Below, one piece after another: positions 1-64,000 of a stretch of 64,000 nucleotides of DNA. Positions within the stretch are counted from its first letter, which is position 1. Each line of letters begins with the position of its first letter. Under the pieces are notes generated by a model. The model had not been told where the DNA came from. It saw nothing but the letters and a program-made list of their open reading frames with translations, and did not search any database. This stretch comes from Natrinema longum (GTDB lineage Archaea > Halobacteriota > Halobacteria > Halobacteriales > Natrialbaceae). Both the position numbers and the translations under genes were made by a program. Location of the stretch: positions 2,294,001 through 2,358,000 of the forward strand of contig NZ_CP071463.1 in NCBI RefSeq assembly GCF_017352095.1, read 5' to 3'.

Positions 1-384
1 CTGATTCAACAGACGTGTCTCGAGCACTGGCGGAAGGCCACCGAGCGCGGGGTCGACGTGTACGTCGGCTCCCATTCCCCGCGGGTTCGCGATACCATCC
101 GATCTGCGGTTCCAGAGGCGACCGTGTGTGAGCCACGACTCGACTGGCTCAACTTTCCGATCGAACGGGGGAACCACGGCCGTATCGTCTTCGCGGACCG
201 AACGACGGCGATGATCGTGACGGTGGACGACGCTCGTTCGGAGACGGAGCCGCGAATCGGTGCGATCACCGGTCACGGACGGCGCAACGCGCTGGTCTCG
301 CTCGTGTGCGAACACATGTGTCCGCGGCTGGATCGGCTCACGACCGAGGGTGACGCCAAAGACGGGACGCCGCTCTCGATCTGA
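1..384 (+). CDS. TrmB-like transcriptional regulator, C-terminal part (truncated by window edge)
   Basis: The frame is open from the first base of the window and ends at 384, giving 127 residues; the start lies outside the window. The segment alternates short beta strands with a conserved-looking stretch IVFADRTTAMIVTV, and resembles the C-terminal effector half of haloarchaeal TrmB-type regulators that carry an N-terminal winged helix. The DNA-binding part is not visible, so the family call is tentative. The downstream exchanger gene is convergent. Confidence 0.5.
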   Translation: MIQQTCLEHWRKATERGVDVYVGSHSPRVRDTIRSAVPEATVCEPRLDWLNFPIERGNHGRIVFADRTTAMIVTVDDARSETEPRIGAITGHGRRNALVSLVCEHMCPRLDRLTTEGDAKDGTPLSI

Positions 385-417
385 TTCGGCGGCGACGAAC
401 CGGTCGATGGGGTTCGA

Positions 418-1362
418 TCAGGGAACCAGGAGGAAGAGAAATCCCGCGTAGCCGACGACGAGGATCGCACCGTCGATCCGCGTCAGCCGCCGGCCGTATC
501 CCATCATCCCGACCAGCAGGAGGGTAAAGGCGACCATGATGGGGAGTTCGAACCGGAGCGTGGCCGGCTGGATCTCGATCGGCGTGATCAGTGCCACGAT
601 CCCCAGGACGGCGACGATGTTGTAGATGTTCGAGCCGACGACGTTTCCGACGGCGAACTCCGCCTGCCCGCGGATCGCACCCACGACCGAGGCCGCCAGT
701 TCCGGCAGCGACGTGCCGAGTGCGAGGACTGTCAGGCCGATCACGAGATCCGAGACGCCCAGTGCCGACAGCAGTCCCGTCCCACCGTCGACGAGCCACC
801 GAGAGCCGACGACGAGAACGATCAACCCACCGACGACGAGCGCAACGTCTCGAACCGAGACGCCCGCTCCCGCGTCGTGATCCTCGGCGACCGACGGCGG
901 GTCCGCGCTGGCGTAGTACAGCAAGAACGCAGTGAATCCGGCAAGCACCAGCAGGAAGACCACGCCCTCGAGGCGGCCGATCCGCCCGTTCGCACCCAGG
1001 ACGACCAGCAGGACGGCCGCGAGTGTCATCACGGGGACGTGTCGCCGGAGCACTCGCTCCGCGATCGGCAGGGGCTTGATCAACGCGGCGGTTCCGAGTA
1101 CCAGGCCGATGTTCGCGATGTTCGAGCCGACGATCGTCCCGAGCCCGATATCGCTCGAGACGTTCAGCGCACCGATCGTCGAGACGAACAGTTCCGGCGC
1201 TGTCGTCGCGAACGCGATTACTGTCACGCCGACGGTCGTCGCCCGGAGCCCGATTCCGAGCGCCAACCGCCCCGCACCGGCGACCAGTAACTCCGCACCG
1301 GCATACAGCGCGACGATCCCACCCGCCACCAGGAGGAGATCGAGCGGGGTTCCCGAGAGCAT
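418..1362 (-). CDS. Calcium/sodium antiporter, CaCA family (YrbG type)
   Basis: This 314-residue integral membrane protein has about ten hydrophobic segments arranged as two homologous halves. Each half carries an alpha-repeat signature: TVIAFATTAPELFVS followed by GSNIANIGLVLG in the first, and TVLALGTSLPELAAS followed by GSNIYNIVAVLG in the second. The acidic residues in the PEL motifs are the ion ligands of the family. It should exchange Na+ for Ca2+ across the cytoplasmic membrane. A short acidic loop near the middle (SADPPSVAEDHDAGAG) separates the halves. It is a single gene divergent from aroE, with about 170 bp between the two starts. Confidence 0.9.
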   Translation of the reverse strand: MLSGTPLDLLLVAGGIVALYAGAELLVAGAGRLALGIGLRATTVGVTVIAFATTAPELFVSTIGALNVSSDIGLGTIVGSNIANIGLVLGTAALIKPLPIAERVLRRHVPVMTLAAVLLVVLGANGRIGRLEGVVFLLVLAGFTAFLLYYASADPPSVAEDHDAGAGVSVRDVALVVGGLIVLVVGSRWLVDGGTGLLSALGVSDLVIGLTVLALGTSLPELAASVVGAIRGQAEFAVGNVVGSNIYNIVAVLGIVALITPIEIQPATLRFELPIMVAFTLLLVGMMGYGRRLTRIDGAILVVGYAGFLFLLVP

Positions 1363-1533
1363 GGCGGCGGCTACTCAGGAGAGCCCTAAAAGCGACGCGA
1401 AACGGACGCTGTCGGCAGGCGCGTCGGGTCGGCCCGGCACCCAGCGGCACACGACGCCGGTATGGCGGTGTCCGTCGCCGAAGCCAGACCCATTATAGGC
1501 TCCCCCGACCGAATGGCAGCAAGACAAATGGCT

Positions 1534-2337
1534 ATGGACGTCTACGGACTGCTCGGCAATCCGGTCGGCCACTCGCTGTCGCCACCGATGCACGAGGCCG
1601 CCTACGACGACTGCGGCCTCGAGGCCCGCTACGTGACCTTCGAACCCGACGAAGGCGATATCGAAGACGCGATCCACGGCGCTGACGCGCTCGGTATCGC
1701 GGGATTGAACGTGACGATTCCGTTCAAGCAGGCGGCCCTCGAGATCGTCGCCCCCGAGGATCTGGCGACCAGAATCGGCGCTGTCAACACGATCGACTTC
1801 TCGGGGTCGGGGCCGCCGACGGGCTACAACACCGACGCCGTCGGCGCGTTGCGTGCGTTACGCGATCACGACGTCGGGATCGATGGCGCGCGAGCCGTCG
1901 TCGTCGGTGCCGGCGGTGCCGGCCGGGCGATCGCCTTCGGCCTCGCGGATGCCGGCGCGAGGGTCGCGATCGCCAACCGAACCGAGGCGAGGGCACACGC
2001 GCTGGCCGAGGAGGTCCCCCGCGCGAGCGGCCACGGCCTCGCGGAACTCGAGGGCCTGGTCGCCAACGCCGACGTGCTGGTCAACGCGACGAGCGTGGGC
2101 ATGGAGGAAGACGCGACGCCGGTTCCCGCCGACGCGCTCCACGAGGAGTTGGCCGTCCTGGACGCGGTCTATCGGCCCCTCGAGACGCGGCTGTTGGCCG
2201 ACGCCGCCGACGCGGGAGCGACGACCGTCGACGGCGCGTGGATGCTCCTCTATCAGGGCGTCGAGGCGTTCGAGATCTGGACCGGTCGGGACGCGCCGGT
2301 CGACGTCATGAACGAGGCGCTTCGGGCCCGGCTCTGA
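1534..2337 (+). CDS. aroE: Shikimate dehydrogenase
   Basis: The enzyme reduces 3-dehydroshikimate to shikimate with NADPH in aromatic amino acid synthesis. The N-terminal substrate domain shows [13 protein letters not shown] and NVTIPFKQA (the catalytic Lys), then [11 protein letters not shown]. The Rossmann domain has [16 protein letters not shown]. In-frame ATGs also occur at 1513 and 1528; I chose 1534 because [14 protein letters not shown] begins exactly at the family's usual N terminus. The 267-residue length is typical. The pab genes that also act on shikimate-pathway products lie just downstream. Confidence 0.93.
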
Positions 2338-2427
2338 GGGCCGTCCGACGTCCGAAGCGATCGGCAACCCGCAGTAGTCCGATAGTATCAGACGAATTTA
2401 AGTGTTGGAACCGACTACACGCCGATA

Positions 2428-3036
2428 ATGGCACTCCTCCAAAAACTGAAGTCCCTGTTGGGGTTCGACGAGTCGGACTCGGAGCGCGGGGGCACTCGAG
2501 AGGTCGGCGTAACGGTCGAGCGGGAAGGGTCGGTCGACGACGGCAGCGACCCCACCGAACCGCCACGGTCGACCACGGCCGACTCGAGCGGTGGGGGATC
2601 GACGGCGTCGCCAGCGGAACCGACCGACACACCGGAGGAGGCCGCCGAACCGGCGGAATCGACCGAGTCGGAGACCGACGACGTGGCTCCGACTGCGGAA
2701 ACGGCCGGGCAGGCCGCCGACGAGCCGACTGAGGCAGACCGTCCCGCGGAACCGGTCGACGAAGCCGAACCCGACCGAACCGCCGACGAACCAACCGACG
2801 CAGTCGAGACCGACGACGAGCCCGCCGAACCCGACCGGACCGCCGACGCCGAAATCAACGACGACCCCGTCGACTCGATCAAGGGGATCGGCCCGGCCTA
2901 CGCCGACCGCCTCGCCGACGCCGACGTCGACACCGTCGGCGAACTCGCCGCCGCGGACGCCGCCGAACTGGCAGCCCAGACGGACCTCTCCGAAAAGCGC
3001 ATCCAGGGCTGGATCGATCGCGCCGAACTCCGATAA
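2428..3036 (+). CDS. Acidic helix-hairpin-helix protein
   Basis: The protein has 202 residues. After a short basic/hydrophobic start ([13 protein letters not shown]) comes a 120-residue low-complexity region rich in Glu, Asp, Pro, Thr and Ala. The last 55 residues form a helix-hairpin-helix fold of the type found in DNA- and RNA-binding or protein-interaction modules, with [20 protein letters not shown] as the signature. A TATA-like element (AATTTAAG) lies about 30 bp before the ATG at 2428. It precedes pabB by about 130 bp. The exact function is unknown. Confidence 0.8.
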
Positions 3037-3163
3037 CGGAGCCGCGACGACCCATCGTCCACCTCCCGACTCTCCATCTGTTTCCTCGAGACGCCCCGTC
3101 TCGGCGTTCCCGTCGAGACCCGAAATCGCAAGAGGATTAGTTACCGCCCCCCTCTCGAGGGGT

Positions 3164-4729
3164 ATGAGCGATCCGCGCGTCGTCACGACGCTGGATTCGT
3201 TTCGCGCCGCCGCTCGCGACAGTGTCGCGGGCGCGGAGCGTGGCCAGTCGGCGCGCACCCACTGTCGCATCCCCGTCGAGATTCGCGTGACCGTCGACGA
3301 TCCGTTTCGCGCCTATCGTCGGGCACGCGACGGCGAGGGGGGTGCCTTCCTCGAGACGACCGGCGGCCAGCCCGGCTGGGGCTACTTCGGCGTCGATCCC
3401 GTCGATCGGCTCACCGTCGGCCCCGATGCGGTCGCCCGACCCGACGACGGTCGGTCGCCGACGCTCGCCGCACTCGAAGGGCTACTCGCGAGCGACCGGC
3501 TCCGCCGTGGCGACTGCGACGTTCCCTATCCCTGCGGAGCTATCGGCTGGGTAGCCTACGACGTCGCCCGCGAACTCGAGACGCTGCCCGACTCGGCCGT
3601 CGACGACCGCGGACTGCCCCGCCTCGAACTCGCGGTCTACGATCGACTCGCCGCCTGGGAGGAACCGACCGACGGCGCGGTGACGCTGCGGCTCACGGCC
3701 TGTCCGCGGGTCGGCGTCGACCCCACGGCGCGGACGGAAAGCGACCTCGAGGCGGCCTACGAACGGGGCCGCGAGCGGGCGCTCGAACTCGCCCGCGCCG
3801 TTCGCGACGGCGATCCCGAGATCGGCGAGCCGCCCGTCTCGGGGACGGAAGCGACCTTCGAGAGCGACTGTGGCCGCGCGGCCTTCGCCGACCGCGTCCG
3901 TCGGGTCAAGGAGTCCGTCCGCGAGGGGGACACCTTTCAGGCGAACGTCTCACAGCGGTTGGTCGCGCCCGCCGTGGTCCACCCCGTCGCCGCCTACGAC
4001 GCCCTGCGGCGGGTCAATCCAGCCCCCTACTCCTGTCTCCTCGAGTTCCGCGCGGCCGACCTGGTGAGCGCGAGCCCGGAACTCCTCCTCGAACGCGACG
4101 ACGACTTCGTCCGGACCGAGCCCATCGCCGGGACGCGACCCCGCGGTGAGACGGCCGAGGCGGACGCCGCCCTCGAGGAGGCCCTGCTCACCGACGAGAA
4201 AGAGCGGGCGGAGCACGCGATGCTGGTCGACCTCGAGCGCAACGACCTCGGGAAGGTCTGCGAATTCGGCTCCGTCGCCGTCGACGAGTACCGGCGGATC
4301 GACCGCTACTCCGAGGTGATGCACCTCGTCTCGAACGTGACGGGTCGACTCCGCCCGTCGGCGTCGCTCGCTGACGCGATCGCAGCCACTTTCCCCGGCG
4401 GGACGATCACCGGCGCGCCGAAACCGCGGACGATGGCGATCATCGACGAACTCGAGGCGACCCGGCGCGGTCCCTACACGGGCAGCGTCGGCATCTTCGG
4501 CTTCGACGGCCGGGCCACCCTCAATATCGTCATCCGGACGCTGGTCCGCCACGCCGACGAGTACCACCTGCGGGTCGGTGCGGGGATCGTCCACGACTCC
4601 GAACCGGACCGCGAGTACGACGAGACTCTCGACAAGGCCCGCGCGCTCATCACGGCGGTCGACGACGCGCTCGGCGAGCGGGCCGACCTGGGACTCGAGG
4701 CGGAACGCGGAGGTGAACGGCGTGAGTAA
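3164..4729 (+). CDS. pabB: Aminodeoxychorismate synthase component I (anthranilate synthase I family)
   Basis: This 521-residue chorismate-binding enzyme has the family motifs [43 protein letters not shown] and [10 protein letters not shown]. With its amidotransferase partner it converts chorismate and glutamine to aminodeoxychorismate (folate/pterin branch) or to anthranilate (TrpE). I favour PabB because the overlapping amidotransferase and a nearby class IV lyase form the haloarchaeal pab set, and no trp gene is adjacent. The ATG at 3164 follows a short spacer and begins [10 protein letters not shown]. Its stop overlaps the next start, suggesting coupled translation. Confidence 0.8.
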
Positions 4730-5393
4730 CGAGCACGGCGACCGGGCGTCGGCGAGCGACCGCAGCGAACGGCTGCTCGTGATCGACAACTACGATTCGT
4801 TCGCGTACAACCTCGTCCAGTACGTCGGCGAGGTCGCAGACGAGGTGGTCGTCCGGCGAAACGACGAGATCGATCTCGCGGGCGTTCGCGACCTCGAGCC
4901 GACCGGCATCGTCGTCTCGCCGGGACCCGGAACCCCACAGGAAGCGGGCATCTCGATTCCCCTGTTCGCGGAGACGGAGTTCCCGATTCTTGGCGTCTGC
5001 CTCGGCCACCAGGCCCTGTGTGCGGCCACCGGCGCGCCGGTGATCCACGCCCCCGAGGTCGTCCACGGGAAGCCGTCGACGATCACCCACGACGGGACGG
5101 GGATCTTCGACGGACTGCCGGAGACGCTTCAGGTCGGCCGCTACCACTCGTTGTCGGTCGAGCGCGCTGGCCTGCCCGCGACGCTCGCGGAGACCGCCCG
5201 GACGGCAGACGAGCGCGGCGTCCTGATGGCGGTCCGCCACCGCGAGAAACCGCATCTCGGGGTGCAGTTCCATCCCGAAAGCATCCTCACGCGCGGGCAC
5301 GTGGACGCCGCGGACGGCGACGGCATCTCGCTGTCGGTCGGTAAGCGAATGATCGCGAACTTCTGTCGGTTCGCCGCTCGAGTCGACGCGTGA
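4722..5393 (+). CDS. pabA: Aminodeoxychorismate/anthranilate synthase component II (glutamine amidotransferase)
   Basis: This class I glutamine amidotransferase supplies ammonia to the upstream chorismate-binding subunit. It shows the oxyanion motif [11 protein letters not shown], the catalytic Cys in [10 protein letters not shown], and the His/Glu pair in [11 protein letters not shown]. The GTG at 4722 overlaps the pabB stop (GTGAGTAA arrangement); another in-frame GTG lies at 4713. The first about 18 residues are a variable polar leader before [19 protein letters not shown], where the conserved fold begins. Confidence 0.85.
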
Positions 5394-5438
5394 TCGGGCC
5401 GCCCGAATCGTCGCTCGAGCGGGCCGATCGGCGGCCCG

Positions 5439-5657
5439 TCACCGCTCCCGATCGATCACCGCTACCTCGTCGGGTCCGGGACCGAGCACGACACGGTAGC
5501 CCTCGTACTCGAAGCGGACAGTGACGGGTGCGCTCGACTCGAGGACCGCGGTGAGTGCCTCGGCGTCGACCGTCTCGGACAGGGGTGGCAGGCCCGTCAC
5601 GGCACGGTCCTCACGGGCCGCGATACACGTGAGTGCCGTGGCGAGTGCTGGGTGCAT
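5439..5657 (-). CDS. HalOD1-type output-domain small protein
   Basis: A 72-residue protein with the haloarchaeal HalOD1 layout: an N-terminal helix (ALATALTCIAAREDRA), the motif TGLPPLSETVDAEALTAVLE, and a C-terminal strand pair VTVRFEYEGYRVVLGP. Such domains occur free-standing or at the ends of sensor proteins and are thought to relay signals, but the mechanism is not known. Its start lies inside the 3' end of the upstream zinc-ribbon gene, in another frame. Confidence 0.7.
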   Translation of the reverse strand: MHPALATALTCIAAREDRAVTGLPPLSETVDAEALTAVLESSAPVTVRFEYEGYRVVLGPGPDEVAVIDRER

Positions 5658-5790
5658 GGTGATCGTCGGGGAGTTCGAAGACCGTTACCGCGAACGTCGT
5701 CTCGCAGTTCGGACAGGTGGCCGGGTCCTCGGTCGGTGCGATACGAATGTCGGTACCACAGTCGCAGTGGATGGTGATTCTCGAGACCAT
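5611..5790 (-). CDS. Small CPxC-type zinc-ribbon protein
   Basis: This 59-residue reading frame starts MVSRITIHCDCGTDIRIA and contains CDC followed by CPNC, enough to bind one zinc ion. Its stop lies 47 bp inside the following HalOD1 gene, so the two are overlapping and probably translationally coupled. Small zinc-ribbon proteins paired with HalOD1 domains are common in haloarchaea; the function is unknown. A frame slip near the overlap could instead join the two into one protein. Confidence 0.6.
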   Translation of the reverse strand: MVSRITIHCDCGTDIRIAPTEDPATCPNCETTFAVTVFELPDDHHAPSTRHGTHVYRGP

Positions 5791-6350
5791 GAGTCGTTCC
5801 GTGTGGCCCCGACGCGGCGGTACACAACCCAGCGAGCGAGTCGGCGACAGGAGCGACTGGTCGGCGGGACGTCGGCACTTCTTTATTTCGCCAACGTCAA
5901 TGGTGGATTGCTCCCGCGACGCGGGGGCAGCGTGTGAGCCGGAGTGTAAGCTTGGTGGCTGGACTCCGGCTCAGCGCACTTTCGTGCGCGTCTGTGCGTT
6001 ACGCAATCTACCCTAAAGAACGTTAGGATATTGACTGGTTAGGTGCGTCGATGGGGGCTCGAGAGACGGGACTACGGCCACGGTTCGTCCTTCCTCTCTG
6101 CAAAACCGGGACGCCCCTACGGGAGCAACTGCGCGCCGCGCTAGCGAAAAGTCAGGTTGGCCGATTCGGGACGGTACAACCGTACTGCTCCACCAGTAGG
6201 AGAGAATGGGACTCCATCCCGAATGTTGTCGAGTCCGCTTAGGAGGGAGCGAATAGGCTATGACCGAGCGGTAAGTACAGGTGGAGTACTTAGCAACTCG
6301 ACCGACATCGAAGTGTAAAAGAAATGTTCTCCTCGGAGGAAGGAATCTCT
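5791..6350. other. Intergenic region, lower GC, no convincing gene
   Basis: About 560 bp follow the zinc-ribbon gene's promoter side. GC content falls sharply from about 5990 onward. Open frames exist (a 63-codon frame at 6051-6242 and a 116-codon antisense frame at 6013-6363), but neither shows acidic haloarchaeal composition or a recognisable domain. The block looks like the edge of transferred or decaying DNA. Confidence 0.5.
5936..5989. repeat. Two adjacent hairpins
   Basis: GAGCCGGAGT at 5936-5945 pairs perfectly with ACTCCGGCTC at 5963-5972 (17-nt loop). Immediately after, GCGCAC at 5974-5979 pairs with GTGCGC at 5984-5989 around a TTTC loop. They stand exactly at the boundary where the DNA becomes AT-rich. 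They could be a structured RNA or terminator, or the subterminal hairpins of a lost mobile element. Confidence 0.5.
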
Positions 6351-7086
6351 TCAATTCCCCCACTTGGAGATGTGACTTGGTTCTGATTGGTCTTTGTTTC
6401 GACCCCGCCAGACCTCAGCAAGTATCACACTCCATGTCACTATAGCTAAGAACGGGAGGTGCCATGACGGGGGAGAGATATCTGTGACCATCAGAATATA
6501 CGGATACGCAACTGCAACCGTTAGGAGGGTAGCACCATACCCTACAGAAAAGAATGTCGGTTCAGCTGAACGGGCGGACAACCTACGATATAACAGAAAG
6601 AGGGCATAAGGACCAAAAACTACACATTTTGTGAGGTAAATGAAAAACGGGTATAGCCTCCAGGTTGCGCCTGCTTGACCGATTTTGATCAAGAATCGAT
6701 CCCCAGTCGAATTTTCTACAGCAAAATGTCCATATTCAGTACTTCCTTCATTAACAGGATGTGGAAACTTCTCATATTCATCGCACAGGAGTAGTCCGGG
6801 GCTGCACACAGGGGGTCTCCCTAATGACCGTAACCCAGAACTGAGTGGGTCCTGTTGCTTCGCCTCTTCGTTGGCTTTCAGAAAGGCTCTCAACGGGAAT
6901 ACCACCCTCACTTCTGTGAGAGGCGTGCTCGATGTACTCTTCATAATGTTCTGAAGATTCATGTGCGATGGCATAATGTGTGCTGTCTCCGTTATACGGT
7001 TTCATGAGTGTGCCCGGAAATAAGATAGCACCTACAAGGAGAACGGCGATGATGAATGAAGCGCTCAAAAACCTCTTAAATTTCAT
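6351..7086 (-). pseudogene. Membrane protein gene broken by a frameshift
   Basis: Two overlapping antisense frames appear to be halves of one protein. The upstream frame (7086 to about 6880) gives a signal/anchor (FLSASFIIAVLLVGAILFPG) and an acidic segment (HESSEHYEEYIEHASHRSEG). The downstream frame (about 6890 to 6351) continues with KANEEAKQQDPLSSG, LLLCDEYEKF, and two or three membrane segments (LTKCVVFGPYALFLLYR, TLLTVAVAYPYILMVTD, HLPFLAIVTWSVILAEVW). Joining them by one shift near 6880-6900 gives about 235 residues: a lumenal/extracellular domain between N- and C-terminal membrane segments. Base composition is much more AT-rich than the neighbours. A sequencing error or two separate short genes remain possible. 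No function is known. Confidence 0.55.
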
Positions 7087-7367
7087 TGAGCAAGAGTAAT
7101 CTGATTAGGGTATGTGTTTTGTGGGCTTTGAGTCATCAATACGCACACATAGGTATCGCAGTGTTCAGCCAACCTCCGAGTGGATAGAAGATAATAAAGT
7201 ACCCTCTCGACTCAACTGTCCCCTTATAGTAGCCACTGAAACGATTTACACACTGACCGCGACGCCATCATGTGGTCAAGTGCGCATTGACTTTCAGAGG
7301 CTATTACAGTTAAACGTCGAAGAATACCATTCCACGAATACGCACACGAGATGCGAACCGCGTATGC

Positions 7368-7544
7368 ATGTCAATTGACGATTGCCTCGACGAACCAGCC
7401 GATCGCTTAATCGGACGACATACTTTCCCCCGTTCACGGGCTTATAGGCTACTCGAGAAAGTCAAAAATGACGACTCGGAGAGTCGTGTGTACGAATACA
7501 CGAGTCCGAACGACGGGCAACTCGAGGGAGTCTCGGAATTCTAG
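7368..7544 (+). CDS. Short ORF, possible tail of a lost regulator
   Basis: ATG at 7368 opens a 58-residue frame with haloarchaeal-looking composition (MSIDDCLDEPADRLIGRH, then SRAYRLLEKVKNDD and SRVYEYTSPNDGQLEGVSEF). AYRLLEKV could be a helix of a winged-helix domain. It sits in the degraded stretch between pabA and pabC, so it may be a remnant rather than a working gene. Confidence 0.3.
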   Translation: MSIDDCLDEPADRLIGRHTFPRSRAYRLLEKVKNDDSESRVYEYTSPNDGQLEGVSEF

Positions 7545-7640
7545 AATCCCTCCTCAGACGCTTGTTCGATAGCAGTTCTCGCCAGAGGGTACGGGAAAGA
7601 CGAGCGCCACCTACCGAGACACGCTACGCGAAATCTACCT

Positions 7641-7766
7641 CTACCGTTCTTCACCGTCCGTCTCGACACCGGGACCCCACTCGTCAGGATCTTCCAGGTC
7701 GAGTCGATTGGTCGCCGTACGAGCGGTCGGCAACGCGGTGAGCGTCGTCTCGAGGCCGATAGGCAT
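7641..7766 (-). CDS. Very short acidic ORF
   Basis: A 41-residue frame begins MPIGLETTLTALPTARTATN and ends with LEDPDEWGPGVETDGEER. Its acidic tail matches haloarchaeal codon and residue usage, unlike the other antisense frames here, so it may be the C-terminal remnant of a decayed gene. No family is recognised. Confidence 0.3.
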   Translation of the reverse strand: MPIGLETTLTALPTARTATNRLDLEDPDEWGPGVETDGEER

Positions 7767-7884
7767 ATCCGACCCATGTAACTGAACGCAATCGATGTAA
7801 CTCGAGGGTGACACTTTCGACGAGCAGTGGGTTCATACTCCTTCGAGTGCCACGACGAGATATCTCCGACTCGAGCGCACTGCC

Positions 7885-8757
7885 ATGACCGACGACTCCA
7901 TCTACCACGTCGACGGCGATCTCGTCCCTGCCAGTGAGGCGACCGTCAGCGTCGACGATCGCGGCTTCCGGTACGGCGACGCGGCCTTCGAAACGATGCG
8001 CGCCTACGGTGGCACGATCTTCGCCTGGGGCGACCACCTCGAGCGCCTCGAGCGGACCTGCGAGGCTCTCTCACTCGCACACGGGCTCGACGCGAGCGAC
8101 CTCCGGACGCGGATCGACGAGACGCTGGCGGCGAACGACCTCGCGGACGCCTCCATCCGCCTCTCGATCACGCGCGGCGTCCAGCCGGGCAAATTGACGC
8201 CCCAGCCCGAGGTCGACCCGACGGTCGTCGTCTACGCGAACCCGCTCCCGCGGGGCGGCCTCGAGGGCGAGTCCGTCTGGGACGGCCCGGCGACGGTCGA
8301 GACGGTCGAAACCCGACGCGTCCCCGACGAAGCGCTTCCGGCCGCGGCGAAGACCCACAACTACCTGAACGGCACCCTCGCACGTGCGGAACTCGAGGGT
8401 GACGCCGACGAGGCACTCATGTGCGACCGCGAGGGCCGACTCGCGGAGGGCGCGACGAGCAACCTGTGGTTCGTCCGCGACGGCGAGGTGCACACGCCGA
8501 CGACCGACGGGCCGGTGCTGCCGGGGATCACGCGGCGGATCGTCCTCGAGCTCGCTCTCGAGGCCGGCGTTCCGGTTCGGGAGGGTCGATACGAGCCGGC
8601 CGACGTTCTCGCGGCCGACGAGGCGTTTCTCACCAACCGTACGTGGGAACTGCGACCGATCGCGACGATCGACGGCCACGAGATCGGCGGCGGCCCGATC
8701 ACGGCCCGGCTGTCCCGACTGTACGACGAGCGCGTCGAACACGCGTGTTATCGGTAG
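7885..8757 (+). CDS. pabC: Aminodeoxychorismate lyase-like class IV aminotransferase
   Basis: This 290-residue fold-type IV PLP enzyme shows VDDRGFRYGDAAFETMRAYGG, the PLP-lysine region AAKTHNYLNGTLARAELEG, and EGATSNLWFVRDGEVHTP with LPGITRRIVLELALEAGVPV. In context with pabB and pabA it should release pyruvate from aminodeoxychorismate to give 4-aminobenzoate. D-amino acid or branched-chain transaminases share the fold, so the assignment rests partly on the neighbours. It is separated from pabA by about 2.5 kb of unrelated DNA. ATG 7885 begins MTDDSIYHVDGDLVPASEA, the normal N terminus. Confidence 0.82.
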   Translation: MTDDSIYHVDGDLVPASEATVSVDDRGFRYGDAAFETMRAYGGTIFAWGDHLERLERTCEALSLAHGLDASDLRTRIDETLAANDLADASIRLSITRGVQPGKLTPQPEVDPTVVVYANPLPRGGLEGESVWDGPATVETVETRRVPDEALPAAAKTHNYLNGTLARAELEGDADEALMCDREGRLAEGATSNLWFVRDGEVHTPTTDGPVLPGITRRIVLELALEAGVPVREGRYEPADVLAADEAFLTNRTWELRPIATIDGHEIGGGPITARLSRLYDERVEHACYR

Positions 8758-8852
8758 GCTCTCTGCCCCGTCTCAGCATCGACATCCCTCGAGTCGGGTG
8801 CCTCTCCCCTCGTGCGGGACGTTTTCCCGCCCCAGTCTATCCCTCAGTACGG

Positions 8853-10226
8853 CTAGCGATACGCCTCGAATTCCTCGCCGAACACCAGGAAGTAGGCGGT
8901 CCCGACGAGCCCGACGGCGGTCGCGATACTGAACGCGACGATCGGATCGCCGGCGAACAGTTCGCCGCCGGTCAGCGGGTTCGAAACGCCGTCCCAGAGC
9001 AATCCGCCCAGCGCGGCACTCGGGATCACGATCAGGTTCCGCAGGAGGTAGTACGCACCCGTCACCCGGCCGCCGGCCCCCTGCTCGGCGGGGCCGACGA
9101 TCAGCGCCTTGTGCGCGGGCAGGCCAGCAAAGCGCAGCCCGGAGAAGGCAAAGAGACCCGCGAGAACGGCCGCGTCGGCGGGTGCGTTGATCAGCAGGAT
9201 CGGGAACACCGCGTAGACGACGAAGCCGAGGGCCACGACCGGCTTGAGTCCGATCCGTTCGGCGGCCTTGGCGACCGGGATCATCGTCAGCAGGGCGACG
9301 ACCATCTCGATCCCCAGCAACACCCCGAAGTACGACTGCGGCGAGAGGGACACGGTTCCGACCGCGGGAACGGGAACCGAGAGCCCGACCTCGAGGACGC
9401 GCGTGACGACGAGCACGAAAAAGACGTAGACCATGCCGTTGGCGAAGCGAACGAGCGTATCGCCGATCAGCAGGGGCCGGAGTTCGCTCGGCATCGCACG
9501 GAGGTCGGCGAGTAGCTGGGAGACGCCCTCGAACTCCTTGCCGATGTCGTCTTCGTCGGGCCGGTAGCGGACGTGCTGGACGACCGTTCCGAGAGCGCCG
9601 AACGCGACGGCGACGAGCAGGATGAGCTGGAAGGCGGTGACGATCTCCCCGTCGCTCGAGCCGAACGGATAGAAGAGCGCGGCGGCGAACAACGGGCCGA
9701 CGAGAAAGGCAGTCCGGCGGAACGTCTCGGTGCTCGCGAAGCCGGCGGCCAGTTGCGAGGGCGGGACCGCCTGCTTGACGATCGCGAACGTCGCGCCCAG
9801 CCCGAAGGACTTCCAGGCCTGTGCGAGGAGCAAGCCGAGGAAGACCGCGACGATCGCAAGCGACGTCGGCCCGATCGTCACGTCCTCGAGCGCGGGGGCG
9901 GCCAGCCAGATGCCGAACCCGATCGTCGAGCACAGGCCGAACGCCGTCAGTGCGTACCGCGAGCCGATCCGATCGGAAATCGCCCCGCCGGGATAGGGGT
10001 AGACGGCGCTGATGACGTTCCCGAACGACCCGAACAGGCCGACGACGGCCCCCGTCGCCCCGAGCGCGTACATGTACTCGGCCATGTACCGACTGGTCAT
10101 CTGGAAGCCGAGGCTGAACGCGAACATCGCCGCCGAGAGGACGAGCACGTCGCGCTCGAGCGCGAAGAACTGTCGAAACGGATCCAGCAGATCGGCCTCC
10201 TCGGCTGGCTCCCGCTCGAGACTCAT
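8853..10226 (-). CDS. Major facilitator superfamily permease
   Basis: This 457-residue membrane protein has about twelve hydrophobic segments. The typical MFS loop between helices 2 and 3 is visible as YPGGAISDRIGSRYALTAFG, and a counterpart occurs in the second half as AKAAERIGLKPVVALGFV. A longer soluble loop (RYRPDEDDIGKEFEGVSQLL) joins the halves. The N terminus is an acidic cytoplasmic tail (MSLEREPAEEADLLDPFRQF). The substrate cannot be read from sequence. It is divergent from the DUF502 gene. Confidence 0.85.
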   Translation of the reverse strand: MSLEREPAEEADLLDPFRQFFALERDVLVLSAAMFAFSLGFQMTSRYMAEYMYALGATGAVVGLFGSFGNVISAVYPYPGGAISDRIGSRYALTAFGLCSTIGFGIWLAAPALEDVTIGPTSLAIVAVFLGLLLAQAWKSFGLGATFAIVKQAVPPSQLAAGFASTETFRRTAFLVGPLFAAALFYPFGSSDGEIVTAFQLILLVAVAFGALGTVVQHVRYRPDEDDIGKEFEGVSQLLADLRAMPSELRPLLIGDTLVRFANGMVYVFFVLVVTRVLEVGLSVPVPAVGTVSLSPQSYFGVLLGIEMVVALLTMIPVAKAAERIGLKPVVALGFVVYAVFPILLINAPADAAVLAGLFAFSGLRFAGLPAHKALIVGPAEQGAGGRVTGAYYLLRNLIVIPSAALGGLLWDGVSNPLTGGELFAGDPIVAFSIATAVGLVGTAYFLVFGEEFEAYR

Positions 10227-10363
10227 ACGTCTCAGTGCTCATCGAACGCCCTTGAAATTTCGTTCGCCACGGGGTCGAGTGCCGGACCGTGATCCGAGCG
10301 GCCGGCCGTCGCGGGATACGACAAAGGGAAGGGCTCATTAGCCAGTAGTGTGAGTTTCAGGAC

Positions 10364-11077
10364 ATGGCTTCGTGGAAGCGGGATTTCGCCAGCGGGCTCA
10401 TCGTTTTGGTCCCGATCCTCATTACGCTCTATGCGGTCTACTGGCTCTACGGGATCGTCGCCGGGATCACACCCGGGTTGATCCTCGATCCGGACGCGCT
10501 CAGCTCGCTCATTTCGGGAACGAGCGACCAGGCCGTCCAAACCCGCGAGCAGGTCGCGCAGTTCCTCCGCGTGCTCGTCGCGCTGACCGTCTTCGTCATT
10601 CTGACCTTCTCGGTCGGCTACCTCATGCGGACGACCGTCGGCGGGCTCGTCGAACGGCTCGTCGACAACGTTGCCAACCGCGTTCCGGTGGTCCGCGTCG
10701 TCTACAACGCTTCGAAGATGGCCGCCGAGACGGCCTTCGGCGAACAGGAATCGCTGCAGAAACCGGTCAAACTCGAGACCTGGCAGGGGCTTCGAATGAC
10801 GGCGTTCAAGACGGGCAAGGTGACCGACGACGGCCGCGAGGTGCTCTTCTTGCCGACCTCCCCGAATATCACGACCGGCTACGTCATCGAAGTCGAGTCC
10901 GATCGGATCACCGAACTCGACGAGGACGTCGAGGACGCGCTGACCCGCGTGTTGAGCGCCGGTTTCGGTGACGCCAACCGTCGCGGTATGGACGCGGGCG
11001 TCTCGATCGACGTCGTCGACGGGGCCAGAACCGACGGCGGCGAGGGAACTGACCAGCTCCCCTCCGACGACGACTAA
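10364..11077 (+). CDS. DUF502 family membrane protein
   Basis: The 237-residue protein starts with a hydrophobic helix (LIVLVPILITLYAVYWLYG), has a second one (FLRVLVALTVFVILTFSVGYLM), and then a soluble domain with RVPVVRVVYNASKMAAETAF and TGYVIEVESDRITELDEDVE. This is the DUF502 layout, found widely in archaea and bacteria and probably membrane-associated; the biochemical role is unknown. The C-terminal about 35 residues are a polar acidic tail. Confidence 0.85.
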   Translation: MASWKRDFASGLIVLVPILITLYAVYWLYGIVAGITPGLILDPDALSSLISGTSDQAVQTREQVAQFLRVLVALTVFVILTFSVGYLMRTTVGGLVERLVDNVANRVPVVRVVYNASKMAAETAFGEQESLQKPVKLETWQGLRMTAFKTGKVTDDGREVLFLPTSPNITTGYVIEVESDRITELDEDVEDALTRVLSAGFGDANRRGMDAGVSIDVVDGARTDGGEGTDQLPSDDD

Positions 11078-11470
11078 CCAACGAAATATTACCGAGGGCG
11101 AGCCCGTAGCGTAACAGTTCGATCACAAGCACTCTTCTCCGTTTCGAGCGCTTCACGCTCTCCACATCGGCCGTCGGCCCGCTCGCTCGCCCTCCGGGCT
11201 CACTCGCGGCAGTGTCGGTGAACCGCCTGCCCTCCCCCGAGTCGCGCGCCCCTCGCAGTACTCGCGGCGCGCTCCCGGCCACGGCAATCAATCGTGAGAG
11301 AAGCGTCCAGAAGGACGGTCGATTCCCCGTCTATGCGCCCGTTTTGTGTGCGATCAGGGTCGGTTGCTTCGGCTTCGGGAAGCCCCCCTCATACGGTTTG
11401 CCGTCCCGATGTCCCGGTGGGACCGCAGGGCGGTCCCGGTCCCACCGGCACTGACGGACAGGAGACCGTC
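11078..11470. other. Non-coding gap between convergent genes
   Basis: Nothing coding is recognisable in these 393 bp between the DUF502 gene and ilvE, which point toward each other. The only clear structure is the inverted repeat listed separately. Confidence 0.5.
11414..11448. terminator. 12-bp perfect inverted repeat, possible bidirectional terminator
   Basis: CCGGTGGGACCG at 11414-11425 is perfectly complementary to CGGTCCCACCGG at 11437-11448 with an 11-nt loop that itself holds a partial second copy (CGGTCC). It lies about 20 bp beyond the ilvE stop and between convergent genes, a natural place for transcript ends. Archaeal terminators usually rely on T tracts, which are absent here, so this is tentative. 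Confidence 0.4.
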
Positions 11471-12406
11471 TCAGATCTCGACGTACTCGAACCAGTCGTC
11501 GTACTCCTCGGGGGCCCCTTCGACGATGTCGAAGAACCGCTGCTGGATGTCCTCGGTGACCGGGCCGCGGGAGCCGTCGCCGATGACGACGTTGTCGACT
11601 TTTCTGATCGGGGTGACTTCGGCTGCGGAGCCGGTGAAGAACAGTTCGTCGGCGGTGTTGAGTTCGCCTCGCGAGATCGAGACGTTGTCGTGGACGGTGT
11701 AGCCCAGTTCCTCGGCGATCTGAATGACGGAGTCTCGAGTGATCCCGTCGAGGATCGACTCCGAGAGGCCGGGCGTATAGATCTCGTCGTCGCGCACGAG
11801 GAAGACGTTCTCGCCGGGGCCTTCGGCGACGTTGCCCTCCTTGTTGAGGACGATCGCCTCCGCGTAGCCGTTTCGCCGCGCCTCCTCGCCCGCGAGCATG
11901 CTGTTGACGTAGAGGCCGGTCGTCTTGGCGTTGGTCGGGATCTGGCTCGAGGCGTGTTTCCGCCACGAGGAGATCATCACGTCGATGCCGTTTTCAAGCG
12001 CGTCCTCGCCCAGGTAGGCACCCCACGGCCAGACTGCGATGGCGGTGTTCGTCGGACAGTCTTTCGGGCTGACGCCCAGCGAGTTGTAGCCGTAGTAGGC
12101 GATCGGTCGGACGTAACAGGAGGGAAGCTCCTGGCGCTGGATGAGCTCTTTCGTCGCCTCGGTGAGCTCCGCAGGCGTGTGGTCGATCTCCATTTCGTAG
12201 GGCTTTGCGGACTGGTAGAGTCGATCGAGGTGTTCCTCCCAGCGGAACAGCGCCGGCCCGTTTTCGGTGTCATAACAGCGCGCGCCCTCGAAGATGCCCG
12301 ACCCGTAGTGAAGCCCGTGCGTGAGCACGTGGATCTCCGCGTCGTCCCAGTCGACGAATTCGCCGTCCATCCAGATCGTGTCGACGTCCATCTCGTCGAA
12401 TCCCAT
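11471..12406 (-). CDS. ilvE: Branched-chain amino acid aminotransferase
   Basis: This 311-residue class IV PLP enzyme performs the last step of Val, Leu and Ile synthesis. It shows HVLTHGLHYGSGIFEGARCY, the PLP lysine in NAKTTGLYVNSMLAGEEA, EGPGENVFLVRDDEIYTP and GITRDSVIQIAEELGYTV, with ELFFTGSAAEVTPI near the end, as in bacterial IlvE. The start at MGFDEMDVDTIWMDGEFVDW matches family length; MDVDTIWMDGEF five residues later is an alternative. Confidence 0.93.
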   Translation of the reverse strand: MGFDEMDVDTIWMDGEFVDWDDAEIHVLTHGLHYGSGIFEGARCYDTENGPALFRWEEHLDRLYQSAKPYEMEIDHTPAELTEATKELIQRQELPSCYVRPIAYYGYNSLGVSPKDCPTNTAIAVWPWGAYLGEDALENGIDVMISSWRKHASSQIPTNAKTTGLYVNSMLAGEEARRNGYAEAIVLNKEGNVAEGPGENVFLVRDDEIYTPGLSESILDGITRDSVIQIAEELGYTVHDNVSISRGELNTADELFFTGSAAEVTPIRKVDNVVIGDGSRGPVTEDIQQRFFDIVEGAPEEYDDWFEYVEI

Positions 12407-12538
12407 GATCGACAGTGTTGCAAGCCACTGTACTAAGTGTTCGCGGTTCTCCTCGAGGAGCGGCTATCAGCGGGCGACTTCGAGTCGCTGGCTCGGGACT
12501 GGAACAAGGGGAGTCTGCGTCGAGTCGGGCCGAAGCGG

Positions 12539-13261
12539 TTACCGGCAGCGCTCGAGGACCTCGCTGCCCTCGAGGTAGGCGAAGCCGTGTCGGTCGGCGT
12601 AGGCGCGAGCGTCGGCGGGGGTAAGCGCCTCGCGGGTTTCGTCGTCGAGCATCTCGCAGACGACGACGGCGGGCGAGCGGCCCGCGGCGTCGGCCAGTGC
12701 GAGTCCGAGTTCGGTGTGGCCCTCGCGCTGGGCGAGCAGGTCGGGCGCGCCCTTGAGCAGGTGGACGTGGCCGGGGACCCGGAACTCGGTGGCGAAGTCG
12801 GTTTCGTCGGGCGTCGCGGCGGCGGCACCGAGCGCCCGAATGGTCGTCGAGCGGTCGTCGTCGGTGATCCCGGTGTAGGTGTCTCGATGGTTGACCGTCA
12901 GCGAGAACGACGACCGTTCGTCGTAGCCCAGTTCGTGGTCGTCCGTCGCGGGGTGGTCGACGGCCTCCGAGTAGAAGGGGAGATCGAACGCCTCCGCGAC
13001 CTCGTGGCCGAGCGCGACACAGACCAGTCCGCCGGCGTCGTTGCGCAGTCGGGCGACGGCCTCGGGGGTGACGGCGTCGGCGTGGTAGATCAGGTCCGTC
13101 TCGCCCTCGCGGTCGGCCGCGTCGTGGACGAGGATCGGTTCGCCGGCCCGGAGCGACTCGAGGGCGCGCTCGAACGCGCTCGTCGAACCCGTGGTTCTCG
13201 AGGGCGACCCCGCCCCGGTGCCGTCCGCGTTCGACTGTGGACCGGCGTGGTGGCCAGTCAT
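12539..13261 (-). CDS. ribB: 3,4-dihydroxy-2-butanone-4-phosphate synthase
   Basis: The enzyme makes the four-carbon unit of riboflavin from ribulose 5-phosphate. The catalytic acidic loop is [19 protein letters not shown], followed by [30 protein letters not shown] and [10 protein letters not shown]...[17 protein letters not shown] 28-residue polar N-terminal leader precedes the conserved part. Its ATG overlaps the rbkR stop (ATGA), so the two are co-translated. Confidence 0.92.
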
Positions 13262-13965
13262 TCGCGATCACCCACGGAGACGGTGACGTGATCGCCGTCC
13301 TCGAGGGCGAGTTCCTCGCGGAGCTTTACGGGGGCGATGACCTCGAGTTGGTCGTCGTCGTGGTGGGTGCGTTCGGGGGCGATGGTGTATGCGCCGTCGT
13401 AGACCTCGCCATCGGCCGTCTCGATCGTCGCGGGGTAACAGACGGCGGGGCCGTAGGTCCGCTCGTCCGATTCCCAGCCGTCGATGGGGACCGGCTCGAG
13501 CGAGGCCATGGCGCTGCGCCGGCGGACGCTATCGTCGCGGAGGTCGACGTTGAGCGTGCCGGGGAACGGTTCGTAGCCCAGTCGGTCCTCGAACTGGCGT
13601 TTGTAGCCCGACAGCGAGATGTAGTGGCGACCTTCGCCCATCCCGCTGGTGACGGTCCCCTCGAGTTCGACCTGCGAGTCCGTCTCGAAGATGCGGCGGT
13701 AGTCCTCGTACTCGGCGTGGAGCGTGTGCTCTCCGTCGTCGGTGATCGCGACCCACTGGCCGTCGCTGACCGTATCGCGCTCGAGCAGGTCGGCGCTCTC
13801 GAGGCGCTGGAGCCGTCGCGAGGCGGTCTGGTTCGATGCGTCGAGGCGTTCTGCGAGGTGAGAACAGGAAATCTTCACGTCCCCCTCGAGGCCGCCCTCG
13901 AGTGCGAGGAGTTTGAGCACGGCGAGTTCGTCGTGCCCGACGGCGGACTCGGCTGACACTGACAT
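13258..13965 (-). CDS. rbkR: RbkR: winged-helix regulator fused to CTP-dependent riboflavin kinase
   Basis: The first about 90 residues are a winged-helix DNA-binding domain ([33 protein letters not shown]). The rest is the archaeal CTP-dependent riboflavin kinase with [33 protein letters not shown] and [19 protein letters not shown]. RbkR proteins both phosphorylate riboflavin to FMN and regulate riboflavin genes, which fits the overlapping ribB gene. It is the first gene of the pair and begins [20 protein letters not shown]. Confidence 0.9.
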
Positions 13966-14000
13966 ACACCTACGTATCCCCTACGCCGACAAAAGCATAC
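13966..14000 (-). promoter_or_regulatory. rbkR-ribB promoter with a direct repeat
   Basis: On the minus strand GCTTTTGTC (about 13989-13997) sits some 25-30 bp before the rbkR ATG, fitting a TATA element of a leaderless transcript. Between it and the start the plus strand reads CCTACGTATCCCCTACG (13969-13985), two CCTACG copies about 11 bp apart. The spacing, about one helical turn, suits an operator for the regulator's own winged helix. Confidence 0.35.
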
Positions 14001-14139
14001 CGAATGTGGCACGCATCACGGAACTGTGATGGTGTTCACGAACGTTTATCGCGTACTCCAACCTCTCGAGGCGGGTGGAAAAAGCCACCGGTTAGCGGGA
14101 CTCGCTCGAGGCGTGCTCGGTTCGTCGTCTCGAGGCGTA

Positions 14140-14191
14140 TGCAAGGAGCGGGAGAACAGTCCTTGCACAATGCAAGCCGGTCGGCTTTGCA
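14140..14191. repeat. Two consecutive hairpins upstream of the glycan cluster
   Basis: TGCAAGGA (14140-14147) pairs with TCCTTGCA (14160-14167). TGCAAGCCG (14171-14179) then pairs, with one bulged T, with CGGCTTTGCA (14182-14191). Both stems use a TGCAAG core. They lie 30-80 bp before the first glycosyltransferase and could be a structured leader or attenuator of the operon. Confidence 0.4.
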
Positions 14192-14221
14192 GCGGACCGT
14201 TGAGCGTTGAGGCGTACCTGC

Positions 14222-15385
14222 ATGAAGCGCCTCCTCGAGGCTCTGTTCGGACTGGTTGCACTCACGGGCCTTCCGTATCTGCTCTACCTCGGCGTGTACG
14301 TCCTGCGACGGCCCTCGGGCACCCCCGCCCGGACGTGGCCCCAGGAGCCGTCGGTGAGTATCGTCCTGCCGACGTACAACGAGGCGGCGATCGTCGAGTC
14401 GAAACTCGAGGAACTGGTCGGACTCGACTATCCGATGGATCGGATCGAAATCGTCGTCGTCGACTCGAGCGACGACGGGACGGCCGACCTGGTCGAGACG
14501 TTCTTCGCCGGCCGGCCGGAGCCGGAGCTGACCCTCATCCGGACGGCCGAACGCGAGGGGCTCGCGCCCGCGCTGAACGAGGCCTACGCGGCCGCCGGAA
14601 ACGACATCGTCGTCAAGACCGACTGTGATTCCCGGATCGCATCCGACGCCGTGCGGAGAGCGGCCGCGAACCTCGCCGATCCCGACGTCGCGGCCGTCAC
14701 CGGACGCAACGCCGAGGTTCTCGGCGACAGCGAGGTCGAGCGGGGGTACCGCGACGTCCAGACGATCATTCAGATCCTCGAGTCACACATCGACTCGACG
14801 CTGATCTTTCACGGGCCGTTCTCGGCGTTCGAGCGCGACGCGATCGTCCCGATCGACGAGGATTCGATCGCCGACGACACCGAACTCGCCCTCAAGATTC
14901 GGCGCAACGGGGGGCGGGTCGTCTTCGATCCGGCGATCCACTACCGGGAAGCGGCTCACTCCGCGTTCGGCAAGCGTCGGGCCCAGAAGGATCGGCGTGC
15001 GATGGGGCTCCTGCGACTCCTGTGGCGACAGCGCGACGCGCTCGGCCGTCACGGTGCCTACGGGCGCGTCGTCTTGCCGTTCAACTGGTGGTTCATGGTG
15101 ATTTCGCCGTGGCTCGTCGCCACCGGAATCGGCGTCGCGACGGTGGGCTCGCTGGCCGCCCTGGGGCCGTTCGGGCTGGCGACTCCGGCCGCCCTCCTCG
15201 CGTTTACGGCACTCGGTTCCCGGGACGCACTCGGCCCGCTCCAGCCGCTGTACTCGCTGTTCGACAGCCAGATCTCGCTGTTTCGGGCGAGCATCTCGCT
15301 GCTCCGCGCTCGAGCAAACGGGGACGACGACGCCCACGACGGCACCTGGTCGCCCGACCGGGAACTCAGGGAGGTGTTACAGTGA
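14222..15385 (+). CDS. Membrane-bound family 2 glycosyltransferase
   Basis: The protein has 387 residues. A first membrane helix (ALFGLVALTGLPYLLYLGVYVL) is followed by a GT-A domain with VSIVLPTYNEAAIVESKLEE, VVVDSSDDGTADLV, EGLAPALNEAYAAAGNDIVV, the metal-binding DCDSR, and DDTELALKIRRNGGRVVFDP. The C-terminal part has two or three membrane helices (WWFMVISPWLVATGIGVATV). It probably polymerises or transfers sugars at the inner membrane face. It opens an operon in which the next start overlaps its stop. ATG 14222 was preferred over a TTG at 14207. Confidence 0.85.
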   Translation: MKRLLEALFGLVALTGLPYLLYLGVYVLRRPSGTPARTWPQEPSVSIVLPTYNEAAIVESKLEELVGLDYPMDRIEIVVVDSSDDGTADLVETFFAGRPEPELTLIRTAEREGLAPALNEAYAAAGNDIVVKTDCDSRIASDAVRRAAANLADPDVAAVTGRNAEVLGDSEVERGYRDVQTIIQILESHIDSTLIFHGPFSAFERDAIVPIDEDSIADDTELALKIRRNGGRVVFDPAIHYREAAHSAFGKRRAQKDRRAMGLLRLLWRQRDALGRHGAYGRVVLPFNWWFMVISPWLVATGIGVATVGSLAALGPFGLATPAALLAFTALGSRDALGPLQPLYSLFDSQISLFRASISLLRARANGDDDAHDGTWSPDRELREVLQ

Positions 15386-16551
15386 CCGACGTGGCGATCC
15401 TCCACGACCGGTTCCCCGGCATCGGCGGCGGCGAAGAGTTCGCACTCGAGGCCGCGCGGGTACTCGACGCGCCGATCTACACCGCCTACGTCGCCGAGGG
15501 GACGGCCATCCCCGACGACGTCGAGGTGATCCCGTTCCAGCAGTCGAAATACACGTCGCTGCCGTGGCGGCCGGTCCTCGAGTGGAAGAACGAGGGGATG
15601 AACCCCCTCGAGACGCTGCACGTGGCACTCGATATGACCGACGCCCACGAGGCGCTCACCGAGTACGACGTGGTCCTCGAGAGCGCGCCGCTGTCGAAGT
15701 CCTACGTCCCCGCAGTCGACCAGCGGATCGTCCACTATCCACACAGCCCGCCGCGGTGGCTGTACGACCTCTATCGGGATCGGCTCTCGTCGTTCGCGTA
15801 CCCGTTCCTCGAGACCGGACTCAAGGCGTACGCGAAGGCGTGGCGGGCGCTGGACAAGGAGGCAAACGACTACGTCGACCGCTTCGTGGCGAACAGCGAA
15901 CTGGTTCGCGATCGGATTCGGCGGTTCTACGGGCGCGACGCCACCGTCGTCTATCCGCCGGTGACCGGCGACTGGCGAACCGACGGCGACGACGGCTACT
16001 TCCTCACCTGGTCTCGGCTCGCTCCCGAGAAGCGGATCGACCTGATCGCGAAAGCCTTCGCGGGACTCGACGAACGGCTCGTGATCGCCGGCGACGGCGA
16101 GCAACGCGAGCGACTCGAGGCGATCGCGGCGACCCACGACAACATCGAGGTGCGGGGCTACGTCGCGGACATCGAATCCCTCGTCGCGCGGGCCACTGCG
16201 GTCGTCTACGCGCCCAAGCAGGAGGATTTCGGCCTGGTCGGTGCGGAAACGATGATGGCCGGCAAACCCCTCCTCGGTGTCGACGAGGGGTTCACGCGGT
16301 ATCAGGTACAGGAGGGACGGACGGGCCTGTGCTTCGAGCCGACCGTCGAATCGATCCGCGAGACGGTTCGGCGGTTCGATCCCGCCGATTTCGATTCGAA
16401 CGCGATCAGGGCCGAAGCGAGACGCTACGAGTACGACCGCTTCGCGGAGGGGCTCCGTGCGGTCGTCGAACAGACGGCGGCCGTCGGCGAACCGACGCGG
16501 CGCGCCGCCGACGCCGACGAACCCGACCTCGAGGGGGTGACCGATCGGTGA
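15382..16551 (+). CDS. Family 4 glycosyltransferase
   Basis: This 389-residue GT-B enzyme starts at a GTG overlapping the previous stop (GTGA). The N-terminal acceptor domain has AILHDRFPGIGGGEEFALEA and QRIVHYPHSPPRWLYDLYRD. The donor domain has TWSRLAPEKRIDLIAKAF, VIAGDGEQRERLEA and the ER-type motif YAPKQEDFGLVGAETMMAGK. It should add a nucleotide-activated sugar with retention of configuration; donor and acceptor are unknown. It belongs to the surface-glycan operon. Confidence 0.88.
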   Translation: MTDVAILHDRFPGIGGGEEFALEAARVLDAPIYTAYVAEGTAIPDDVEVIPFQQSKYTSLPWRPVLEWKNEGMNPLETLHVALDMTDAHEALTEYDVVLESAPLSKSYVPAVDQRIVHYPHSPPRWLYDLYRDRLSSFAYPFLETGLKAYAKAWRALDKEANDYVDRFVANSELVRDRIRRFYGRDATVVYPPVTGDWRTDGDDGYFLTWSRLAPEKRIDLIAKAFAGLDERLVIAGDGEQRERLEAIAATHDNIEVRGYVADIESLVARATAVVYAPKQEDFGLVGAETMMAGKPLLGVDEGFTRYQVQEGRTGLCFEPTVESIRETVRRFDPADFDSNAIRAEARRYEYDRFAEGLRAVVEQTAAVGEPTRRAADADEPDLEGVTDR

Positions 16552-17267
16552 GGGCGGCGTCGGATCGGTCCCCGTTGCGACCGATCGAGCATCCGGAGCC
16601 GACCGTCTCGGTCGTCGTGCCGACCATCCCCGAGAACGATCACGACGCGGTCGTCGACTGCCTCCGCGAGCAGACCGCGACCGCATACGAGGTGCTCGTC
16701 GTCGACGACGCGGCGCTGGACATCTGTGAGGCGCGCAACACGGGGATCCTCGGCGCTCGAGGCGACGTCGTCGCGCTGACCGACGACGACTGCCGGCCAC
16801 CCCGGAATTGGCTCGCACACGTCGCAGCGGCGTTCGATCGCGACCCGGACCTCGTCTGTCTGGAGGGGGCCGTCCACGGCGGCCGGACCTACGACGGGGA
16901 GCGGCGATACGTCGGCTGCAACCTCGCGTTCGACCGCGAGGCCGCGATCGCCGTCGGCGGCTTCCGGCCGGCGTTCGCCGGGTGGCGCGACGACACCGAG
17001 TTCGGCTGGCGGATGGAACGCGACGCGGACGGTCGCTGCGCGTATCGCGACGACGTCCGGATGCACCACCCGGAGCCGCCACGGGCGACGCTCGACGAGG
17101 CACTCGAGGCGCGCCTGCGCCGGGAGTATCCCGACCGCTACGAGGCGGTACTCGTTCCCGACACGCTTCGGGGACGGGTCAACGACTGGCTGTGGCGAAA
17201 GGGGGTCTGGAACCTCGTCGACAGGGTCCGGTACGACCTGCCAAACGCCGTTGGCCTCGACAGATGA
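16548..17267 (+). CDS. Family 2 glycosyltransferase
   Basis: A 239-residue GT-A enzyme with VSVVVPTIPENDHDAVVDCL, VLVVDDAALDICEARNTGIL, the DxD-like DDDCRPPRNW, and GGFRPAFAGWRDDTEFGWRM. The GTG at 16548 overlaps the upstream stop (GTGA). It has no membrane helix. The C-terminal helix (RLRREYPDRYEAVLVPDTLR) is polar. Its spacing places it in the same operon as the GT4 gene. Confidence 0.85.
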   Translation: MRAASDRSPLRPIEHPEPTVSVVVPTIPENDHDAVVDCLREQTATAYEVLVVDDAALDICEARNTGILGARGDVVALTDDDCRPPRNWLAHVAAAFDRDPDLVCLEGAVHGGRTYDGERRYVGCNLAFDREAAIAVGGFRPAFAGWRDDTEFGWRMERDADGRCAYRDDVRMHHPEPPRATLDEALEARLRREYPDRYEAVLVPDTLRGRVNDWLWRKGVWNLVDRVRYDLPNAVGLDR

Positions 17268-17289
17268 GACGGACGAACCGATCGAATCC

Positions 17290-18687
17290 ATGACGAATAT
17301 CGCACTGATCGTTCTCGACACGCTCCGCTACGACGCGTTCGAGGACCACTTCGACTGGGTGCCCGGACGGCGCTTCGAGCACGCCTGGAGCACGAGCCAC
17401 TGGACGGTGCCGGCCCACGCGTCGCTGTTTACGGGACGGTACGCGAGCGAGGTCGGCATCTACGCCGGCGCACAGACGTTCGATATCGCCGACCCCCTCC
17501 TCGCCGAGCGACTGCGATCGGCCGGATACACGACGCGGGCGTTCAGCGCGAACCCCAACATCTCCCCGGTGTTCGACGCCGACCGCGGCTTCGACCAGTT
17601 CGAGAAGAGCCATCGCCTCCAGCACCACGGCGACGAACTGTTCGACTGGGACGACTTCATCGCGCAGACGCGCGACCGCGGTCCCGAGCGATACGCGCTC
17701 GCGCTCGGCAAGGTCCTGTTCGGTGAGGACCGGACGCTCCCGTCCCTGAAACACGGTGCGAAGCTGAAGCTGCGCGACACCCGATTCGGCCACCACCTCG
17801 ACGCCGTCGACGACGGTGCGAGGGCCGCCCTCGAGTTGGTCCGCGAGACGACGTTCGGCGACGACGAGTTCCTCTTCGTGAATCTGATGGAAGCCCACTC
17901 GCCGTACGATCCGCCCCCGGAGTGGAAGACCGTCGACGTCGACATCGACGGCCTGGCCGCCTCGCTGGGCGAGCCGACGGACGACCCGGCGGATCTCGAA
18001 CGGGCGTACGACGACTGCGTCCGATACCTCTCCGACGTCTACGAGCGACTGTTCGCCCACCTGCGCGCGTCGTTCGATCTGATCGTGACGGTCAGCGACC
18101 ACGGCGAACTCCTGGGCGAACACGGCGGCTGGGAACACCTCTCGGGTCTCTATCCCGAACTCGCTCGCGTGCCGCTGTCGGTCTTCGACGCGCGCGAGGG
18201 GGCCGTCGAGGACGTCACGTACGACGAGACGCCGGTGACGCTCCTCGACGTCCACGAGACGGTCCTCGCAGCCGCCGGTCTCGAGTCCGATCCCGCGGCG
18301 AGGGGACGAGACCTCACCGCCATCTCGGACCGCGACTCGGCGGGACGACCAGACGGAGACGAGGGTGGCCCCGACGGCGCGTTCCGCGAGGGCGAGACGC
18401 TCGTCGAGTACCACGGCCTCCCCGAACGGCACCTCGACGCCCTCCGGCGCAAGGGGTTCGCGGACCTCGAGTACCGCACCCGGTGGCTCGATGGGGTCGC
18501 GCTGGGCGAGTACTTCGGCTACGAGACGTTCGACGGGTTCGAGGAGTGGGGCGAATCGCCCTACGAGGACCCCCGCGCTCGTCTCGGGGAACTCGTCGAC
18601 GCGATCGACCGTCGCACCGACGTCGAGGAGGACATCGAACTCGACGACTCGGTACTCCAACAGCTCGAGGACCTGGGATACGCATGA
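17290..18687 (+). CDS. Alkaline-phosphatase-superfamily (sulfatase-like) enzyme 1
   Basis: This 465-residue protein has the superfamily metal site: Asp10 in ALIVLDTLRYD and the later SDHGELLGEHGGWEH. At the nucleophile position it has Thr39 in HWTVPAHASLFTG, not the Cys/Ser that is converted to formylglycine in true sulfatases. That favours a phosphatase or a phosphoalcohol transferase acting on a glycan over sulfate-ester cleavage. It ends LEDLGYA. I chose ATG 17290 (MTNIALIVLDTL), although an in-frame TTG at 17251 exists. It follows the GT2 gene closely and belongs to its operon. Confidence 0.82.
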   Translation: MTNIALIVLDTLRYDAFEDHFDWVPGRRFEHAWSTSHWTVPAHASLFTGRYASEVGIYAGAQTFDIADPLLAERLRSAGYTTRAFSANPNISPVFDADRGFDQFEKSHRLQHHGDELFDWDDFIAQTRDRGPERYALALGKVLFGEDRTLPSLKHGAKLKLRDTRFGHHLDAVDDGARAALELVRETTFGDDEFLFVNLMEAHSPYDPPPEWKTVDVDIDGLAASLGEPTDDPADLERAYDDCVRYLSDVYERLFAHLRASFDLIVTVSDHGELLGEHGGWEHLSGLYPELARVPLSVFDAREGAVEDVTYDETPVTLLDVHETVLAAAGLESDPAARGRDLTAISDRDSAGRPDGDEGGPDGAFREGETLVEYHGLPERHLDALRRKGFADLEYRTRWLDGVALGEYFGYETFDGFEEWGESPYEDPRARLGELVDAIDRRTDVEEDIELDDSVLQQLEDLGYA

Positions 18688-18788
18688 TCGCACCGACCTC
18701 ACTCGCGGCGGATCGCTCGCGTTCGCGGACGCCATCGTGGCGACTCGCGGTGGCGGGTTCGGCGACGCTTCGGGAGGTGGTCGACTGA
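18684..18788 (+). other. Linker mini-ORF between two operon genes
   Basis: A 34-codon frame ([20 protein letters not shown]...) starts within the previous stop (ATGA at 18684) and its TGA shares a base with the next ATG (TGATG at 18786-18790). The composition is not clearly protein-like. It may serve only to carry ribosomes across the gap. Confidence 0.3.
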
Positions 18789-19744
18789 TGGGCGTCGGCC
18801 GGTTCGTGCGAAAGATGCCCGAACGCGGCGTTCGCCGGTCGCTCGAGGTCGTCTTCGAGTGGGTGGGCCGACGGGTGTGGATGGGCGAGTTCGCCGACGA
18901 GACCGTCTTCGAGCGCGAGTGGGACGTCCTCGTCCTGCTGGACGCCTGCCGGGTCGACCTGCTGGCCGAGGTCGCACCCGAGTACGATTGGCTTCCCTCG
19001 TCCGAGGCCGTCGACGCGGCCGCGATCGACTCGGTCGCGGGGTCGTCCAAGGAGTGGATGCGCCGGACGTTCACACCGGCAGACAGGGAGCTACTCGAGA
19101 ACACGGCCTACGTGACCGGGAACCCGTTCTCGGCGGCGGTCCTCGGCGACGATCACCCGCTCGGACTGCTCGACGAAGTGTGGCGCTACGCCTGGGACGA
19201 CGACCTCGGCTCGATCCGGCCGGACCCGATCACCGACCGGGCGATCGACGTCTGTCGGGCGGATGAGTACGACCGCGTCGTCGTCCACTACATGCAACCC
19301 CACGTTCCGTTTCTCGACCGGCCGGATCTCCACGCGGGCTATCGACCGGACTACTGGGGCTCCCCCGACTCGGTCGTCGATCCTGCCGAGACCGGACTGG
19401 ACGTGTGGGGTCGCGTTCGACGCGGGGAACTGGATCGAGACGTGGTCTGGGGGGCCTACGCCGACAACCTTCGAACGGGGCTGCACTCGGTGGCGACGCT
19501 CCGCCGGAACGTCGACGGGACGCTGGCGCTGAGCGCTGATCACGGCAACGCGATGGGCGAACTCGGCATCTGGGGCCACCCCGACACTCCCGTCTCGAGT
19601 ATCCGTCGGGTCCCCTGGGTCGAACTCGAGGCCCGCGACGAGGGCACGACGGTCCCGACGCTCGACCCCGAATCGGCAGCCGACGAACGCACGGTCGATG
19701 CGGACGTTCAGGATCGCCTGGCGTCGCTCGGATACACGGAGTAA
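18788..19744 (+). CDS. Alkaline-phosphatase-superfamily enzyme 2
   Basis: A 318-residue member of a haloarchaeal branch of the superfamily. A basic N terminus (MGVGRFVRKMPERGVRRSLE) is followed by the first metal Asp in VLVLLDACRVDLL, the segment SVAGSSKEWMRRTFTP where the nucleophile is expected, HYMQPHVPFLDRPDLHAGYR, and the second metal site LSADHGNAMGELGIWGHP. It ends LASLGYTE. The substrate is unknown; the neighbours suggest glycan phosphate or sulfate chemistry at the cell surface or on lipid-linked precursors. Confidence 0.78.
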   Translation: MGVGRFVRKMPERGVRRSLEVVFEWVGRRVWMGEFADETVFEREWDVLVLLDACRVDLLAEVAPEYDWLPSSEAVDAAAIDSVAGSSKEWMRRTFTPADRELLENTAYVTGNPFSAAVLGDDHPLGLLDEVWRYAWDDDLGSIRPDPITDRAIDVCRADEYDRVVVHYMQPHVPFLDRPDLHAGYRPDYWGSPDSVVDPAETGLDVWGRVRRGELDRDVVWGAYADNLRTGLHSVATLRRNVDGTLALSADHGNAMGELGIWGHPDTPVSSIRRVPWVELEARDEGTTVPTLDPESAADERTVDADVQDRLASLGYTE

Positions 19745-19749
19745 CCACG

Positions 19750-19815
19750 ATGCATACGACACCAGAACCGAAGACGATCGGCGGAACGAATCGGGCGGAG
19801 GTGCGGTCGTCGTGA
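19750..19815 (+). other. Linker mini-ORF
   Basis: A 21-codon frame (MHTTPEPKTIGGTNRAEVRS...) starts 5 bp after the previous stop, and its stop overlaps the GTG of the following glycosyltransferase (GTGA at 19812). Like the other linkers here it probably has no product of its own. Confidence 0.25.
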
Positions 19816-20726
19816 GCGACCCCGCAGTCGCCCTCGGCGTGAAGGTCTTCAGTCGGACCGAAAAGCTCGAGACCCTCCTGGAATCCGTTCCCGGGGACCA
19901 CTACGAGACCGTCTACGTCGCCGACGACGGGCGGACCGAGGAGCGCAGTCACCTCTACGAACGGGCGTGGCCGTTCGCCCTCGAGCTGATCGACCTGCCC
20001 TACGACGCGGGGCTCGGCGTCGGCCGCAACGCGATCGTCGACGCGCTCACCGAGGAGTACCTGACGATCGTCGACAGCGACCACGAGGTGCCGCCGAACG
20101 CCGACGTGCTCGTTCGACAGCTCGAGGCTCGTCCCGAGTTCGGCGGCATCAGCGGGCTGTTGCTCGAACACGGGACGATACAGGGGCTGTGTCACGATCT
20201 GTCCGATGACGGTGACGTGCTCGTCCGGGAGACCGGCTCGAAAACGGCGGCGATCGTGGCGGGCTACCCCCTCGTCGCGTTCGACTTCGTCCCGAACGTC
20301 GCGACGTTCCGCCGGGCGTGTCTCGAGGAGCAAGGCTGGGACGAACGGTACGTGATCGGCCGCGAGCACCTCGACTTCTTCGTCGCCCACCGGGCGACCG
20401 ACTGGCGCTTTGGCACCTGCCCAGCGGTGCTCTTTCCCCACCGTCCCGGCGGCGGCGGCGAGTACGACTCGAATCGACTCGATCCCGCCAAACTCCTCGC
20501 GAGCAAGTCCTACTTCCGCGAGAAGTGGGGCTACGACCAGGTCGTCGCCCGCGAGTTCTGGCTCGGGAACCAGTCCGTCGACAAACCCCTCGCCGTCCTC
20601 GACGGCTCGGTTCCGATCCCCACGTGGCTCGGTGCGAAACTGATGGACGTTCGCGACGCACGGCTGCGATTCGAGGCCGCGACTGCGGGCGTGAGCGACC
20701 GACTCCCGGTGGTGAGCCCGCGATGA
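19812..20726 (+). CDS. Family 2-like glycosyltransferase
   Basis: The protein has 304 residues, starting at GTG. It contains VALGVKVFSRTEKLETLLES, VYVADDGRTEE, the central YDAGLGVGRNAIVDALTEEY, the metal motif DSDHEVPPNAD, and a C-terminal acceptor region with GREHLDFFVAHRATDWRFG. This is the GT-A fold of family 2 enzymes. It has no membrane helix. The next start overlaps its stop (ATGA). Donor and acceptor are unknown. Confidence 0.78.
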   Translation: MSDPAVALGVKVFSRTEKLETLLESVPGDHYETVYVADDGRTEERSHLYERAWPFALELIDLPYDAGLGVGRNAIVDALTEEYLTIVDSDHEVPPNADVLVRQLEARPEFGGISGLLLEHGTIQGLCHDLSDDGDVLVRETGSKTAAIVAGYPLVAFDFVPNVATFRRACLEEQGWDERYVIGREHLDFFVAHRATDWRFGTCPAVLFPHRPGGGGEYDSNRLDPAKLLASKSYFREKWGYDQVVAREFWLGNQSVDKPLAVLDGSVPIPTWLGAKLMDVRDARLRFEAATAGVSDRLPVVSPR

Positions 20727-21883
20727 GCGAGTCGGCGATGACGACGAACACGGACGCTGGTGACTCGATCGAACCGGCACGGACGACGCTGTTAGTCACG
20801 GTCGATTCGCTTCGCGCCGATCACTTCGACGAGATGGAGCGGACGAAGGCCTATCTGGAAACGCAGCATCCGCGGGCGTTCGCGACGTCGACGGCGACTC
20901 TTGGAAGCTTCCCCGCGATCGTCGGCGGCGAGTACGCGACCGGCGACGGCCTCGGGGAGGCGACGAGCGTGGCCACCGCGTTCGACTGTCGGCGGATCGG
21001 GATCACGACGAATCACCTCCTCTCGGCGGCGTACGGCTACGCCGACGCGTTCGACTCGTTTACCTCGCCGAAAGGCGGCGGGGAGACGCTCAAGGAGAAA
21101 GGGGCGGTCTTGCTCGAGCGCGGCACGCTCGCCTACGCGATCGCCAGCTGGGGCTGGAACCGGTATCAGGCGCTTCGGAGCCGCGTTACCGACCTCGAGA
21201 AGTCGTTTCGCCCGGCCGAGGACGTGATCGAGCAGTTCCTCGCCGAACGCGAGGGACGCGAGGAGTGGTTCGGCTGGCTGCACTTCATGGAACCGCACCA
21301 TCCGTACGATCCGGAGGGCGCGAGCGTGAGCCGGGCGGAAGCCCAGCGGGTGAGCCGGCGCGTGCTCGCGGGCCGTGGCTCGGTGGCCGACGAAACCCTC
21401 GTTCGCGACCTCTACCGCCAGGAGATCGTCGAACTCGATCGGAAACTGGCGCGACTCTGGAACGCCATCCCCGACGAGACGCGGGTCGTCTTCTGTGCGG
21501 ACCACGGCGAGCTACTCGGCGAAGACGGCCTGTGGGGCCATCCCGGCGAGATGCGGCCGGAACTGCTCACCGTGCCGTTCGGAACGCGAAACGCGCCCGA
21601 TCTCGGCGCGGTCGTCTCGCTGATCGACGTGCCGACGATCCTCACCGGACGCGAGCACGGCGTCGGAACCCTCGAGCGCGAGGTCGCCTTCGCGGCCTAC
21701 GGCGAGCGGACGGCGGCGATGAACGCCGAGCACATCGCGACGGACGACCACACCGTCCGGCTCTCGGACGGCGAACCGGCGACCGACCCCGTGCTCGAGG
21801 GGCGACTCGAGCGGTTCGACCCCGACTACGTGGTCACAGAGGACGCGCTGCGGGAAGACCTGGAGGACCTCGGATACGCATGA
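20723..21883 (+). CDS. Alkaline-phosphatase-superfamily (sulfatase-like) enzyme 3
   Basis: A 386-residue protein with a polar N-terminal leader, the first metal Asp (Asp28) in LLVTVDSLRADHFD, the nucleophile region TSTATLGSFPAIVGGEYATG with Thr/Ser but no formylglycine motif, LHFMEPHHPYDPEG, and the second metal site CADHGELLGEDGLWGHPGEM. It ends LEDLGYA, almost identical to enzyme 1. It overlaps the preceding glycosyltransferase by 4 bp. Confidence 0.8.
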   Translation: MSESAMTTNTDAGDSIEPARTTLLVTVDSLRADHFDEMERTKAYLETQHPRAFATSTATLGSFPAIVGGEYATGDGLGEATSVATAFDCRRIGITTNHLLSAAYGYADAFDSFTSPKGGGETLKEKGAVLLERGTLAYAIASWGWNRYQALRSRVTDLEKSFRPAEDVIEQFLAEREGREEWFGWLHFMEPHHPYDPEGASVSRAEAQRVSRRVLAGRGSVADETLVRDLYRQEIVELDRKLARLWNAIPDETRVVFCADHGELLGEDGLWGHPGEMRPELLTVPFGTRNAPDLGAVVSLIDVPTILTGREHGVGTLEREVAFAAYGERTAAMNAEHIATDDHTVRLSDGEPATDPVLEGRLERFDPDYVVTEDALREDLEDLGYA

Positions 21884-21963
21884 TCGACGCTCACAGCCGA
21901 CCGACGGATGACGCCGAACGGAGGGATCGACGGATGACGCCGGACGGAGGGATCGACGGATGA
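21880..21963 (+). other. Linker mini-ORF built on a tandem repeat
   Basis: A 27-codon frame starts within the previous stop (ATGA at 21880) and ends overlapping the next start (ATGA at 21960). It consists largely of a 26-bp tandem repeat, which is listed separately. Confidence 0.25.
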
Positions 21964-21965
21964 CG
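21902..21965 (+). repeat. 26-bp tandem repeat, 2.5 copies, containing start-codon copies
   Basis: The unit runs 21902-21927, 21928-21953 (one mismatch) and 21954-21965 (partial). Each copy contains GGATGACG, so an ATG appears at 21908, 21934 and 21960, one in each reading frame. Only the last opens the following gene. The duplication extends the translation start region of that gene. Confidence 0.85.
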
Positions 21966-22886
21966 GTGATCGTCCTGGCACTGGACGCGCTCGATGCGGG
22001 GCTCGTCGAGTACTTCGACCTCGAGGACGTCCGACTCGAGTCCAGCGGCGAGCTGGAGACCGTCGCGCGGACGCAGGACCTCCCGTACACGCCGGAGGTG
22101 TGGGCGACGGTCGCGACCGGCCTTCCGCCGGCGGACCACGGCGTGACGGGCGGTGGCACGAGCGAGTGGGACAACCCGGTCCTCGAGGGACTCTCGCGCG
22201 TCTCGGGGCGGCTGGACGAGTCGACCCGCGGGACGCTCGGGAAGGTCGTTCGCTCCCGGACGGGCGAACGCGAGCGGATCGGACGCACCGACGCCGAATC
22301 GATGTTCGACGCCGATCGGGCGGTCGTCCACAACTGGCCGGGCGTCGACGACGGCCGGCCGCTCCAGCGCGCGTGGGACCTGATGAACGCCGTCGCCCAG
22401 GGGATGCCCCGCAGCGAGTTCGAGCGCGAACTGTTCGGGCAGTGCGCCCAGCAGTTCGCCTGGGCCCGCGAGATGCTTCGCCACCCCGTCTCGCTCGCCG
22501 GCGTCCACGTCCACGCGCTCGACGCGGCCGGCCACGCCTACGCCGACGACGAGGACGCGCTCCGGCGGGCCTACGCCCGCGTCGGCGAGTTCGTCCGGGG
22601 GCTCGCCGACGCGCTCGAGGAGGGCGACGACCTCCTCGTCTGCAGCGATCACGGGATGCGCACGGCGTTTTACCCACCTGACGCCGGCGAGAACCCGGCG
22701 ACCCACTCCTGGCGGGCGTACGCGAGTTCGACGACGGACTCGGTGCCGGCGTCGGTGTTCGACGTTCGCGAGTGGGTTGAGTCCCGCACACGTCGGACTC
22801 GAGTCGGCGATTCCGGGCCGGCGGCCGGTGACGAGGCCATCGACCTCCCGACCGATCACCTCCGCGAACTCGGCTACCTCGACTGA
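21960..22886 (+). CDS. Type I phosphodiesterase/AP-superfamily enzyme 4
   Basis: A 308-residue protein of the phosphodiesterase/nucleotide-pyrophosphatase branch. It has Asp9 in VIVLALDALDAGL, the Thr nucleophile (Thr44) in LPYTPEVWATVATGLPPADHG, VHVHALDAAGHAYADDEDAL and CSDHGMRTAFYPP. It ends LRELGYLD. It is a close paralogue of the gene at 22945-23892, sharing TGxxPxxHG, VHxHxLDAAGHA and FDVREWV. The substrate is unknown; the branch hydrolyses phosphodiesters or phosphomonoesters. Confidence 0.8.
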   Translation: MTVIVLALDALDAGLVEYFDLEDVRLESSGELETVARTQDLPYTPEVWATVATGLPPADHGVTGGGTSEWDNPVLEGLSRVSGRLDESTRGTLGKVVRSRTGERERIGRTDAESMFDADRAVVHNWPGVDDGRPLQRAWDLMNAVAQGMPRSEFERELFGQCAQQFAWAREMLRHPVSLAGVHVHALDAAGHAYADDEDALRRAYARVGEFVRGLADALEEGDDLLVCSDHGMRTAFYPPDAGENPATHSWRAYASSTTDSVPASVFDVREWVESRTRRTRVGDSGPAAGDEAIDLPTDHLRELGYLD

Positions 22887-22944
22887 TCGCTGCTATCCCG
22901 GCGGACGTGCGACGACCGCGGCGCGACCGCCGATTCGACCGTCG

Positions 22945-23892
22945 TCACTCGAGATATCCCAGGTCCCGAAGCTGTTCCGCCGTCGTGTCCATCACCGCCG
23001 GCCCGGAGTCGTCTCGCGTGCCGCCGCTGTCGTCGGCGTGTGCGTCGACCCACTCGCGAACGTCGAACACGTGCTCGGGTGGGTCGTCGTCGAGCGTCGT
23101 CGACGCGAGCGCCCGCCAGCTGTGGAAGCCGGGCTCGGTATCGTCCTCGAGCCAGGCGACTTGCATGCCGTGGTCCGACAGGAGCAACAGGTCGTCGACG
23201 TGCTCGCGAACCGATCCCAGCAGGCGGTCGACCCGTTCGTACACCGCCCGGAGGCGGTCGGGGTGCGTCGCGAACGCGTGGCCGGCGGCGTCGAGGACGT
23301 GCATGTGTACCCCGGCGACGGCCACGTCGGCCCCTCCCATCCCCTGTAGCCAGCCGACCTCGAGGCCCGCGTTCCCGTACAGTCGCCGCCAGAGCTCGTC
23401 GTCGGTGATCTCGCCGTTCGAGGCGAGGTTGAGCCAGTGCCAGGTCTCGCTCAGGTGTTCGCCGGGCGTGACGCCGGGCCACCACCGCACGGCGCGGGCC
23501 TCGGGCCGGAAGAGGTGGGAGTGTGCCGTCTGTCGCAGCGTCATGTCGACGCCGCCGTCCCCGTCGCTGCCGTCGCCGCCGGCATCGCCGCGGAGCCACG
23601 TCCCGAGCGTGATGCGCGCTTCCTTGGGGAGGACGTAGGGAGCGATCGTGCTCGCGTACTCGAGGATCGGATTCTCCCACTGCTGTTGTTCGCCGGTCGA
23701 TGCGAGGCCGTGTTCCGTCGGCCCGACGCCCGTCGCGACCGACGTCCAGACCTCGAGCGTGTTCGGGTACCGCCCGGAGTGAGCGAACGTCTCGAGGTTG
23801 CAGTGGCGCTCGAGCAGGAGGTTCTCACACGCCCAGTCACGCGCGAGGGCGTAGTCGGCGGCGTCGAGGGCGACGATCCCCAGCGTCGTCAT
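22945..23892 (-). CDS. Type I phosphodiesterase/AP-superfamily enzyme 5
   Basis: A 315-residue paralogue of the preceding gene, in convergent orientation. It has LGIVALDAADYALA, the Thr in YPNTLEVWTSVATGVGPTEHG, GVHMHVLDAAGHAFATHPDRL and LLSDHGMQVAWLEDD. It ends LRDLGYLE. An insertion of Gly/Asp repeats (RGDAGGDGSDGDGGVD) distinguishes it. I chose the start at 23892 (MTTLGIVALDAAD), ten codons inside the longest frame, because it fits the paralogue. Confidence 0.78.
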   Translation of the reverse strand: MTTLGIVALDAADYALARDWACENLLLERHCNLETFAHSGRYPNTLEVWTSVATGVGPTEHGLASTGEQQQWENPILEYASTIAPYVLPKEARITLGTWLRGDAGGDGSDGDGGVDMTLRQTAHSHLFRPEARAVRWWPGVTPGEHLSETWHWLNLASNGEITDDELWRRLYGNAGLEVGWLQGMGGADVAVAGVHMHVLDAAGHAFATHPDRLRAVYERVDRLLGSVREHVDDLLLLSDHGMQVAWLEDDTEPGFHSWRALASTTLDDDPPEHVFDVREWVDAHADDSGGTRDDSGPAVMDTTAEQLRDLGYLE

Positions 23893-24224
23893 ATCCACCC
23901 TCACCACGAACGGGGTATTCAACGCCGGGGCTGTGTTTCACGGCACGGTCGTCGCGCCCGCCGTCGCGGACGAACCGAGAACCGGCGGCCGGGACGGGCG
24001 GCGGTTCGGTGGGCCGAGACAGGCACGGTTCGGTGGGCGGGACGGGCACGATTCGATGGCCGGGGCAGGCAGTACACTGATATGCCCGGCTGATGCAGTG
24101 TCTCCCTACGGAACTCGTTCGCTGATGGTGACGATTCTCCGACCGTCCGATTCGCGTCGATCGGCGACGACCGCTCGACGTCGACCGGCAGGGCCATCCA
24201 GACGCCACGCCTCGCTCGAGACGA
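23893..24224. other. Intergenic region with degenerate repeats
   Basis: This 332-bp divergent gap between enzyme 5 and the flippase gene contains the four-copy imperfect repeat listed separately. No gene is visible. The promoters of both flanking genes must lie here, but I cannot point to a convincing TATA element. Confidence 0.4.
23981..24072. repeat. Imperfect 22-24-bp tandem repeat, four copies
   Basis: Units lie at about 23981-24002, 24003-24026, 24027-24049 and 24050-24072. The common core reads GGTTCGGTGGGC(C/G)GGGACGGGCAC with substitutions; copies two and three are the most alike. It sits between divergent genes. Confidence 0.7.
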
Positions 24225-25667
24225 ATGACTGACGCGACGTCGGTCAGTCTCGGCGGCGAGACGGTGAAGGCGACGGCCGCGAAGTTCGTGATGGCCGTAA
24301 TCGGGTTCGCTGGCACCGTCGTCTTCGCGCGGGTGCTCGGTCCGACCGGCTTCGGCGGCTACTACTTGCTCTTCTCGCTCGTGAAACTCGGCGACCGTGC
24401 GGTCAACGGGTGGGGAACGGCGATCATGAAGCGGTTCTCGGAGATCGAGGCCCCGGAGCGGGAACTGATCGGCGGTCAACTGGTGTTCACGGCGGCATGG
24501 CTGGTGCTCATGAGCGCGGTCGCCGCGGTCGCGTCGCGGTGGCTCGTTTCCTACACGGGACTCTCGGAAGCGCCGGTGCTGTTCGTCGTTCTGATGGGTG
24601 CCGTCACGCTCTACGAGCCGACCGATCGGGTCGTCCAGGCGCGGGGACTCGTCGGTGCCTCGATGTGGATCGACACGTTCCGGTCGCTGCTGACGTTCCC
24701 CATCCAGCTCGCGCTCGTCCTCCTCGGGCTCGGCGCTGCCGGCATGGCATACGGGCTCGCCGCGGCGACGTTCCTCTCCTTGCCCGCGCTCTGGTACTTC
24801 GTGCGGACGACACCGACGGCCCCGACCCGCGAAACGCTCGCGAGTCTCTGGGCCTACGCCAAGTACAGCATCCCGAACTCGTTTCTCGGGCAGACCTACG
24901 ACCGATTCGATATCCTCCTTCTCGGCTACCTCCTCGCGCCCGCGGCGGCCGGACAGTACGAAGTCGCGCTGAAACTCACCGTCCCGGCGACGTTCGTGAT
25001 GATGGCCGCCCAGAGCGTGCTGATGGCCCGCGTGAGCCGACTCCACAGCCAGGGCAAAGACGTCAGCGACGACGTGTCGAACACGCTCGCGTTCTCGAGC
25101 GTCGTCGCGGTTCCGATGTTTTTCGGTGCGGTCTCCATGCCCGAGCAACTCGTCGTGACGGCGTTTGGACCCGAGTACGCCGATGCCGCCGCGTTGCTGG
25201 TCGGCCTCGCGCTGTTCCAGATCGTGAGCACGCAGAGTGGTCCCCTCACGAGCGCGATCGGCGGGATCGATCGGCCCGAGAGCAACACGCGCATCTCGGT
25301 CGCGACGCTCGCAGTGAACGTCGTCCTCGGCGTCGCGCTGACGCTCGCCTACGGGGCGATCGGCGTCGTCGTCGCGACGGTCGTCGCCGAGACGCTCCGG
25401 TACGTCCTCTCCGCGTTCGTGGTCAAACGAGCGCTCCCGAACGTCGTCCTGTTCCCCCGGACGCTCCTCGAGCAGGTCGGCGCGGCGCTGTTGATGTTCG
25501 CCGTGGTCGTCCCGCTCGTGCGAACCGTCCCCATCGACCAGTGGTACCAGCTGCTCGCCATCGTCTCCGTCGGCGCGATCGTCTACTCGGCGGCCCTGCT
25601 CGCGATCAGTCAGAAACTCCGCGTGACGATCGAGGGCGTCGTTCGGAGTTCGCGCCTCGAGCTGTAG
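24225..25667 (+). CDS. Polysaccharide flippase (Wzx/MATE-like, oligosaccharide exporter)
   Basis: A 480-residue membrane protein with about 12-14 hydrophobic helices. The N-terminal part shows the family pattern VFARVLGPTGFGGYYLLFSL, then SIPNSFLGQTYDRFDILLLG and APAAAGQYEVALKLTVPATF. It should flip lipid-linked glycans across the membrane. It lies at the end of the glycosyltransferase cluster, so its likely cargo is the glycan those enzymes build. Confidence 0.88.
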   Translation: MTDATSVSLGGETVKATAAKFVMAVIGFAGTVVFARVLGPTGFGGYYLLFSLVKLGDRAVNGWGTAIMKRFSEIEAPERELIGGQLVFTAAWLVLMSAVAAVASRWLVSYTGLSEAPVLFVVLMGAVTLYEPTDRVVQARGLVGASMWIDTFRSLLTFPIQLALVLLGLGAAGMAYGLAAATFLSLPALWYFVRTTPTAPTRETLASLWAYAKYSIPNSFLGQTYDRFDILLLGYLLAPAAAGQYEVALKLTVPATFVMMAAQSVLMARVSRLHSQGKDVSDDVSNTLAFSSVVAVPMFFGAVSMPEQLVVTAFGPEYADAAALLVGLALFQIVSTQSGPLTSAIGGIDRPESNTRISVATLAVNVVLGVALTLAYGAIGVVVATVVAETLRYVLSAFVVKRALPNVVLFPRTLLEQVGAALLMFAVVVPLVRTVPIDQWYQLLAIVSVGAIVYSAALLAISQKLRVTIEGVVRSSRLEL

Positions 25668-25716
25668 CGGTGTCTCCGCCCTCCGACGTCGCCGGGTCGT
25701 GACCGGTGTGGCGCGG

Positions 25717-26718
25717 TCACGACGGTCGTCTGAGAATCAGGTGCAGCGAGCGATCCTCGTCGATCCCGCGGAGATCGTCGAACGAGTCCCACGGAAGCTT
25801 GACTTCGTACCACATCGGACCCACCAGATCCGTCACGGCGACGATTTCGAGGTCGGCGGCTGCAAGCGTTCGAAGCATCCGATCGATCGTCTCGTCGTCC
25901 AACCGGGAGCGGTGGAGTTCGAAAAAGACGACCAGCGGCTGCTCGGACTCGAGGACGCTTTCCATTCCCTCGAATACCTGGGCCTCGTACCCCTCGACGT
26001 CCATCCGGACGACGTTGATCGCATCCGGCGGGAGCTCCCGCTCCTCGAGGACGGTCGAAACCGCCTTCTGTGGAACGTCTATCTGCTGTTCGATCCGATG
26101 GGCCCGGTTAAAGGAGTCCTCGTTGACGTGTGATTTGTTACTCAATGGCAATAGATTGAACGTGATCGTGTCGTCGCTGTTCCCGATCGCCACGCGGTCG
26201 ACGTCGATCCGATCGCCGTATCCGTTGCGCTCGATCGACCTCGAGAGGAGGTCGACGTTCCTCGGGTCGGGTTCGAACGCCAGTATCCGAGCGTCGGGAC
26301 CGAGAACCTGGGCCTCGAGCAGCGCGTAGTAGCCGATGTTCGCGCCGATTTCCAGTACCGTCACGGGCGAGTCGACCTGCCCCGCGAGCCGTTCGATTTC
26401 CGCTCGAAAGACGCTGGCCGACAGTTCTTCGCGGCCGCCGTACATGAGCAACTCCCGCGAGATCCCGGCCATCGACGGGTCGAGGACCATCTCGCTGCCG
26501 TTGATTTCCCGAACCACGGTCCCGTCGTCGCTTCGCCAGGCGAGATAGTTCGTGTACGCGTTCCAGTCGAGGGTCCCGGCCGTGAGGCCGCCGAGTAGCG
26601 GACCGATCTCCCGACGCCGGACCCAGCGATTGACCTTGCGACGATTGGACTCGAACCACGGCTGGACCACGGTCGGATCGGTGAGCGCTTGCGTCGCCTT
26701 CGCGATGATGTCCGCCAT
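25717..26718 (-). CDS. FkbM family methyltransferase
   Basis: A 333-residue SAM-dependent methyltransferase with the SAM motif VTVLEIGANIGYYALLEAQV, AFEPDPRNVDLLSRSI, and the FkbM signature VVRMDVEGYEAQVFEGMESV near the C terminus (VVFFELHRSRLDD). FkbM enzymes O-methylate sugars or related hydroxyls, which fits a role in capping surface glycans. It is convergent with the flippase gene and divergent from the gas-vesicle operon. Confidence 0.88.
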   Translation of the reverse strand: MADIIAKATQALTDPTVVQPWFESNRRKVNRWVRRREIGPLLGGLTAGTLDWNAYTNYLAWRSDDGTVVREINGSEMVLDPSMAGISRELLMYGGREELSASVFRAEIERLAGQVDSPVTVLEIGANIGYYALLEAQVLGPDARILAFEPDPRNVDLLSRSIERNGYGDRIDVDRVAIGNSDDTITFNLLPLSNKSHVNEDSFNRAHRIEQQIDVPQKAVSTVLEERELPPDAINVVRMDVEGYEAQVFEGMESVLESEQPLVVFFELHRSRLDDETIDRMLRTLAAADLEIVAVTDLVGPMWYEVKLPWDSFDDLRGIDEDRSLHLILRRPS

Positions 26719-26951
26719 GATGGGGGCGTCAATGGCCGCTCTTGTGAAGCTATTTTCAACGGTGTGGTTAGTAACGCAGTTCTAGCGTTTCGCTCCGCCG
26801 TGGTCGCTCCGTTCACCGGTCAGCCGGCCGACGGGCGATCGTGCCGTCTCTCGAACGGAGCCGGCACGATCACGTCGGAGCGACTGAGTGTCCCATCACT
26901 GGTAGCCTCGTTACTTATTACAGTTCCACCCCGACGTGGAGGCAGGATTAC
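26719..26951 (+). promoter_or_regulatory. Promoter region of gvpFGHIJKLM
   Basis: The 233-bp divergent gap carries TTACTTATTA at 26911-26920, a TATA-like element about 32 bp before the gvpF ATG. No copy of a GvpE-type activation site could be identified with confidence. Confidence 0.4.
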
Positions 26952-27578
26952 ATGGCCGACCACGTCTACGTGTACGGCATCGTCGAGGACGCCGACCTGT
27001 CGTTCGAGGCCGAGGGGGTCGGCGGGGCAACCGAGATCCGGACGGTCGAGTACCGATCGCTGTCGGCGATCGTCTCGGAGATCGATACGACGGATCCCGA
27101 TCGGACCGACGAGGACGTCGAACGGCACAACGACGTGTTGGGGACCGTCCTCGAGGAGGGGTACACCGTCGTCCCGATGAGTTTCGGGATGGCGTTCAAG
27201 AACGCACGCACGCTCAAAGGAGTGCTTCGGGGGGCGAACCGGGCGCTCCGAAAAACGCTCGCCGAGATCGACGGCACGGTCGAGCTCGGCGTCAAGCTCG
27301 TCGACACCGGGCTCGAGGCCGATCCCGACGAGGTCCAGGCCGAGATCGGCGATCGGCTCGACGAGGTGTCGATCAACGACACGGACGACGACCTGTTCAG
27401 CGATCGGCTCGTGCTCAACCGCTCGTATCTGGTTGATCGGGACGAGCGCGATCGCTTCGACGACGCGATCGACGACGTCCGTGAGGCGTACGGCGACGCC
27501 CTCACCGTCCAGTATACCGGCCCGTGGGCACCCTACAACTTCGTCGACGTCCACATCGGTGCCGACAGGGGGAGTTGA
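26952..27578 (+). CDS. gvpF: Gas vesicle protein GvpF
   Basis: This 208-residue GvpF/GvpL-family protein has VYVYGIVEDADL at the start, VVPMSFGMAFKNARTLKGVL in the middle, and the family's hallmark YTGPWAPYNFVDVHIG at the end. GvpF/L proteins are accessory factors needed early in gas-vesicle assembly and bind other Gvp proteins. It is the first gene of an eight-gene operon; its TGA overlaps the gvpG ATG by one base (TGATG). Confidence 0.95.
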   Translation: MADHVYVYGIVEDADLSFEAEGVGGATEIRTVEYRSLSAIVSEIDTTDPDRTDEDVERHNDVLGTVLEEGYTVVPMSFGMAFKNARTLKGVLRGANRALRKTLAEIDGTVELGVKLVDTGLEADPDEVQAEIGDRLDEVSINDTDDDLFSDRLVLNRSYLVDRDERDRFDDAIDDVREAYGDALTVQYTGPWAPYNFVDVHIGADRGS

Positions 27579-27829
27579 TGTTCCTGTTCGACGACCTGCT
27601 GGTGCGGCCGTTCGTCTCCTTGCTCGACGTTTTGCACACCCTCGCACTGACCGAGCTCTACGACGTCGAGGCGCTCAGGGACGATCTCAAGGAGAACCGC
27701 TTGCTCTACGAGATCGGCGAACGGCCCGAACCGGCGTATCGCGAGCGCAAGGCGGAACTCGAGGCGGAACTGGAACGGGCCCGGGAGCTTCGGGCCGAAC
27801 TCAGCGACAAGGTAGAGGTGAAAGGATGA
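27578..27829 (+). CDS. gvpG: Gas vesicle protein GvpG
   Basis: An 83-residue protein beginning MFLFDDLLVRPFVSLLDVLH, a hydrophobic helix, followed by a charged coiled coil (ERKAELEAELERARELRAEL). This is the GvpG layout. It is a minor accessory component required for vesicle formation in halophiles. Confidence 0.92.
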   Translation: MFLFDDLLVRPFVSLLDVLHTLALTELYDVEALRDDLKENRLLYEIGERPEPAYRERKAELEAELERARELRAELSDKVEVKG

Positions 27830-27847
27830 TCACGAACGGGGACCACC

Positions 27848-28381
27848 ATGACTGACGACGACCGGGGTACCGACCGCGAAACGGACCGACACACCGACCG
27901 CGAGAACGATCACGACGGAGACGAGCAGGCGTCCGCTCCCCTCGAGGGGCTCCGTCGACTCCTGGAAACGCTCGACGACCTCGAGGCCGGTGAACGCCGT
28001 GACGGCTCGAGACGGATCGACGGCCACGGCGTGTCGGTCGACGGCGAGTACGAGCTGTCGATCGGTTTCGGGGACCGATTCGAGCGGCGAACGAACGCTG
28101 CCGACAGCGAGACGACGGGCAGGGCAGCGCCTCGCTCGAGCACCGTCGCGGACGACGCGTATCACGTCGGGCTCGTCGAGTACGACGACGAGACGCTGCT
28201 CGTCGCGGATCTCCCGGGGGTCGACGCCGAGGACGTCGCGGTCCGGCGAGGCGACGGGCTCGAGGTGGTCGTCGACGGCGAGGTGATCGAGCGGGTCGAC
28301 CACGCGGGACGACCGAGCCGTCGGCGATTCCACAACGGCCTGCTGACCGTCGTCGTCGACGGAGGTGAGCAGGGTGACTGA
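27848..28381 (+). CDS. gvpH: Gas vesicle protein GvpH (Hsp20-like)
   Basis: A 177-residue protein with a highly charged Asp/His/Arg N terminus, a central region (VDGEYELSIGFGDRFERR) and an alpha-crystallin/Hsp20-like C-terminal part (DETLLVADLPGVDAEDVAVR, GLEVVVDGEVIERV). GvpH proteins are thought to act as chaperones of other Gvp proteins. Its end overlaps gvpI. Confidence 0.9.
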   Translation: MTDDDRGTDRETDRHTDRENDHDGDEQASAPLEGLRRLLETLDDLEAGERRDGSRRIDGHGVSVDGEYELSIGFGDRFERRTNAADSETTGRAAPRSSTVADDAYHVGLVEYDDETLLVADLPGVDAEDVAVRRGDGLEVVVDGEVIERVDHAGRPSRRRFHNGLLTVVVDGGEQGD

Positions 28382-28715
28382 CCGCGAACGCATCGTTCGA
28401 CGGATCTCGCAAACGCGCGACGCCGCTCGCGCTCGGCTGCTCACGCAACACCGAAAACTCGCGCGGGTTCGGGAACGAAACCAGCAGCGGGCCGAACGGC
28501 AGGCACAGCAGGAGCGTGGCGATCGAACCGACGGCGACGAAGGTACCGATCGGGCGGGTCGACCGCAGTCGTCGCGGGACGACGTGCCCGGATCGTGGTC
28601 GTCGGTGCCCGAACGGCCGCCGACGCGAGACGAGACGCCGACGGCACCCCATCGCCCGCGGCTGTACGGCCACCGACTGCGCCGACGGGCGAACGGAACG
28701 GAGGACGACGAATGA
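28374..28715 (+). CDS. gvpI: Gas vesicle protein GvpI
   Basis: A 113-residue basic protein (VTDRERIVRRISQTRDAARA), rich in Arg and Gln, ending RPRLYGHRLRRRANGTEDDE. A very basic GvpI between H and J is the rule in haloarchaea. GTG 28374 was chosen because it is close to the gvpH stop; another GTG at 28365 is possible. The stop overlaps the gvpJ start (ATGA). Confidence 0.85.
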   Translation: MTDRERIVRRISQTRDAARARLLTQHRKLARVRERNQQRAERQAQQERGDRTDGDEGTDRAGRPQSSRDDVPGSWSSVPERPPTRDETPTAPHRPRLYGHRLRRRANGTEDDE

Positions 28716-29104
28716 GCGGTCCCAAACCCACCCGGAATCAGGGCGACCTCGCGCAGATGCTCGACACGCTGCTCGACAAGGGCGTCGTGATCAACGCCGA
28801 CATCGCGGTGACCGTCGGTGACACCGAGTTGCTCGGCGTCCAGATCCGGGCGGCGATCGCGTCCTTCGAGACGGCCGCCGAGTACGGCCTCGAGTTCCCC
28901 GGCGGGACGGACATGGCACGCGTCCGCGAGGCCGCCGGCGTCGACACACCGCGGGTGGCAACGACCGACGAGGCAGCCGAGGATGCGACCCTCGAGAAGA
29001 CCGATTCGAGTCCGGCGATCGACGCCGTCGATGCCGGTGAGGCGGTCGCTCCCGACGATCGGGAGGGGGCCGACACCAGTGGCAGGGAGAACGACGACCG
29101 ATGA
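28712..29104 (+). CDS. gvpJ: Gas vesicle protein GvpJ (GvpA-like)
   Basis: This 130-residue protein carries a GvpA-type core: LAQMLDTLLDKGVVINADIA, VGDTELLGVQIRAAIASFET. The C-terminal half is acidic and variable (EDATLEKTDSSPAIDAVDAG). GvpJ is a minor GvpA homologue thought to sit at vesicle tips or to nucleate assembly. It overlaps gvpK by 4 bp. Confidence 0.93.
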   Translation: MSGPKPTRNQGDLAQMLDTLLDKGVVINADIAVTVGDTELLGVQIRAAIASFETAAEYGLEFPGGTDMARVREAAGVDTPRVATTDEAAEDATLEKTDSSPAIDAVDAGEAVAPDDREGADTSGRENDDR

Positions 29105-29454
29105 CGTCGACGATCGACCTCGACGGCGACGGGGAGAACATGCGGGCCGGGTTGCTCTCGCTCGTCCTCGCGATCGTCGAGATCCTCGAGGACTCCCTCG
29201 AGCGCGAGGCGCTCCGGCGGATGGAGTCGGGCCAGCTCGACGACGACGAGATCGAGCGACTCGGCCAGCAACTCGCCCGACTCGAGGCCGAAATCGAGCG
29301 CCTCGAGCGCGAGGAGGGGATCGAGGAGGACGTCGCCGGCCTCCGATCGGACCTGGATTCGCTGATCGACGACGCGATCTGGGACCTGTTCGACGACGAC
29401 GCCGTTCCGGGCGTCGGCACCGACGGCGGAAAACCGGGGATGACTGACCGATGA
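29101..29454 (+). CDS. gvpK: Gas vesicle protein GvpK
   Basis: A 117-residue protein with the GvpK core NMRAGLLSLVLAIVEILEDS, LEREALRRMESGQLDDDEIE and a helical ERLGQQLARLEAEIERLE. GvpK is an accessory factor required for vesicle formation. The start overlaps gvpJ and the stop overlaps gvpL (ATGA at both junctions). Confidence 0.93.
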   Translation: MTSTIDLDGDGENMRAGLLSLVLAIVEILEDSLEREALRRMESGQLDDDEIERLGQQLARLEAEIERLEREEGIEEDVAGLRSDLDSLIDDAIWDLFDDDAVPGVGTDGGKPGMTDR

Positions 29455-30266
29455 CGGTCCCGGAGCGGACGGACGGGGCGGACGACCTCGCTGACGGCCG
29501 CTACGTGTACTGTCTCGTGGAGCCAGAGGGCGAGCCGCCCGCGAGGCTCCCCGTCGAGGGAATCGACGGCGAGTCGCCGCGAGTCCTCGCGGCCGGGGGC
29601 GTCGCCGCGGTCGTCCACGAGACCGACACGCTCTACGACAGCGACGATCCGGCGACGATCCGCCGCTGGCTGCTCGCCCACCACCGGGTCGTCGAGGCCG
29701 CGACGGACCGGTTCGGGACGCCGATCCCGTTCCAGTTCGACGTCGTCGTCCAGGGCGGCGACGAGACGGTGCGGTCGGTCCTCGAGTCGGCCGCGGACGA
29801 GATCGAGGCGGCCGTCACCGACGTCGCGGGCCGACGGGAGTATCGCATCGAACTATTGTTCGAACCCGACGCGACGGTACCCGATCCCGAGGGCGACCTC
29901 GCCGCGCTTCGCGAGCAAACCGAGGCAGCCGGCGAGGGGACGGCCTTCCTGCTCGAGAAGAAACTCGAGCGAAAGCGAACGGAACTGCGACGGGAGCGAG
30001 CAGCCGCCCTCGCGGCCGACCTCGAGGCGGCCATCGACGAGGTCGCCGTCGCCACGGCGTCGGTCGACGGCGATCGACTGGGACTGGGCGACGACGATCG
30101 GGAAACGGTCACGCAGATCGCCGTATTGGCCGATCACGACCGCGAGGACGACCTGGGTGCCCGGCTCGATCCGATCGCGGACCGATCGGGCGTCGCCGTT
30201 CGGTTTACCGGGCCGTGGGCACCGTACTCGTTCGTGCCGGATATCGATCTGGAGGGCGGTCGGTGA
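29451..30266 (+). CDS. gvpL: Gas vesicle protein GvpL (GvpF/L family)
   Basis: The 271-residue second GvpF/L-family member of the operon. It has GRYVYCLVEPEGEPPARLPV, TPIPFQFDVVVQGGDETVRS, a long helical region (FLLEKKLERKRTELRRERAA), and RFTGPWAPYSFVPDIDLEGG at the end. GvpL binds most other accessory Gvps and may organise the assembly complex. Its TGA shares its last base with the gvpM ATG. Confidence 0.93.
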   Translation: MTVPERTDGADDLADGRYVYCLVEPEGEPPARLPVEGIDGESPRVLAAGGVAAVVHETDTLYDSDDPATIRRWLLAHHRVVEAATDRFGTPIPFQFDVVVQGGDETVRSVLESAADEIEAAVTDVAGRREYRIELLFEPDATVPDPEGDLAALREQTEAAGEGTAFLLEKKLERKRTELRRERAAALAADLEAAIDEVAVATASVDGDRLGLGDDDRETVTQIAVLADHDREDDLGARLDPIADRSGVAVRFTGPWAPYSFVPDIDLEGGR

Positions 30267-30499
30267 TGGAACCCGAGAAGAACGACGACGCCGTCGTCGA
30301 CCTCGTCGACGTGTTGCTCGAGGACGGCGCAGTACTCGCTGCGGACGTGGTGATCAGCGTCGCGGATATCCCCTTGATCGGACTCCGGCTCCGGTTGCTC
30401 CTCGCGGGCATGACGACGATGCGGGACCACGACATACTCGCGGACGCCGACGATGCCATCAGGGACGCTGGTCGCCGGGCGGAGTCGTACGACAGCTGA
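30266..30499 (+). CDS. gvpM: Gas vesicle protein GvpM (GvpA-like)
   Basis: A 77-residue GvpA homologue with VVDLVDVLLEDGAVLAADVV and SVADIPLIGLRLRLLLAGMT. GvpM closes the operon. GvpJ and GvpM are related to the structural protein but are minor and essential. The gene is convergent with the PH-SHOCT gene; only 20 bp separate the stops. Confidence 0.92.
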   Translation: MEPEKNDDAVVDLVDVLLEDGAVLAADVVISVADIPLIGLRLRLLLAGMTTMRDHDILADADDAIRDAGRRAESYDS

Positions 30500-30519
30500 C
30501 GGACGACGACGATCGAGTA

Positions 30520-31239
30520 TTAGAGCTGGTCGAGGAGGTCCCGCTTCTTCTCTTCGAACTCCTCGTCGCTGATCACGCCCTGCTCGTTGAGTTCGGCGAG
30601 CCGTTCGATCGTCTCGAGGGGGTCGTCGGCCGAGTCGGTGCCGCCGGCCGCCGACGGCGCGGCGTCGCCGCCCGAGTCACCGTTTTCGCCGCCGTCCGAG
30701 GACATCGGGGAGCGCGATGCCGGCGATTCGGCTCGAGCGTCGATCGAGTCGCCCGGCGACCGTGCCCGATCGCGATACCGCCGCAACGCGTCGGTGGCGG
30801 CGGCGAGTGCCGACTCCTCGTAGGAGGAGTCGATCCAGCAGTGGTAGGTCGTGTCGTCGGTGCGGATCACCAGCCGGTGTTTCATCAGGCCGCGACTGTA
30901 CTCGACGCCGGTCACGTCGCCGTGGGGCACTTCGAAGAACTCGTCGCCGTCCTCCTTGCCGACGATCATGAACGTTCGCCTGTCGGTGATCGTGATCGCG
31001 GCCAGCCCGCCGCTGTCCGGCGTGATCGTGTCCCGCTTGCCGCCGATTCCGATCCCCTTCATCTCGTTGAAGAAGGTGTAGTGGGGTTGTTCGTTCGACT
31101 CGAGGTAGGAGACGACCGGCTCGTCGTAAAGGTAGAGCTGGCTGTACCGGTCGCCGCCCGCGAGCAACTCGACCGTAACCGAGTCGTGGTCGGCCGCGTC
31201 GACCATCGCGCGAATTCGTGGTTCGTCGATATCGGTCAT
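30520..31239 (-). CDS. PH-like plus SHOCT domain protein in the rhodopsin operon
   Basis: A 239-residue soluble protein. Residues about 30-150 look like a bacterial/archaeal PH-type fold (EQPHYTFFNEMKGIGIGG, AAITITDRRTFMIVGKEDGD, RGLMKHRLVIRTDDTTYHCW). An acidic Ser/Gly-rich linker follows, and the last 35 residues are a SHOCT module (DDPLETIERLAELNEQGVIS). PH-SHOCT proteins typically bind other proteins or membranes. It lies 11 bp after the sensory-rhodopsin stop, so it is the third gene of an htr-sop-SHOCT operon. Its position suggests a role in output or in linking the sensor to the vesicle apparatus, but that is inference. Confidence 0.75.
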   Translation of the reverse strand: MTDIDEPRIRAMVDAADHDSVTVELLAGGDRYSQLYLYDEPVVSYLESNEQPHYTFFNEMKGIGIGGKRDTITPDSGGLAAITITDRRTFMIVGKEDGDEFFEVPHGDVTGVEYSRGLMKHRLVIRTDDTTYHCWIDSSYEESALAAATDALRRYRDRARSPGDSIDARAESPASRSPMSSDGGENGDSGGDAAPSAAGGTDSADDPLETIERLAELNEQGVISDEEFEEKKRDLLDQL

Positions 31240-31250
31240 AGATCTGGCTC

Positions 31251-31961
31251 TCAGTTCGGTCCGACTCCGAACCCGGAGAGGGCGTCGAGTTCGGGCAGTT
31301 GTTCGAGGCTCGTCTGGCTGTTCAGGGCGATCGCGCCGAACAGGATCTTCGCGATCAGGTCGGCGTAGGTGTACAGGAGCGCCTGCATCGTCGGCTCGAG
31401 GACCCCCAGCCCCGCCGGGCTGAGTATCCAGATCACGGGATAGATCGTCCAGATGATCAGCGTCAGGTTCCGGAGCTTGCCGAACAGGGCGACGATCGCA
31501 CCCGGTCGGTCGGTGACCGCCTCGCGGATGCCGGCGGTGAGCATGTAGATCAGGGCGATGTAGGCGACCGAGCCCACCGCGAAACTGCCGTACGTCAGCG
31601 CGGGGCCGGCGAGCAACTCGCCGACGAGCCCCGAGCCCATGACGACGACGTCGAGGACGATCAGCAGGCCGATTCGGCCGCGGTCGAGGCCGGCGAGCAA
31701 TCCGAGATAGAGGATCAACAGCGGCGTCGCGAGGAGCCACTGGCCGTACTTCGCGAGATTGACGACGTTTCCCTCGACGGTCAGGAACCCGATCCCGAGC
31801 AGCATGAACACGTACGCCCCCGCCGCGATCCCGGCGATACCGACGAGAATCGCGTGGTAGGTCCGGTTGCGTGCGTCCGTGACGAACGCTCGAACGAAGA
31901 CGGCGGTTCCGAGGAGCATGACCGCGAGCCCGACGGTGTAGTGGACGTTGACGGCGACCAT
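31251..31961 (-). CDS. Sensory rhodopsin II-like retinal protein with altered active site
   Basis: A 236-residue seven-helix rhodopsin, closest by eye to sensory rhodopsin II (shared runs LGLLAGLD, LRNLT, IYP.IW). Lys205 in YADLIAKILFG is the retinal Schiff-base lysine. Asp201, Trp75, Trp171, Tyr174, Trp178 and Tyr199 are kept. The helix C active site reads AKYGQWLLATP, so Gln74 replaces the counter-ion Asp, Lys71 the conserved Arg, and Ala78 the first Thr. Ala204 replaces the Thr that signals through Tyr174 in SRII. The gene follows the transducer gene with one base between the transducer stop and its ATG, the usual htr-sop order. It should bind retinal, but its colour and photocycle must differ from known SRII. 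Confidence 0.9.
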   Translation of the reverse strand: MVAVNVHYTVGLAVMLLGTAVFVRAFVTDARNRTYHAILVGIAGIAAGAYVFMLLGIGFLTVEGNVVNLAKYGQWLLATPLLILYLGLLAGLDRGRIGLLIVLDVVVMGSGLVGELLAGPALTYGSFAVGSVAYIALIYMLTAGIREAVTDRPGAIVALFGKLRNLTLIIWTIYPVIWILSPAGLGVLEPTMQALLYTYADLIAKILFGAIALNSQTSLEQLPELDALSGFGVGPN

Positions 31962-31962
31962 C

Positions 31963-33264
31963 TCAGCTCTCCCCCGTTCCCTCGGTGACGCCCTGCGGGG
32001 CCTCGAAGTCGAACCCGTCGCTGTCGCCGGAATCCGGCTCCTCGCCGGAGCCGATCGACGAGAGCGCGTCGACCCGTTCGGCGACCGACTGGATCGCTTC
32101 GGCCTGTCCGTCCGTCGCGTCGCTGATGTTCTCGATCGTCATATCGAGATCGTCGACGAGTTCGGCGATCTCCTCGAGGGAGTCGAGGGCCCGCCGGACC
32201 GTGACCGACGCGTCGGCGGTTCGTTCGTTGACGGCCTGGATCCCGGCGACCGTCTCGTCGGTCTGGGACTGGATCCGATCGATCCGCGTCTCGATCTCGT
32301 CGGCGGCCGCTTTGGTCTCCTCGGCGAGTTCGCGGACCTCGTCGGCGACGACGCTGTACCCCTGGCCGCTCTCGTCGGTCCGCGAGGACTCGATGCGTGC
32401 GTTCACCGCGAGAATGTTCGTCTTCCGGGCGATCTCGCCGATCAACCGAACGATCTCGCCGATCTCCTCGACCTCCCCCTCGAGGGTTTCGATCTCCGCG
32501 GCGGCCGTTTCGATCTCCGACTCGACGGTGTCCATCTCCGTGATCGCCGACGCCGCCGCGTCGCGACCGACCGTCCCGGCCTCGGCGGCCCGCGCCGACG
32601 TCGTCGCTACCTCGTCGGCGGAGGCGGCGACCTCCTCGGCGGTCGCCGAGAGGTTGTCCATCTCCCGGGAGATACTCGTCGTCGTCCGCTGGAGTTCGGC
32701 GATCGTCGTGTTGATCGATTCGCCGATCTCGGTGAGCGCCTCGCTCTCGCTTTCCGCGTCGACCCGTCGAGAGAGGTCACCGTCCATGACGTCCTGTAAC
32801 ACTTCGTTGTAGTGTTCCGCGGTCGACTGGAGGTTCTCGTTGCGGAGTTCCGTCTCCCGTTGTCTGCGTTCGGCGGTTTCGATGCGCTCTTGCAGCGAGT
32901 CACGCATGGCAGCGAGACCGGTCGCGAGCTGACCGATCTCGTCACGTCGGCTCGAGCGAAAGGAGACGTCCATGTTGCCCTCCTCTAGCTCGTTCGCCTT
33001 CGACGAGAGGAGCCGAAGCGTGATCGCGGTGTTGCTCCCGAAGGTGACGCCGACCAGCACGAGGCTGATGACCGACGCGAGGACGAGCCCGGCGAATCCG
33101 GACGTGACCGACGACCGAACGGCCGGGTCGTCGATCGGCGCGACGATCTGTACGTAGATGTACCCCGCAAACACGACGATTACGACCCCGGCAGCGGCCA
33201 GCACCCCTGTCAGCCTGGTCGCGATCGTTCGTGTTCCCCCACTAACGGTCCGTGTTTGCTCCAT
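31963..33264 (-). CDS. Htr-type transducer (methyl-accepting protein) for the adjacent rhodopsin
   Basis: A 433-residue two-helix transducer. TM1 spans about 20-44 (GVLAAAGVVIVVFAGYIYVQ) and TM2 about 57-80 (FAGLVLASVISLVLVGVTFG), with only about 12 residues outside, as in HtrII proteins that receive signals through the membrane from a rhodopsin. Two HAMP domains follow (about 81-133 and 150-195), then a coiled-coil signalling domain (200-400) with a methylation-site-like SATAEEVAAS. The kinase-binding tip reads ARKTNILAVNARIESSRTDE, diverged from the usual EQTNxLALNAxIEAAR. An in-frame ATG at 33309 would add 15 residues. It is the first gene of the htr-sop-SHOCT operon. Confidence 0.9.
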   Translation of the reverse strand: MEQTRTVSGGTRTIATRLTGVLAAAGVVIVVFAGYIYVQIVAPIDDPAVRSSVTSGFAGLVLASVISLVLVGVTFGSNTAITLRLLSSKANELEEGNMDVSFRSSRRDEIGQLATGLAAMRDSLQERIETAERRQRETELRNENLQSTAEHYNEVLQDVMDGDLSRRVDAESESEALTEIGESINTTIAELQRTTTSISREMDNLSATAEEVAASADEVATTSARAAEAGTVGRDAAASAITEMDTVESEIETAAAEIETLEGEVEEIGEIVRLIGEIARKTNILAVNARIESSRTDESGQGYSVVADEVRELAEETKAAADEIETRIDRIQSQTDETVAGIQAVNERTADASVTVRRALDSLEEIAELVDDLDMTIENISDATDGQAEAIQSVAERVDALSSIGSGEEPDSGDSDGFDFEAPQGVTEGTGES

Positions 33265-33451
33265 GTACGAGTACGTGCGAAGCCATCGTTCACTACGTAA
33301 TGGCTCCATAGTTAGGGATCGTGACCGAAACGAACGCCAATAGGTTCGGCGGCGAGACGGGTCGACGGCTGTGGCGATCGCTCCCGAAGCCGGATCCCCC
33401 AGGGAGCGAACGGACGGCGGGTTTTTGCCGGAGCAATCCAACGAGGAATGC
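33265..33451. promoter_or_regulatory. Divergent promoter region htr / cheW
   Basis: The two arms of the sensory module start here and run apart. For cheW, GGTTTTTGCC at about 33420-33429 lies 24-32 bp before the ATG, fitting a TATA element. On the htr side no clear TATA is visible, leaving the exact htr start (33264 or 33309) unresolved. Confidence 0.35.
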
Positions 33452-33973
33452 ATGGAGGGACACCGCGAGTCCGCCGACGACGTCGGCGGGGAGGGGGAGC
33501 CGCCAGTCGAGTTGATCACCGCGTCGCTGCCGGATCTCACCTACGGCCTCGAGTCCGGCCGCGTCGTCCGGGTCACGTCGTTCGAGGGCGTGACCCCCGT
33601 GCCGGGAAGCGCGACTGCGGTCGACGGCGTTACCGAGATCGACGGACGGGTAACGGTGGTCGTCGACGCCGCGCGGTTGCTCGGTGGGCAGGGACGGGAG
33701 CCGACCGAGACGGACGAACTCATCGTGCTCGATCGCGACGAGCAGCGGTCGATCGGGCTCCGAACCCCGCGCGGCGTCGGCGTCGAGACGGTCCCGGCCT
33801 CGCGGTTCGAGCAGCCGTCCGCAGCCGATCCCGCCGCCTCGAGTCCCGTCCCGTCGGACGGCGGCGGGCTCGACGACGCCTTGCTCCGGGCCGCCGTGAC
33901 GCCGGCGGAACCTGCGGAGCCGCCACGGCTCGTCCTGGACGCGGCCGGTATCGCTGCCGCCGTCGAGAGCTGA
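33452..33973 (+). CDS. cheW: CheW-like adaptor
   Basis: A 173-residue protein with a CheW/SH3-like fold: ELITASLPDLTYGLESGRVV, VTPVPGSATAVDGVTEIDGR, VTVVVDAARLLGGQ and ELIVLDRDEQRSIGLRTPRG. The C-terminal about 50 residues are a polar extension ending in a small helix. CheW links transducer tips to CheA. It is divergent from the transducer operon and about 165 bp ahead of cheY. Divergence from typical CheW sequences is considerable. Confidence 0.8.
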   Translation: MEGHRESADDVGGEGEPPVELITASLPDLTYGLESGRVVRVTSFEGVTPVPGSATAVDGVTEIDGRVTVVVDAARLLGGQGREPTETDELIVLDRDEQRSIGLRTPRGVGVETVPASRFEQPSAADPAASSPVPSDGGGLDDALLRAAVTPAEPAEPPRLVLDAAGIAAAVES

Positions 33974-34137
33974 TACCCGGGTGACCGTCGCCCCTGTCGA
34001 CGCCGACTGAGCAGTGGATCGCTGCCGCTATCGGATGCCGACTGGCCGACCGCACGTCGCCCCGAACTGCCGTCGAGATCCCTAACTGCGTAGGAATGTC
34101 CATTATCCGGGTACAGTTCGTCCGTGGTGAGTAACCA

Positions 34138-34503
34138 ATGTCAGTGGGGATTCTCGCCGTCGACGATTCGGGATACATGCGAAACCGGATCAAGATGATT
34201 CTGGGGGACGACGTCACGGTTGTCGCGGAAGCCAGCGACGGGGTCGAAGCGGTCAAAACGTACGAAAAACGCGGTGACGAGATCGATCTCGTCCTGATGG
34301 ACATCATCATGGAGAAGGCAAACGGCGTGAAAGCCACGTCGGCGATCAAACAGCTCGACCCGGAGGTCAGCGTCATCATGTGTACGAGCGTCGGCCAGTA
34401 CGAGAAGATGAAACTCGCGGCGAAAGCCGGTGCCGACGGCTACGTGACGAAACCGTTCGACCGGGCGGAACTGCTCGAGGCCATCGAGAGCGTCTCCGCA
34501 TGA
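34138..34503 (+). CDS. cheY: CheY response regulator
   Basis: A 121-residue single receiver domain with the full phosphorylation site: Asp9-Asp10, phospho-acceptor Asp55 in LVLMDIIMEK, Thr83 in VIMCTSVGQ and Lys105 in GYVTKPFDRA. It would be phosphorylated by the adjacent CheA. Whether its target is the archaellum switch or a gas-vesicle factor cannot be told. Its stop overlaps the cheA start (ATGA). Confidence 0.95.
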   Translation: MSVGILAVDDSGYMRNRIKMILGDDVTVVAEASDGVEAVKTYEKRGDEIDLVLMDIIMEKANGVKATSAIKQLDPEVSVIMCTSVGQYEKMKLAAKAGADGYVTKPFDRAELLEAIESVSA

Positions 34504-37295
34504 GCCGGGAGCAGTTCGTTCGCGAGACGCGATCCGGCATCGATCGGCTCGCCGACGGACTCCTCTCCCTCGAGGACGGGGGAAACGAGGACCGACTCTC
34601 CGAACTGTTCCGAACCGCACACACTCTCAAGGGGAACTGCAGCGCGGCTGGGTTCGATGCCCCGGCGCGCGTCGCTCACGCGCTCGAGGACGTCCTCGAT
34701 GCGATCCGAGCCGATCGGCTCGAGCCCGACCCGGACGTGGTCGACGCCACGCTCGTGGCCGCCGACGTTCTGGACGCGATGGTCGACGAAATCGCTGAAG
34801 ACGGGCGCGTACGGATCGATCCCGACGGGACCGTCGAGACGATCCGGACCCTGCTCGAGACGCGGGCGACGGACGACCCGCCAGTGGAACCGGCGGCCGA
34901 CGACGACACGGACCAGCCGTCGACGCTCGCCGAGGAGGCGATTCCGGAACCCGGATCGGGCGACGGATTGACCGCGGAGGAGGCACTCGAGCGGGCGAGT
35001 GGCTTCGACGACCTCGAGTCGCTGTCCGCGGACGTCGACGACGGCACTCTCGAGGGGTCGGGATCCCTCGACGAACTGTTCGACGACGAGCCGGGTGACG
35101 AGCCTGCAGGGGTGGCTGCGGACGGCCCCGCTGCGGGGTCCACACCGACGAGCGAGACGGCCACGGACGAGCCCGAACCGGCAGCGGACGAGACGACTCC
35201 CGACGAGGCTGCGACGGCGACTGAGCCATCCGACGTCGAGATCGCGGGGACCGAGGGGGCCGGCCGCGAGGAGACGGTCGACTTCGATCGCGTCCGCGAC
35301 GACGTCGAGACGCTCGACGCGGGGACGATGGACGACGCACTCGAGGGGGTCCAGTTCGGCGACGGCGGGGCCGACGACGACGTGACCGTGACCGAACTCC
35401 TCGAGTTGGCGGAGACCGACGACAGCGACGGCCCCTCGAGCTCCGAGCGCCCTGCCTCCTCAACCGGGGATCGCCGCGAGTCACCGACTGCCGACGGTGC
35501 CAAAGCACAGACCGGTGAGGACGAGGAATCCACGAGTGGCGAACGCGCCGAGCCACAGCAGGCCGAATACACCGAGTCACAGACGGCCCAACACGCCGAG
35601 GCGTCGACCGCTGACCGGGCCGAACGGGCGATGGACGCTGCCGGCATCGACGACCAGCAACTCCTCGAGAACATCCAGCAACTCGAGCCGGCCGAGCCGG
35701 CCGAGGATCCCGGCTCGTTCGTGTTCGATACCGACGTGGCGACGAGCCAGGAGGACGGTGACACGGGCGGAGCGGCCGATCTCGGCGACGGTGAGCTCGA
35801 CGACGATCCCGGTTTGGCGACGGAGCGCTCCGTGACCGACGGCGACGAACGCGACTTTCTGGCGGCTGCTGTCGACGGGGGCGACGTCCAGGAAGGATCG
35901 GACGCAACGCTGGCGGAGACCAGCGACCGGGCCGTTCCCGACGACGCCCTCGCGTCGTTCGACCGGGACGCGAACGTTCGCGAGTTCGTCGCGGCCTTCG
36001 GGGACTCCTTCGACGGGTCGATCACGGACGACCGAACCAGGGCGGTTTCGGACGCCGTGACGACGATCCCGTCCTCGGTCCTCCCGATACCGTCGTCCGA
36101 CGACGACGGGACTGCCCGCGAGGAGCGTGGCGGCACGATCACCGTCGAGGGGACGACCGCTGATCGCCTGCTTCAGTTGACCGAGCGGCTGACGACGGCG
36201 ACGATGGCTCTCGAGCGTGACGACGGCGGCTCCCCCTCCGATAGCGCCGACGAGCCCACCCGGATGCGCGAGTTACGCGAGATCGCGACCGATCTCGAGG
36301 AGACGGTCACTGCGGTCCGGCTCCAGCCCCTCGAGCGTGCCTTTTCGGGCCTCGAGCGGACCGCACGACGGGTGGCACGGGAGGCCGAGACTCGCGTCGA
36401 CCTCGAGACGAGCGGGGGGTCGATCGAGCTGGATCGGGACGTGGTCGCCGCCCTCGGGGATCTGCTGGTCCACCTCGTCCGCAACGCGGTCGATCACGGG
36501 ATCGAACCGGCCGACGAGCGAGAGCGAGCGGGCAAGTCGCGCACCGGAACGGTCGCGATCCGGGCGCGGAAGGACGCCGACGAAGTCGTCCTCGCGGTGA
36601 CCGACGACGGGCGCGGCCTCGACGCCGACGAACTCTGCCGTGTGGCCATCGAGGAGGGCATCGTCGGTCGGGAGCGGGCGGCGGCGATGAGCGACGAGGC
36701 GGCACACGAACTCGTGTTCCATCCGGGACTGTCGACCGAGGCCGAGGTGACCGACGTCAGCGGCCGTGGAGTCGGGATGGATGTCGTCGCCGAGACGATC
36801 ACTGGATTGGACGGCGACATCGAGGTCGAGAGCTCCCCCGGCGATGGCACGACGTTCCGGCTTCGGGTCCCCGTCTCCGTCGCCGCGACGGAAGTCCTGT
36901 TCGTCGAGGCCGACGGCCGCCCGTACGCGATTCCGGCCGCCGATATCGCACGCCTCGAGGAGTTCGACCCGGCACGGGCCGACGGCGACGCATACGCGAT
37001 GACCGTCACCGGTGAGGACGAGCCCGAGACGGAGCGACGCTCGCTCGTCCGGCTGTCGGAGTGGCTGGGAGCCGACGGCGACACCGATCCGACGGTCGTC
37101 GTCCACGTCCGCGATGATCGCGGCGGTCGGTCGATCGCCTGTGACGACGTCGGCGACTGGCGACGAGTCGTGGTCCGGCCCTACGACGACATCCTCGCCG
37201 AGACGCCCGGTATCGACGGTGCAACGCTGCTCGGGGACGGCGAACTCGCGAACGTCCTCGACGTGACGGCGATCACTGACGGAGGCTCACGATGA
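34500..37295 (+). CDS. cheA: CheA histidine kinase with an unusually long acidic linker
   Basis: This 931-residue kinase has a P1 phosphotransfer domain with His41 in LFRTAHTLKGNCSAAGF. Residues about 125-543 are a low-complexity Asp/Glu/Ala/Thr/Ser linker. Next come a P3 dimerisation domain (about 545-640) and a P4 ATPase domain with N box LVRNAVDHGIEP, DDGRGLD, FHPGLST, GRGVGMDVV and GDGTTFRLRVP. The P5 CheW-like domain fills about 790-931. All catalytic motifs are intact. The linker makes it roughly 250-300 residues longer than most CheA proteins. The stop overlaps cheC (ATGA). Confidence 0.95.
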   Translation: MSREQFVRETRSGIDRLADGLLSLEDGGNEDRLSELFRTAHTLKGNCSAAGFDAPARVAHALEDVLDAIRADRLEPDPDVVDATLVAADVLDAMVDEIAEDGRVRIDPDGTVETIRTLLETRATDDPPVEPAADDDTDQPSTLAEEAIPEPGSGDGLTAEEALERASGFDDLESLSADVDDGTLEGSGSLDELFDDEPGDEPAGVAADGPAAGSTPTSETATDEPEPAADETTPDEAATATEPSDVEIAGTEGAGREETVDFDRVRDDVETLDAGTMDDALEGVQFGDGGADDDVTVTELLELAETDDSDGPSSSERPASSTGDRRESPTADGAKAQTGEDEESTSGERAEPQQAEYTESQTAQHAEASTADRAERAMDAAGIDDQQLLENIQQLEPAEPAEDPGSFVFDTDVATSQEDGDTGGAADLGDGELDDDPGLATERSVTDGDERDFLAAAVDGGDVQEGSDATLAETSDRAVPDDALASFDRDANVREFVAAFGDSFDGSITDDRTRAVSDAVTTIPSSVLPIPSSDDDGTAREERGGTITVEGTTADRLLQLTERLTTATMALERDDGGSPSDSADEPTRMRELREIATDLEETVTAVRLQPLERAFSGLERTARRVAREAETRVDLETSGGSIELDRDVVAALGDLLVHLVRNAVDHGIEPADERERAGKSRTGTVAIRARKDADEVVLAVTDDGRGLDADELCRVAIEEGIVGRERAAAMSDEAAHELVFHPGLSTEAEVTDVSGRGVGMDVVAETITGLDGDIEVESSPGDGTTFRLRVPVSVAATEVLFVEADGRPYAIPAADIARLEEFDPARADGDAYAMTVTGEDEPETERRSLVRLSEWLGADGDTDPTVVVHVRDDRGGRSIACDDVGDWRRVVVRPYDDILAETPGIDGATLLGDGELANVLDVTAITDGGSR

Positions 37296-38578
37296 AAATC
37301 GACGTTCCGACGCTTGGCACGTTCTACGAGATGGCACGGGAGGGTGCCGGCATCGCCGCCGGTCGCCTGACGAAGATGACCGGCGTTCCGACCCGTGTGG
37401 GTGTTACCCGCATGAACTTCATGCAGCTGTCGGAGCTGCGCGCCGAACTCGACGACGGCACCTCGAGCATCGGGACCGCGATCGAACTCTCCGGCGGGTT
37501 CGAGGGCGACTCGCTGCTGGTTTTCGACGAGGACAGCGCCCGGACGATCGCCCGCGAACTCGTCGCCGACGTTCCCGCCGACGGCGTCGACAACATCGCC
37601 CGGAGCGCCCTCCTCGAGGTCGGCCAGGTGACGACCAGCGGCTTCGTCGACGGCTGGGCCGACATCCTCGGAACCAGCATCGACGCCTCGACGCCGACGT
37701 ACCTGGCCGGGACCGATCCGACGCCGTTTATTGGCGCCCTCGGCGCGGTCGACGGTGATCTCGCCTTGCTGTTTCGCAGCCGGATCGAGACCGTCGGTGC
37801 CGACGTCGACGTCGACCAGTACGTCGTCCCCACCAGGGAGACCGTCGAGGCGCTGCTCGAGCGCAGCAGCGAGGGCGGGACCGGCATCGAGTTCGACAAG
37901 CTCGCGGGATTCAACCGGATGGCAGAGCGGGGATCGACGGAGATGGCGAACAGCCTGGAGACGATGACCGGGCTGTCGATGGACGCCGAGATCCGGCGGA
38001 TCAACTTCCTCTCGCTGGATACGATCGCCGACGAGATCCCCAACGAGCGGCTGGTGAGCGTTGCCTTCCGGTTCCGTGGCACGCCCAGCGGCTACCTGCT
38101 GTTCGTCTTCGACGAGCCCTCGGCGCGGACGCTCATGGAGGCGGCGCTGCCCGGCAGCACGAGCGAGGGTCGCTTCGGCGCGATGGAGCGCGACGCCATC
38201 TCCGAGTTCGGCAACGTGATGGCCAGTGGCTTCCTCGACGGCTGGGCGAACGTCCTCGAGACGACGATCGAGCACACGACGCCCCGCTACACGCACGACC
38301 TGGGTGCGTCCGTCGTCGATCCGCTGATCATCGGCCTGAGCACCGACCAGGAGTTCGCGTTCGTCTTCGATACGCTGTTGTCCGACGCCGAACGCCGGAT
38401 CGACGTCAGCGTGTTCGCGATCCCCGACGAGGACTCCCTGGAGCGGGCACTGGCCGAACTCGACGTCGACCGAATCGACGACGCGCCGGTCACGGCGACG
38501 TTCGACCTCGCACGCGCCGACGCGGACGGGGAAGGGCCCGCGGAACTGGCGACGCCCGAGGAGGTGACCGACCGATGA
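37292..38578 (+). CDS. cheC: CheC, tandem double-domain CheY-phosphatase family protein
   Basis: A 428-residue protein made of two CheC-like halves (about 1-190 and 200-400). The phosphatase signature is (D/S)xxxExxN followed 23 residues later by P. The second half has it intact (Asp301, Glu305, Asn308, Pro331). The first half has Ser105, Glu109, Gln112 and Pro135, so the Asn is replaced. The N-terminal signatures of both halves are degenerate. CheC binds CheD and dephosphorylates CheY-P. The stop overlaps the cheD start. Confidence 0.88.
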   Translation: MKIDVPTLGTFYEMAREGAGIAAGRLTKMTGVPTRVGVTRMNFMQLSELRAELDDGTSSIGTAIELSGGFEGDSLLVFDEDSARTIARELVADVPADGVDNIARSALLEVGQVTTSGFVDGWADILGTSIDASTPTYLAGTDPTPFIGALGAVDGDLALLFRSRIETVGADVDVDQYVVPTRETVEALLERSSEGGTGIEFDKLAGFNRMAERGSTEMANSLETMTGLSMDAEIRRINFLSLDTIADEIPNERLVSVAFRFRGTPSGYLLFVFDEPSARTLMEAALPGSTSEGRFGAMERDAISEFGNVMASGFLDGWANVLETTIEHTTPRYTHDLGASVVDPLIIGLSTDQEFAFVFDTLLSDAERRIDVSVFAIPDEDSLERALAELDVDRIDDAPVTATFDLARADADGEGPAELATPEEVTDR

Positions 38579-39093
38579 AGACGTTCGACGACGATCCAGA
38601 GCCCGCCTCCGAACGAGGCGACACCGTCTCCGTCGGCGTTTCCGAGTACGTCGTCGCGGCCGACGGCGAGACGCTGATCGCCTACGGCATCGGCTCGTGT
38701 CTCGCGATCGTGCTCTTCGATCCGGAGGCGAACGTCGGCGGCCTCGCACAGGCCGTGTTACCCGATCGGGATCACGGCGAGGGCGAGGCGACCGGAAAGT
38801 TCGTCGACGCGGCGACCGACGCCCTGTTGCGCGAGATGGCCGAACGCGGCGCGAGCGTCGGCCGGGTTGAGGCACGCCTCGCCGGTGGCAGCGAGATGAT
38901 CGACTTCGAGGAGCTCGAGACCGGCATCGGCGACGCGAACGTCGCGGCCGCTCGAGAGCGCCTCGATGCGTTCGACGTGCCGGTCGTCGCGACCGACACC
39001 GGCGGTGACTACGGACGGACGGTCACGTTCGAGACGGCAACCGGGGACGTGACCGTTCGGACCGTCGACCACGGGACGAGAGAACTGTCGTAG
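38575..39093 (+). CDS. cheD: CheD-like protein lacking catalytic residues
   Basis: A 172-residue CheD fold with GIGSCLAIVLFDPEANVGGL and EARLAGGSEMIDFEELETGI. The catalytic Cys is present (Cys42). The His expected 17 residues later is Gln59 (in GGLAQAVLP), and the Thr expected six residues before the Cys is Ala36. CheD normally deamidates receptor glutamines and binds CheC; here deamidase activity is doubtful and a binding role is more likely. It is the last gene of cheYACD. Confidence 0.88.
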   Translation: MKTFDDDPEPASERGDTVSVGVSEYVVAADGETLIAYGIGSCLAIVLFDPEANVGGLAQAVLPDRDHGEGEATGKFVDAATDALLREMAERGASVGRVEARLAGGSEMIDFEELETGIGDANVAAARERLDAFDVPVVATDTGGDYGRTVTFETATGDVTVRTVDHGTRELS

Positions 39094-39096
39094 TCG

Positions 39097-39111
39097 GGCA
39101 GCGTCGCTGCC
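39097..39111. terminator. Short hairpin between convergent cheD and gvpO
   Basis: GGCAGC (39097-39102) pairs with GCTGCC (39106-39111) around a GTC loop, within the 33 bp separating the two stop codons. It may mark the shared transcript end. Confidence 0.35.
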
Positions 39112-39126
39112 AGCCGTTCGCGGCGA

Positions 39127-39522
39127 TTACAGCTCGTCGCGCGAGTCGCCGCGCTTGTACCGTTCCGTCAGCCCGTACTCGACGACGGCGTCCCCGTCGA
39201 TGACGAGTTCGTACCGGCCGAGGATGTCCTGGGTGTCCGGCACGGCGGATCGCTCGAGGACTTCAACGAGCACGCGCCAGCCGCGGTCGGTCCGTTCCGC
39301 TCGGATGACGCTCTCGGGGTCGTTCTCGAGCAACTCGCTCGCGACTGCCATCGCGTGTCGGCGAGCCTCGATGATACCCATCGACGGCTCCGAGCTGGCA
39401 GCGGACTCCGTGGCCCCCGACGCGTCCGCCTCGGTGCTCGAGTCCGGCGCGTCGTCCTCGATCGATCGATCCGGGTCGATCTCGCCTGCAGCGTCAGGGT
39501 CGGCGGTCCCCCCGTCGCTCAT
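39127..39522 (-). CDS. gvpO: Gas vesicle protein GvpO
   Basis: A 131-residue protein whose first half is an acidic Ser/Asp/Ala leader and whose second half is the GvpO core: RRHAMAVASELLENDPESVI, RTDRGWRVLVEVLERSAVPD, DILGRYELVIDGDAVVEYGL. GvpO is needed for vesicle formation in haloarchaea. It is the last gene of gvpACNO; its start overlaps the gvpN stop. Confidence 0.92.
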   Translation of the reverse strand: MSDGGTADPDAAGEIDPDRSIEDDAPDSSTEADASGATESAASSEPSMGIIEARRHAMAVASELLENDPESVIRAERTDRGWRVLVEVLERSAVPDTQDILGRYELVIDGDAVVEYGLTERYKRGDSRDEL

Positions 39523-40541
39523 GTCGGCACCTCCACGTTCGAGACGACCCGCTCGACGTCCGTGCGAAGCGACTCGAGGCCGTCGCTGGTGGGCACTTTC
39601 GACGCGAGCACGTCGACGCAGACCGCCGCGAGGGTCGATGCGCTCCGATCGGTGCCGGCGGTGAACCCCTCCGTCGCCATGATCGCCGCGCGCGTCCCGA
39701 CCGGGACGGAGACCTCCTCGCGCAACCGTCGGACCGTGTCGACGACGGCGGCGATCGTCTCTGCGTCGACGTCGTCGACGTGGGCAGCGACGATCCGCCG
39801 CTCGGTCTCGGCGTCGTAGAAGTCGAGGTGGATGCCAACGAGCCGATCGAGCAACGCGTCCTGTGGCTCGTGGACCCCGGCGTACTCCGTCGAGTTCGAG
39901 GTCAGGATCGCCCGGAACTCCGGGTGGACGTCGACGTAGCGGTCGCTGCCCGTCTTGCCGGGCAACTCGAGGACCCCCTCCTCGAAAACCGACAGGAGGA
40001 CGTTGTTCGCGATCGGTTTGGTCCGTGAAAACTCGTTGTAGACGAGCGTCGCACCCTCTCGGACCGCGACGGTCAGCGGGTTGTCAACCCAGCGCTGGCG
40101 AACGATATCGGTGCTTTTCTGGACGTTGTGGACGTACTTGTCCCGGACCGAGTGTCGTTCGGTGCCGGAGTGATCCCCGACGAGGTCGCTCGTCCCGAGG
40201 TCGGCGTCGCCGTTGACGAACGCAACCGGCCGATCGCGCTCCTGGGCGACCGACAGCGCCAGTGCGGTCTTCCCACACCCGGTCGGTCCGACCAGGTGGA
40301 CGGGGCGATCGACCGAAAGCCAGCGATCGATCCGGTCGCGGACCGCCGTGACCGCCGGCGTCTCGACGAACGGTCCGGGATCCGGCGTCGGGAGCGATCC
40401 TGCCGACACCTCGCCCGCCGACGCATCGCGCGCGGGTTCGTCGGTTCGTCGGGTACGGTCCCGACGCTCGCGGCCGCGTTTCTCCTCGCGGGACGTTCTG
40501 ACTCGCCCGCCCCGAACCCGCCGATCCGAGCTGCCGGTCAT
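39519..40541 (-). CDS. gvpN: Gas vesicle protein GvpN, MoxR-type AAA+ ATPase
   Basis: A 340-residue AAA+ protein with a basic 55-residue leader, Walker A GPTGCGKTALA (Gly85-Lys91-Thr92), the Walker B region GATLVYNEFSRTKP and the sensor region AILTSNSTEYAGVHEPQDAL. GvpN enlarges vesicles, probably by remodelling the GvpA/GvpC shell. The leader is longer and more basic than in many GvpN proteins. Its start lies close to the gvpC stop. Confidence 0.94.
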   Translation of the reverse strand: MTGSSDRRVRGGRVRTSREEKRGRERRDRTRRTDEPARDASAGEVSAGSLPTPDPGPFVETPAVTAVRDRIDRWLSVDRPVHLVGPTGCGKTALALSVAQERDRPVAFVNGDADLGTSDLVGDHSGTERHSVRDKYVHNVQKSTDIVRQRWVDNPLTVAVREGATLVYNEFSRTKPIANNVLLSVFEEGVLELPGKTGSDRYVDVHPEFRAILTSNSTEYAGVHEPQDALLDRLVGIHLDFYDAETERRIVAAHVDDVDAETIAAVVDTVRRLREEVSVPVGTRAAIMATEGFTAGTDRSASTLAAVCVDVLASKVPTSDGLESLRTDVERVVSNVEVPT

Positions 40542-40553
40542 CGATTCACCCCG

Positions 40554-41576
40554 TTAGTCCTCGGTCCCATCATCGGTGAATGCCTCCTCGAGTTCCGCAC
40601 GGTGGTGGACCAGGAAGGCGACCAGTTCGTCCTTTTTGGCGGCGTTGAGGTTCCCGTCGTATCCGACCCGGTTTGCGGCCTGCTTGAGCTTGCCGTACTG
40701 GAGTTCCCGCAGCCGTTGCTCGAACGCCTCGGCCGAGGCCGCTTCGTCGCCGACGGCGTCGCTGCCGTCGGGCTGCTCGGCCGATCCCGTGTCGTCGCTC
40801 GACGCCGCGGTGGTCGTCGCGTTGGGCTCGACATCGTCCAATTGGTCGGTTGCGGTGTCCTGCTCGTCGGTCGATTCTTCCTCCGTCGGTTCGGACACCT
40901 CGTCGGCCGTCGCCGAACCATCGTCGGGAGTTGGCTTCGAGGACCCTTCGCCGTCCCTCTCGGTCGTTCCGGCCGACGCCGTCGTCTCGAGGGCGTCTTC
41001 GCCGTAGAACTCGCGGGTGAACGACTCGAACGCCGCCCGTTTGTCCGCGATTCCCTCGACGTTCGCCGCGACGCCCTCCCGAAACGCCTCGCGATCGGCC
41101 GCGAGGCGCTCGGTCGCGTCGGTAAACGCCGTTCGCGTCGATTCGAACGCCGCGACGAGCGCGTCGACGTCGGCCAGGAACGCGGTCGGATCGCCCGTCG
41201 CCGCGGCCTCCTCGCGGATCCGTTCGGCGTCGGCAGCCATCCGTTGGGCGAGCGCGTCCGTCTCGGATCGGTTCGCCTCGAGGTCCTCCTCGAGGGCGCG
41301 GGCGTACTCGTCGAACGCGTTTCCGGCCGACTCCATCTCGGCCCGGCGGGTCGCGACGTCTTCGGCGAACGCCGCTACCGACGCGTCGAACGCGTCGCCG
41401 GCCCTCGCGAACTCCGCGGCGAGTTCGTCCGCCGCTTCGCGGGCGTCGTCCATCGACGACTGCTTCGCTTCGACGTCCGCGGCGAACGCCGCGGTGTAGG
41501 CGTCGAACTCCTCGAGGGTCGTCTCGAGGTAGCCGCGTCGGTTCCTGTACTCTCGTCGTTTTTGTGAGACACTCAT
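40554..41576 (-). CDS. gvpC: Gas vesicle outer-shell protein GvpC
   Basis: A 340-residue protein. Residues about 15-185 are four or five imperfect helical repeats of about 30-40 residues (FDAYTAAFAADVEAKQSSMD, FDASVAAFAEDVATRRAEME, FDEYARALEEDLEANRSETD, and others). An acidic Thr/Asp/Ser spacer follows, then a conserved C-terminal domain (QAANRVGYDGNLNAAKKDEL). GvpC wraps the outside of the shell and stiffens it. It is somewhat shorter than some halophile GvpC proteins. Confidence 0.93.
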   Translation of the reverse strand: MSVSQKRREYRNRRGYLETTLEEFDAYTAAFAADVEAKQSSMDDAREAADELAAEFARAGDAFDASVAAFAEDVATRRAEMESAGNAFDEYARALEEDLEANRSETDALAQRMAADAERIREEAAATGDPTAFLADVDALVAAFESTRTAFTDATERLAADREAFREGVAANVEGIADKRAAFESFTREFYGEDALETTASAGTTERDGEGSSKPTPDDGSATADEVSEPTEEESTDEQDTATDQLDDVEPNATTTAASSDDTGSAEQPDGSDAVGDEAASAEAFEQRLRELQYGKLKQAANRVGYDGNLNAAKKDELVAFLVHHRAELEEAFTDDGTED

Positions 41577-41612
41577 GAGTAAAAAACGGGTGTTCCCCCG
41601 AGGGAAACGGCG

Positions 41613-41834
41613 CTACGCTTCGGGTGCCGTTGCGGCCAGTTCCGCCTGTTCTATCTTCGCGATTTCCTCCGCATAGTGGAGGAAGGTGTCGACCGATGCC
41701 ACGACGACGCGTGCCTCGACGGTCAGGATTTCGATCCCGACCAGCGAGATCCGTGCGAAGGCGTCGACGACGACGCCCTTGTCGAGGACGCGATCGAGTA
41801 CTTCAGCGAGACTTGACGAATCAGGTTGTGCCAT
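41613..41834 (-). CDS. gvpA: Gas vesicle major structural protein GvpA
   Basis: A 73-residue protein that forms the ribs of the vesicle: [60 protein letters not shown]. The sequence is nearly that of other haloarchaeal GvpA. The start at 41834 (MAQPDSSS) is fixed by conservation and by a strong promoter; a longer upstream frame is spurious. It heads the gvpACNO operon. Confidence 0.97.
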
Positions 41835-41863
41835 CTGTATGATCCAACGACTGCTAAGGAAAG

Positions 41864-41881
41864 TTATATAAAAAGGTTTCG
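41864..41881 (-). promoter_or_regulatory. gvpA promoter (BRE plus TATA box)
   Basis: On the minus strand CGAAACC (BRE-like, 41875-41881) precedes TTTTTATATAA (41864-41874), which ends 30 bp before the gvpA ATG. It is among the clearest archaeal TATA boxes in the window, fitting a highly expressed structural gene. Confidence 0.75.
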
Positions 41882-41970
41882 GGCTCCCTATGTTGGAGCG
41901 GGGCTTCCGAGCGGATCTGCGGCGGGAATTCACGATCGTCGCCGTTCCGCTGGTGTAATCGATCTCACAG

Positions 41971-42036
41971 CTATCACTCTCGGTGAGTGATTCGACACGT
42001 GATAGAACGATGAGTCGTCCCTCCGCTCAGGAGGGA
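41971..42036. repeat. Inverted repeats upstream of gvpA
   Basis: ATCACTC (41973-41979) pairs with GAGTGAT (41985-41991); alternatively CTATCAC (41971-41977) pairs with GTGATAG (41999-42005). TCCCTCC (42018-42024) pairs with GGAGGGA (42030-42036). They lie between taw1 and gvpA. They could be the taw1 transcript end or binding sites upstream of the gvpA promoter. Confidence 0.4.
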
Positions 42037-42113
42037 GTACCCCTCCTCGAACTATGTCGGGACGAGATCCCTCTCTCGAGCGACTCGGTCGTAATCGGAC
42101 TCGAGAACCGGAC

Positions 42114-43154
42114 TCAGTCGCCCGTGACCGGGTCGCGCTCCCAGAACTCGCTGCCCTTCTGTAGTTTCGGGACCCACGTGTCTTTGGTCTTCGAGAGGAG
42201 GGCGACGCGGGAGGCCGGCACGCCCATCACTTCTTCGAAGCCGGGCATGTGTTCCCGAACGTCCTCGGCGAATTCGACGACCTCGTCGTGGTCGGGCATC
42301 GCGGATCGGTCGAGTCGGCCCCGCGAGTGACCGACGTGCATGTACGCCTTCAACTCGACGAAGTCGGGATCGGCCTGCTGGTAGAATCCGGCGTACCAGT
42401 CCGGATTGTGCATGTTCTCGCCCTTGACGAGCGTCGTCCGGAGCACGGTTCGGGTGTCGTCTTTCTCGGCGAGCACGTGCATCGTCTCGAGGAGGTTCTC
42501 CCAGGCGTCGTCCTCCATCGCGCCGACGACCTGATCGAAGGTGTGGCGCTCGGGGGCGTCGACGCTGACGTAGAGTTGGGTCGGGTCACACTCGCGGAGG
42601 ACCTCGGGGCGGGTGCCGTTCGAGACGAGGAAGGTGGTGATGTCCCGATCGTGGAAGGCCTCGATGAGTTCGGGCAGGTAGGGATAGAGGGTCGGCTCGC
42701 CGTCCAGCGAGATGGCGACGTGACGGGGCTCCATCGCCTGCTCGAACACCTCGCGAGGGACCTCCTCGTTGCCGCCAAAGCCCGAGAGCAACTTCTTCTG
42801 GAGGTCGATCGAGGCGTCGACCACCGCTTCGGGGTCGTCCCACTGGACGTCGTCCATCTCGTAGGAGTGGCCCTGATGATCGCGCCAGCAGAAGACACAG
42901 CGCTCGTTACACCGCACGACGGGGGTCATCTGGATACAGCGGTGGGATTCGATCCCGTAAAAGATGTTCTTGTAACACTTCCCCTCGCCGCGCATGGCGT
43001 TGGCCGTCCAGCCACAGGTCTGGGCGGCCGTGTGGTTCTCGCTGTGGTAGTCCGGACTCGAGACCTGTGCCGCTCCGCTACCGTCGCCGTCGGCAGCGTC
43101 GGTAGTGGTATCGGCGCTGGCCCCTTCGCGCCCGGGATTCGCGGAGTCGCTCAT
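42114..43154 (-). CDS. taw1: tRNA 4-demethylwyosine synthase (Taw1/TYW1)
   Basis: A 346-residue radical-SAM enzyme that builds the tricyclic wyosine base of tRNA-Phe from m1G and pyruvate. The SAM cluster motif is CNERCVFCW. An N-terminal segment has GKCYKNIFYGIESHRCIQMT, and the barrel has HVAISLDGEPTLYPYLPELI, VSNGTRPEVL and MHVGHSRGRLDRSAMPDHDE. The N-terminal about 35 residues are a polar variable leader. It is a single gene divergent from no close neighbour. Confidence 0.93.
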   Translation of the reverse strand: MSDSANPGREGASADTTTDAADGDGSGAAQVSSPDYHSENHTAAQTCGWTANAMRGEGKCYKNIFYGIESHRCIQMTPVVRCNERCVFCWRDHQGHSYEMDDVQWDDPEAVVDASIDLQKKLLSGFGGNEEVPREVFEQAMEPRHVAISLDGEPTLYPYLPELIEAFHDRDITTFLVSNGTRPEVLRECDPTQLYVSVDAPERHTFDQVVGAMEDDAWENLLETMHVLAEKDDTRTVLRTTLVKGENMHNPDWYAGFYQQADPDFVELKAYMHVGHSRGRLDRSAMPDHDEVVEFAEDVREHMPGFEEVMGVPASRVALLSKTKDTWVPKLQKGSEFWERDPVTGD

Positions 43155-43229
43155 GTTGCCAGTCGTTGCATCGGCGAGGGCAAAAGGCGTGTGGTCGGTG
43201 GCTCCCGATCGGCGGTCGCGCCCGGCGAC

Positions 43230-43565
43230 CTACTCCTCGCCGCGGCGCTCCCTCGAGGACTCGTCGTCGGGACCGTTCGGGAGCGCGTGTGGATCGGCGG
43301 GCTCGTCGCCGTGTCTGGCGTCGTCCCGCTCGAACAGGTACAGCGCCGGGCCCGCGATGACGATCACGAGTAAGCCGGGAATCGGCACGTCCGGGGGGCC
43401 CAGGTACACGGCGAGCCCGCTCCCGCAGGTGACGACCACGAGGGCGGCCCACAGTCCCGGTCGCGAGAGCGCGAGCCGGGTCGCGTCCCGGTAGACGGCG
43501 ACTCCACAGCCGAGGACGATCGCGAACCCCACGACGGCGACGGCGGCCGCCTGTAGCGTGCCCAT
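43230..43565 (-). CDS. Small membrane protein
   Basis: A 111-residue protein with three hydrophobic helices (AAAVAVVGFAIVLGCGVAVY, LWAALVVVTCGSGLAVYLGP, IPGLLVIVIAGPALYLFE) and a polar acidic C-terminal tail (DDESSRERRGEE). No known family is recognised. It lies upstream of taw1 in the same orientation. Confidence 0.7.
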   Translation of the reverse strand: MGTLQAAAVAVVGFAIVLGCGVAVYRDATRLALSRPGLWAALVVVTCGSGLAVYLGPPDVPIPGLLVIVIAGPALYLFERDDARHGDEPADPHALPNGPDDESSRERRGEE

Positions 43566-43823
43566 AGTCGAGTCGTACCGCCGGCTGTAAGTCAGTGTGA
43601 CGATTCGCCGGGTCGCTCGCCGCGTTTGCGACGTGCCCAGTCACGTCCGGTGCCCCGTCTCCGGGAATACGGGACCGGCGTCTGCAGCCCGATTCCGGAC
43701 GCGAGATCGGGCTTCGAGGGCGGTGGACGGTGACCGGCATGCTCGAGCGCTCTCGTCGCCGTTCCGTGCCCGCTTCCGTACGAAAGCCGCGTGTTCTTCC
43801 GCGCGCCGGCCCGACCGTCTCGT

Positions 43824-44189
43824 ATGATCGGTGCCTACACGGTCGGCAAGAAAGCGGTCACTTTCGGCTACAAACGATACGGGATTCCGGGCGCGGTCGC
43901 CTCGGGCGGCGCGGCGCTGGCGGGATATCTGATCGTTCGACGCGCCCTGAAATCGTCGACGAGCGACGGCCCCGTCGATTCGGCGATCGATGGCGGTGAG
44001 ATTCAGTCCGCGGTCGAGGAGACGGGACTGAGCGCGGTCACCGAGAAAGAAACCCTCGATCGGGCCATCGACGAGGAGCAAGTCGGCACCGGGTTCGACA
44101 TGGACGACGTTCGGTCCTCGGCCGAGGACGAAACCGACGAGTTCGCCGACAGCACGGGCGGGAACGACTCGAGCACGGGGAGTAGCTAA
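43824..44189 (+). CDS. Hypothetical haloarchaeal protein with one membrane segment
   Basis: A 121-residue protein whose first 40 residues hold a glycine-rich hydrophobic helix (GIPGAVASGGAALAGYLIVR) after a basic start (MIGAYTVGKKAVTFGYKRY). The rest is acidic and low in complexity (FDMDDVRSSAEDETDEFADS). No function is known. Confidence 0.65.
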   Translation: MIGAYTVGKKAVTFGYKRYGIPGAVASGGAALAGYLIVRRALKSSTSDGPVDSAIDGGEIQSAVEETGLSAVTEKETLDRAIDEEQVGTGFDMDDVRSSAEDETDEFADSTGGNDSSTGSS

Positions 44190-44225
44190 CGAGAGCGATT
44201 CCGTCGTCGATCGAAGCGACCGATC

Positions 44226-45230
44226 TCAGGGCTCGTAGTGTTGGCGGTGAACGACCCGTTCGTCGTCCCCGTCGATCGCGGTCACGACGATCTGGTCGCC
44301 GTCCGGATTCAGTTCGACGGTTCCGGTCGCGCCCGCCCAGGTCGACGAGGCCGCGCCGGTTTCGTCGTTGTAGAATTCCATCTCCGTGCCGGCGATCGTC
44401 GACTCGATGCGAACGGTGTCGGCGTCGACGCCCGGGGAGTCGGTGAGGTGGACCCGTGCCCACTCCGTCTCCTCGCCGAGATTGTCCTGGTCGAACTCCC
44501 AGTCGATCTTCGCGACGACGTCGTTCTCCTCGTCTTCGATTGGCTCTTCGAACGCCTCCGTCGGATCCGCCGGCGTCTCGTCTTCGGTACCGACGAAGAA
44601 GACCTTCCACTCCTCGTCCTCCGTGACGAACACCCACACGTCGAGGTCTTCGGCCTCGAGGTCGTCGGACGCAACCTCGACGATCGCGATCTCTTCCGAG
44701 CCGATCGCCTCGGCGAGCCCGTCGTCTTCGAACCAGAACTCGACGAACTCCAGGTCGGAGACGTCCTCGACGGCGGCGTCCTCGGCCACGCGTTCGATCT
44801 CGTAACCGTCGACGTCCGCGTAGGCGTCGCCCTGGAACTCCCAGCCGGCCTCTTCCCAGTCACCGGGATGAAGCGGACTCGAGCCGTGGCTGAGCGTCGC
44901 GATCGTCTCGGTGTCTTCGGCGGCGGCCGCATCGAGATAGTCGTCGATGAGTGGCCGCAGTTCGTCCTCGAGAGCCGCCGGTTCGTCGCTGTCCGCGTCG
45001 TCACCTTCGGCGTTCGTCGAGTCGTCGTCGCTACTCGAGCCGTCATCAGTCGAGCCGTCGTCGCCGGCCGCGTCGTCGTCGGCAGTGAGCGTGTCGCCCA
45101 GGCATCCGGCGGTGGTCAGTACTGTCGTGACCGCACCGCCCTGGAGGACGCGCCGCCGGCTCACGGCGGTGGTCGTCGTCGATGACTCGCTATCGCGCTG
45201 TCGGGGGGACCGATTTCGGAGTCCGAACAT
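44226..45230 (-). CDS. Tat-exported lipoprotein of unknown function
   Basis: A 334-residue protein with a twin-arginine signal and lipobox: SRRRVLQGGAVTTVLTTAGC. The mature part begins with an Asp/Ser/Gly-rich linker, typical of halophile surface lipoproteins. A domain follows that starts with ELRPLIDDYLDAAAAEDTET and includes EIERVAEDAAVEDVSDLEFV, a nuclear-transport-factor-2-like or DUF-type layout I cannot name. It should be anchored outside the membrane through a lipid-modified Cys. Confidence 0.75.
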   Translation of the reverse strand: MFGLRNRSPRQRDSESSTTTTAVSRRRVLQGGAVTTVLTTAGCLGDTLTADDDAAGDDGSTDDGSSSDDDSTNAEGDDADSDEPAALEDELRPLIDDYLDAAAAEDTETIATLSHGSSPLHPGDWEEAGWEFQGDAYADVDGYEIERVAEDAAVEDVSDLEFVEFWFEDDGLAEAIGSEEIAIVEVASDDLEAEDLDVWVFVTEDEEWKVFFVGTEDETPADPTEAFEEPIEDEENDVVAKIDWEFDQDNLGEETEWARVHLTDSPGVDADTVRIESTIAGTEMEFYNDETGAASSTWAGATGTVELNPDGDQIVVTAIDGDDERVVHRQHYEP

Positions 45231-45509
45231 TGCAGTTGCCCCGAGCAGTCACGGATACGTAAACCCGGATCCGAATTTCGCGGCCGCGAACCGCCGATTC
45301 ACGGCCGCGAAACGGCAGCTCACGGCACTCGAGCCGAACTCCTCCTCGACGGGGCAGGTCCCCGCTGTGGAGGGCACTCCGGACCGAAATGGGATCGTGG
45401 ACTGCCGGGACAGCCGCGAGACTGGTGGGGGGACGGCCCTCCTGCCGGACGGAACGGGTCGGATAGCGATCGCGCTCGAGGCGCGGTCGGACGGTACGGA
45501 GACGACACG

Positions 45510-46271
45510 TCAACCCACCGTCTTTCGTTCCGTCTCGACGTGATCGACGTACGAACTCACGACCGTTTCGATGATCCGTTCGCCGGCTTCGGCGGTTGCC
45601 TCGTTTGGATCTCCGAGCACGCCGTTCTCGGTGATGGTTTTGAACCCCTCGCTGAGTAGGCGAGCGGTCGCAATCGACCCTTCGTGACCGCGCTCGAGGT
45701 TCTCCGTTCTGACCAGCCCCTCCTCGAGTGCTAACACGATCGCCGTCTCGGCCGCCCCGGCGTGAATCACGTCTTGGTCGTATTCGATGCCTGCCTCACT
45801 GAGCCCCTCGTTCAGTAGCTGCATGTGTTCGTCGAGGTCGGCAAGCGGAATCACGCTGGCGTCGATCTCACGTGCTATATCCGGTGTGACGGTCTTGACT
45901 GGGCCGAAGTTGCCGCCGTGAGTCGGCACCAATACGATGTGCTCGAAGCCGTGTTCGTCGAGCGAGCGGCAATACGAGCGAATCACGTCCATCAGCGTTT
46001 CGGGAGGGACTGTAATCGTGCCAGGGAACTCCATATGGTGGCCGGAACAGCCAGGGCGGATCGTGGGTGCAGCGAGAGCATCGCCGAGTTCCCTCGCGAT
46101 CCGACGAGAGAGTTCGTCCCCGTCCAGCGTGTCCATATTCAGCGGCAGATGTGGCCCGTGCTGTTCGATCGAGCCGATAGCCACGATCGCCGTCCGCGTC
46201 CCGTTTTCGAGTGCCGATTCGACCTCCGGCCATACCATCTCCTCGAGGAGTAGTGACCGACGAGAAGACAT
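45510..46271 (-). CDS. Creatininase family amidohydrolase
   Basis: A 253-residue metal-dependent hydrolase with the family motif IVAIGSIEQHGPHLPLNMDT (Glu, His and Asp metal ligands), GCSGHHMEFPGTITV, VPTHGGNFGPVKTV and HAGAAETAIVLALE. The family includes creatininase, MftE-type peptidases and formamide-ring hydrolases. Nothing nearby fixes the substrate. Confidence 0.88.
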   Translation of the reverse strand: MSSRRSLLLEEMVWPEVESALENGTRTAIVAIGSIEQHGPHLPLNMDTLDGDELSRRIARELGDALAAPTIRPGCSGHHMEFPGTITVPPETLMDVIRSYCRSLDEHGFEHIVLVPTHGGNFGPVKTVTPDIAREIDASVIPLADLDEHMQLLNEGLSEAGIEYDQDVIHAGAAETAIVLALEEGLVRTENLERGHEGSIATARLLSEGFKTITENGVLGDPNEATAEAGERIIETVVSSYVDHVETERKTVG

Positions 46272-46421
46272 GCGTTCGGTCTTATTTCAGCTGGAGTGAA
46301 AACCTTGTGGGAGAACGGTGCGTGAGATGGGAGTACGGTAATCGAATACTGCTCGTGGTGGCGTCGTTGCACCCGACGACTGCCCTCTCGCGGGCGATCT
46401 ATCGGTGTCCGCTCGTCTCGG

Positions 46422-46871
46422 TCAGGTGTCGGCCGTGACGATGTCGCGTGCGAGGGGGTATTCCCACGGCGTCCCGAAGATCGCTTTGACCGTGGCGATC
46501 GCCGTAAAGAGGCCCGTGAGCAGCCACGCGAACCCTGCTGCCAGCAACAGTACCGTTCCGACGAGGCCGGCGACCGTCTCGAGCGGTGTGGGAAGCACCG
46601 ACAACTCCATCGCCTCGCCGGCGACCGTCAGCTCGTCGGCACCGAGGAGGAACGTCACGACGGCGACGACGCTGAGGACGAGGATCGAGAGGTGCCAGTT
46701 GAGCGCGTTTCGCGCGTTCGCCCTCGTAAACTCGTTCGTCGAGACGACGTAGACGAAGCCGGCACCGATGATCCCAGTGAAGAGGGCCAGCGGATGGACG
46801 GCGATTCCGGCGATCGAACGGTCAGCGAGCAGTTCCGGTCCGTGATTCGGCGTCTGTGTGTTCGAGGACAT
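46422..46871 (-). CDS. DUF4870-type membrane protein
   Basis: A 149-residue protein with three or four membrane helices. The DUF4870 signature of an ARNALNW-type motif is present (FTRANARNALNWHLSILVLS), followed by LETVAGLVGTVLLLAAGFAW. The function is unknown. It is followed on the same strand by no close partner; the winged-helix membrane gene lies upstream. Confidence 0.8.
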   Translation of the reverse strand: MSSNTQTPNHGPELLADRSIAGIAVHPLALFTGIIGAGFVYVVSTNEFTRANARNALNWHLSILVLSVVAVVTFLLGADELTVAGEAMELSVLPTPLETVAGLVGTVLLLAAGFAWLLTGLFTAIATVKAIFGTPWEYPLARDIVTADT

Positions 46872-46917
46872 GCGTATCGTGTCTCTATCGTAATCGTCGG
46901 TCGGTCATCTCGTCGGT

Positions 46918-47535
46918 TCAGTCGGCCGAGAGCGCGTCGAGCGGGCCGTCTCGGGAACGCACCCAGCGTGCCAGCCGTTCGGTGAGCAACAACAGGAGGC
47001 TGATCCCGAGCAGGTCGGCGGCCGTATCCCAGAGGACGATATCGCTCTGCGTGCCGATATCCGCGCCGACGACGGTCAGTACGCCGCCGAGCGCGAACGC
47101 CACGAGCGTCAACTGGAACCCGGCGAGCACGAGCGTCCGGATGCCGGCCGTATCCCGCATCGTGAGAAAGTCCCGCGTGGAGAGCCGGTCCAGCGGGGAG
47201 TCGGTCACGAGCGCCCGTTTCCCCTCCGGCGACAGGGGCCAGTCCGACTCCGGATAATCGATGTAGTACAGCGTCACCGACTCCGGATACGTCTCGGTGG
47301 CGACGACGTCGATCTCCTGTAATTCGTTGAGGCGGTTCCGAACGGTCGCCTTGCTGATGTCCGGCTTGACGCGCGCTTGCAGCTGTCGAATCGAGAAGAA
47401 CGGCCGCTCGGACTCGAACATCGTCTCGACGACGTGCTGTTGGGTCAACGTGTTGTCGAGGTTCCTGTCGATCCGGTCGTCGATCCAGTTCGGAAGGGCG
47501 GACACGGTAGTTCGGATTGTCTCCAGGAGGGACAT
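46918..47535 (-). CDS. Winged-helix regulator with a membrane anchor
   Basis: A 205-residue protein. Residues about 25-110 form a winged helix (NTLTQQHVVETMFESERPFF, KATVRNRLNELQEIDVVATE). The C-terminal half has two membrane helices (IRTLVLAGFQLTLVAFALGG, TAADLLGISLLLLLTERLAR). Membrane-bound one-component regulators of this kind are common in haloarchaea. The target is unknown. Confidence 0.78.
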   Translation of the reverse strand: MSLLETIRTTVSALPNWIDDRIDRNLDNTLTQQHVVETMFESERPFFSIRQLQARVKPDISKATVRNRLNELQEIDVVATETYPESVTLYYIDYPESDWPLSPEGKRALVTDSPLDRLSTRDFLTMRDTAGIRTLVLAGFQLTLVAFALGGVLTVVGADIGTQSDIVLWDTAADLLGISLLLLLTERLARWVRSRDGPLDALSAD

Positions 47536-47592
47536 AAAAGTAGGAGCGCATTTCGCGGCCGTGAATCAGCGGTTCGCGGCCCCGAAACCCCG

Positions 47593-48276
47593 TCACATCG
47601 TTCCGCGAACCCGCTCGAGGACGGCGAGGGTCCCGTCGGCGTGGCGTTCCTCGAGTACCTCGTCTGCGGCCGCTTTCGCCGCCTCGTCGGCGTTTCCGAC
47701 AGCGAACCCGCGACCGACGGTCTCGAACGTCGAGACGTCGTTGATCGAGTCACCGACGGCGACGCAGTCCGCGAGGTCGACCCCGACGTGATCGGCGATC
47801 CGCGCGATCCCCTCGCCTTTGTTCGGGTCGGCGTCCTTGACGTGGTAGGCATAACCCGTGTCGATCACCTCGAGGCCGTACTCGGCGGCGATCTCGCGCA
47901 GCGGTTCGATCGGCTGCTCGAGATTGACGGCGATTTCGGTCTCGCGCCAGCGGTTGACCGTATCTTCCGTGCCCCAGCCGAGGTCGTAGCCGGCGGCCCG
48001 GTACTCCTCGACGACCGCTCTGGCGGCCTCCCGATCGGCGGTGAAGAAGACGTCGTCGCCGGTGTAGACGACGCCGCCGTTTTCCGCGACGACGAGTTCG
48101 GGGATCCCGACGAAGTGACAGAGGGCGACGGGATAGGGGAAGGCCTTTCCGGTGGCGATCACGACGGGCGCGTCCCACTCCCGGAGGGGGTCGAAAACGC
48201 GGGGATCGATTCCCCACCCCTCGAGGCGGGTCAGCGTGCCGTCGATGTCGAGGACGAGCGGCGGGTCGGCTCTCAT
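47593..48276 (-). CDS. pgp: Phosphoglycolate phosphatase (archaeal HAD family)
   Basis: A 227-residue HAD hydrolase with motif I LVLDIDGTLTRL, motif II VVIATGK, a Lys in HVKDADPNKGEGIARIADHV and motif IV VAVGDSINDVSTFE. It matches archaeal phosphoglycolate phosphatases/sucrose-phosphatase-like enzymes in length and order. I chose the start at 48276 (MRADPPLVLDIDG), 31 codons inside the longest frame. Confidence 0.88.
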   Translation of the reverse strand: MRADPPLVLDIDGTLTRLEGWGIDPRVFDPLREWDAPVVIATGKAFPYPVALCHFVGIPELVVAENGGVVYTGDDVFFTADREAARAVVEEYRAAGYDLGWGTEDTVNRWRETEIAVNLEQPIEPLREIAAEYGLEVIDTGYAYHVKDADPNKGEGIARIADHVGVDLADCVAVGDSINDVSTFETVGRGFAVGNADEAAKAAADEVLEERHADGTLAVLERVRGTM

Positions 48277-48384
48277 GGCCGGTACTCGAGGGCTGAGTGC
48301 CCTAAAAGAGTCGGTTGCGTCGAGGCGAGTCTCGACGGGTGGCCGTCCCATCGCCTCGGGAGCGGCCACGCCGGTCGAGATCGT

Positions 48385-49461
48385 CTAGAGGGCGAGATAG
48401 CCCGCGTTAGGCAACAGCCCGGCTAGATAGAGGAGCCCGAGCACGAACATGAACGCCGCGATCGCCATCGCCGGCGGGTCGACGTGCGTCCCGGAGTGGG
48501 AGTAGAACACGCGCTGACTCAGTTCGCCGACGAGGCCGCTGATCGCGCCGAACGCGCCGGCGGCGAGCAGTGCGGCCGGCTCGCTGCCGATGGCGGGCAT
48601 CGCGATGACCGCACCCACGGCACCCAGGAGCGTGATGTGGTGGGTAACCGGAATCTTCTCCACGCCGAGGTTGAGGAACAACAGGCTCATCGCGGAAATC
48701 GCGTAGCCCATGAAGATACTCCCCGTCCTGAGCCAGATGAAGCCGCCGAGCAGCCCCCCGACGAGACCGATCGCGGTCACGCCGGACCACTTGTACTGGT
48801 GGGGCAGCCAGGGTTCGGTCGCCAGCCGACTCGTCTCGGTGCCGCCGTCGGCCGCCACGCGTTTCTCCTCGCGTTCGAACGGAGACATGTCGAGAAGGCT
48901 CGAGCCGCCGACCTTGCCGACGATCGGGTAGCCGAACACGATGCGGGCGAGGAACGCTGTCGCGACGACCGAGAGCGCGATGTTGTCCGTCGGGAACCCG
49001 AGACCGCCCATAACCCGGGTGATGAGCATCCCGACGACGCCGAAGATCGCACCGACTGCGAGGATGTCGGGTTTGGTTCCGAACGCGTACAGGATGTTCT
49101 TCCCGAAGTGGTAATCCCAGTCGTCGGGCTCCATCTCGGGATACTTCCGACCGGCGTAGGCAGTCGCGGCGACGCCGCCGGCGAAGGCGATGTGGGGGCC
49201 GGTGACCGCGCCGAAGCCGATCGTTCCGGTCACACCGGTCGCGATATCTCCTGCTCCGGCGACGTCGAGGCTACTACCGATTTCTCGCTGCAGAATGGCG
49301 ATCCCTTCGCCGAGGAAGACGACGAAGCCCGTGAAGACGAACGAGGGCAACGCACCGAGCGCCGCACCGAACGCGCCGCCGGCGAGGGAAGCGATGAGCA
49401 GCACGGCGAACCGCTCGAATTCCATGCCGATGACTGGTACCTGGAGGAGCGTCCCGTACAT
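48385..49461 (-). CDS. GlpX-like membrane protein, putative glycerol uptake factor
   Basis: A 358-residue protein with about nine hydrophobic segments (FAVLLIASLAGGAFGAALGA, SFVFTGFVVFLGEGIAILQR, AVGAIFGVVGMLITRVMGGL, ITAIGLVGGLLGGF-type stretches). Its start lies 4 bp after the glpK stop, so it is in the glpK operon. In Haloferax a membrane gene in this position is called glpX and has been proposed to take up glycerol; it is not related to bacterial GlpX phosphatase. The transport role is not proven. Confidence 0.75.
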   Translation of the reverse strand: MYGTLLQVPVIGMEFERFAVLLIASLAGGAFGAALGALPSFVFTGFVVFLGEGIAILQREIGSSLDVAGAGDIATGVTGTIGFGAVTGPHIAFAGGVAATAYAGRKYPEMEPDDWDYHFGKNILYAFGTKPDILAVGAIFGVVGMLITRVMGGLGFPTDNIALSVVATAFLARIVFGYPIVGKVGGSSLLDMSPFEREEKRVAADGGTETSRLATEPWLPHQYKWSGVTAIGLVGGLLGGFIWLRTGSIFMGYAISAMSLLFLNLGVEKIPVTHHITLLGAVGAVIAMPAIGSEPAALLAAGAFGAISGLVGELSQRVFYSHSGTHVDPPAMAIAAFMFVLGLLYLAGLLPNAGYLAL

Positions 49462-49465
49462 GGAA

Positions 49466-51007
49466 TTATTCCTCCGCGTCGCGTGCCCAGTCGCGCGATC
49501 GTTCGACGGCGTCGCTCCAGCGGTCGTACCGCCGGTCGGCCGTCTTCGAGTCCATCTTCGGCTCGAACTCCGCGTCGACCTGCCAGTTGCTCCGCAGTTC
49601 GTCGGGATCGCTCCAGTAGTCGACGGCGAGGCCGGCCGCGTAGGCCGAGCCAAGCGCCGTCGTCTCGTCGACGACCGGACGGACGATCTCCGAGCCGATG
49701 ATGTCCGACTGGAGCTGACAGAGGAAGTTGTTCTTGACCGCCCCGCCGTCGACCTTCAGCGAGCGCATCTCGATGCCCGAGTCCGCCTCCATCGCCTCCG
49801 CGACGTCGCGGGTCTGGTAGGCGATCGACTCGAGCGTCGCACGAACGACGTGTTCCTTCCGCGTGCCGCGGGTCATCCCGACGATGGTACCGCGTGCGCG
49901 CTGGTCCCAGTGGGGTGCACCCAGCCCGGTGAAGGCGGGGACGACGTAGACGCCGTCCGTCGAGTCGACGCTGCGGGCGAGTTCCGCCGTCTGGGCGGGG
50001 TTGTCGATCAGCGACATGTCCTCGAGCCACTCGATCGCCGCGCCCGTGATGAAGATCGATCCCTCGAGGGCGTACTGGACGTCTTCGCCCGAGCGCTGGA
50101 AGCCGATCGTCGTCAGGAGGCCGTGATCGCTCTCGACGGCCTCGCTACCGGTGTTCATCAGGAAGAACGAGCCGGTCCCGTAGGTGTTCTTCGCGTCGCC
50201 GGCATCGAAACAGGTCTGGCCGAACAGCGCCGCCTGCTGGTCGCCCAGCGCACCCGCAACCGGAACCTCGGCCTCGAGGAAGCCCTCGGGATCGGTCGCG
50301 CCGTAGGTGGCGTCGTCACTCGAGGGGCGGACCTCCGGCAGCATCTCCGCGGGGATGTCGAACTCCGCGAGCAGGTCGTCGTCCCACTCGAGGTCGTGAA
50401 TGTTGTACAGCATCGTCCGCGAGGCGTTCGTGACCTCGGTGATGTGCTCGCCCGTGAGGTTGTAGATCAACCACGTGTCGATCGTTCCGAACAGGACCTC
50501 GCCGTTCTCCGCGCGGTCGCGGATGTCCTCGGGGCGGGAGCGCTCGAGTTTGATCGGATCGGCGTTCTCGAGCAGCCACTCGGCTTTCGTCGCCGAGAAG
50601 TAGGCGTCGGCCTCGAGCCCGGTCTTCTCGCGGATGGTCTCGACGAGCCCGTCTTCTTCGAGTTGTTCGACGCGGTCGGTGGTTCGGCGGTCCTGCCAGA
50701 CGATGGCGTTGTGGACCGGCCGACCGGAGTCGGCGTCCCACAGCAGCGTCGTCTCGCGCTGGTTGGTCACGCCGATGGCCTCGAGCTGGTCCGGGCTGAC
50801 GCCTGCCTGCCCGAGCGCCTGCTGAATGACGTCTTTGGTGTTCTCCCAGATCTCCATCGGGTCGTGTTCGACCCAGCCCGGTTCCGGGTAGATCTGTTCG
50901 TGTTTCTCGTAGGCGTTCGCGACGACCTGCCCCTCGTGATCGAACACGATAAAGCGGGTCCCCGTCGTTCCCTGGTCTACTGCGCCGACGTAGGTATTCT
51001 CTGTCAT
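49466..51007 (-). CDS. glpK: Glycerol kinase
   Basis: A 513-residue FGGY kinase that phosphorylates glycerol to glycerol 3-phosphate. It begins YVGAVDQGTTGTRFIVFDHE and contains IGVTNQRETTLLWDADSGRP, TYGTGSFFLMNTG, VVPAFTGLGAPHWDQRARGT and LKVDGGAVKNNFLCQLQSDI. Length and motifs match bacterial and haloarchaeal GlpK. It is divergent from gpdABC, which oxidises its product, and is followed by the glpX-like gene. Confidence 0.96.
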   Translation of the reverse strand: MTENTYVGAVDQGTTGTRFIVFDHEGQVVANAYEKHEQIYPEPGWVEHDPMEIWENTKDVIQQALGQAGVSPDQLEAIGVTNQRETTLLWDADSGRPVHNAIVWQDRRTTDRVEQLEEDGLVETIREKTGLEADAYFSATKAEWLLENADPIKLERSRPEDIRDRAENGEVLFGTIDTWLIYNLTGEHITEVTNASRTMLYNIHDLEWDDDLLAEFDIPAEMLPEVRPSSDDATYGATDPEGFLEAEVPVAGALGDQQAALFGQTCFDAGDAKNTYGTGSFFLMNTGSEAVESDHGLLTTIGFQRSGEDVQYALEGSIFITGAAIEWLEDMSLIDNPAQTAELARSVDSTDGVYVVPAFTGLGAPHWDQRARGTIVGMTRGTRKEHVVRATLESIAYQTRDVAEAMEADSGIEMRSLKVDGGAVKNNFLCQLQSDIIGSEIVRPVVDETTALGSAYAAGLAVDYWSDPDELRSNWQVDAEFEPKMDSKTADRRYDRWSDAVERSRDWARDAEE

Positions 51008-51298
51008 TGGTGGTCACCCATACTTCCACGCGCCGTCTTTACTGCCGGGGGCGTGTCACTAGTAAACAACCCCTACGATCATTATAAATGTTTCCAAAGC
51101 CATAAATTACAGATCATATTGGTAACTATATCTGACTGTATCGTGCATTACGAACGATTTTCGGGGGCGGCTGATCCCGATATCGTCCGACGACGGTCCG
51201 AACTACCGCCGTGATTCTCGCTCCCGACCGATTGTTATGGCCGTTATCCTACCGCCGATAAAATAAAGATGCGGGTGTCCGTAGGGTCCAGTGACAGA
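51008..51298. promoter_or_regulatory. Divergent glpK / gpdA promoter region
   Basis: This 291-bp gap is clearly more AT-rich than its surroundings in 51050-51150. GATAAAATAAAG at 51257-51268 is a TATA element about 30 bp before the gpdA ATG at 51299. CATTTATAATG on the minus strand (about 51081-51091) is the best TATA candidate for glpK, implying a leader of about 50 nt. Coordinated regulation by glycerol is expected, but I could not identify an operator. Confidence 0.5.
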
Positions 51299-53008
51299 AT
51301 GGCACGCGACACTGAGGTCCTCGTTCTCGGCGGCGGCTCGACCGGGTGTGGCATCGTCCGTGATCTGGCGATGCGCGGCCTCGACGTCACGCTCGTCGAG
51401 CGAGGAACTCTCACAGACGGAACGACCGGCCGCATGCACGGCCTGTTGCACAGCGGGGGGCGATACGCCGTCTCCGATCAGGCCAGCGCGACGGAGTGTA
51501 TCGAGGAAAACGAGATCCTCCGGGAGATCGCCGGCCACTGCGTCGAGCCCACCGGTGGCCTGTTCGTCCAGCGTCCCGAGGACTCGGACGACTACTTTCA
51601 GGAGAAACTCGAGGGGTGTCGGGAGTGTGGGATTCCCGCCCGCGTGCTGTCCGGTCGGGAAGCCCGCGAGGTCGAACCCCACCTCGCGGGCGACGTGAAG
51701 CGAGCGATCGAGGTCCCCGACGGCGCGGTCGACCCGTTCCGGCTCTGCGTCGCGAACGCGATCGACGCCGAGAACCACGGCGCGAGGGTCGAAACCCACG
51801 CCGAAGTGATCGACCTCCTGCGTGACGGCGACGAGATCTACGGGGTCGAGGTTCGCCACGACTCGGGGCCGGGCAAGCGCACGCACGAGACGCCCGGCAC
51901 GACCGAGGAGATCACCGCCGACTACGTCGTCAACGCGACCGGCGCGTGGGCCGGCCAGATCGGCGCGATGGCCGATCTCGAGGTCGAGGTCCGCCCCTCG
52001 AAGGGCGTGATGACGATCATGAACGTCCGGCAGGTCGACACCGTGATCAACCGCTGTCGACCGAAAGGCGACGCGGACATCGTCGTCCCTCACGAGACGA
52101 CGGCCATCCTCGGGACGACCGACGAGGAGGTCTCGGATCCCGACGACTACCCCGAGGAGGGCTGGGAAGTCGATCAGATGATCGATACGCTCTCGGAACT
52201 GGTGCCGATCCTCTCGGAGGCCCGAACCATCCGCTCGTTCTGGGGCGTCCGCCCGCTCTACGAGCCCCCGGGGACCGGCACGCAGGACCCGACCGACATC
52301 ACGCGGGACTTCTTCTTGCTCGATCACGCCGACCGCGACGGCGTCTCCGGGATGGCGAGCATCGTCGGCGGGAAGCTCACCACCTACCGGGCGATGGCCG
52401 AGGAGATATCGGATCACGTCTGCGAGAAACTGGGCGTGACCGCCGCCTGTGCGACCGCCGACGAGCCCCTTCCCGGCAGCGAGAACATCGAAACCCTCGA
52501 GGCGGGCATGGACGACTTCGGGCTGCGCTCGCCGGTGGCCCGCCGGAGCAAACAGCGGCTTGGAAGCCGGGCGAGCGAGGTGCTCGAGACGGACGACGCG
52601 AACCCGGTAATCTGCCAGTGTGAGGGCGTGACGCGCGCGGAGATTCAGGACGCCATCTCACAGTCCGGATCGGACCTCAACGCGGTTCGAATCCGGACGC
52701 GGGCGTCGATGGGGAACTGCCAGGGCGGGTTCTGCTGTCAAAACATGGCCAACGAGCTCCACCCGACGTACGACGAGGAGACGGTCCGGGCGTCGCTCGA
52801 CGAACTCTTTCAGGAACGCTGGAAGGGCGAACGGCACGCGCTGTGGGGCGAACAGCTCTCGCAGGCGATGCTCAACTACGCGCTCCACGCGACCACGATG
52901 AACCGCGATCGGGATCCAGCGAGCGCGGCGGGGGACGTCGACTTCACCGCGTTCGACGGCGGCCAGTCCAGCGGAGAGGAGGCCGAGACCGCCCGGGGGG
53001 GCCGCTAG
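51299..53008 (+). CDS. gpdA: Anaerobic-type glycerol-3-phosphate dehydrogenase subunit A
   Basis: A 569-residue FAD enzyme that oxidises glycerol 3-phosphate to dihydroxyacetone phosphate. The FAD-binding motif is [20 protein letters not shown], followed by [14 protein letters not shown] and [14 protein letters not shown]-terminal BFD-like domain with [15 protein letters not shown] and GNCQGGFCC should bind a [2Fe-2S] cluster. An ATG at 51269 would add ten residues, but it is almost on the TATA element, so 51299 is preferred. It is the first gene of gpdABC. Confidence 0.94.
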
Positions 53009-54316
53009 ATGGCCATCGAGGACGATGTCCTCGTCATCGGCGGTGGCCTCGCCGGTACGACTGCCGCGCTCGCCGCGGCACAGCGGGACGTTCAGGTACG
53101 ACTCGTCTCCGCCAAGCAGAGCACGCTCCGTCACGCCAGCGGGTTGATCGACGTGCTGGGATACACGCCGGACGGCGACGGCCCGCTCGTCGACCCGTTC
53201 GCGGCGCTCGAGGAGCTCCCCGATGGGCACCCCTACGAGCGCGTGGGGGGCGAGGCGGTCCGCGAGGCCCTCGCTTTCTTCGACGGGGTCGCGGGCGAGG
53301 CCTACGCCGGGTCGCACACGGACGCGAACGCGCTCGTGCCGACCCACGGCGGGACGGTCAAACCGACCGCCAGATATCCGGTCGCGACTGCCGCCGGCCT
53401 CGCGAGCGACGACCGCGATACCGTACTCGTCGGCTTCGAGACGCTGCCGGACTTCGAGGCCCCGCTGGCGGCATCGCATCTCGAGGCCGCGGGCGCACCC
53501 TTCGCGGCCCGCGGCGTGACCGTTCGCTTCCCGGGAATCGTCCGGGACGACGCGAAGATCACGCGCTACGCACACCTGCTCGACCGCGACGAGGCCGTGG
53601 CGACGGCGACGGGCGAGTCCACGGCCCGTGAGGCCCTCGCCGAGACCGTCCGCGGGCATCTCGAGGACGAAACCCGCGTCGGCTTCCCCGCGATCCTCGG
53701 GGACGACCACGCCGACGAGGTCAGGGCCGACCTCGCGGACCGACTCGGCGTCGACGTCTTCGAGGTTCCGATGGGGCCGCCGAGTCTCCCCGGAATGCGA
53801 CTCGAAGACATGCTCTACGACGCGCTCGAGGACGCGGGCGTCCGCGTGACGACGGGTGTCCCCGTGGTCGACTACGAGAGCGCGGTCGACGGGACGGACG
53901 CGGACGGCTCCGAACGGATCGACCGCGTCGTCGTCGACCGCAACGGTGCCGACGTTCCCCACCGTGCCGACCAGTACGTGCTCGCGACGGGCGGACTCGT
54001 CGGCAAGGGCGTCGAATCGGAGCGCCAGCGGGTGTTCGAACCGATCTTCGACTGCCACGTCCCCCACCCGACGGACCGCTACGACTGGTTCGTCGACGAC
54101 GTCTTCGGCGAGCACCCCTACGCACAGTTCGGTCTTCCCGTCGACCGCGAACTCAGACCGCTCGACGCCGACGACGAACCCGAGTTTTCGAACCTGCGTG
54201 CGGCTGGTGCGGTGCTTGGCGGCTACGACTTCGCCGCGGAGAAATCCGGCTCGGGCGTCTCGCTCGCGACGGGCTACGTCGCGGGCCAGCGTGCCGGCAC
54301 GGAGGCCGGGCGATGA
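53009..54316 (+). CDS. gpdB: Anaerobic-type glycerol-3-phosphate dehydrogenase subunit B
   Basis: A 435-residue FAD/FMN-binding subunit with the dinucleotide motif VLVIGGGLAGTTAALAAAQR, SAKQSTLRHASGLIDVLGYT and, near the end, AGAVLGGYDFAAEKSGSGVS. It starts immediately after the gpdA stop. Subunit B connects GpdA to the iron-sulfur subunit GpdC. Confidence 0.93.
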   Translation: MAIEDDVLVIGGGLAGTTAALAAAQRDVQVRLVSAKQSTLRHASGLIDVLGYTPDGDGPLVDPFAALEELPDGHPYERVGGEAVREALAFFDGVAGEAYAGSHTDANALVPTHGGTVKPTARYPVATAAGLASDDRDTVLVGFETLPDFEAPLAASHLEAAGAPFAARGVTVRFPGIVRDDAKITRYAHLLDRDEAVATATGESTAREALAETVRGHLEDETRVGFPAILGDDHADEVRADLADRLGVDVFEVPMGPPSLPGMRLEDMLYDALEDAGVRVTTGVPVVDYESAVDGTDADGSERIDRVVVDRNGADVPHRADQYVLATGGLVGKGVESERQRVFEPIFDCHVPHPTDRYDWFVDDVFGEHPYAQFGLPVDRELRPLDADDEPEFSNLRAAGAVLGGYDFAAEKSGSGVSLATGYVAGQRAGTEAGR

Positions 54317-54474
54317 CGGCCGAGCGACGGGACGCGGACCGCAGACGCGACTCGCGTCTCGGACTCGAGGCATCGCGCGCGAGCGACCGGCAGCGACCCC
54401 ACACGAGCGACCCCACACGAGCGACCCGCGACGATCCAACGACGCGATCGACAGCGACCGACCCACAACGGTGA
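54313..54474 (+). other. Linker mini-ORF with 14-bp tandem repeat
   Basis: A 53-codon Arg/Asp/Thr-rich frame starts inside the gpdB stop (ATGA at 54313) and ends 4 bp before gpdC. It contains GCGACCCCACACGA twice in tandem (54393-54406, 54407-54420) plus a partial copy. The translated composition is low complexity, so it may be spacer translated only for coupling. Confidence 0.3.
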
Positions 54475-54478
54475 TTCG

Positions 54479-55807
54479 ATGAGTGATGCAGAACAGCCGA
54501 CCGACGATGGTGCACCGGGCGACGACGAGTTCGAGCCGATTCAGGTCTTTCCGGAGGCCGAAGAGATGGATCTCCGGCCGGGTGCGGACGACTGCTACAA
54601 GTGCTCGACCTGCGACACCAACTGTCCAGTCGCCGAGGTCGACGACGAGTTCCCCGGTCCGAAGTTCCAGGGACCCGAGCAGTGGCGACTCAAACGCCAG
54701 GACGACCAGGACATCGACGACTCGGTGATGAAGTGCTCGAACTGCATGCGCTGTGACAGTGCCTGTCCCTCCGATGTGCCCCTCTCACAGATGCACAACA
54801 CCGCTCGAGGGGAGTACGTCGAGGAACAGATGAACAAATTCTCGCGGGAGTACGTCCGCAACCGGATCCTCGCGAACTACCGCCGGCTCGCGCCGCTGGG
54901 ATCGATGTTCCCACGGACGACGAACTTCGTGATGGGCCTCTCCGCGACGCAGTGGCTGGGCGAAAAAGTACTCGGGATCGCGGGCGAACGGGAGTTCCCC
55001 GAGTTTGCGACGGAGACGTTCCGCGAGTGGTGGACGGCACGCGGCGGCGCACAGGTCCAGAGCGAGGACAAGCGGATCGCCTACTTCCACGGCTGTTACT
55101 CGAACTACAACACGCCCGAGGTGGGGAAAGCGCTGGTCCGCGTCTACGAACACCTCGGCTACGAGATCATGGTCCCCGATCAGCACTGTTCGGGGACGCC
55201 GATGTTCGCCAACGGCATGCTCGAGGACGCGCGCCGGTCGGCGGAGACGAACGTCCGGGAACTCGCCGCGGCCATCGAGGACGGCGCGGACATCGTCGCC
55301 TCCTGTAGTTCGTGTTCGATGTCGCTTCGCCAGGAGTATCCCGAACTGTTCGACTTCGACGGGACCGAAGACGTCGCGGCAAACACCTGGGACGCCGTCG
55401 AGTACCTGCGTGTCCACGAGGACCTCGAAGGCGAACTCGAGGGAACGTCGGTCGGCGACGAGTTCGACGACTTCGCCTACCACGCGCCGTGTCACGCCCG
55501 AAATCAGGGACTCGACGGCCAGACGACGGAGCTACTGGCCGCCATCGACGGCGTCGACGCCCACGACGTCGGTGACTCCTGTTCTGGCATTTCCGGCACC
55601 TACGGCTGGAAGGCGGAGAATTACGAAACCTCCATGGAAATCGGGTCGGAAATGTTCGACCACATGGAAGCGTCAGAGGCGAAAACCGGACTCACGGAGT
55701 GTCCAACCTGCTCGATGCAGATGGAACACGGAACGGGCTACGAAATCACCCACACCCTCGAGGTGCTCGAGGCGGCCCTCGTCGGGACGGAGACGGCTCC
55801 CCAGTAA
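54479..55807 (+). CDS. gpdC: Anaerobic-type glycerol-3-phosphate dehydrogenase subunit C
   Basis: A 442-residue iron-sulfur subunit. Two [4Fe-4S] motifs are seen near the N terminus: CYKCSTCDTNCPVAEVD and CSNCMRCDSACPSDVPLS. Two cysteine-rich CCG domains follow (FHGCYSNYNTPEVGKALVRV with DQHCSGTPMFANGM, and YHAPCHARNQG with CSGISGTYGWK and ECPTCSMQ). It passes electrons to the quinone pool. Its TAA shares one base with the following ATG (TAATG). Confidence 0.94.
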   Translation: MSDAEQPTDDGAPGDDEFEPIQVFPEAEEMDLRPGADDCYKCSTCDTNCPVAEVDDEFPGPKFQGPEQWRLKRQDDQDIDDSVMKCSNCMRCDSACPSDVPLSQMHNTARGEYVEEQMNKFSREYVRNRILANYRRLAPLGSMFPRTTNFVMGLSATQWLGEKVLGIAGEREFPEFATETFREWWTARGGAQVQSEDKRIAYFHGCYSNYNTPEVGKALVRVYEHLGYEIMVPDQHCSGTPMFANGMLEDARRSAETNVRELAAAIEDGADIVASCSSCSMSLRQEYPELFDFDGTEDVAANTWDAVEYLRVHEDLEGELEGTSVGDEFDDFAYHAPCHARNQGLDGQTTELLAAIDGVDAHDVGDSCSGISGTYGWKAENYETSMEIGSEMFDHMEASEAKTGLTECPTCSMQMEHGTGYEITHTLEVLEAALVGTETAPQ

Positions 55808-56973
55808 TGGACTTACAGGAGCGAATCGCTCGCCGGCGATCGGCACGGCAGGGTCGGCAGGTCGTCGTCGACCGCGACCAGCTCAGTCCCGCCGTCCACC
55901 GCCCCGAACCGGTCGGTCGCGGTCCCGTCCTGGAACAATTGCTCGATGCGCTCGAGCCGATCTTCGAGGGCGAGTTACCGCCGCCGGTCGCGGTGGTCGG
56001 CCCGCCGGGGTCGGGGACCTCGGCCGTGGTGACTGCGCTGTTCGACGCGTTGAACGTGCAGTTCAGCGGTTCGAATCGCGCGATCGCGACGACGACGCGA
56101 GGTGGCGACACCGGACCCGCGACGTGGTTCGTCGCCGTCGACGGTCGCCAGGTCGAGAGCCCGTTCGCGTTCTACCGAGCCGTGTTGGCGGCGCTCTCGA
56201 ACGACCACGTCCCCGAGAGCGGTGTCGGGACCGACGAACTGCTCGATCGCCTGTCCGATCGGCTCGCCCGCGTCGATCACCACGCGATCGTCGCGATCGA
56301 TCACCACGACGAGCCCGAAACCCTCGGCACCGATCGGGTCCGCGAGTTGCTGGCCCCGGTCGAGGACTCCGTCGCGACCGTCGCAGTCGGCCAACACGAA
56401 CCCGACGACCATCGAGGACCGACCGTCACCGTCCCCGCCTACCGCGATCACGAACTCGTCGATGTCGTCACCGAACGCGCCTCGACGGGGCTCGCCGCGG
56501 GGGCGCTCGATCACGACGCCGTTCGCGGGCTCGCCACGTGGGCGGACGGGAACGCACACGACGCGCTCGCGGCCCTGTTCGGCGCTGCCGTCCTCGCCAG
56601 CGGGGACGACACGGAGCGGATCGAACACCGTCACCTCGAGCGAGCACGAAACGACGTTCCCGACGACGGTGTCCACGTCGGCCGTCCGCTCGCGCTCTCG
56701 GTGACCCGCCAGCGGGTCCTCCTGGCGCTCATCGAGCTCGGGGTATCGGATCTCCCGATCCGTGACATCGCAGCGTCGATCGCCGATCGATCGTCGCTGA
56801 CCGCCGGCACGGTCAAACGGTTCCTGTACGAACTCGCGGATCGGGGTATCGTCGAGCGGGTTCCGGTACCGACGGGCGACACCGGCAGCGGTCGACAGCC
56901 CAGTACCGTCGAGCCGCGGTTCCCGACGATCGCGTTCCGGTCGTTGAGTCAAACCGGAACGCAGTCGCCCTGA
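55807..56973 (+). CDS. Cdc6/Orc1-like AAA+ protein with defective Walker A
   Basis: A 388-residue protein resembling archaeal Orc1/Cdc6: an N-terminal RRRSARQGRQVVVDRDQLSP, an AAA+ core, and a C-terminal winged helix (QRVLLALIELGVSDLPIRDI, TVKRFLYELADRGIVERVPV). The P-loop reads GPPGSGTSA, with Thr71 where the catalytic Lys belongs; the Walker B-like AIVAIDHHDEP is kept. ATP binding or hydrolysis is therefore probably impaired, suggesting a regulatory rather than replication-initiating role. Its ATG overlaps the gpdC stop, and a CHAT protease gene follows after 65 bp. Confidence 0.75.
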   Translation: MDLQERIARRRSARQGRQVVVDRDQLSPAVHRPEPVGRGPVLEQLLDALEPIFEGELPPPVAVVGPPGSGTSAVVTALFDALNVQFSGSNRAIATTTRGGDTGPATWFVAVDGRQVESPFAFYRAVLAALSNDHVPESGVGTDELLDRLSDRLARVDHHAIVAIDHHDEPETLGTDRVRELLAPVEDSVATVAVGQHEPDDHRGPTVTVPAYRDHELVDVVTERASTGLAAGALDHDAVRGLATWADGNAHDALAALFGAAVLASGDDTERIEHRHLERARNDVPDDGVHVGRPLALSVTRQRVLLALIELGVSDLPIRDIAASIADRSSLTAGTVKRFLYELADRGIVERVPVPTGDTGSGRQPSTVEPRFPTIAFRSLSQTGTQSP

Positions 56974-57038
56974 TAAACTGCCGTTCGTGGATGGGCAATC
57001 TATTTTGTCAGTCCTGGCTAACAGTAGTGTAACCGGGT

Positions 57039-59111
57039 ATGACGATCGAGTTTACAGAGATGGCAGAGACGGTGGGGCTCGAAATATACGACTCGATCGA
57101 ACACCGTCGCTTGCAGATCGAGACCGCGGGGACCGTCTCCGACGACGCCAAGGAGCCGGACGAGTTCGGGTTTCCGGTGGATTCGACCTGTCGGCTCGAG
57201 ACCGACTCGATCACCGTCACGCAGCTGTACTCCGTCACGGTTCACGACGAGACCGGCCGAACGGAGGCGAGGTTCGACGCCAGCGAGACGGCACGACTCG
57301 AAAATCGAACCCAGTTCGTCGGTCTGAGCGGCCCGATCAAACTCTACTGTCGAATCGACGCACCCGGAACGATCGACATCGGCGTCACCTCGATTACGAT
57401 AACGACCGACCGCCCGACGTCGATCGAGCTCGGCGCTCGATCTCCACACGACCAGCCGGTCGGTACGATCACGACGCCGCCCGACATCGAATCGATGATG
57501 CACGCCGTCTCCGCGCTTCCCTCCGCCTTGCAGACGACCTCGCCGGAACGGACGTGGCCGACCCTGCGCGGCCATCCGCCGCTGATCGAACTCGGCGACC
57601 GCCTCGACATCCCCGACTCCGTCGACGAACCGACGGGCAACAGTACGCTCACTGTTCCGCCCGATTACGCGTCGCTGTATCAGGCCGCCCCGCTCGCGTT
57701 TTTCTTGGGTGCCACGATTCAGCCGGGCACGGAACCGATGCTCGAGACGCCGCGGTTCGACTACTCGCTGGCGACTGGACGCCCGCTCGAGGACGAGATC
57801 GCCACCCTTCTGAAACGGTTTTTCTTCCTCGACTGTCTGACTCGCACCGAGGGCGTCTTCCAGTACGACCTCCTCGAGCGGTCAGCGCTCGAAGACGACC
57901 TGCCCTTCGACCTCGCGGACACGTACGACCTGTCGCTCCCACACCGGCTGGAGCGGTATCTCGACGTTCCGTTCGACCTGATCGAACCCCACGTCCCGCG
58001 GTGGCCCCTGACCGCACACGTTCCATCCGACCCCGAAAGCGCCACGCTGTTGCCGTTCGTCGTCAACGAACTCGGGATCGTTCGCGAACCCCGCGGCCGA
58101 ACGTCGGAGTCGGTTCCACAGCCGGACCCGAGTTCGGGGCTCGTTCGCTCCGCGACGACGTACCGGTCTCCGTCACCGGTCGCGGAGAACGCAAGGTTCG
58201 TCGTTCCGTCGGTGACCGACGAGTCCGTCGAACACGCCTGGTTCGGCGACGGCATCCCACAGCAGGCGTCGAAGGCGACCATCGAGGCCTACCGTAATCA
58301 ACTCGATCACGACGAACGGAGCGAATCGATCGAAATCCTGCTCGTCTGTAACGACGCCCGCATGATCGACGAACACGACCTCCTCGACGGAACCTACGGC
58401 AACCGGTCGGACCTCCCCTTCGAGATCCACTCGGAGTTCGGGATCGCTTCGGATCGGCTCGCCGAACTGCTGGCCGACGGCGGCTACGACTTCTTTCACT
58501 ACATCGGCCACGCGGTCGAGGACGGACTCCGCTGTTCCGACGGCGACCTCGACGTCCGCACCCTCGAATCGGTCGACCTCGGCGTCTTCTTCTTGAACGC
58601 CTGTCGCTCCTACGAACAGGGCCTCGCGCTCACCCGTCAGGGGGCGTTCGGTGGCGTCAGCACGTATGCCGACGTCATCAACGAAAACGCCGTCGAGGCC
58701 GGCGAAACGATGGCTCGCCTGCTCAACCGCGGCTTCCCGCTCCGGGGCGCACTCGAGATCGCACGGACGAACGCGGGCCTCGGCGATCAGTATCTCATCG
58801 TCGGGGACGGATCGGCGGATATCGCCCAGTCCGACGGCGGTGCGCCGATGCTCGTGGAGTTCGAGCCGCGTGGCGAAGATCAGTTCGACTTCGCAGTCCA
58901 GTCGTACTCGACCAAGGAGTTCAAATTAGGGACGGCGACCGCTTCGACCCTCGATTCCGTCTCGGACCGTCATCTGACACCGGGCCAAACGCCGGTTTCG
59001 CGAACGAAAGAGGGACCGCTTCGTGAGTACTTCACGTGGACCGAACTGCCGGTGTTGTCCGATGGAACGCTCCGGTGGAACGACGGGATCGGAACGCGAT
59101 TACTCGAGTAA
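57039..59111 (+). CDS. CHAT-domain (caspase-like) protein
   Basis: A 690-residue protein. The first about 430 residues are not recognised; they contain a beta-rich N-terminal region followed by a mixed segment. From about 430 the CHAT protease domain appears (VPSVTDESVEHAWFGDGIPQ, IEILLVCNDARMIDEHDLLD). The catalytic dyad is His491 in HYIGHAVEDGLRCSDGDLD and Cys522 in VFFLNACRSYEQG. CHAT proteases take part in eukaryotic separase, bacterial defence and type III-E CRISPR. TATTTT at 57001 upstream is a possible TATA element. The target is unknown. Confidence 0.82.
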   Translation: MTIEFTEMAETVGLEIYDSIEHRRLQIETAGTVSDDAKEPDEFGFPVDSTCRLETDSITVTQLYSVTVHDETGRTEARFDASETARLENRTQFVGLSGPIKLYCRIDAPGTIDIGVTSITITTDRPTSIELGARSPHDQPVGTITTPPDIESMMHAVSALPSALQTTSPERTWPTLRGHPPLIELGDRLDIPDSVDEPTGNSTLTVPPDYASLYQAAPLAFFLGATIQPGTEPMLETPRFDYSLATGRPLEDEIATLLKRFFFLDCLTRTEGVFQYDLLERSALEDDLPFDLADTYDLSLPHRLERYLDVPFDLIEPHVPRWPLTAHVPSDPESATLLPFVVNELGIVREPRGRTSESVPQPDPSSGLVRSATTYRSPSPVAENARFVVPSVTDESVEHAWFGDGIPQQASKATIEAYRNQLDHDERSESIEILLVCNDARMIDEHDLLDGTYGNRSDLPFEIHSEFGIASDRLAELLADGGYDFFHYIGHAVEDGLRCSDGDLDVRTLESVDLGVFFLNACRSYEQGLALTRQGAFGGVSTYADVINENAVEAGETMARLLNRGFPLRGALEIARTNAGLGDQYLIVGDGSADIAQSDGGAPMLVEFEPRGEDQFDFAVQSYSTKEFKLGTATASTLDSVSDRHLTPGQTPVSRTKEGPLREYFTWTELPVLSDGTLRWNDGIGTRLLE

Positions 59112-59196
59112 GCGAGAGTCGCTGCTGGCCGGTCGTGCTATCGTGGTACGTCTCGTCGCCACTTCGAACAAAACTGATTGAATTTTCGTCGCCGCG

Positions 59197-59331
59197 TTAC
59201 GGTCCGATCTGGGACGTGCTTCCTGCTGCCACCGAGCCGGCCTGACTAAGCAGGACGAACAGGGTGAACAGGGCGCCGATCATTCGTGGGTGCTGTGCGA
59301 GGTAATCCTTCATGCTGTCTTTCGCGGACAT
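59197..59331 (-). CDS. Tiny hydrophobic protein with HPRMIG motif
   Basis: A 44-residue protein: MSAKDSMKDYLAQHPRMIGA, then a membrane-like helix (LFTLFVLLSQAGSVAAGS) and a short tail ending SQIGP. I recall similar short HPRMIG...LLSQAG proteins recurring in haloarchaea as an uncharacterised family (DUF7503-like), but cannot verify that here. It is convergent with the CHAT gene (about 85 bp between stops) and has its own TATA element. It could be a small membrane partner or a substrate. Confidence 0.7.
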   Translation of the reverse strand: MSAKDSMKDYLAQHPRMIGALFTLFVLLSQAGSVAAGSTSQIGP

Positions 59332-59357
59332 TACATTCCATTGGTTGTCGCCGATGG

Positions 59358-59370
59358 AAATAAATTTATC
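59358..59370 (-). promoter_or_regulatory. TATA box of the HPRMIG small-protein gene
   Basis: ATAAATTTAT at 59360-59369, palindromic, lies about 28-38 bp before the start codon on the minus strand, inside an otherwise very AT-rich 60 bp. Confidence 0.5.
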
Positions 59371-59449
59371 TTATACTTCCGGAGAGGAATTATTATAATA
59401 GAACCGAACTCGGACCCGAGTGACGGATTCGACCTGTTATCGGTTGCCG

Positions 59450-60391
59450 CTACGTGTCGCCGGTCTCGTACTCGAGGCCGGCGGTGGTGTGATCGACCAG
59501 CAACACGGCACCGACACCGACGACGGCCGTGGCAACGGCGACCAGAGGCCGTTCCAGCGGTCCCGTCCCGAGGTTCGTCATGACCTCCGTGACCGGGAGC
59601 CGCAACGCACCCACCATCAAACTCACCAGGAAGGCGAGCGTCGCGGCCCGGTACGCCTCGAGGGCGCGCCGAACGGCGTGTGCCATCGTGAACAATCCGA
59701 CGAGCACACCGAGCCCGAAGAGCGCGATGACCGTTCCAGCCTCGACGACGGGCGCGAGCCCGTTGCCGTCGAACAGCCCGACCAGCGCATCGATGAACGC
59801 ACTCGGCACTCCCGTCATGTACTCGTACTGACCGAGTATCAACAGGAAGAACGCGCCCGAAACCCCCGGCAGGAGCATCGCACAGATCGCAACCCCTCCC
59901 GCCAACACGATCATTGCCGGCCCGTGTGAGACGGTGGTCTGGGTGAGCCCCGTCACGGCGGCGGCGACGACGATCCCCGCGGCCGAGACGCCGACACGGC
60001 GGCGCGTCCACTGCTCGATCTCACCGTACAACACGATCGCCGACGCGCCGATCAATCCCGAAAAGAAGCCATAGGTCGGAACCGGGTACTCGGTCACTGC
60101 GGTATGCATTAGCTCCGAAAAGGCGACGATGGCGGTCCCGATCCCCAGTCCAAGTGCCACCAGAAACGTCGCGTCGATCCGCTCGAGTTCCGTCCGCAGC
60201 GCCTCCCGCCCTGTCGGCTCGTGGACGCGCACCGCTGGTCGGAACGAACGGGGGTCGATCGCCGTAATCGCCCGAATCAGCCGATCGTAGATGCCGACGA
60301 TCAGTGCGATCGTCGCTCCCGAGACCCCTGGGACGACGTCGGCCGATCCCATCGCGAACCCCTTGCAATACACCGTGAGAAACTTCCGCAT
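59450..60391 (-). CDS. DUF368 family, putative polyprenyl-phosphate transporter
   Basis: A 313-residue membrane protein with about eight hydrophobic helices. The family motif FAMGSADVVPGVSGATIALI is near the N terminus, with the repeat AICAMLLPGVSGAFFLLILG in the second half. DUF368 proteins (PopT) return undecaprenyl phosphate to the inner leaflet in bacteria. Next to AglB the likely cargo is dolichol or another polyprenyl phosphate. I chose the start at 60391 (MRKFLTVYCKGFAMGSADVV), 13 codons inside the longest frame. Confidence 0.85.
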   Translation of the reverse strand: MRKFLTVYCKGFAMGSADVVPGVSGATIALIVGIYDRLIRAITAIDPRSFRPAVRVHEPTGREALRTELERIDATFLVALGLGIGTAIVAFSELMHTAVTEYPVPTYGFFSGLIGASAIVLYGEIEQWTRRRVGVSAAGIVVAAAVTGLTQTTVSHGPAMIVLAGGVAICAMLLPGVSGAFFLLILGQYEYMTGVPSAFIDALVGLFDGNGLAPVVEAGTVIALFGLGVLVGLFTMAHAVRRALEAYRAATLAFLVSLMVGALRLPVTEVMTNLGTGPLERPLVAVATAVVGVGAVLLVDHTTAGLEYETGDT

Positions 60392-60484
60392 TGCTCGAGG
60401 GTATTCGTTCCGCAGCAAAAGGCTTCTCACTTCACGCGTCGACCGAACCGGGACTCGAGGGACGACGGGCCGATCCCGACGTCG

Positions 60485-63391
60485 TTAGTGTGCTGGTTCG
60501 ACTGCGGCGGGTGTGATCGATTCAGCCGTTTCGGTGGTAGTCGCACCGTCGGTCGTCGACTCGGAGTCGCTCGATTCCGTGGTCTCGTCGGTCCCGGTGG
60601 TTTCGTTGCCGGTCGTTTCGTTGCCTTCCGTTGGCTCCTGCGTCTCGAGTTCCGAAAGCTCGACATCGACTGTGTCACCGTTGACGACGGCGGTCTCGGG
60701 CACGCTCGTCTCGCCACGATACTGGACAGCGCCATCGTCGCCAGGCACCACAGCGCCGACGCTGTAATTACCGAGCGCTTCGACGCTGCTGTTGGTGTGG
60801 CCGTCGTCGACGCCGAGTGCGTCGTTGGTCGCGTACGGAACGGTCACCTCGAAGCTACCGTCCTCGGCGAGCTCCGTCTGCTGTGTGTACGTGAACGTTC
60901 GACCGGTATCGGCCTGGAGTTCGACCGAGGTCCCGACCGTCGCGTTGGCGGCGTCGATCCCGCTCGTGTCGTCGATGCTCCCGGTAATCGTCGCTCCCTC
61001 GACGCGCTCGAAGGTCTTCACCGACGACGTAACGTGAGCGTCCCACAGCTGGATACCGGACAGCTGTGTGACTGCATCGTTACTGCGGGCCGCCGCGAGT
61101 TGCCGCTGGATCCCCTGCGTTTGATTGTTCCATCCCGAGCTCGTGAGCTGCAGCGAATTCCGCGGGTACGGGGTCCCACGTACCATCATACTCCCGACGA
61201 TCGCGTACTCGTCGCTCTCGTGGACGAGTCGGTACTGTTCCATTCCCGTGGCGTCATCGAGATACAGCGACGCCATCGTCGTATTGTCGTAGTTGCTGTT
61301 CATGCTCGGCAACTCCCTCGTGTTGTTGCCGACCTGGTACTGTTCATTCCCGACGTACGACCTGTACTCGGGGCCGGACCATCGGGTAATCGCACTGAAC
61401 TTCCCGCCGGCCATCTGATCGTCGATCATCACGTAGCGGATCTCCTCGTCGGTCTCGTTGCCGTCGACGAGGCTCTCGAGTTCCGCGTCGGATTTGTCGG
61501 CGACGGAGCCGCCAGCGGCGATCCCATCGAGGATCAGTTCCGCTCGTTCCTCGGAGCCCGCAGTCAAGTACGCCGACGACGATCGTGCGTTCTGCTGGAA
61601 CGGGTTCGAGTGGGGGATCCGTTCGCTCTGCGTGGTTATCAGGTGGCCGTAGTCCCACCACGACATCACGCCGTAGGACCCGTCCGGATACTCGTAATCA
61701 CCGTCTCCAGGGCTGTACGCGCCGTGGTAATCGAGTTGATCGGCGTTGTTCGGCTCGCCGTAGTTGCCCGGAGCAGGGGTGTTCTCCGCGAGCCAGTGAT
61801 TCGACTCCTCCCAGGTCGTGGCGCTTCCATGCGGTTCGGTGTTCTCGGCAGTGCTCCATGCAGTCGCCGTGGCCAGCGGTGGCAACAACGGTGCGAACAG
61901 GAGGAGCACGACTAAGACGACGACGATGACCTGATAGGTTTCGACCTGTCGGAGCGACTCGAGGCTCCCGGTGAGATCCAGATCGAAGAGCCTGACGAGT
62001 TCCGCGACGAACGCAGCGTTGACGATTGCGACGGCGAGCAGGAGGTAGTACGAGAAGCGAACCTGTGTCGCCGCCATGCTGATCAAGAACAGCGACCAGA
62101 CGATGATCAGGGTGTGCTCGGCACGTAATTTCCGGTCGAACAGCGGCCGGATCGCGAGGAATGCGAGGCCGGCGAGCATCGTATAGAACGCGCTGCCGAA
62201 CTCCCGGAAGACGCTCCCGAAGAAGTCCTCGGGTGGCGTTGCTTCCTGGATCGTGAGGTCGGTCGTCGCTCCACCGAACGGGAGCATACGGCGGGTCGCG
62301 TTTCCGATGATGGTGTCGAACAGTCCCGGAAGGACGAGCCACATCACCAGCAACGCTGCGCCGATGAGTCCACCGACGGCGACAGGATAGTACGCGCGCT
62401 CGAGGTCGCGGTCGTTCCACTGGCGGGCCAGCCATGCCATGAAGACACAGCCAGCGGCGACGAGAAGGGCCGTCAGCGGCTGGAGGAGGCCGAAGCTCGT
62501 CGAACTCGTACTACCGGGTCGCTCTATCAACAGTGCCGTCAGGACGGCGGTCACGCCGAGACTCACCGCGCCGACGAAGGCGACGTGATCCGGCGAGATC
62601 CCGCGGAGGTAATCGAGACAGAGCTGTACGGTGAAGAAGACGCCGAAGATACCGATCAGCAGGACCGCGGACGGCCAGACCCAGATGTACAGCGTGAGCG
62701 CGAGGCCGGCGAGCCCGCTGTAGAGGGCGGGTGTCCGGAGCGCGTCCCAGTCCCCGTCGACGACCAGTTCGTAGATCGGCTTTTCGCGTTCCGCCACGGT
62801 GAGCGCGACCATCATCGCGAGGACGGCGATCGCCATGAACAGGACCTCACCGACGTGGTGGTCGAGCTGTCCGACCGTCGAACGTGCGAGGAACTGTCCC
62901 TTCGCGAGCGCGAGGACGAGTACGGCGACGATGCCGCCGATCGTCCCGCCGAGCCGGCGACCGGCATAAAAGACCGGGATCGCCACGAGTGCGGCCATCA
63001 CCGGAATCGCGAGCAGAGAAACGGCGTACAGCGTCTCGGTGGACGGATCGCCGAGCCCGACGATCATCGCCGCGGTGACGATGAGCTGGTCGAACAACGT
63101 CCCGAACTGCCCCACGTAGTTTCCGGACGGGAATCCCGTCCAGACCTCGTAGGGCATCGTCCGTGGATAGTTCTCGGCCGTCCAGCTGATCGTTCGCCAC
63201 TGATACCACGAGTCGATCCCGGCCAGCGCGGGCGTGCCGTCGTCGGTGATGAACCGCCCGTACGCCTGGGTTCGCAACCAGACCATAAACAGCATCACGA
63301 CCCCGAGAACGGGGAGATGATACCATTCCCGCCACGTCTCGAGGATGGAGGTTTCGGTCCCGTCCTCGACGTGTTCTGTGTCGGTACTCAT
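60485..63391 (-). CDS. aglB: Oligosaccharyltransferase AglB
   Basis: A 968-residue enzyme that transfers a lipid-linked glycan to Asn of secreted proteins, including the S-layer. About 13 N-terminal membrane helices begin after residue 35. Metal-site motifs include GIDSWYQWRTISWT and TVGQLDHHVGEVL. The catalytic WWDYG motif is seen in GVMSWWDYGHLITTQSERIP at about residue 575-580. The C-terminal about 300 residues are an exposed acidic domain ending in a Glu/Thr/Ser-rich tail. Start 63391 (MSTDTEHVED) follows a TATA element. Confidence 0.94.
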   Translation of the reverse strand: MSTDTEHVEDGTETSILETWREWYHLPVLGVVMLFMVWLRTQAYGRFITDDGTPALAGIDSWYQWRTISWTAENYPRTMPYEVWTGFPSGNYVGQFGTLFDQLIVTAAMIVGLGDPSTETLYAVSLLAIPVMAALVAIPVFYAGRRLGGTIGGIVAVLVLALAKGQFLARSTVGQLDHHVGEVLFMAIAVLAMMVALTVAEREKPIYELVVDGDWDALRTPALYSGLAGLALTLYIWVWPSAVLLIGIFGVFFTVQLCLDYLRGISPDHVAFVGAVSLGVTAVLTALLIERPGSTSSTSFGLLQPLTALLVAAGCVFMAWLARQWNDRDLERAYYPVAVGGLIGAALLVMWLVLPGLFDTIIGNATRRMLPFGGATTDLTIQEATPPEDFFGSVFREFGSAFYTMLAGLAFLAIRPLFDRKLRAEHTLIIVWSLFLISMAATQVRFSYYLLLAVAIVNAAFVAELVRLFDLDLTGSLESLRQVETYQVIVVVLVVLLLFAPLLPPLATATAWSTAENTEPHGSATTWEESNHWLAENTPAPGNYGEPNNADQLDYHGAYSPGDGDYEYPDGSYGVMSWWDYGHLITTQSERIPHSNPFQQNARSSSAYLTAGSEERAELILDGIAAGGSVADKSDAELESLVDGNETDEEIRYVMIDDQMAGGKFSAITRWSGPEYRSYVGNEQYQVGNNTRELPSMNSNYDNTTMASLYLDDATGMEQYRLVHESDEYAIVGSMMVRGTPYPRNSLQLTSSGWNNQTQGIQRQLAAARSNDAVTQLSGIQLWDAHVTSSVKTFERVEGATITGSIDDTSGIDAANATVGTSVELQADTGRTFTYTQQTELAEDGSFEVTVPYATNDALGVDDGHTNSSVEALGNYSVGAVVPGDDGAVQYRGETSVPETAVVNGDTVDVELSELETQEPTEGNETTGNETTGTDETTESSDSESTTDGATTTETAESITPAAVEPAH

Positions 63392-63411
63392 TAGGTTGCA
63401 CCAGACCCAAC

Positions 63412-63541
63412 CCAAGAATAAGTCTTGTTATATACTCGTGGAGTCGCTGACACTCGCTCCCCGATAGACCTCTCCCCTCGCTCAGCCCAGTACCGTGATC
63501 CTCGTTATAACGAGCCCACGTGAACGAAAAAGCTTATTCTG
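63412..63541. promoter_or_regulatory. Divergent aglB / glycosyltransferase promoters
   Basis: On the minus strand GACTTATTCTTGG (about 63413-63425) lies about 25-30 bp before the aglB ATG. On the plus strand AAAAAGCTTATTCTGG (63527-63542) lies 25-35 bp before the glycosyltransferase ATG. The two share the core CTTATTCT, so they may be matched promoters driven by the same transcription factor. Confidence 0.45.
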
Positions 63542-63564
63542 GCCTCTCCGAAATCCGTTTCCCA

Positions 63565-64000
63565 ATGAAGGTCTCCGTCGTCATTTGTACCTACGCGATG
63601 GAACGCTACGACGTCTTCTCGGAGTGTGTCGATAGCGTCCTCGCCCAGACGTACGACCCACTCGAGATCGTTCTCGTCGTCGACGGCAACGAGCCGGTCT
63701 TCGAGCGCGTCCAGGAGGATTACGGCGACCTCGACGACGTCGTCCTCCACTGTAACGAGGAGAATCAGGGGATTTCCTACAGTCGAACTCGCGGGGCGAA
63801 GATCGCGACGGGGGACGTGGTCGCGTTCATCGACGACGACGCTGTCGCCGAGCCCGACTGGATCGCTGAACTGGCTCGGGTCTACGACGAGACGGACGCG
63901 ATCGCGGTCGGCGGCCACGTCGCGCCCGACTGGGTCACCGACAAACCCGATTTCTTCCCCGAAGAGTTCTACTGGCTCGTCGGGTGTGACGAGCGCGGAA
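63565..64000 (+). CDS. Family 2 glycosyltransferase (AglG/AglE type), truncated by window edge
   Basis: The first 145 residues are visible: VSVVICTYAMERYDVFSECV, EIVLVVDGNEPVFERV, NEENQGISYSRTRGAKIATG, the metal motif DDDAVAEPDW and VGGHVAPDW. This is the GT-A domain of archaeal Agl glycosyltransferases. Divergent to aglB, it probably adds a sugar to the dolichol-linked N-glycan. Confidence 0.88.
   Translation, partial: MKVSVVICTYAMERYDVFSECVDSVLAQTYDPLEIVLVVDGNEPVFERVQEDYGDLDDVVLHCNEENQGISYSRTRGAKIATGDVVAFIDDDAVAEPDWIAELARVYDETDAIAVGGHVAPDWVTDKPDFFPEEFYWLVGCDERG

Follow-up and report, generated by a model that had tools for sequence, protein, structure and literature searches.

A sensory rhodopsin with glutamine at the proton-acceptor site, encoded within a gas-vesicle gene cluster of Natrinema longum

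Natrinema longum encodes a rhodopsin with Gln where sensory rhodopsin II (SRII) has its proton-acceptor Asp, and the gene stands with that of an HtrII-like transducer, a divergent set of che genes and gas-vesicle (gvp) genes. Taken together, the data leave about an even chance that this light receptor and its own Che set act on gas vesicles, and hence buoyancy, rather than on archaellum rotation. The full pathway that this would imply is proposed more tentatively, and we put it somewhat below even: a neutral-Gln sensory rhodopsin, signalling through a dedicated Che phosphorelay to gas vesicles, would allow phototaxis by floating without an archaellum. The features of the window, that is, the whole stretch of 64,000 nucleotides that was analysed, are listed in Table 1.

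Table 1. Features of the gas-vesicle cluster and photosensory-Che module in the window
Feature	Position	Strand	Basis or remark
FkbM-type methyltransferase gene	25717-26718	-	adjoins gvpF
gvpF	26841..27578	+	NCBIfam GvpL/GvpF partial matches; position
gvpG, true start inside ORF	27524..27829	+	NCBIfam GvpG, 127.5 bits
gvpH	27848..28381	+	Pfam GvpH
putative gvpI	28365..28715	+	position only; no Pfam match
gvpJ, true start inside ORF	28595..29104	+	NCBIfam halo GvpJ
gvpK	29101..29454	+	Pfam GvpK
gvpL	29451..30266	+	NCBIfam GvpL, 275 bits; Pfam
gvpM	30215..30499	+	Pfam Gas_vesicle; NCBIfam halo GvpM, 94.9 bits, below cut-off of 109
SHOCT/bacterial-PH-domain protein, third gene of htr-rhodopsin operon	30520..31239	-	Pfam SHOCT, bPH_3; adjoins rhodopsin in all 3 genera
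rhodopsin, Gln74 at counter-ion site, 236 aa	31251..31961	-	Pfam PF01036; NpSRII alignment; clade with 2 relatives
Htr-like transducer, 2 TM + HAMP + MCP signalling domain with hairpin tip	31963..33264	-	Pfam HAMP, MCPsignal; NpHtrII match; kept in 3 genera
cheW, divergent from htr, likely start near 33452	33371..33973	+	Pfam CheW, 49.5 bits
cheY, phospho-acceptor Asp and Lys motifs	34138..34503	+	Pfam Response_reg
cheA, Hpt (AHTLKGN), ATPase and CheW-like domains	34500..37295	+	Pfam Hpt, HATPase_c, CheW
cheC	37292..38578	+	Pfam CheC
cheD	38575..39093	+	Pfam CheD
gvpO	39127..39522	-	Pfam GvpO
gvpN	39519..40541	-	NCBIfam TIGR02640, 371 bits
putative gvpC	40554..41576	-	position between gvpA and gvpN; no Pfam or NCBIfam match
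gvpA, true start inside ORF	41613..41933	-	NCBIfam halo GvpA, 128.5 bits; Pfam

Results

Key residues of the rhodopsin

A single minus-strand open reading frame, running from 31961 to 31251, encodes an SRII-like rhodopsin that matches the Bac_rhodopsin family with 169.7 bits. Among solved structures, those of Natronomonas pharaonis SRII (NpSRII; E 1e-45) come closest, with residues 2-220 aligned. Across helix C the alignment is gap-free, placing K71-Y-G-Q74-W75-L-L-A78-T79-P80 against R72-Y-I-D75-W76-I-L-T79-T80-P81, so that K71 stands for R72, Q74 for D75 and A78 for T79. A reading of this DNA from its letters alone (the sequence-only reading) had named these three substitutions, and all three are real; it had added that the claim would fall if another Asp took the counter-ion position. 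Helix C of this rhodopsin contains neither Asp nor Glu, leaving no alternative helix-C acid for that place.

In helix G, the motif YADLIAK aligns with YLDLVTK of NpSRII. Y199, D201 and K205 are kept, which bears out the claim that the retinal Lys and the second counter-ion remain, and residue 204 is Ala, as had been read. Tyr174 and all of the pocket Trp residues are likewise retained. Both hallmarks of a type 1 rhodopsin are therefore present, namely the Bac_rhodopsin fold and the Schiff-base Lys of helix G (K205). Since Lys205 and Asp201 are in place, as is the aromatic pocket, the protein most likely binds retinal. Retinal is probably made in the host, as the N. longum genome encodes other retinal-type rhodopsins with this Lys. 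The earlier idea of a non-light sensor loses ground, because neither the Schiff-base Lys nor Asp201, Tyr174 or any pocket Trp has been lost.

Distribution of the Gln clade

Among 125 genomes of the family, two other genera each provide one close relative (56 and 58% identity); the next-best matches in this set are ordinary SRIIs of about 40-45% identity. The relatives belong to Halorubellus salinus GX3 (G013) and to the metagenome-assembled genome Natrialbaceae archaeon Tc-Br11_E2g14 (G115; 91% complete, locus on a short contig). Both were located in genome contigs with an alignment as query; a scan with a single protein as query gave no match. In an order-level set of 392 genomes, the same three proteins score above 400 bits and all others at or below about 210 bits. 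At E 1e-80, the 146 and 170 genomes searched from two further haloarchaeal families yielded no clade member, and a search of plasmids returned distant rhodopsins only.

In NpSRII numbering, Q75, A79, A204, D201, K205 and Y174 are common to all three clade proteins. These were compared with 109 other haloarchaeal rhodopsins, a set without halorhodopsins whose underlying search is biased towards BR/SR. Of these, 108 have Asp at position 75 and the remaining one has Glu; 108 have Thr at position 79, and all have Arg at position 72, where clade members carry K, Q or R. At position 204, the set is divided among A (38), T (36) and S (35). Further changes run through the whole clade, including A79, A200 and H36. 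On these counts, neither Ala204 nor Lys72 can serve as a clade marker: the exchange of Arg for Lys in helix C is real and not fixed in the clade, and the loss of Thr204, also real, is nothing special. Halorhodopsins carry Thr at position 75 (the Asp85 position). Assignment as a halorhodopsin was rejected, as the window protein has Gln there and a transducer in its operon.

The three Gln proteins form one clade in the tree (SH-aLRT 100), apart from the clade that contains NpSRII (98); the branching order among the main clades is weakly fixed, and what the tree supports is the separation of SRII from the Gln clade. Membership of SRII itself was also rejected, given Gln74 in place of Asp75, Ala204 in place of the Thr partner of the retained Tyr174, and a position outside the SRII clade. 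By alignment and tree, the Gln is real, conserved and clade-defining. The sequence-only reading had asked whether Gln74 and Ala204 together mark a clade tied to gvp genes; the Gln does, with gvp linkage in 3/3 genomes, the number on which both clade and linkage rest, and Ala204 is the part that drops out.

Operon partners

The transducer gene, htr, lies upstream of the rhodopsin gene, and a single base separates its stop codon from the rhodopsin ATG. The TM and HAMP part of its product matches NpHtrII (E 1.4e-15), giving the locus the general trait of sensory rhodopsins, an NpHtrII-like two-TM transducer encoded in the rhodopsin's own operon. In the SRII complex, Asn74 of NpHtrII bonds Tyr199 (PMC3274258). 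Here, this transducer-contact Tyr199 is kept in the rhodopsin, and the Asn74 place in the transducer is Ser.

The third gene of the operon encodes a SHOCT/PH protein, a possible effector. Matches above 400 bits occur only at the three rhodopsin loci. At E 1e-15, matches are found in 76 of the 392 genomes, the distant ones reaching about 150 bits. Within about 1.5 kb of the distant homologues, the 17 loci inspected contain no match to rhodopsin, che or gvp genes, and use of the SHOCT/PH gene as a marker of gvp clusters was accordingly rejected.

Dedicated che genes

The divergent che set reads cheWYACD where the contig is complete, and the module contains neither cheR nor cheB. cheW occupies the same place in Halorubellus and, truncated by the contig end, in Tc-Br11_E2g14, where the module cheA falls past that end. 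The window CheY is 67% identical to the CheY of the Halorubellus module. In all three genomes, CheR and a second CheA are encoded in a canonical che cluster elsewhere, which makes the module an extra set; in N. longum the module cheA is distinct from the canonical CheA at G000:3117728. The locus thus has one mark of a Che pathway with non-flagellar output: complete CheA, CheW and CheY with their own receptor, separate from the canonical set. For CheA, CheC and CheD, the module copies resemble one another only slightly more than they resemble the canonical ones, or no more at all; assembly of the che set on more than one occasion would therefore be possible. The canonical che cluster of N. longum (G000:C1:3101300-3120600) adjoins large genes whose translations look pilus-type.

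Linkage to gas-vesicle genes

In the window, the photosensory-Che module lies between two gvp halves, gvpFGHIJKLM and gvpO-N-C?-A. The putative GvpC is 61% identical over 46 aa near its C-terminus to a Halorubellus protein encoded at the same place. Gas vesicles of haloarchaea are reported to react to light, oxygen, temperature and salt; a review counts light among the factors that determine their synthesis and names GvpD and GvpE as the regulators (PMC4390858). Neither gvpD nor gvpE was recognised in the window cluster, which appears to lack these usual regulators. Scans for sigma-70 promoters, terminators and tandem repeats gave nothing useful in models that do not cover archaeal promoters.

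The htr-rhodopsin-SHOCT/PH operon stands beside the divergent cheW and next to gvpM in 3/3 genera, and this block is syntenic at about 56% protein identity. In the direction of the window, the Halorubellus order is gvpO-N-C-A, gvpF-to-M, SHOCT, rhodopsin, htr and cheW-Y-A-C-D; gvpF-M, SHOCT, rhodopsin, htr and che are collinear between the two, and gvpACNO alone is on the other side. The Tc-Br11_E2g14 contig carries gvpJ-K-L-M, two SHOCT genes, rhodopsin, htr and the start of cheW, and then ends. A second gvp cluster is present in the N. longum genome (G000:C1:2909800-2918200), with a similar one in Tc-Br11_E2g14; in these two clusters there is no match to the rhodopsin, htr, che, SHOCT or putative gvpC genes.

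Motility output

In archaea, CheF links CheY to the archaellum. CheF was undetected in all three genomes, and control genomes gave matches. Archaellin is absent from the N. longum genome and from Tc-Br11_E2g14 (91% complete). Halorubellus has archaellins, and its archaellin genes (G013:C8:28600-37800) occur in a genome in which no CheF is detectable.

Discussion

The protein would be a retinal-based light receptor of a new haloarchaeal clade in which Gln sits where SRII has its proton acceptor, so that Asp201 alone, perhaps together with chloride or water, may act as counter-ion of the Schiff base. Chloride is a possible extra counter-ion in brine. Loss of Asp75 makes normal Schiff-base proton transfer impossible, and the photocycle is predicted to be M-less, slowed or otherwise altered; altered deprotonation and colour, as the sequence-only reading expected, are a reasonable prediction by analogy. 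Two laboratory precedents bear on this prediction. The title of reference 102 in PMC3274258 calls NpSRII D75N M-lacking, and that of Spudich 1997, cited in PMC5292967, describes constitutive signalling by HsSRII upon disruption of the salt bridge between the Schiff base and Asp73. These suggest that the receptor would signal from a non-M state, or from a dark-active state that light changes.

From there, the signal would pass through the operon partner, the HtrII-like transducer, to the dedicated CheW-CheA-CheY-CheC-CheD. CheY or the SHOCT/PH protein may in turn connect to Gvp proteins or to gvp transcription, and the final output would be gas-vesicle formation or assembly. Gas vesicles are proposed as the output on the strength of the gvp linkage together with the missing archaellar output; the module's own cheWYACD genes and the SHOCT/PH gene, which the sequence-only reading did not describe, likewise move the likely output from swimming to buoyancy.

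Among the alternatives, an ordinary phototaxis receptor fares best, and it appears unlikely. Here, the protein would be a variant of SRII that uses Che to steer archaella or pili, with the gvp neighbourhood incidental. The SRII-like receptor, the intact MCP tip of the HtrII-like transducer, the large pilus-like genes beside the canonical che cluster of N. longum and the archaellins of Halorubellus all fit this proposal, and in Halorubellus a motility output would be possible; in N. longum, which has neither archaellin nor CheF, a Che pathway perhaps acts on pili. Against this proposal stand the undetected CheF in 3/3 genomes, the missing archaellin in 2/3, and a separate Che set that in each of the three genera lies within or next to the gvp genes.

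Rather less probable is a constitutively active receptor, in which the absent salt bridge between Asp and the Schiff base fixes a permanent signalling form and light becomes an off-switch or a weak modulator. The HsSRII title favours such a receptor, by analogy with which the protein could be locked on instead of acting as a sensor, and Gln is fixed in the clade. Against it, the clade-wide changes (A79, A200, H36 and others) may restore a dark-off state. This reading is moreover a sub-case of the light-to-gas-vesicle pathway, and sequence fits the two equally.

An opsin that senses something other than light, binding retinal or another ligand as has been proposed for haloarchaeal opsin-related proteins, is improbable. 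Both the proton acceptor and Thr79 are lost, and haloarchaea commonly encode opsin-related proteins that lack the retinal Lys (PMC4915679). One is encoded in N. longum itself: a rhodopsin-like receptor (G000:C1:2087899-2088522), adjoining an MCP gene, has Arg for the retinal Lys (SYIDFLTRTGF). The protein L131 (G105) likewise has Arg at this position, plus Glu at the counter-ion site. Unlike the opsin-related proteins, the Gln clade has its retinal Lys and Asp201 intact, together with the aromatic pocket.

Least probable is neutral hitch-hiking of photosensory-Che and gvp genes on one mobile island: linkage is no proof of function, such an island would look similar, the clade's presence in 3 of several hundred genomes from distant genera fits lateral transfer and some sister gvp clusters lack the module, but about 56% identity with kept gene order implies long-term selection on the linkage, and gvpACNO moved while gvpM, SHOCT, rhodopsin, htr and che stayed together.

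The proposed pathway from the Gln receptor to gas vesicles can be set against known systems. Signalling from rhodopsin through Htr to Che is known, the kinds being SRII, SRI and SRM. Like SRII of N. pharaonis, the window receptor is a seven-helix protein of the retinal type; the two are about 40% identical and have Lys205, Asp201, Tyr174, Tyr199, V108 and G130 in common, and as in SRII-HtrII a two-TM HAMP transducer shares the operon of the receptor. The window system differs in the Gln75, Ala79, Ala204 and K/Q/R72 of the clade, in the clade's place outside the SRII clade, in a short transducer with one recognised HAMP, in its own Che set and in its location in a gvp cluster. The NpSRII D75N and HsSRII Asp73 laboratory mutants share a neutral residue at the proton-acceptor place and the predicted loss of normal M; the window Gln, in contrast, occurs in nature, is conserved and comes with further changes specific to the clade.

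SRM-HtrM of Haloarcula marismortui is comparable in that it pairs a sensory rhodopsin of a third haloarchaeal kind with a short transducer. HtrM is described as having no tip for CheA/CheW docking, and a gas-vesicle link of SRM goes unmentioned (PMC6450946). The window transducer is set apart by this description, as it keeps the docking tip and has its own CheA and CheW. The opsin-related proteins are rhodopsin-like receptors too, some of them thought to serve non-motility outputs (PMC4915679); the window protein was rejected as one of them because it keeps Lys205. Like the haloarchaeal gvp clusters regulated by GvpD and GvpE, the window cluster has a complete set of gvpA, F, G, H and J-O; unlike them, it holds a photosensory Che module, with gvpD and gvpE unrecognised. 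In the open-licence literature searched, no title or abstract places a sensory rhodopsin or a set of Che proteins within a gas-vesicle cluster, and no photoreceptor for haloarchaeal gas vesicles was found.

The receptor is a natural counterpart of the Asp75-neutral SRII mutants, and it would show whether signalling by sensory rhodopsins needs Schiff-base deprotonation. The locus brings together candidates for the receptor, the transducer, the kinase and the response regulator, along with a possible effector, which makes the light response of gas vesicles testable by simple gene removals. In these organisms, light may control floating rather than swimming.
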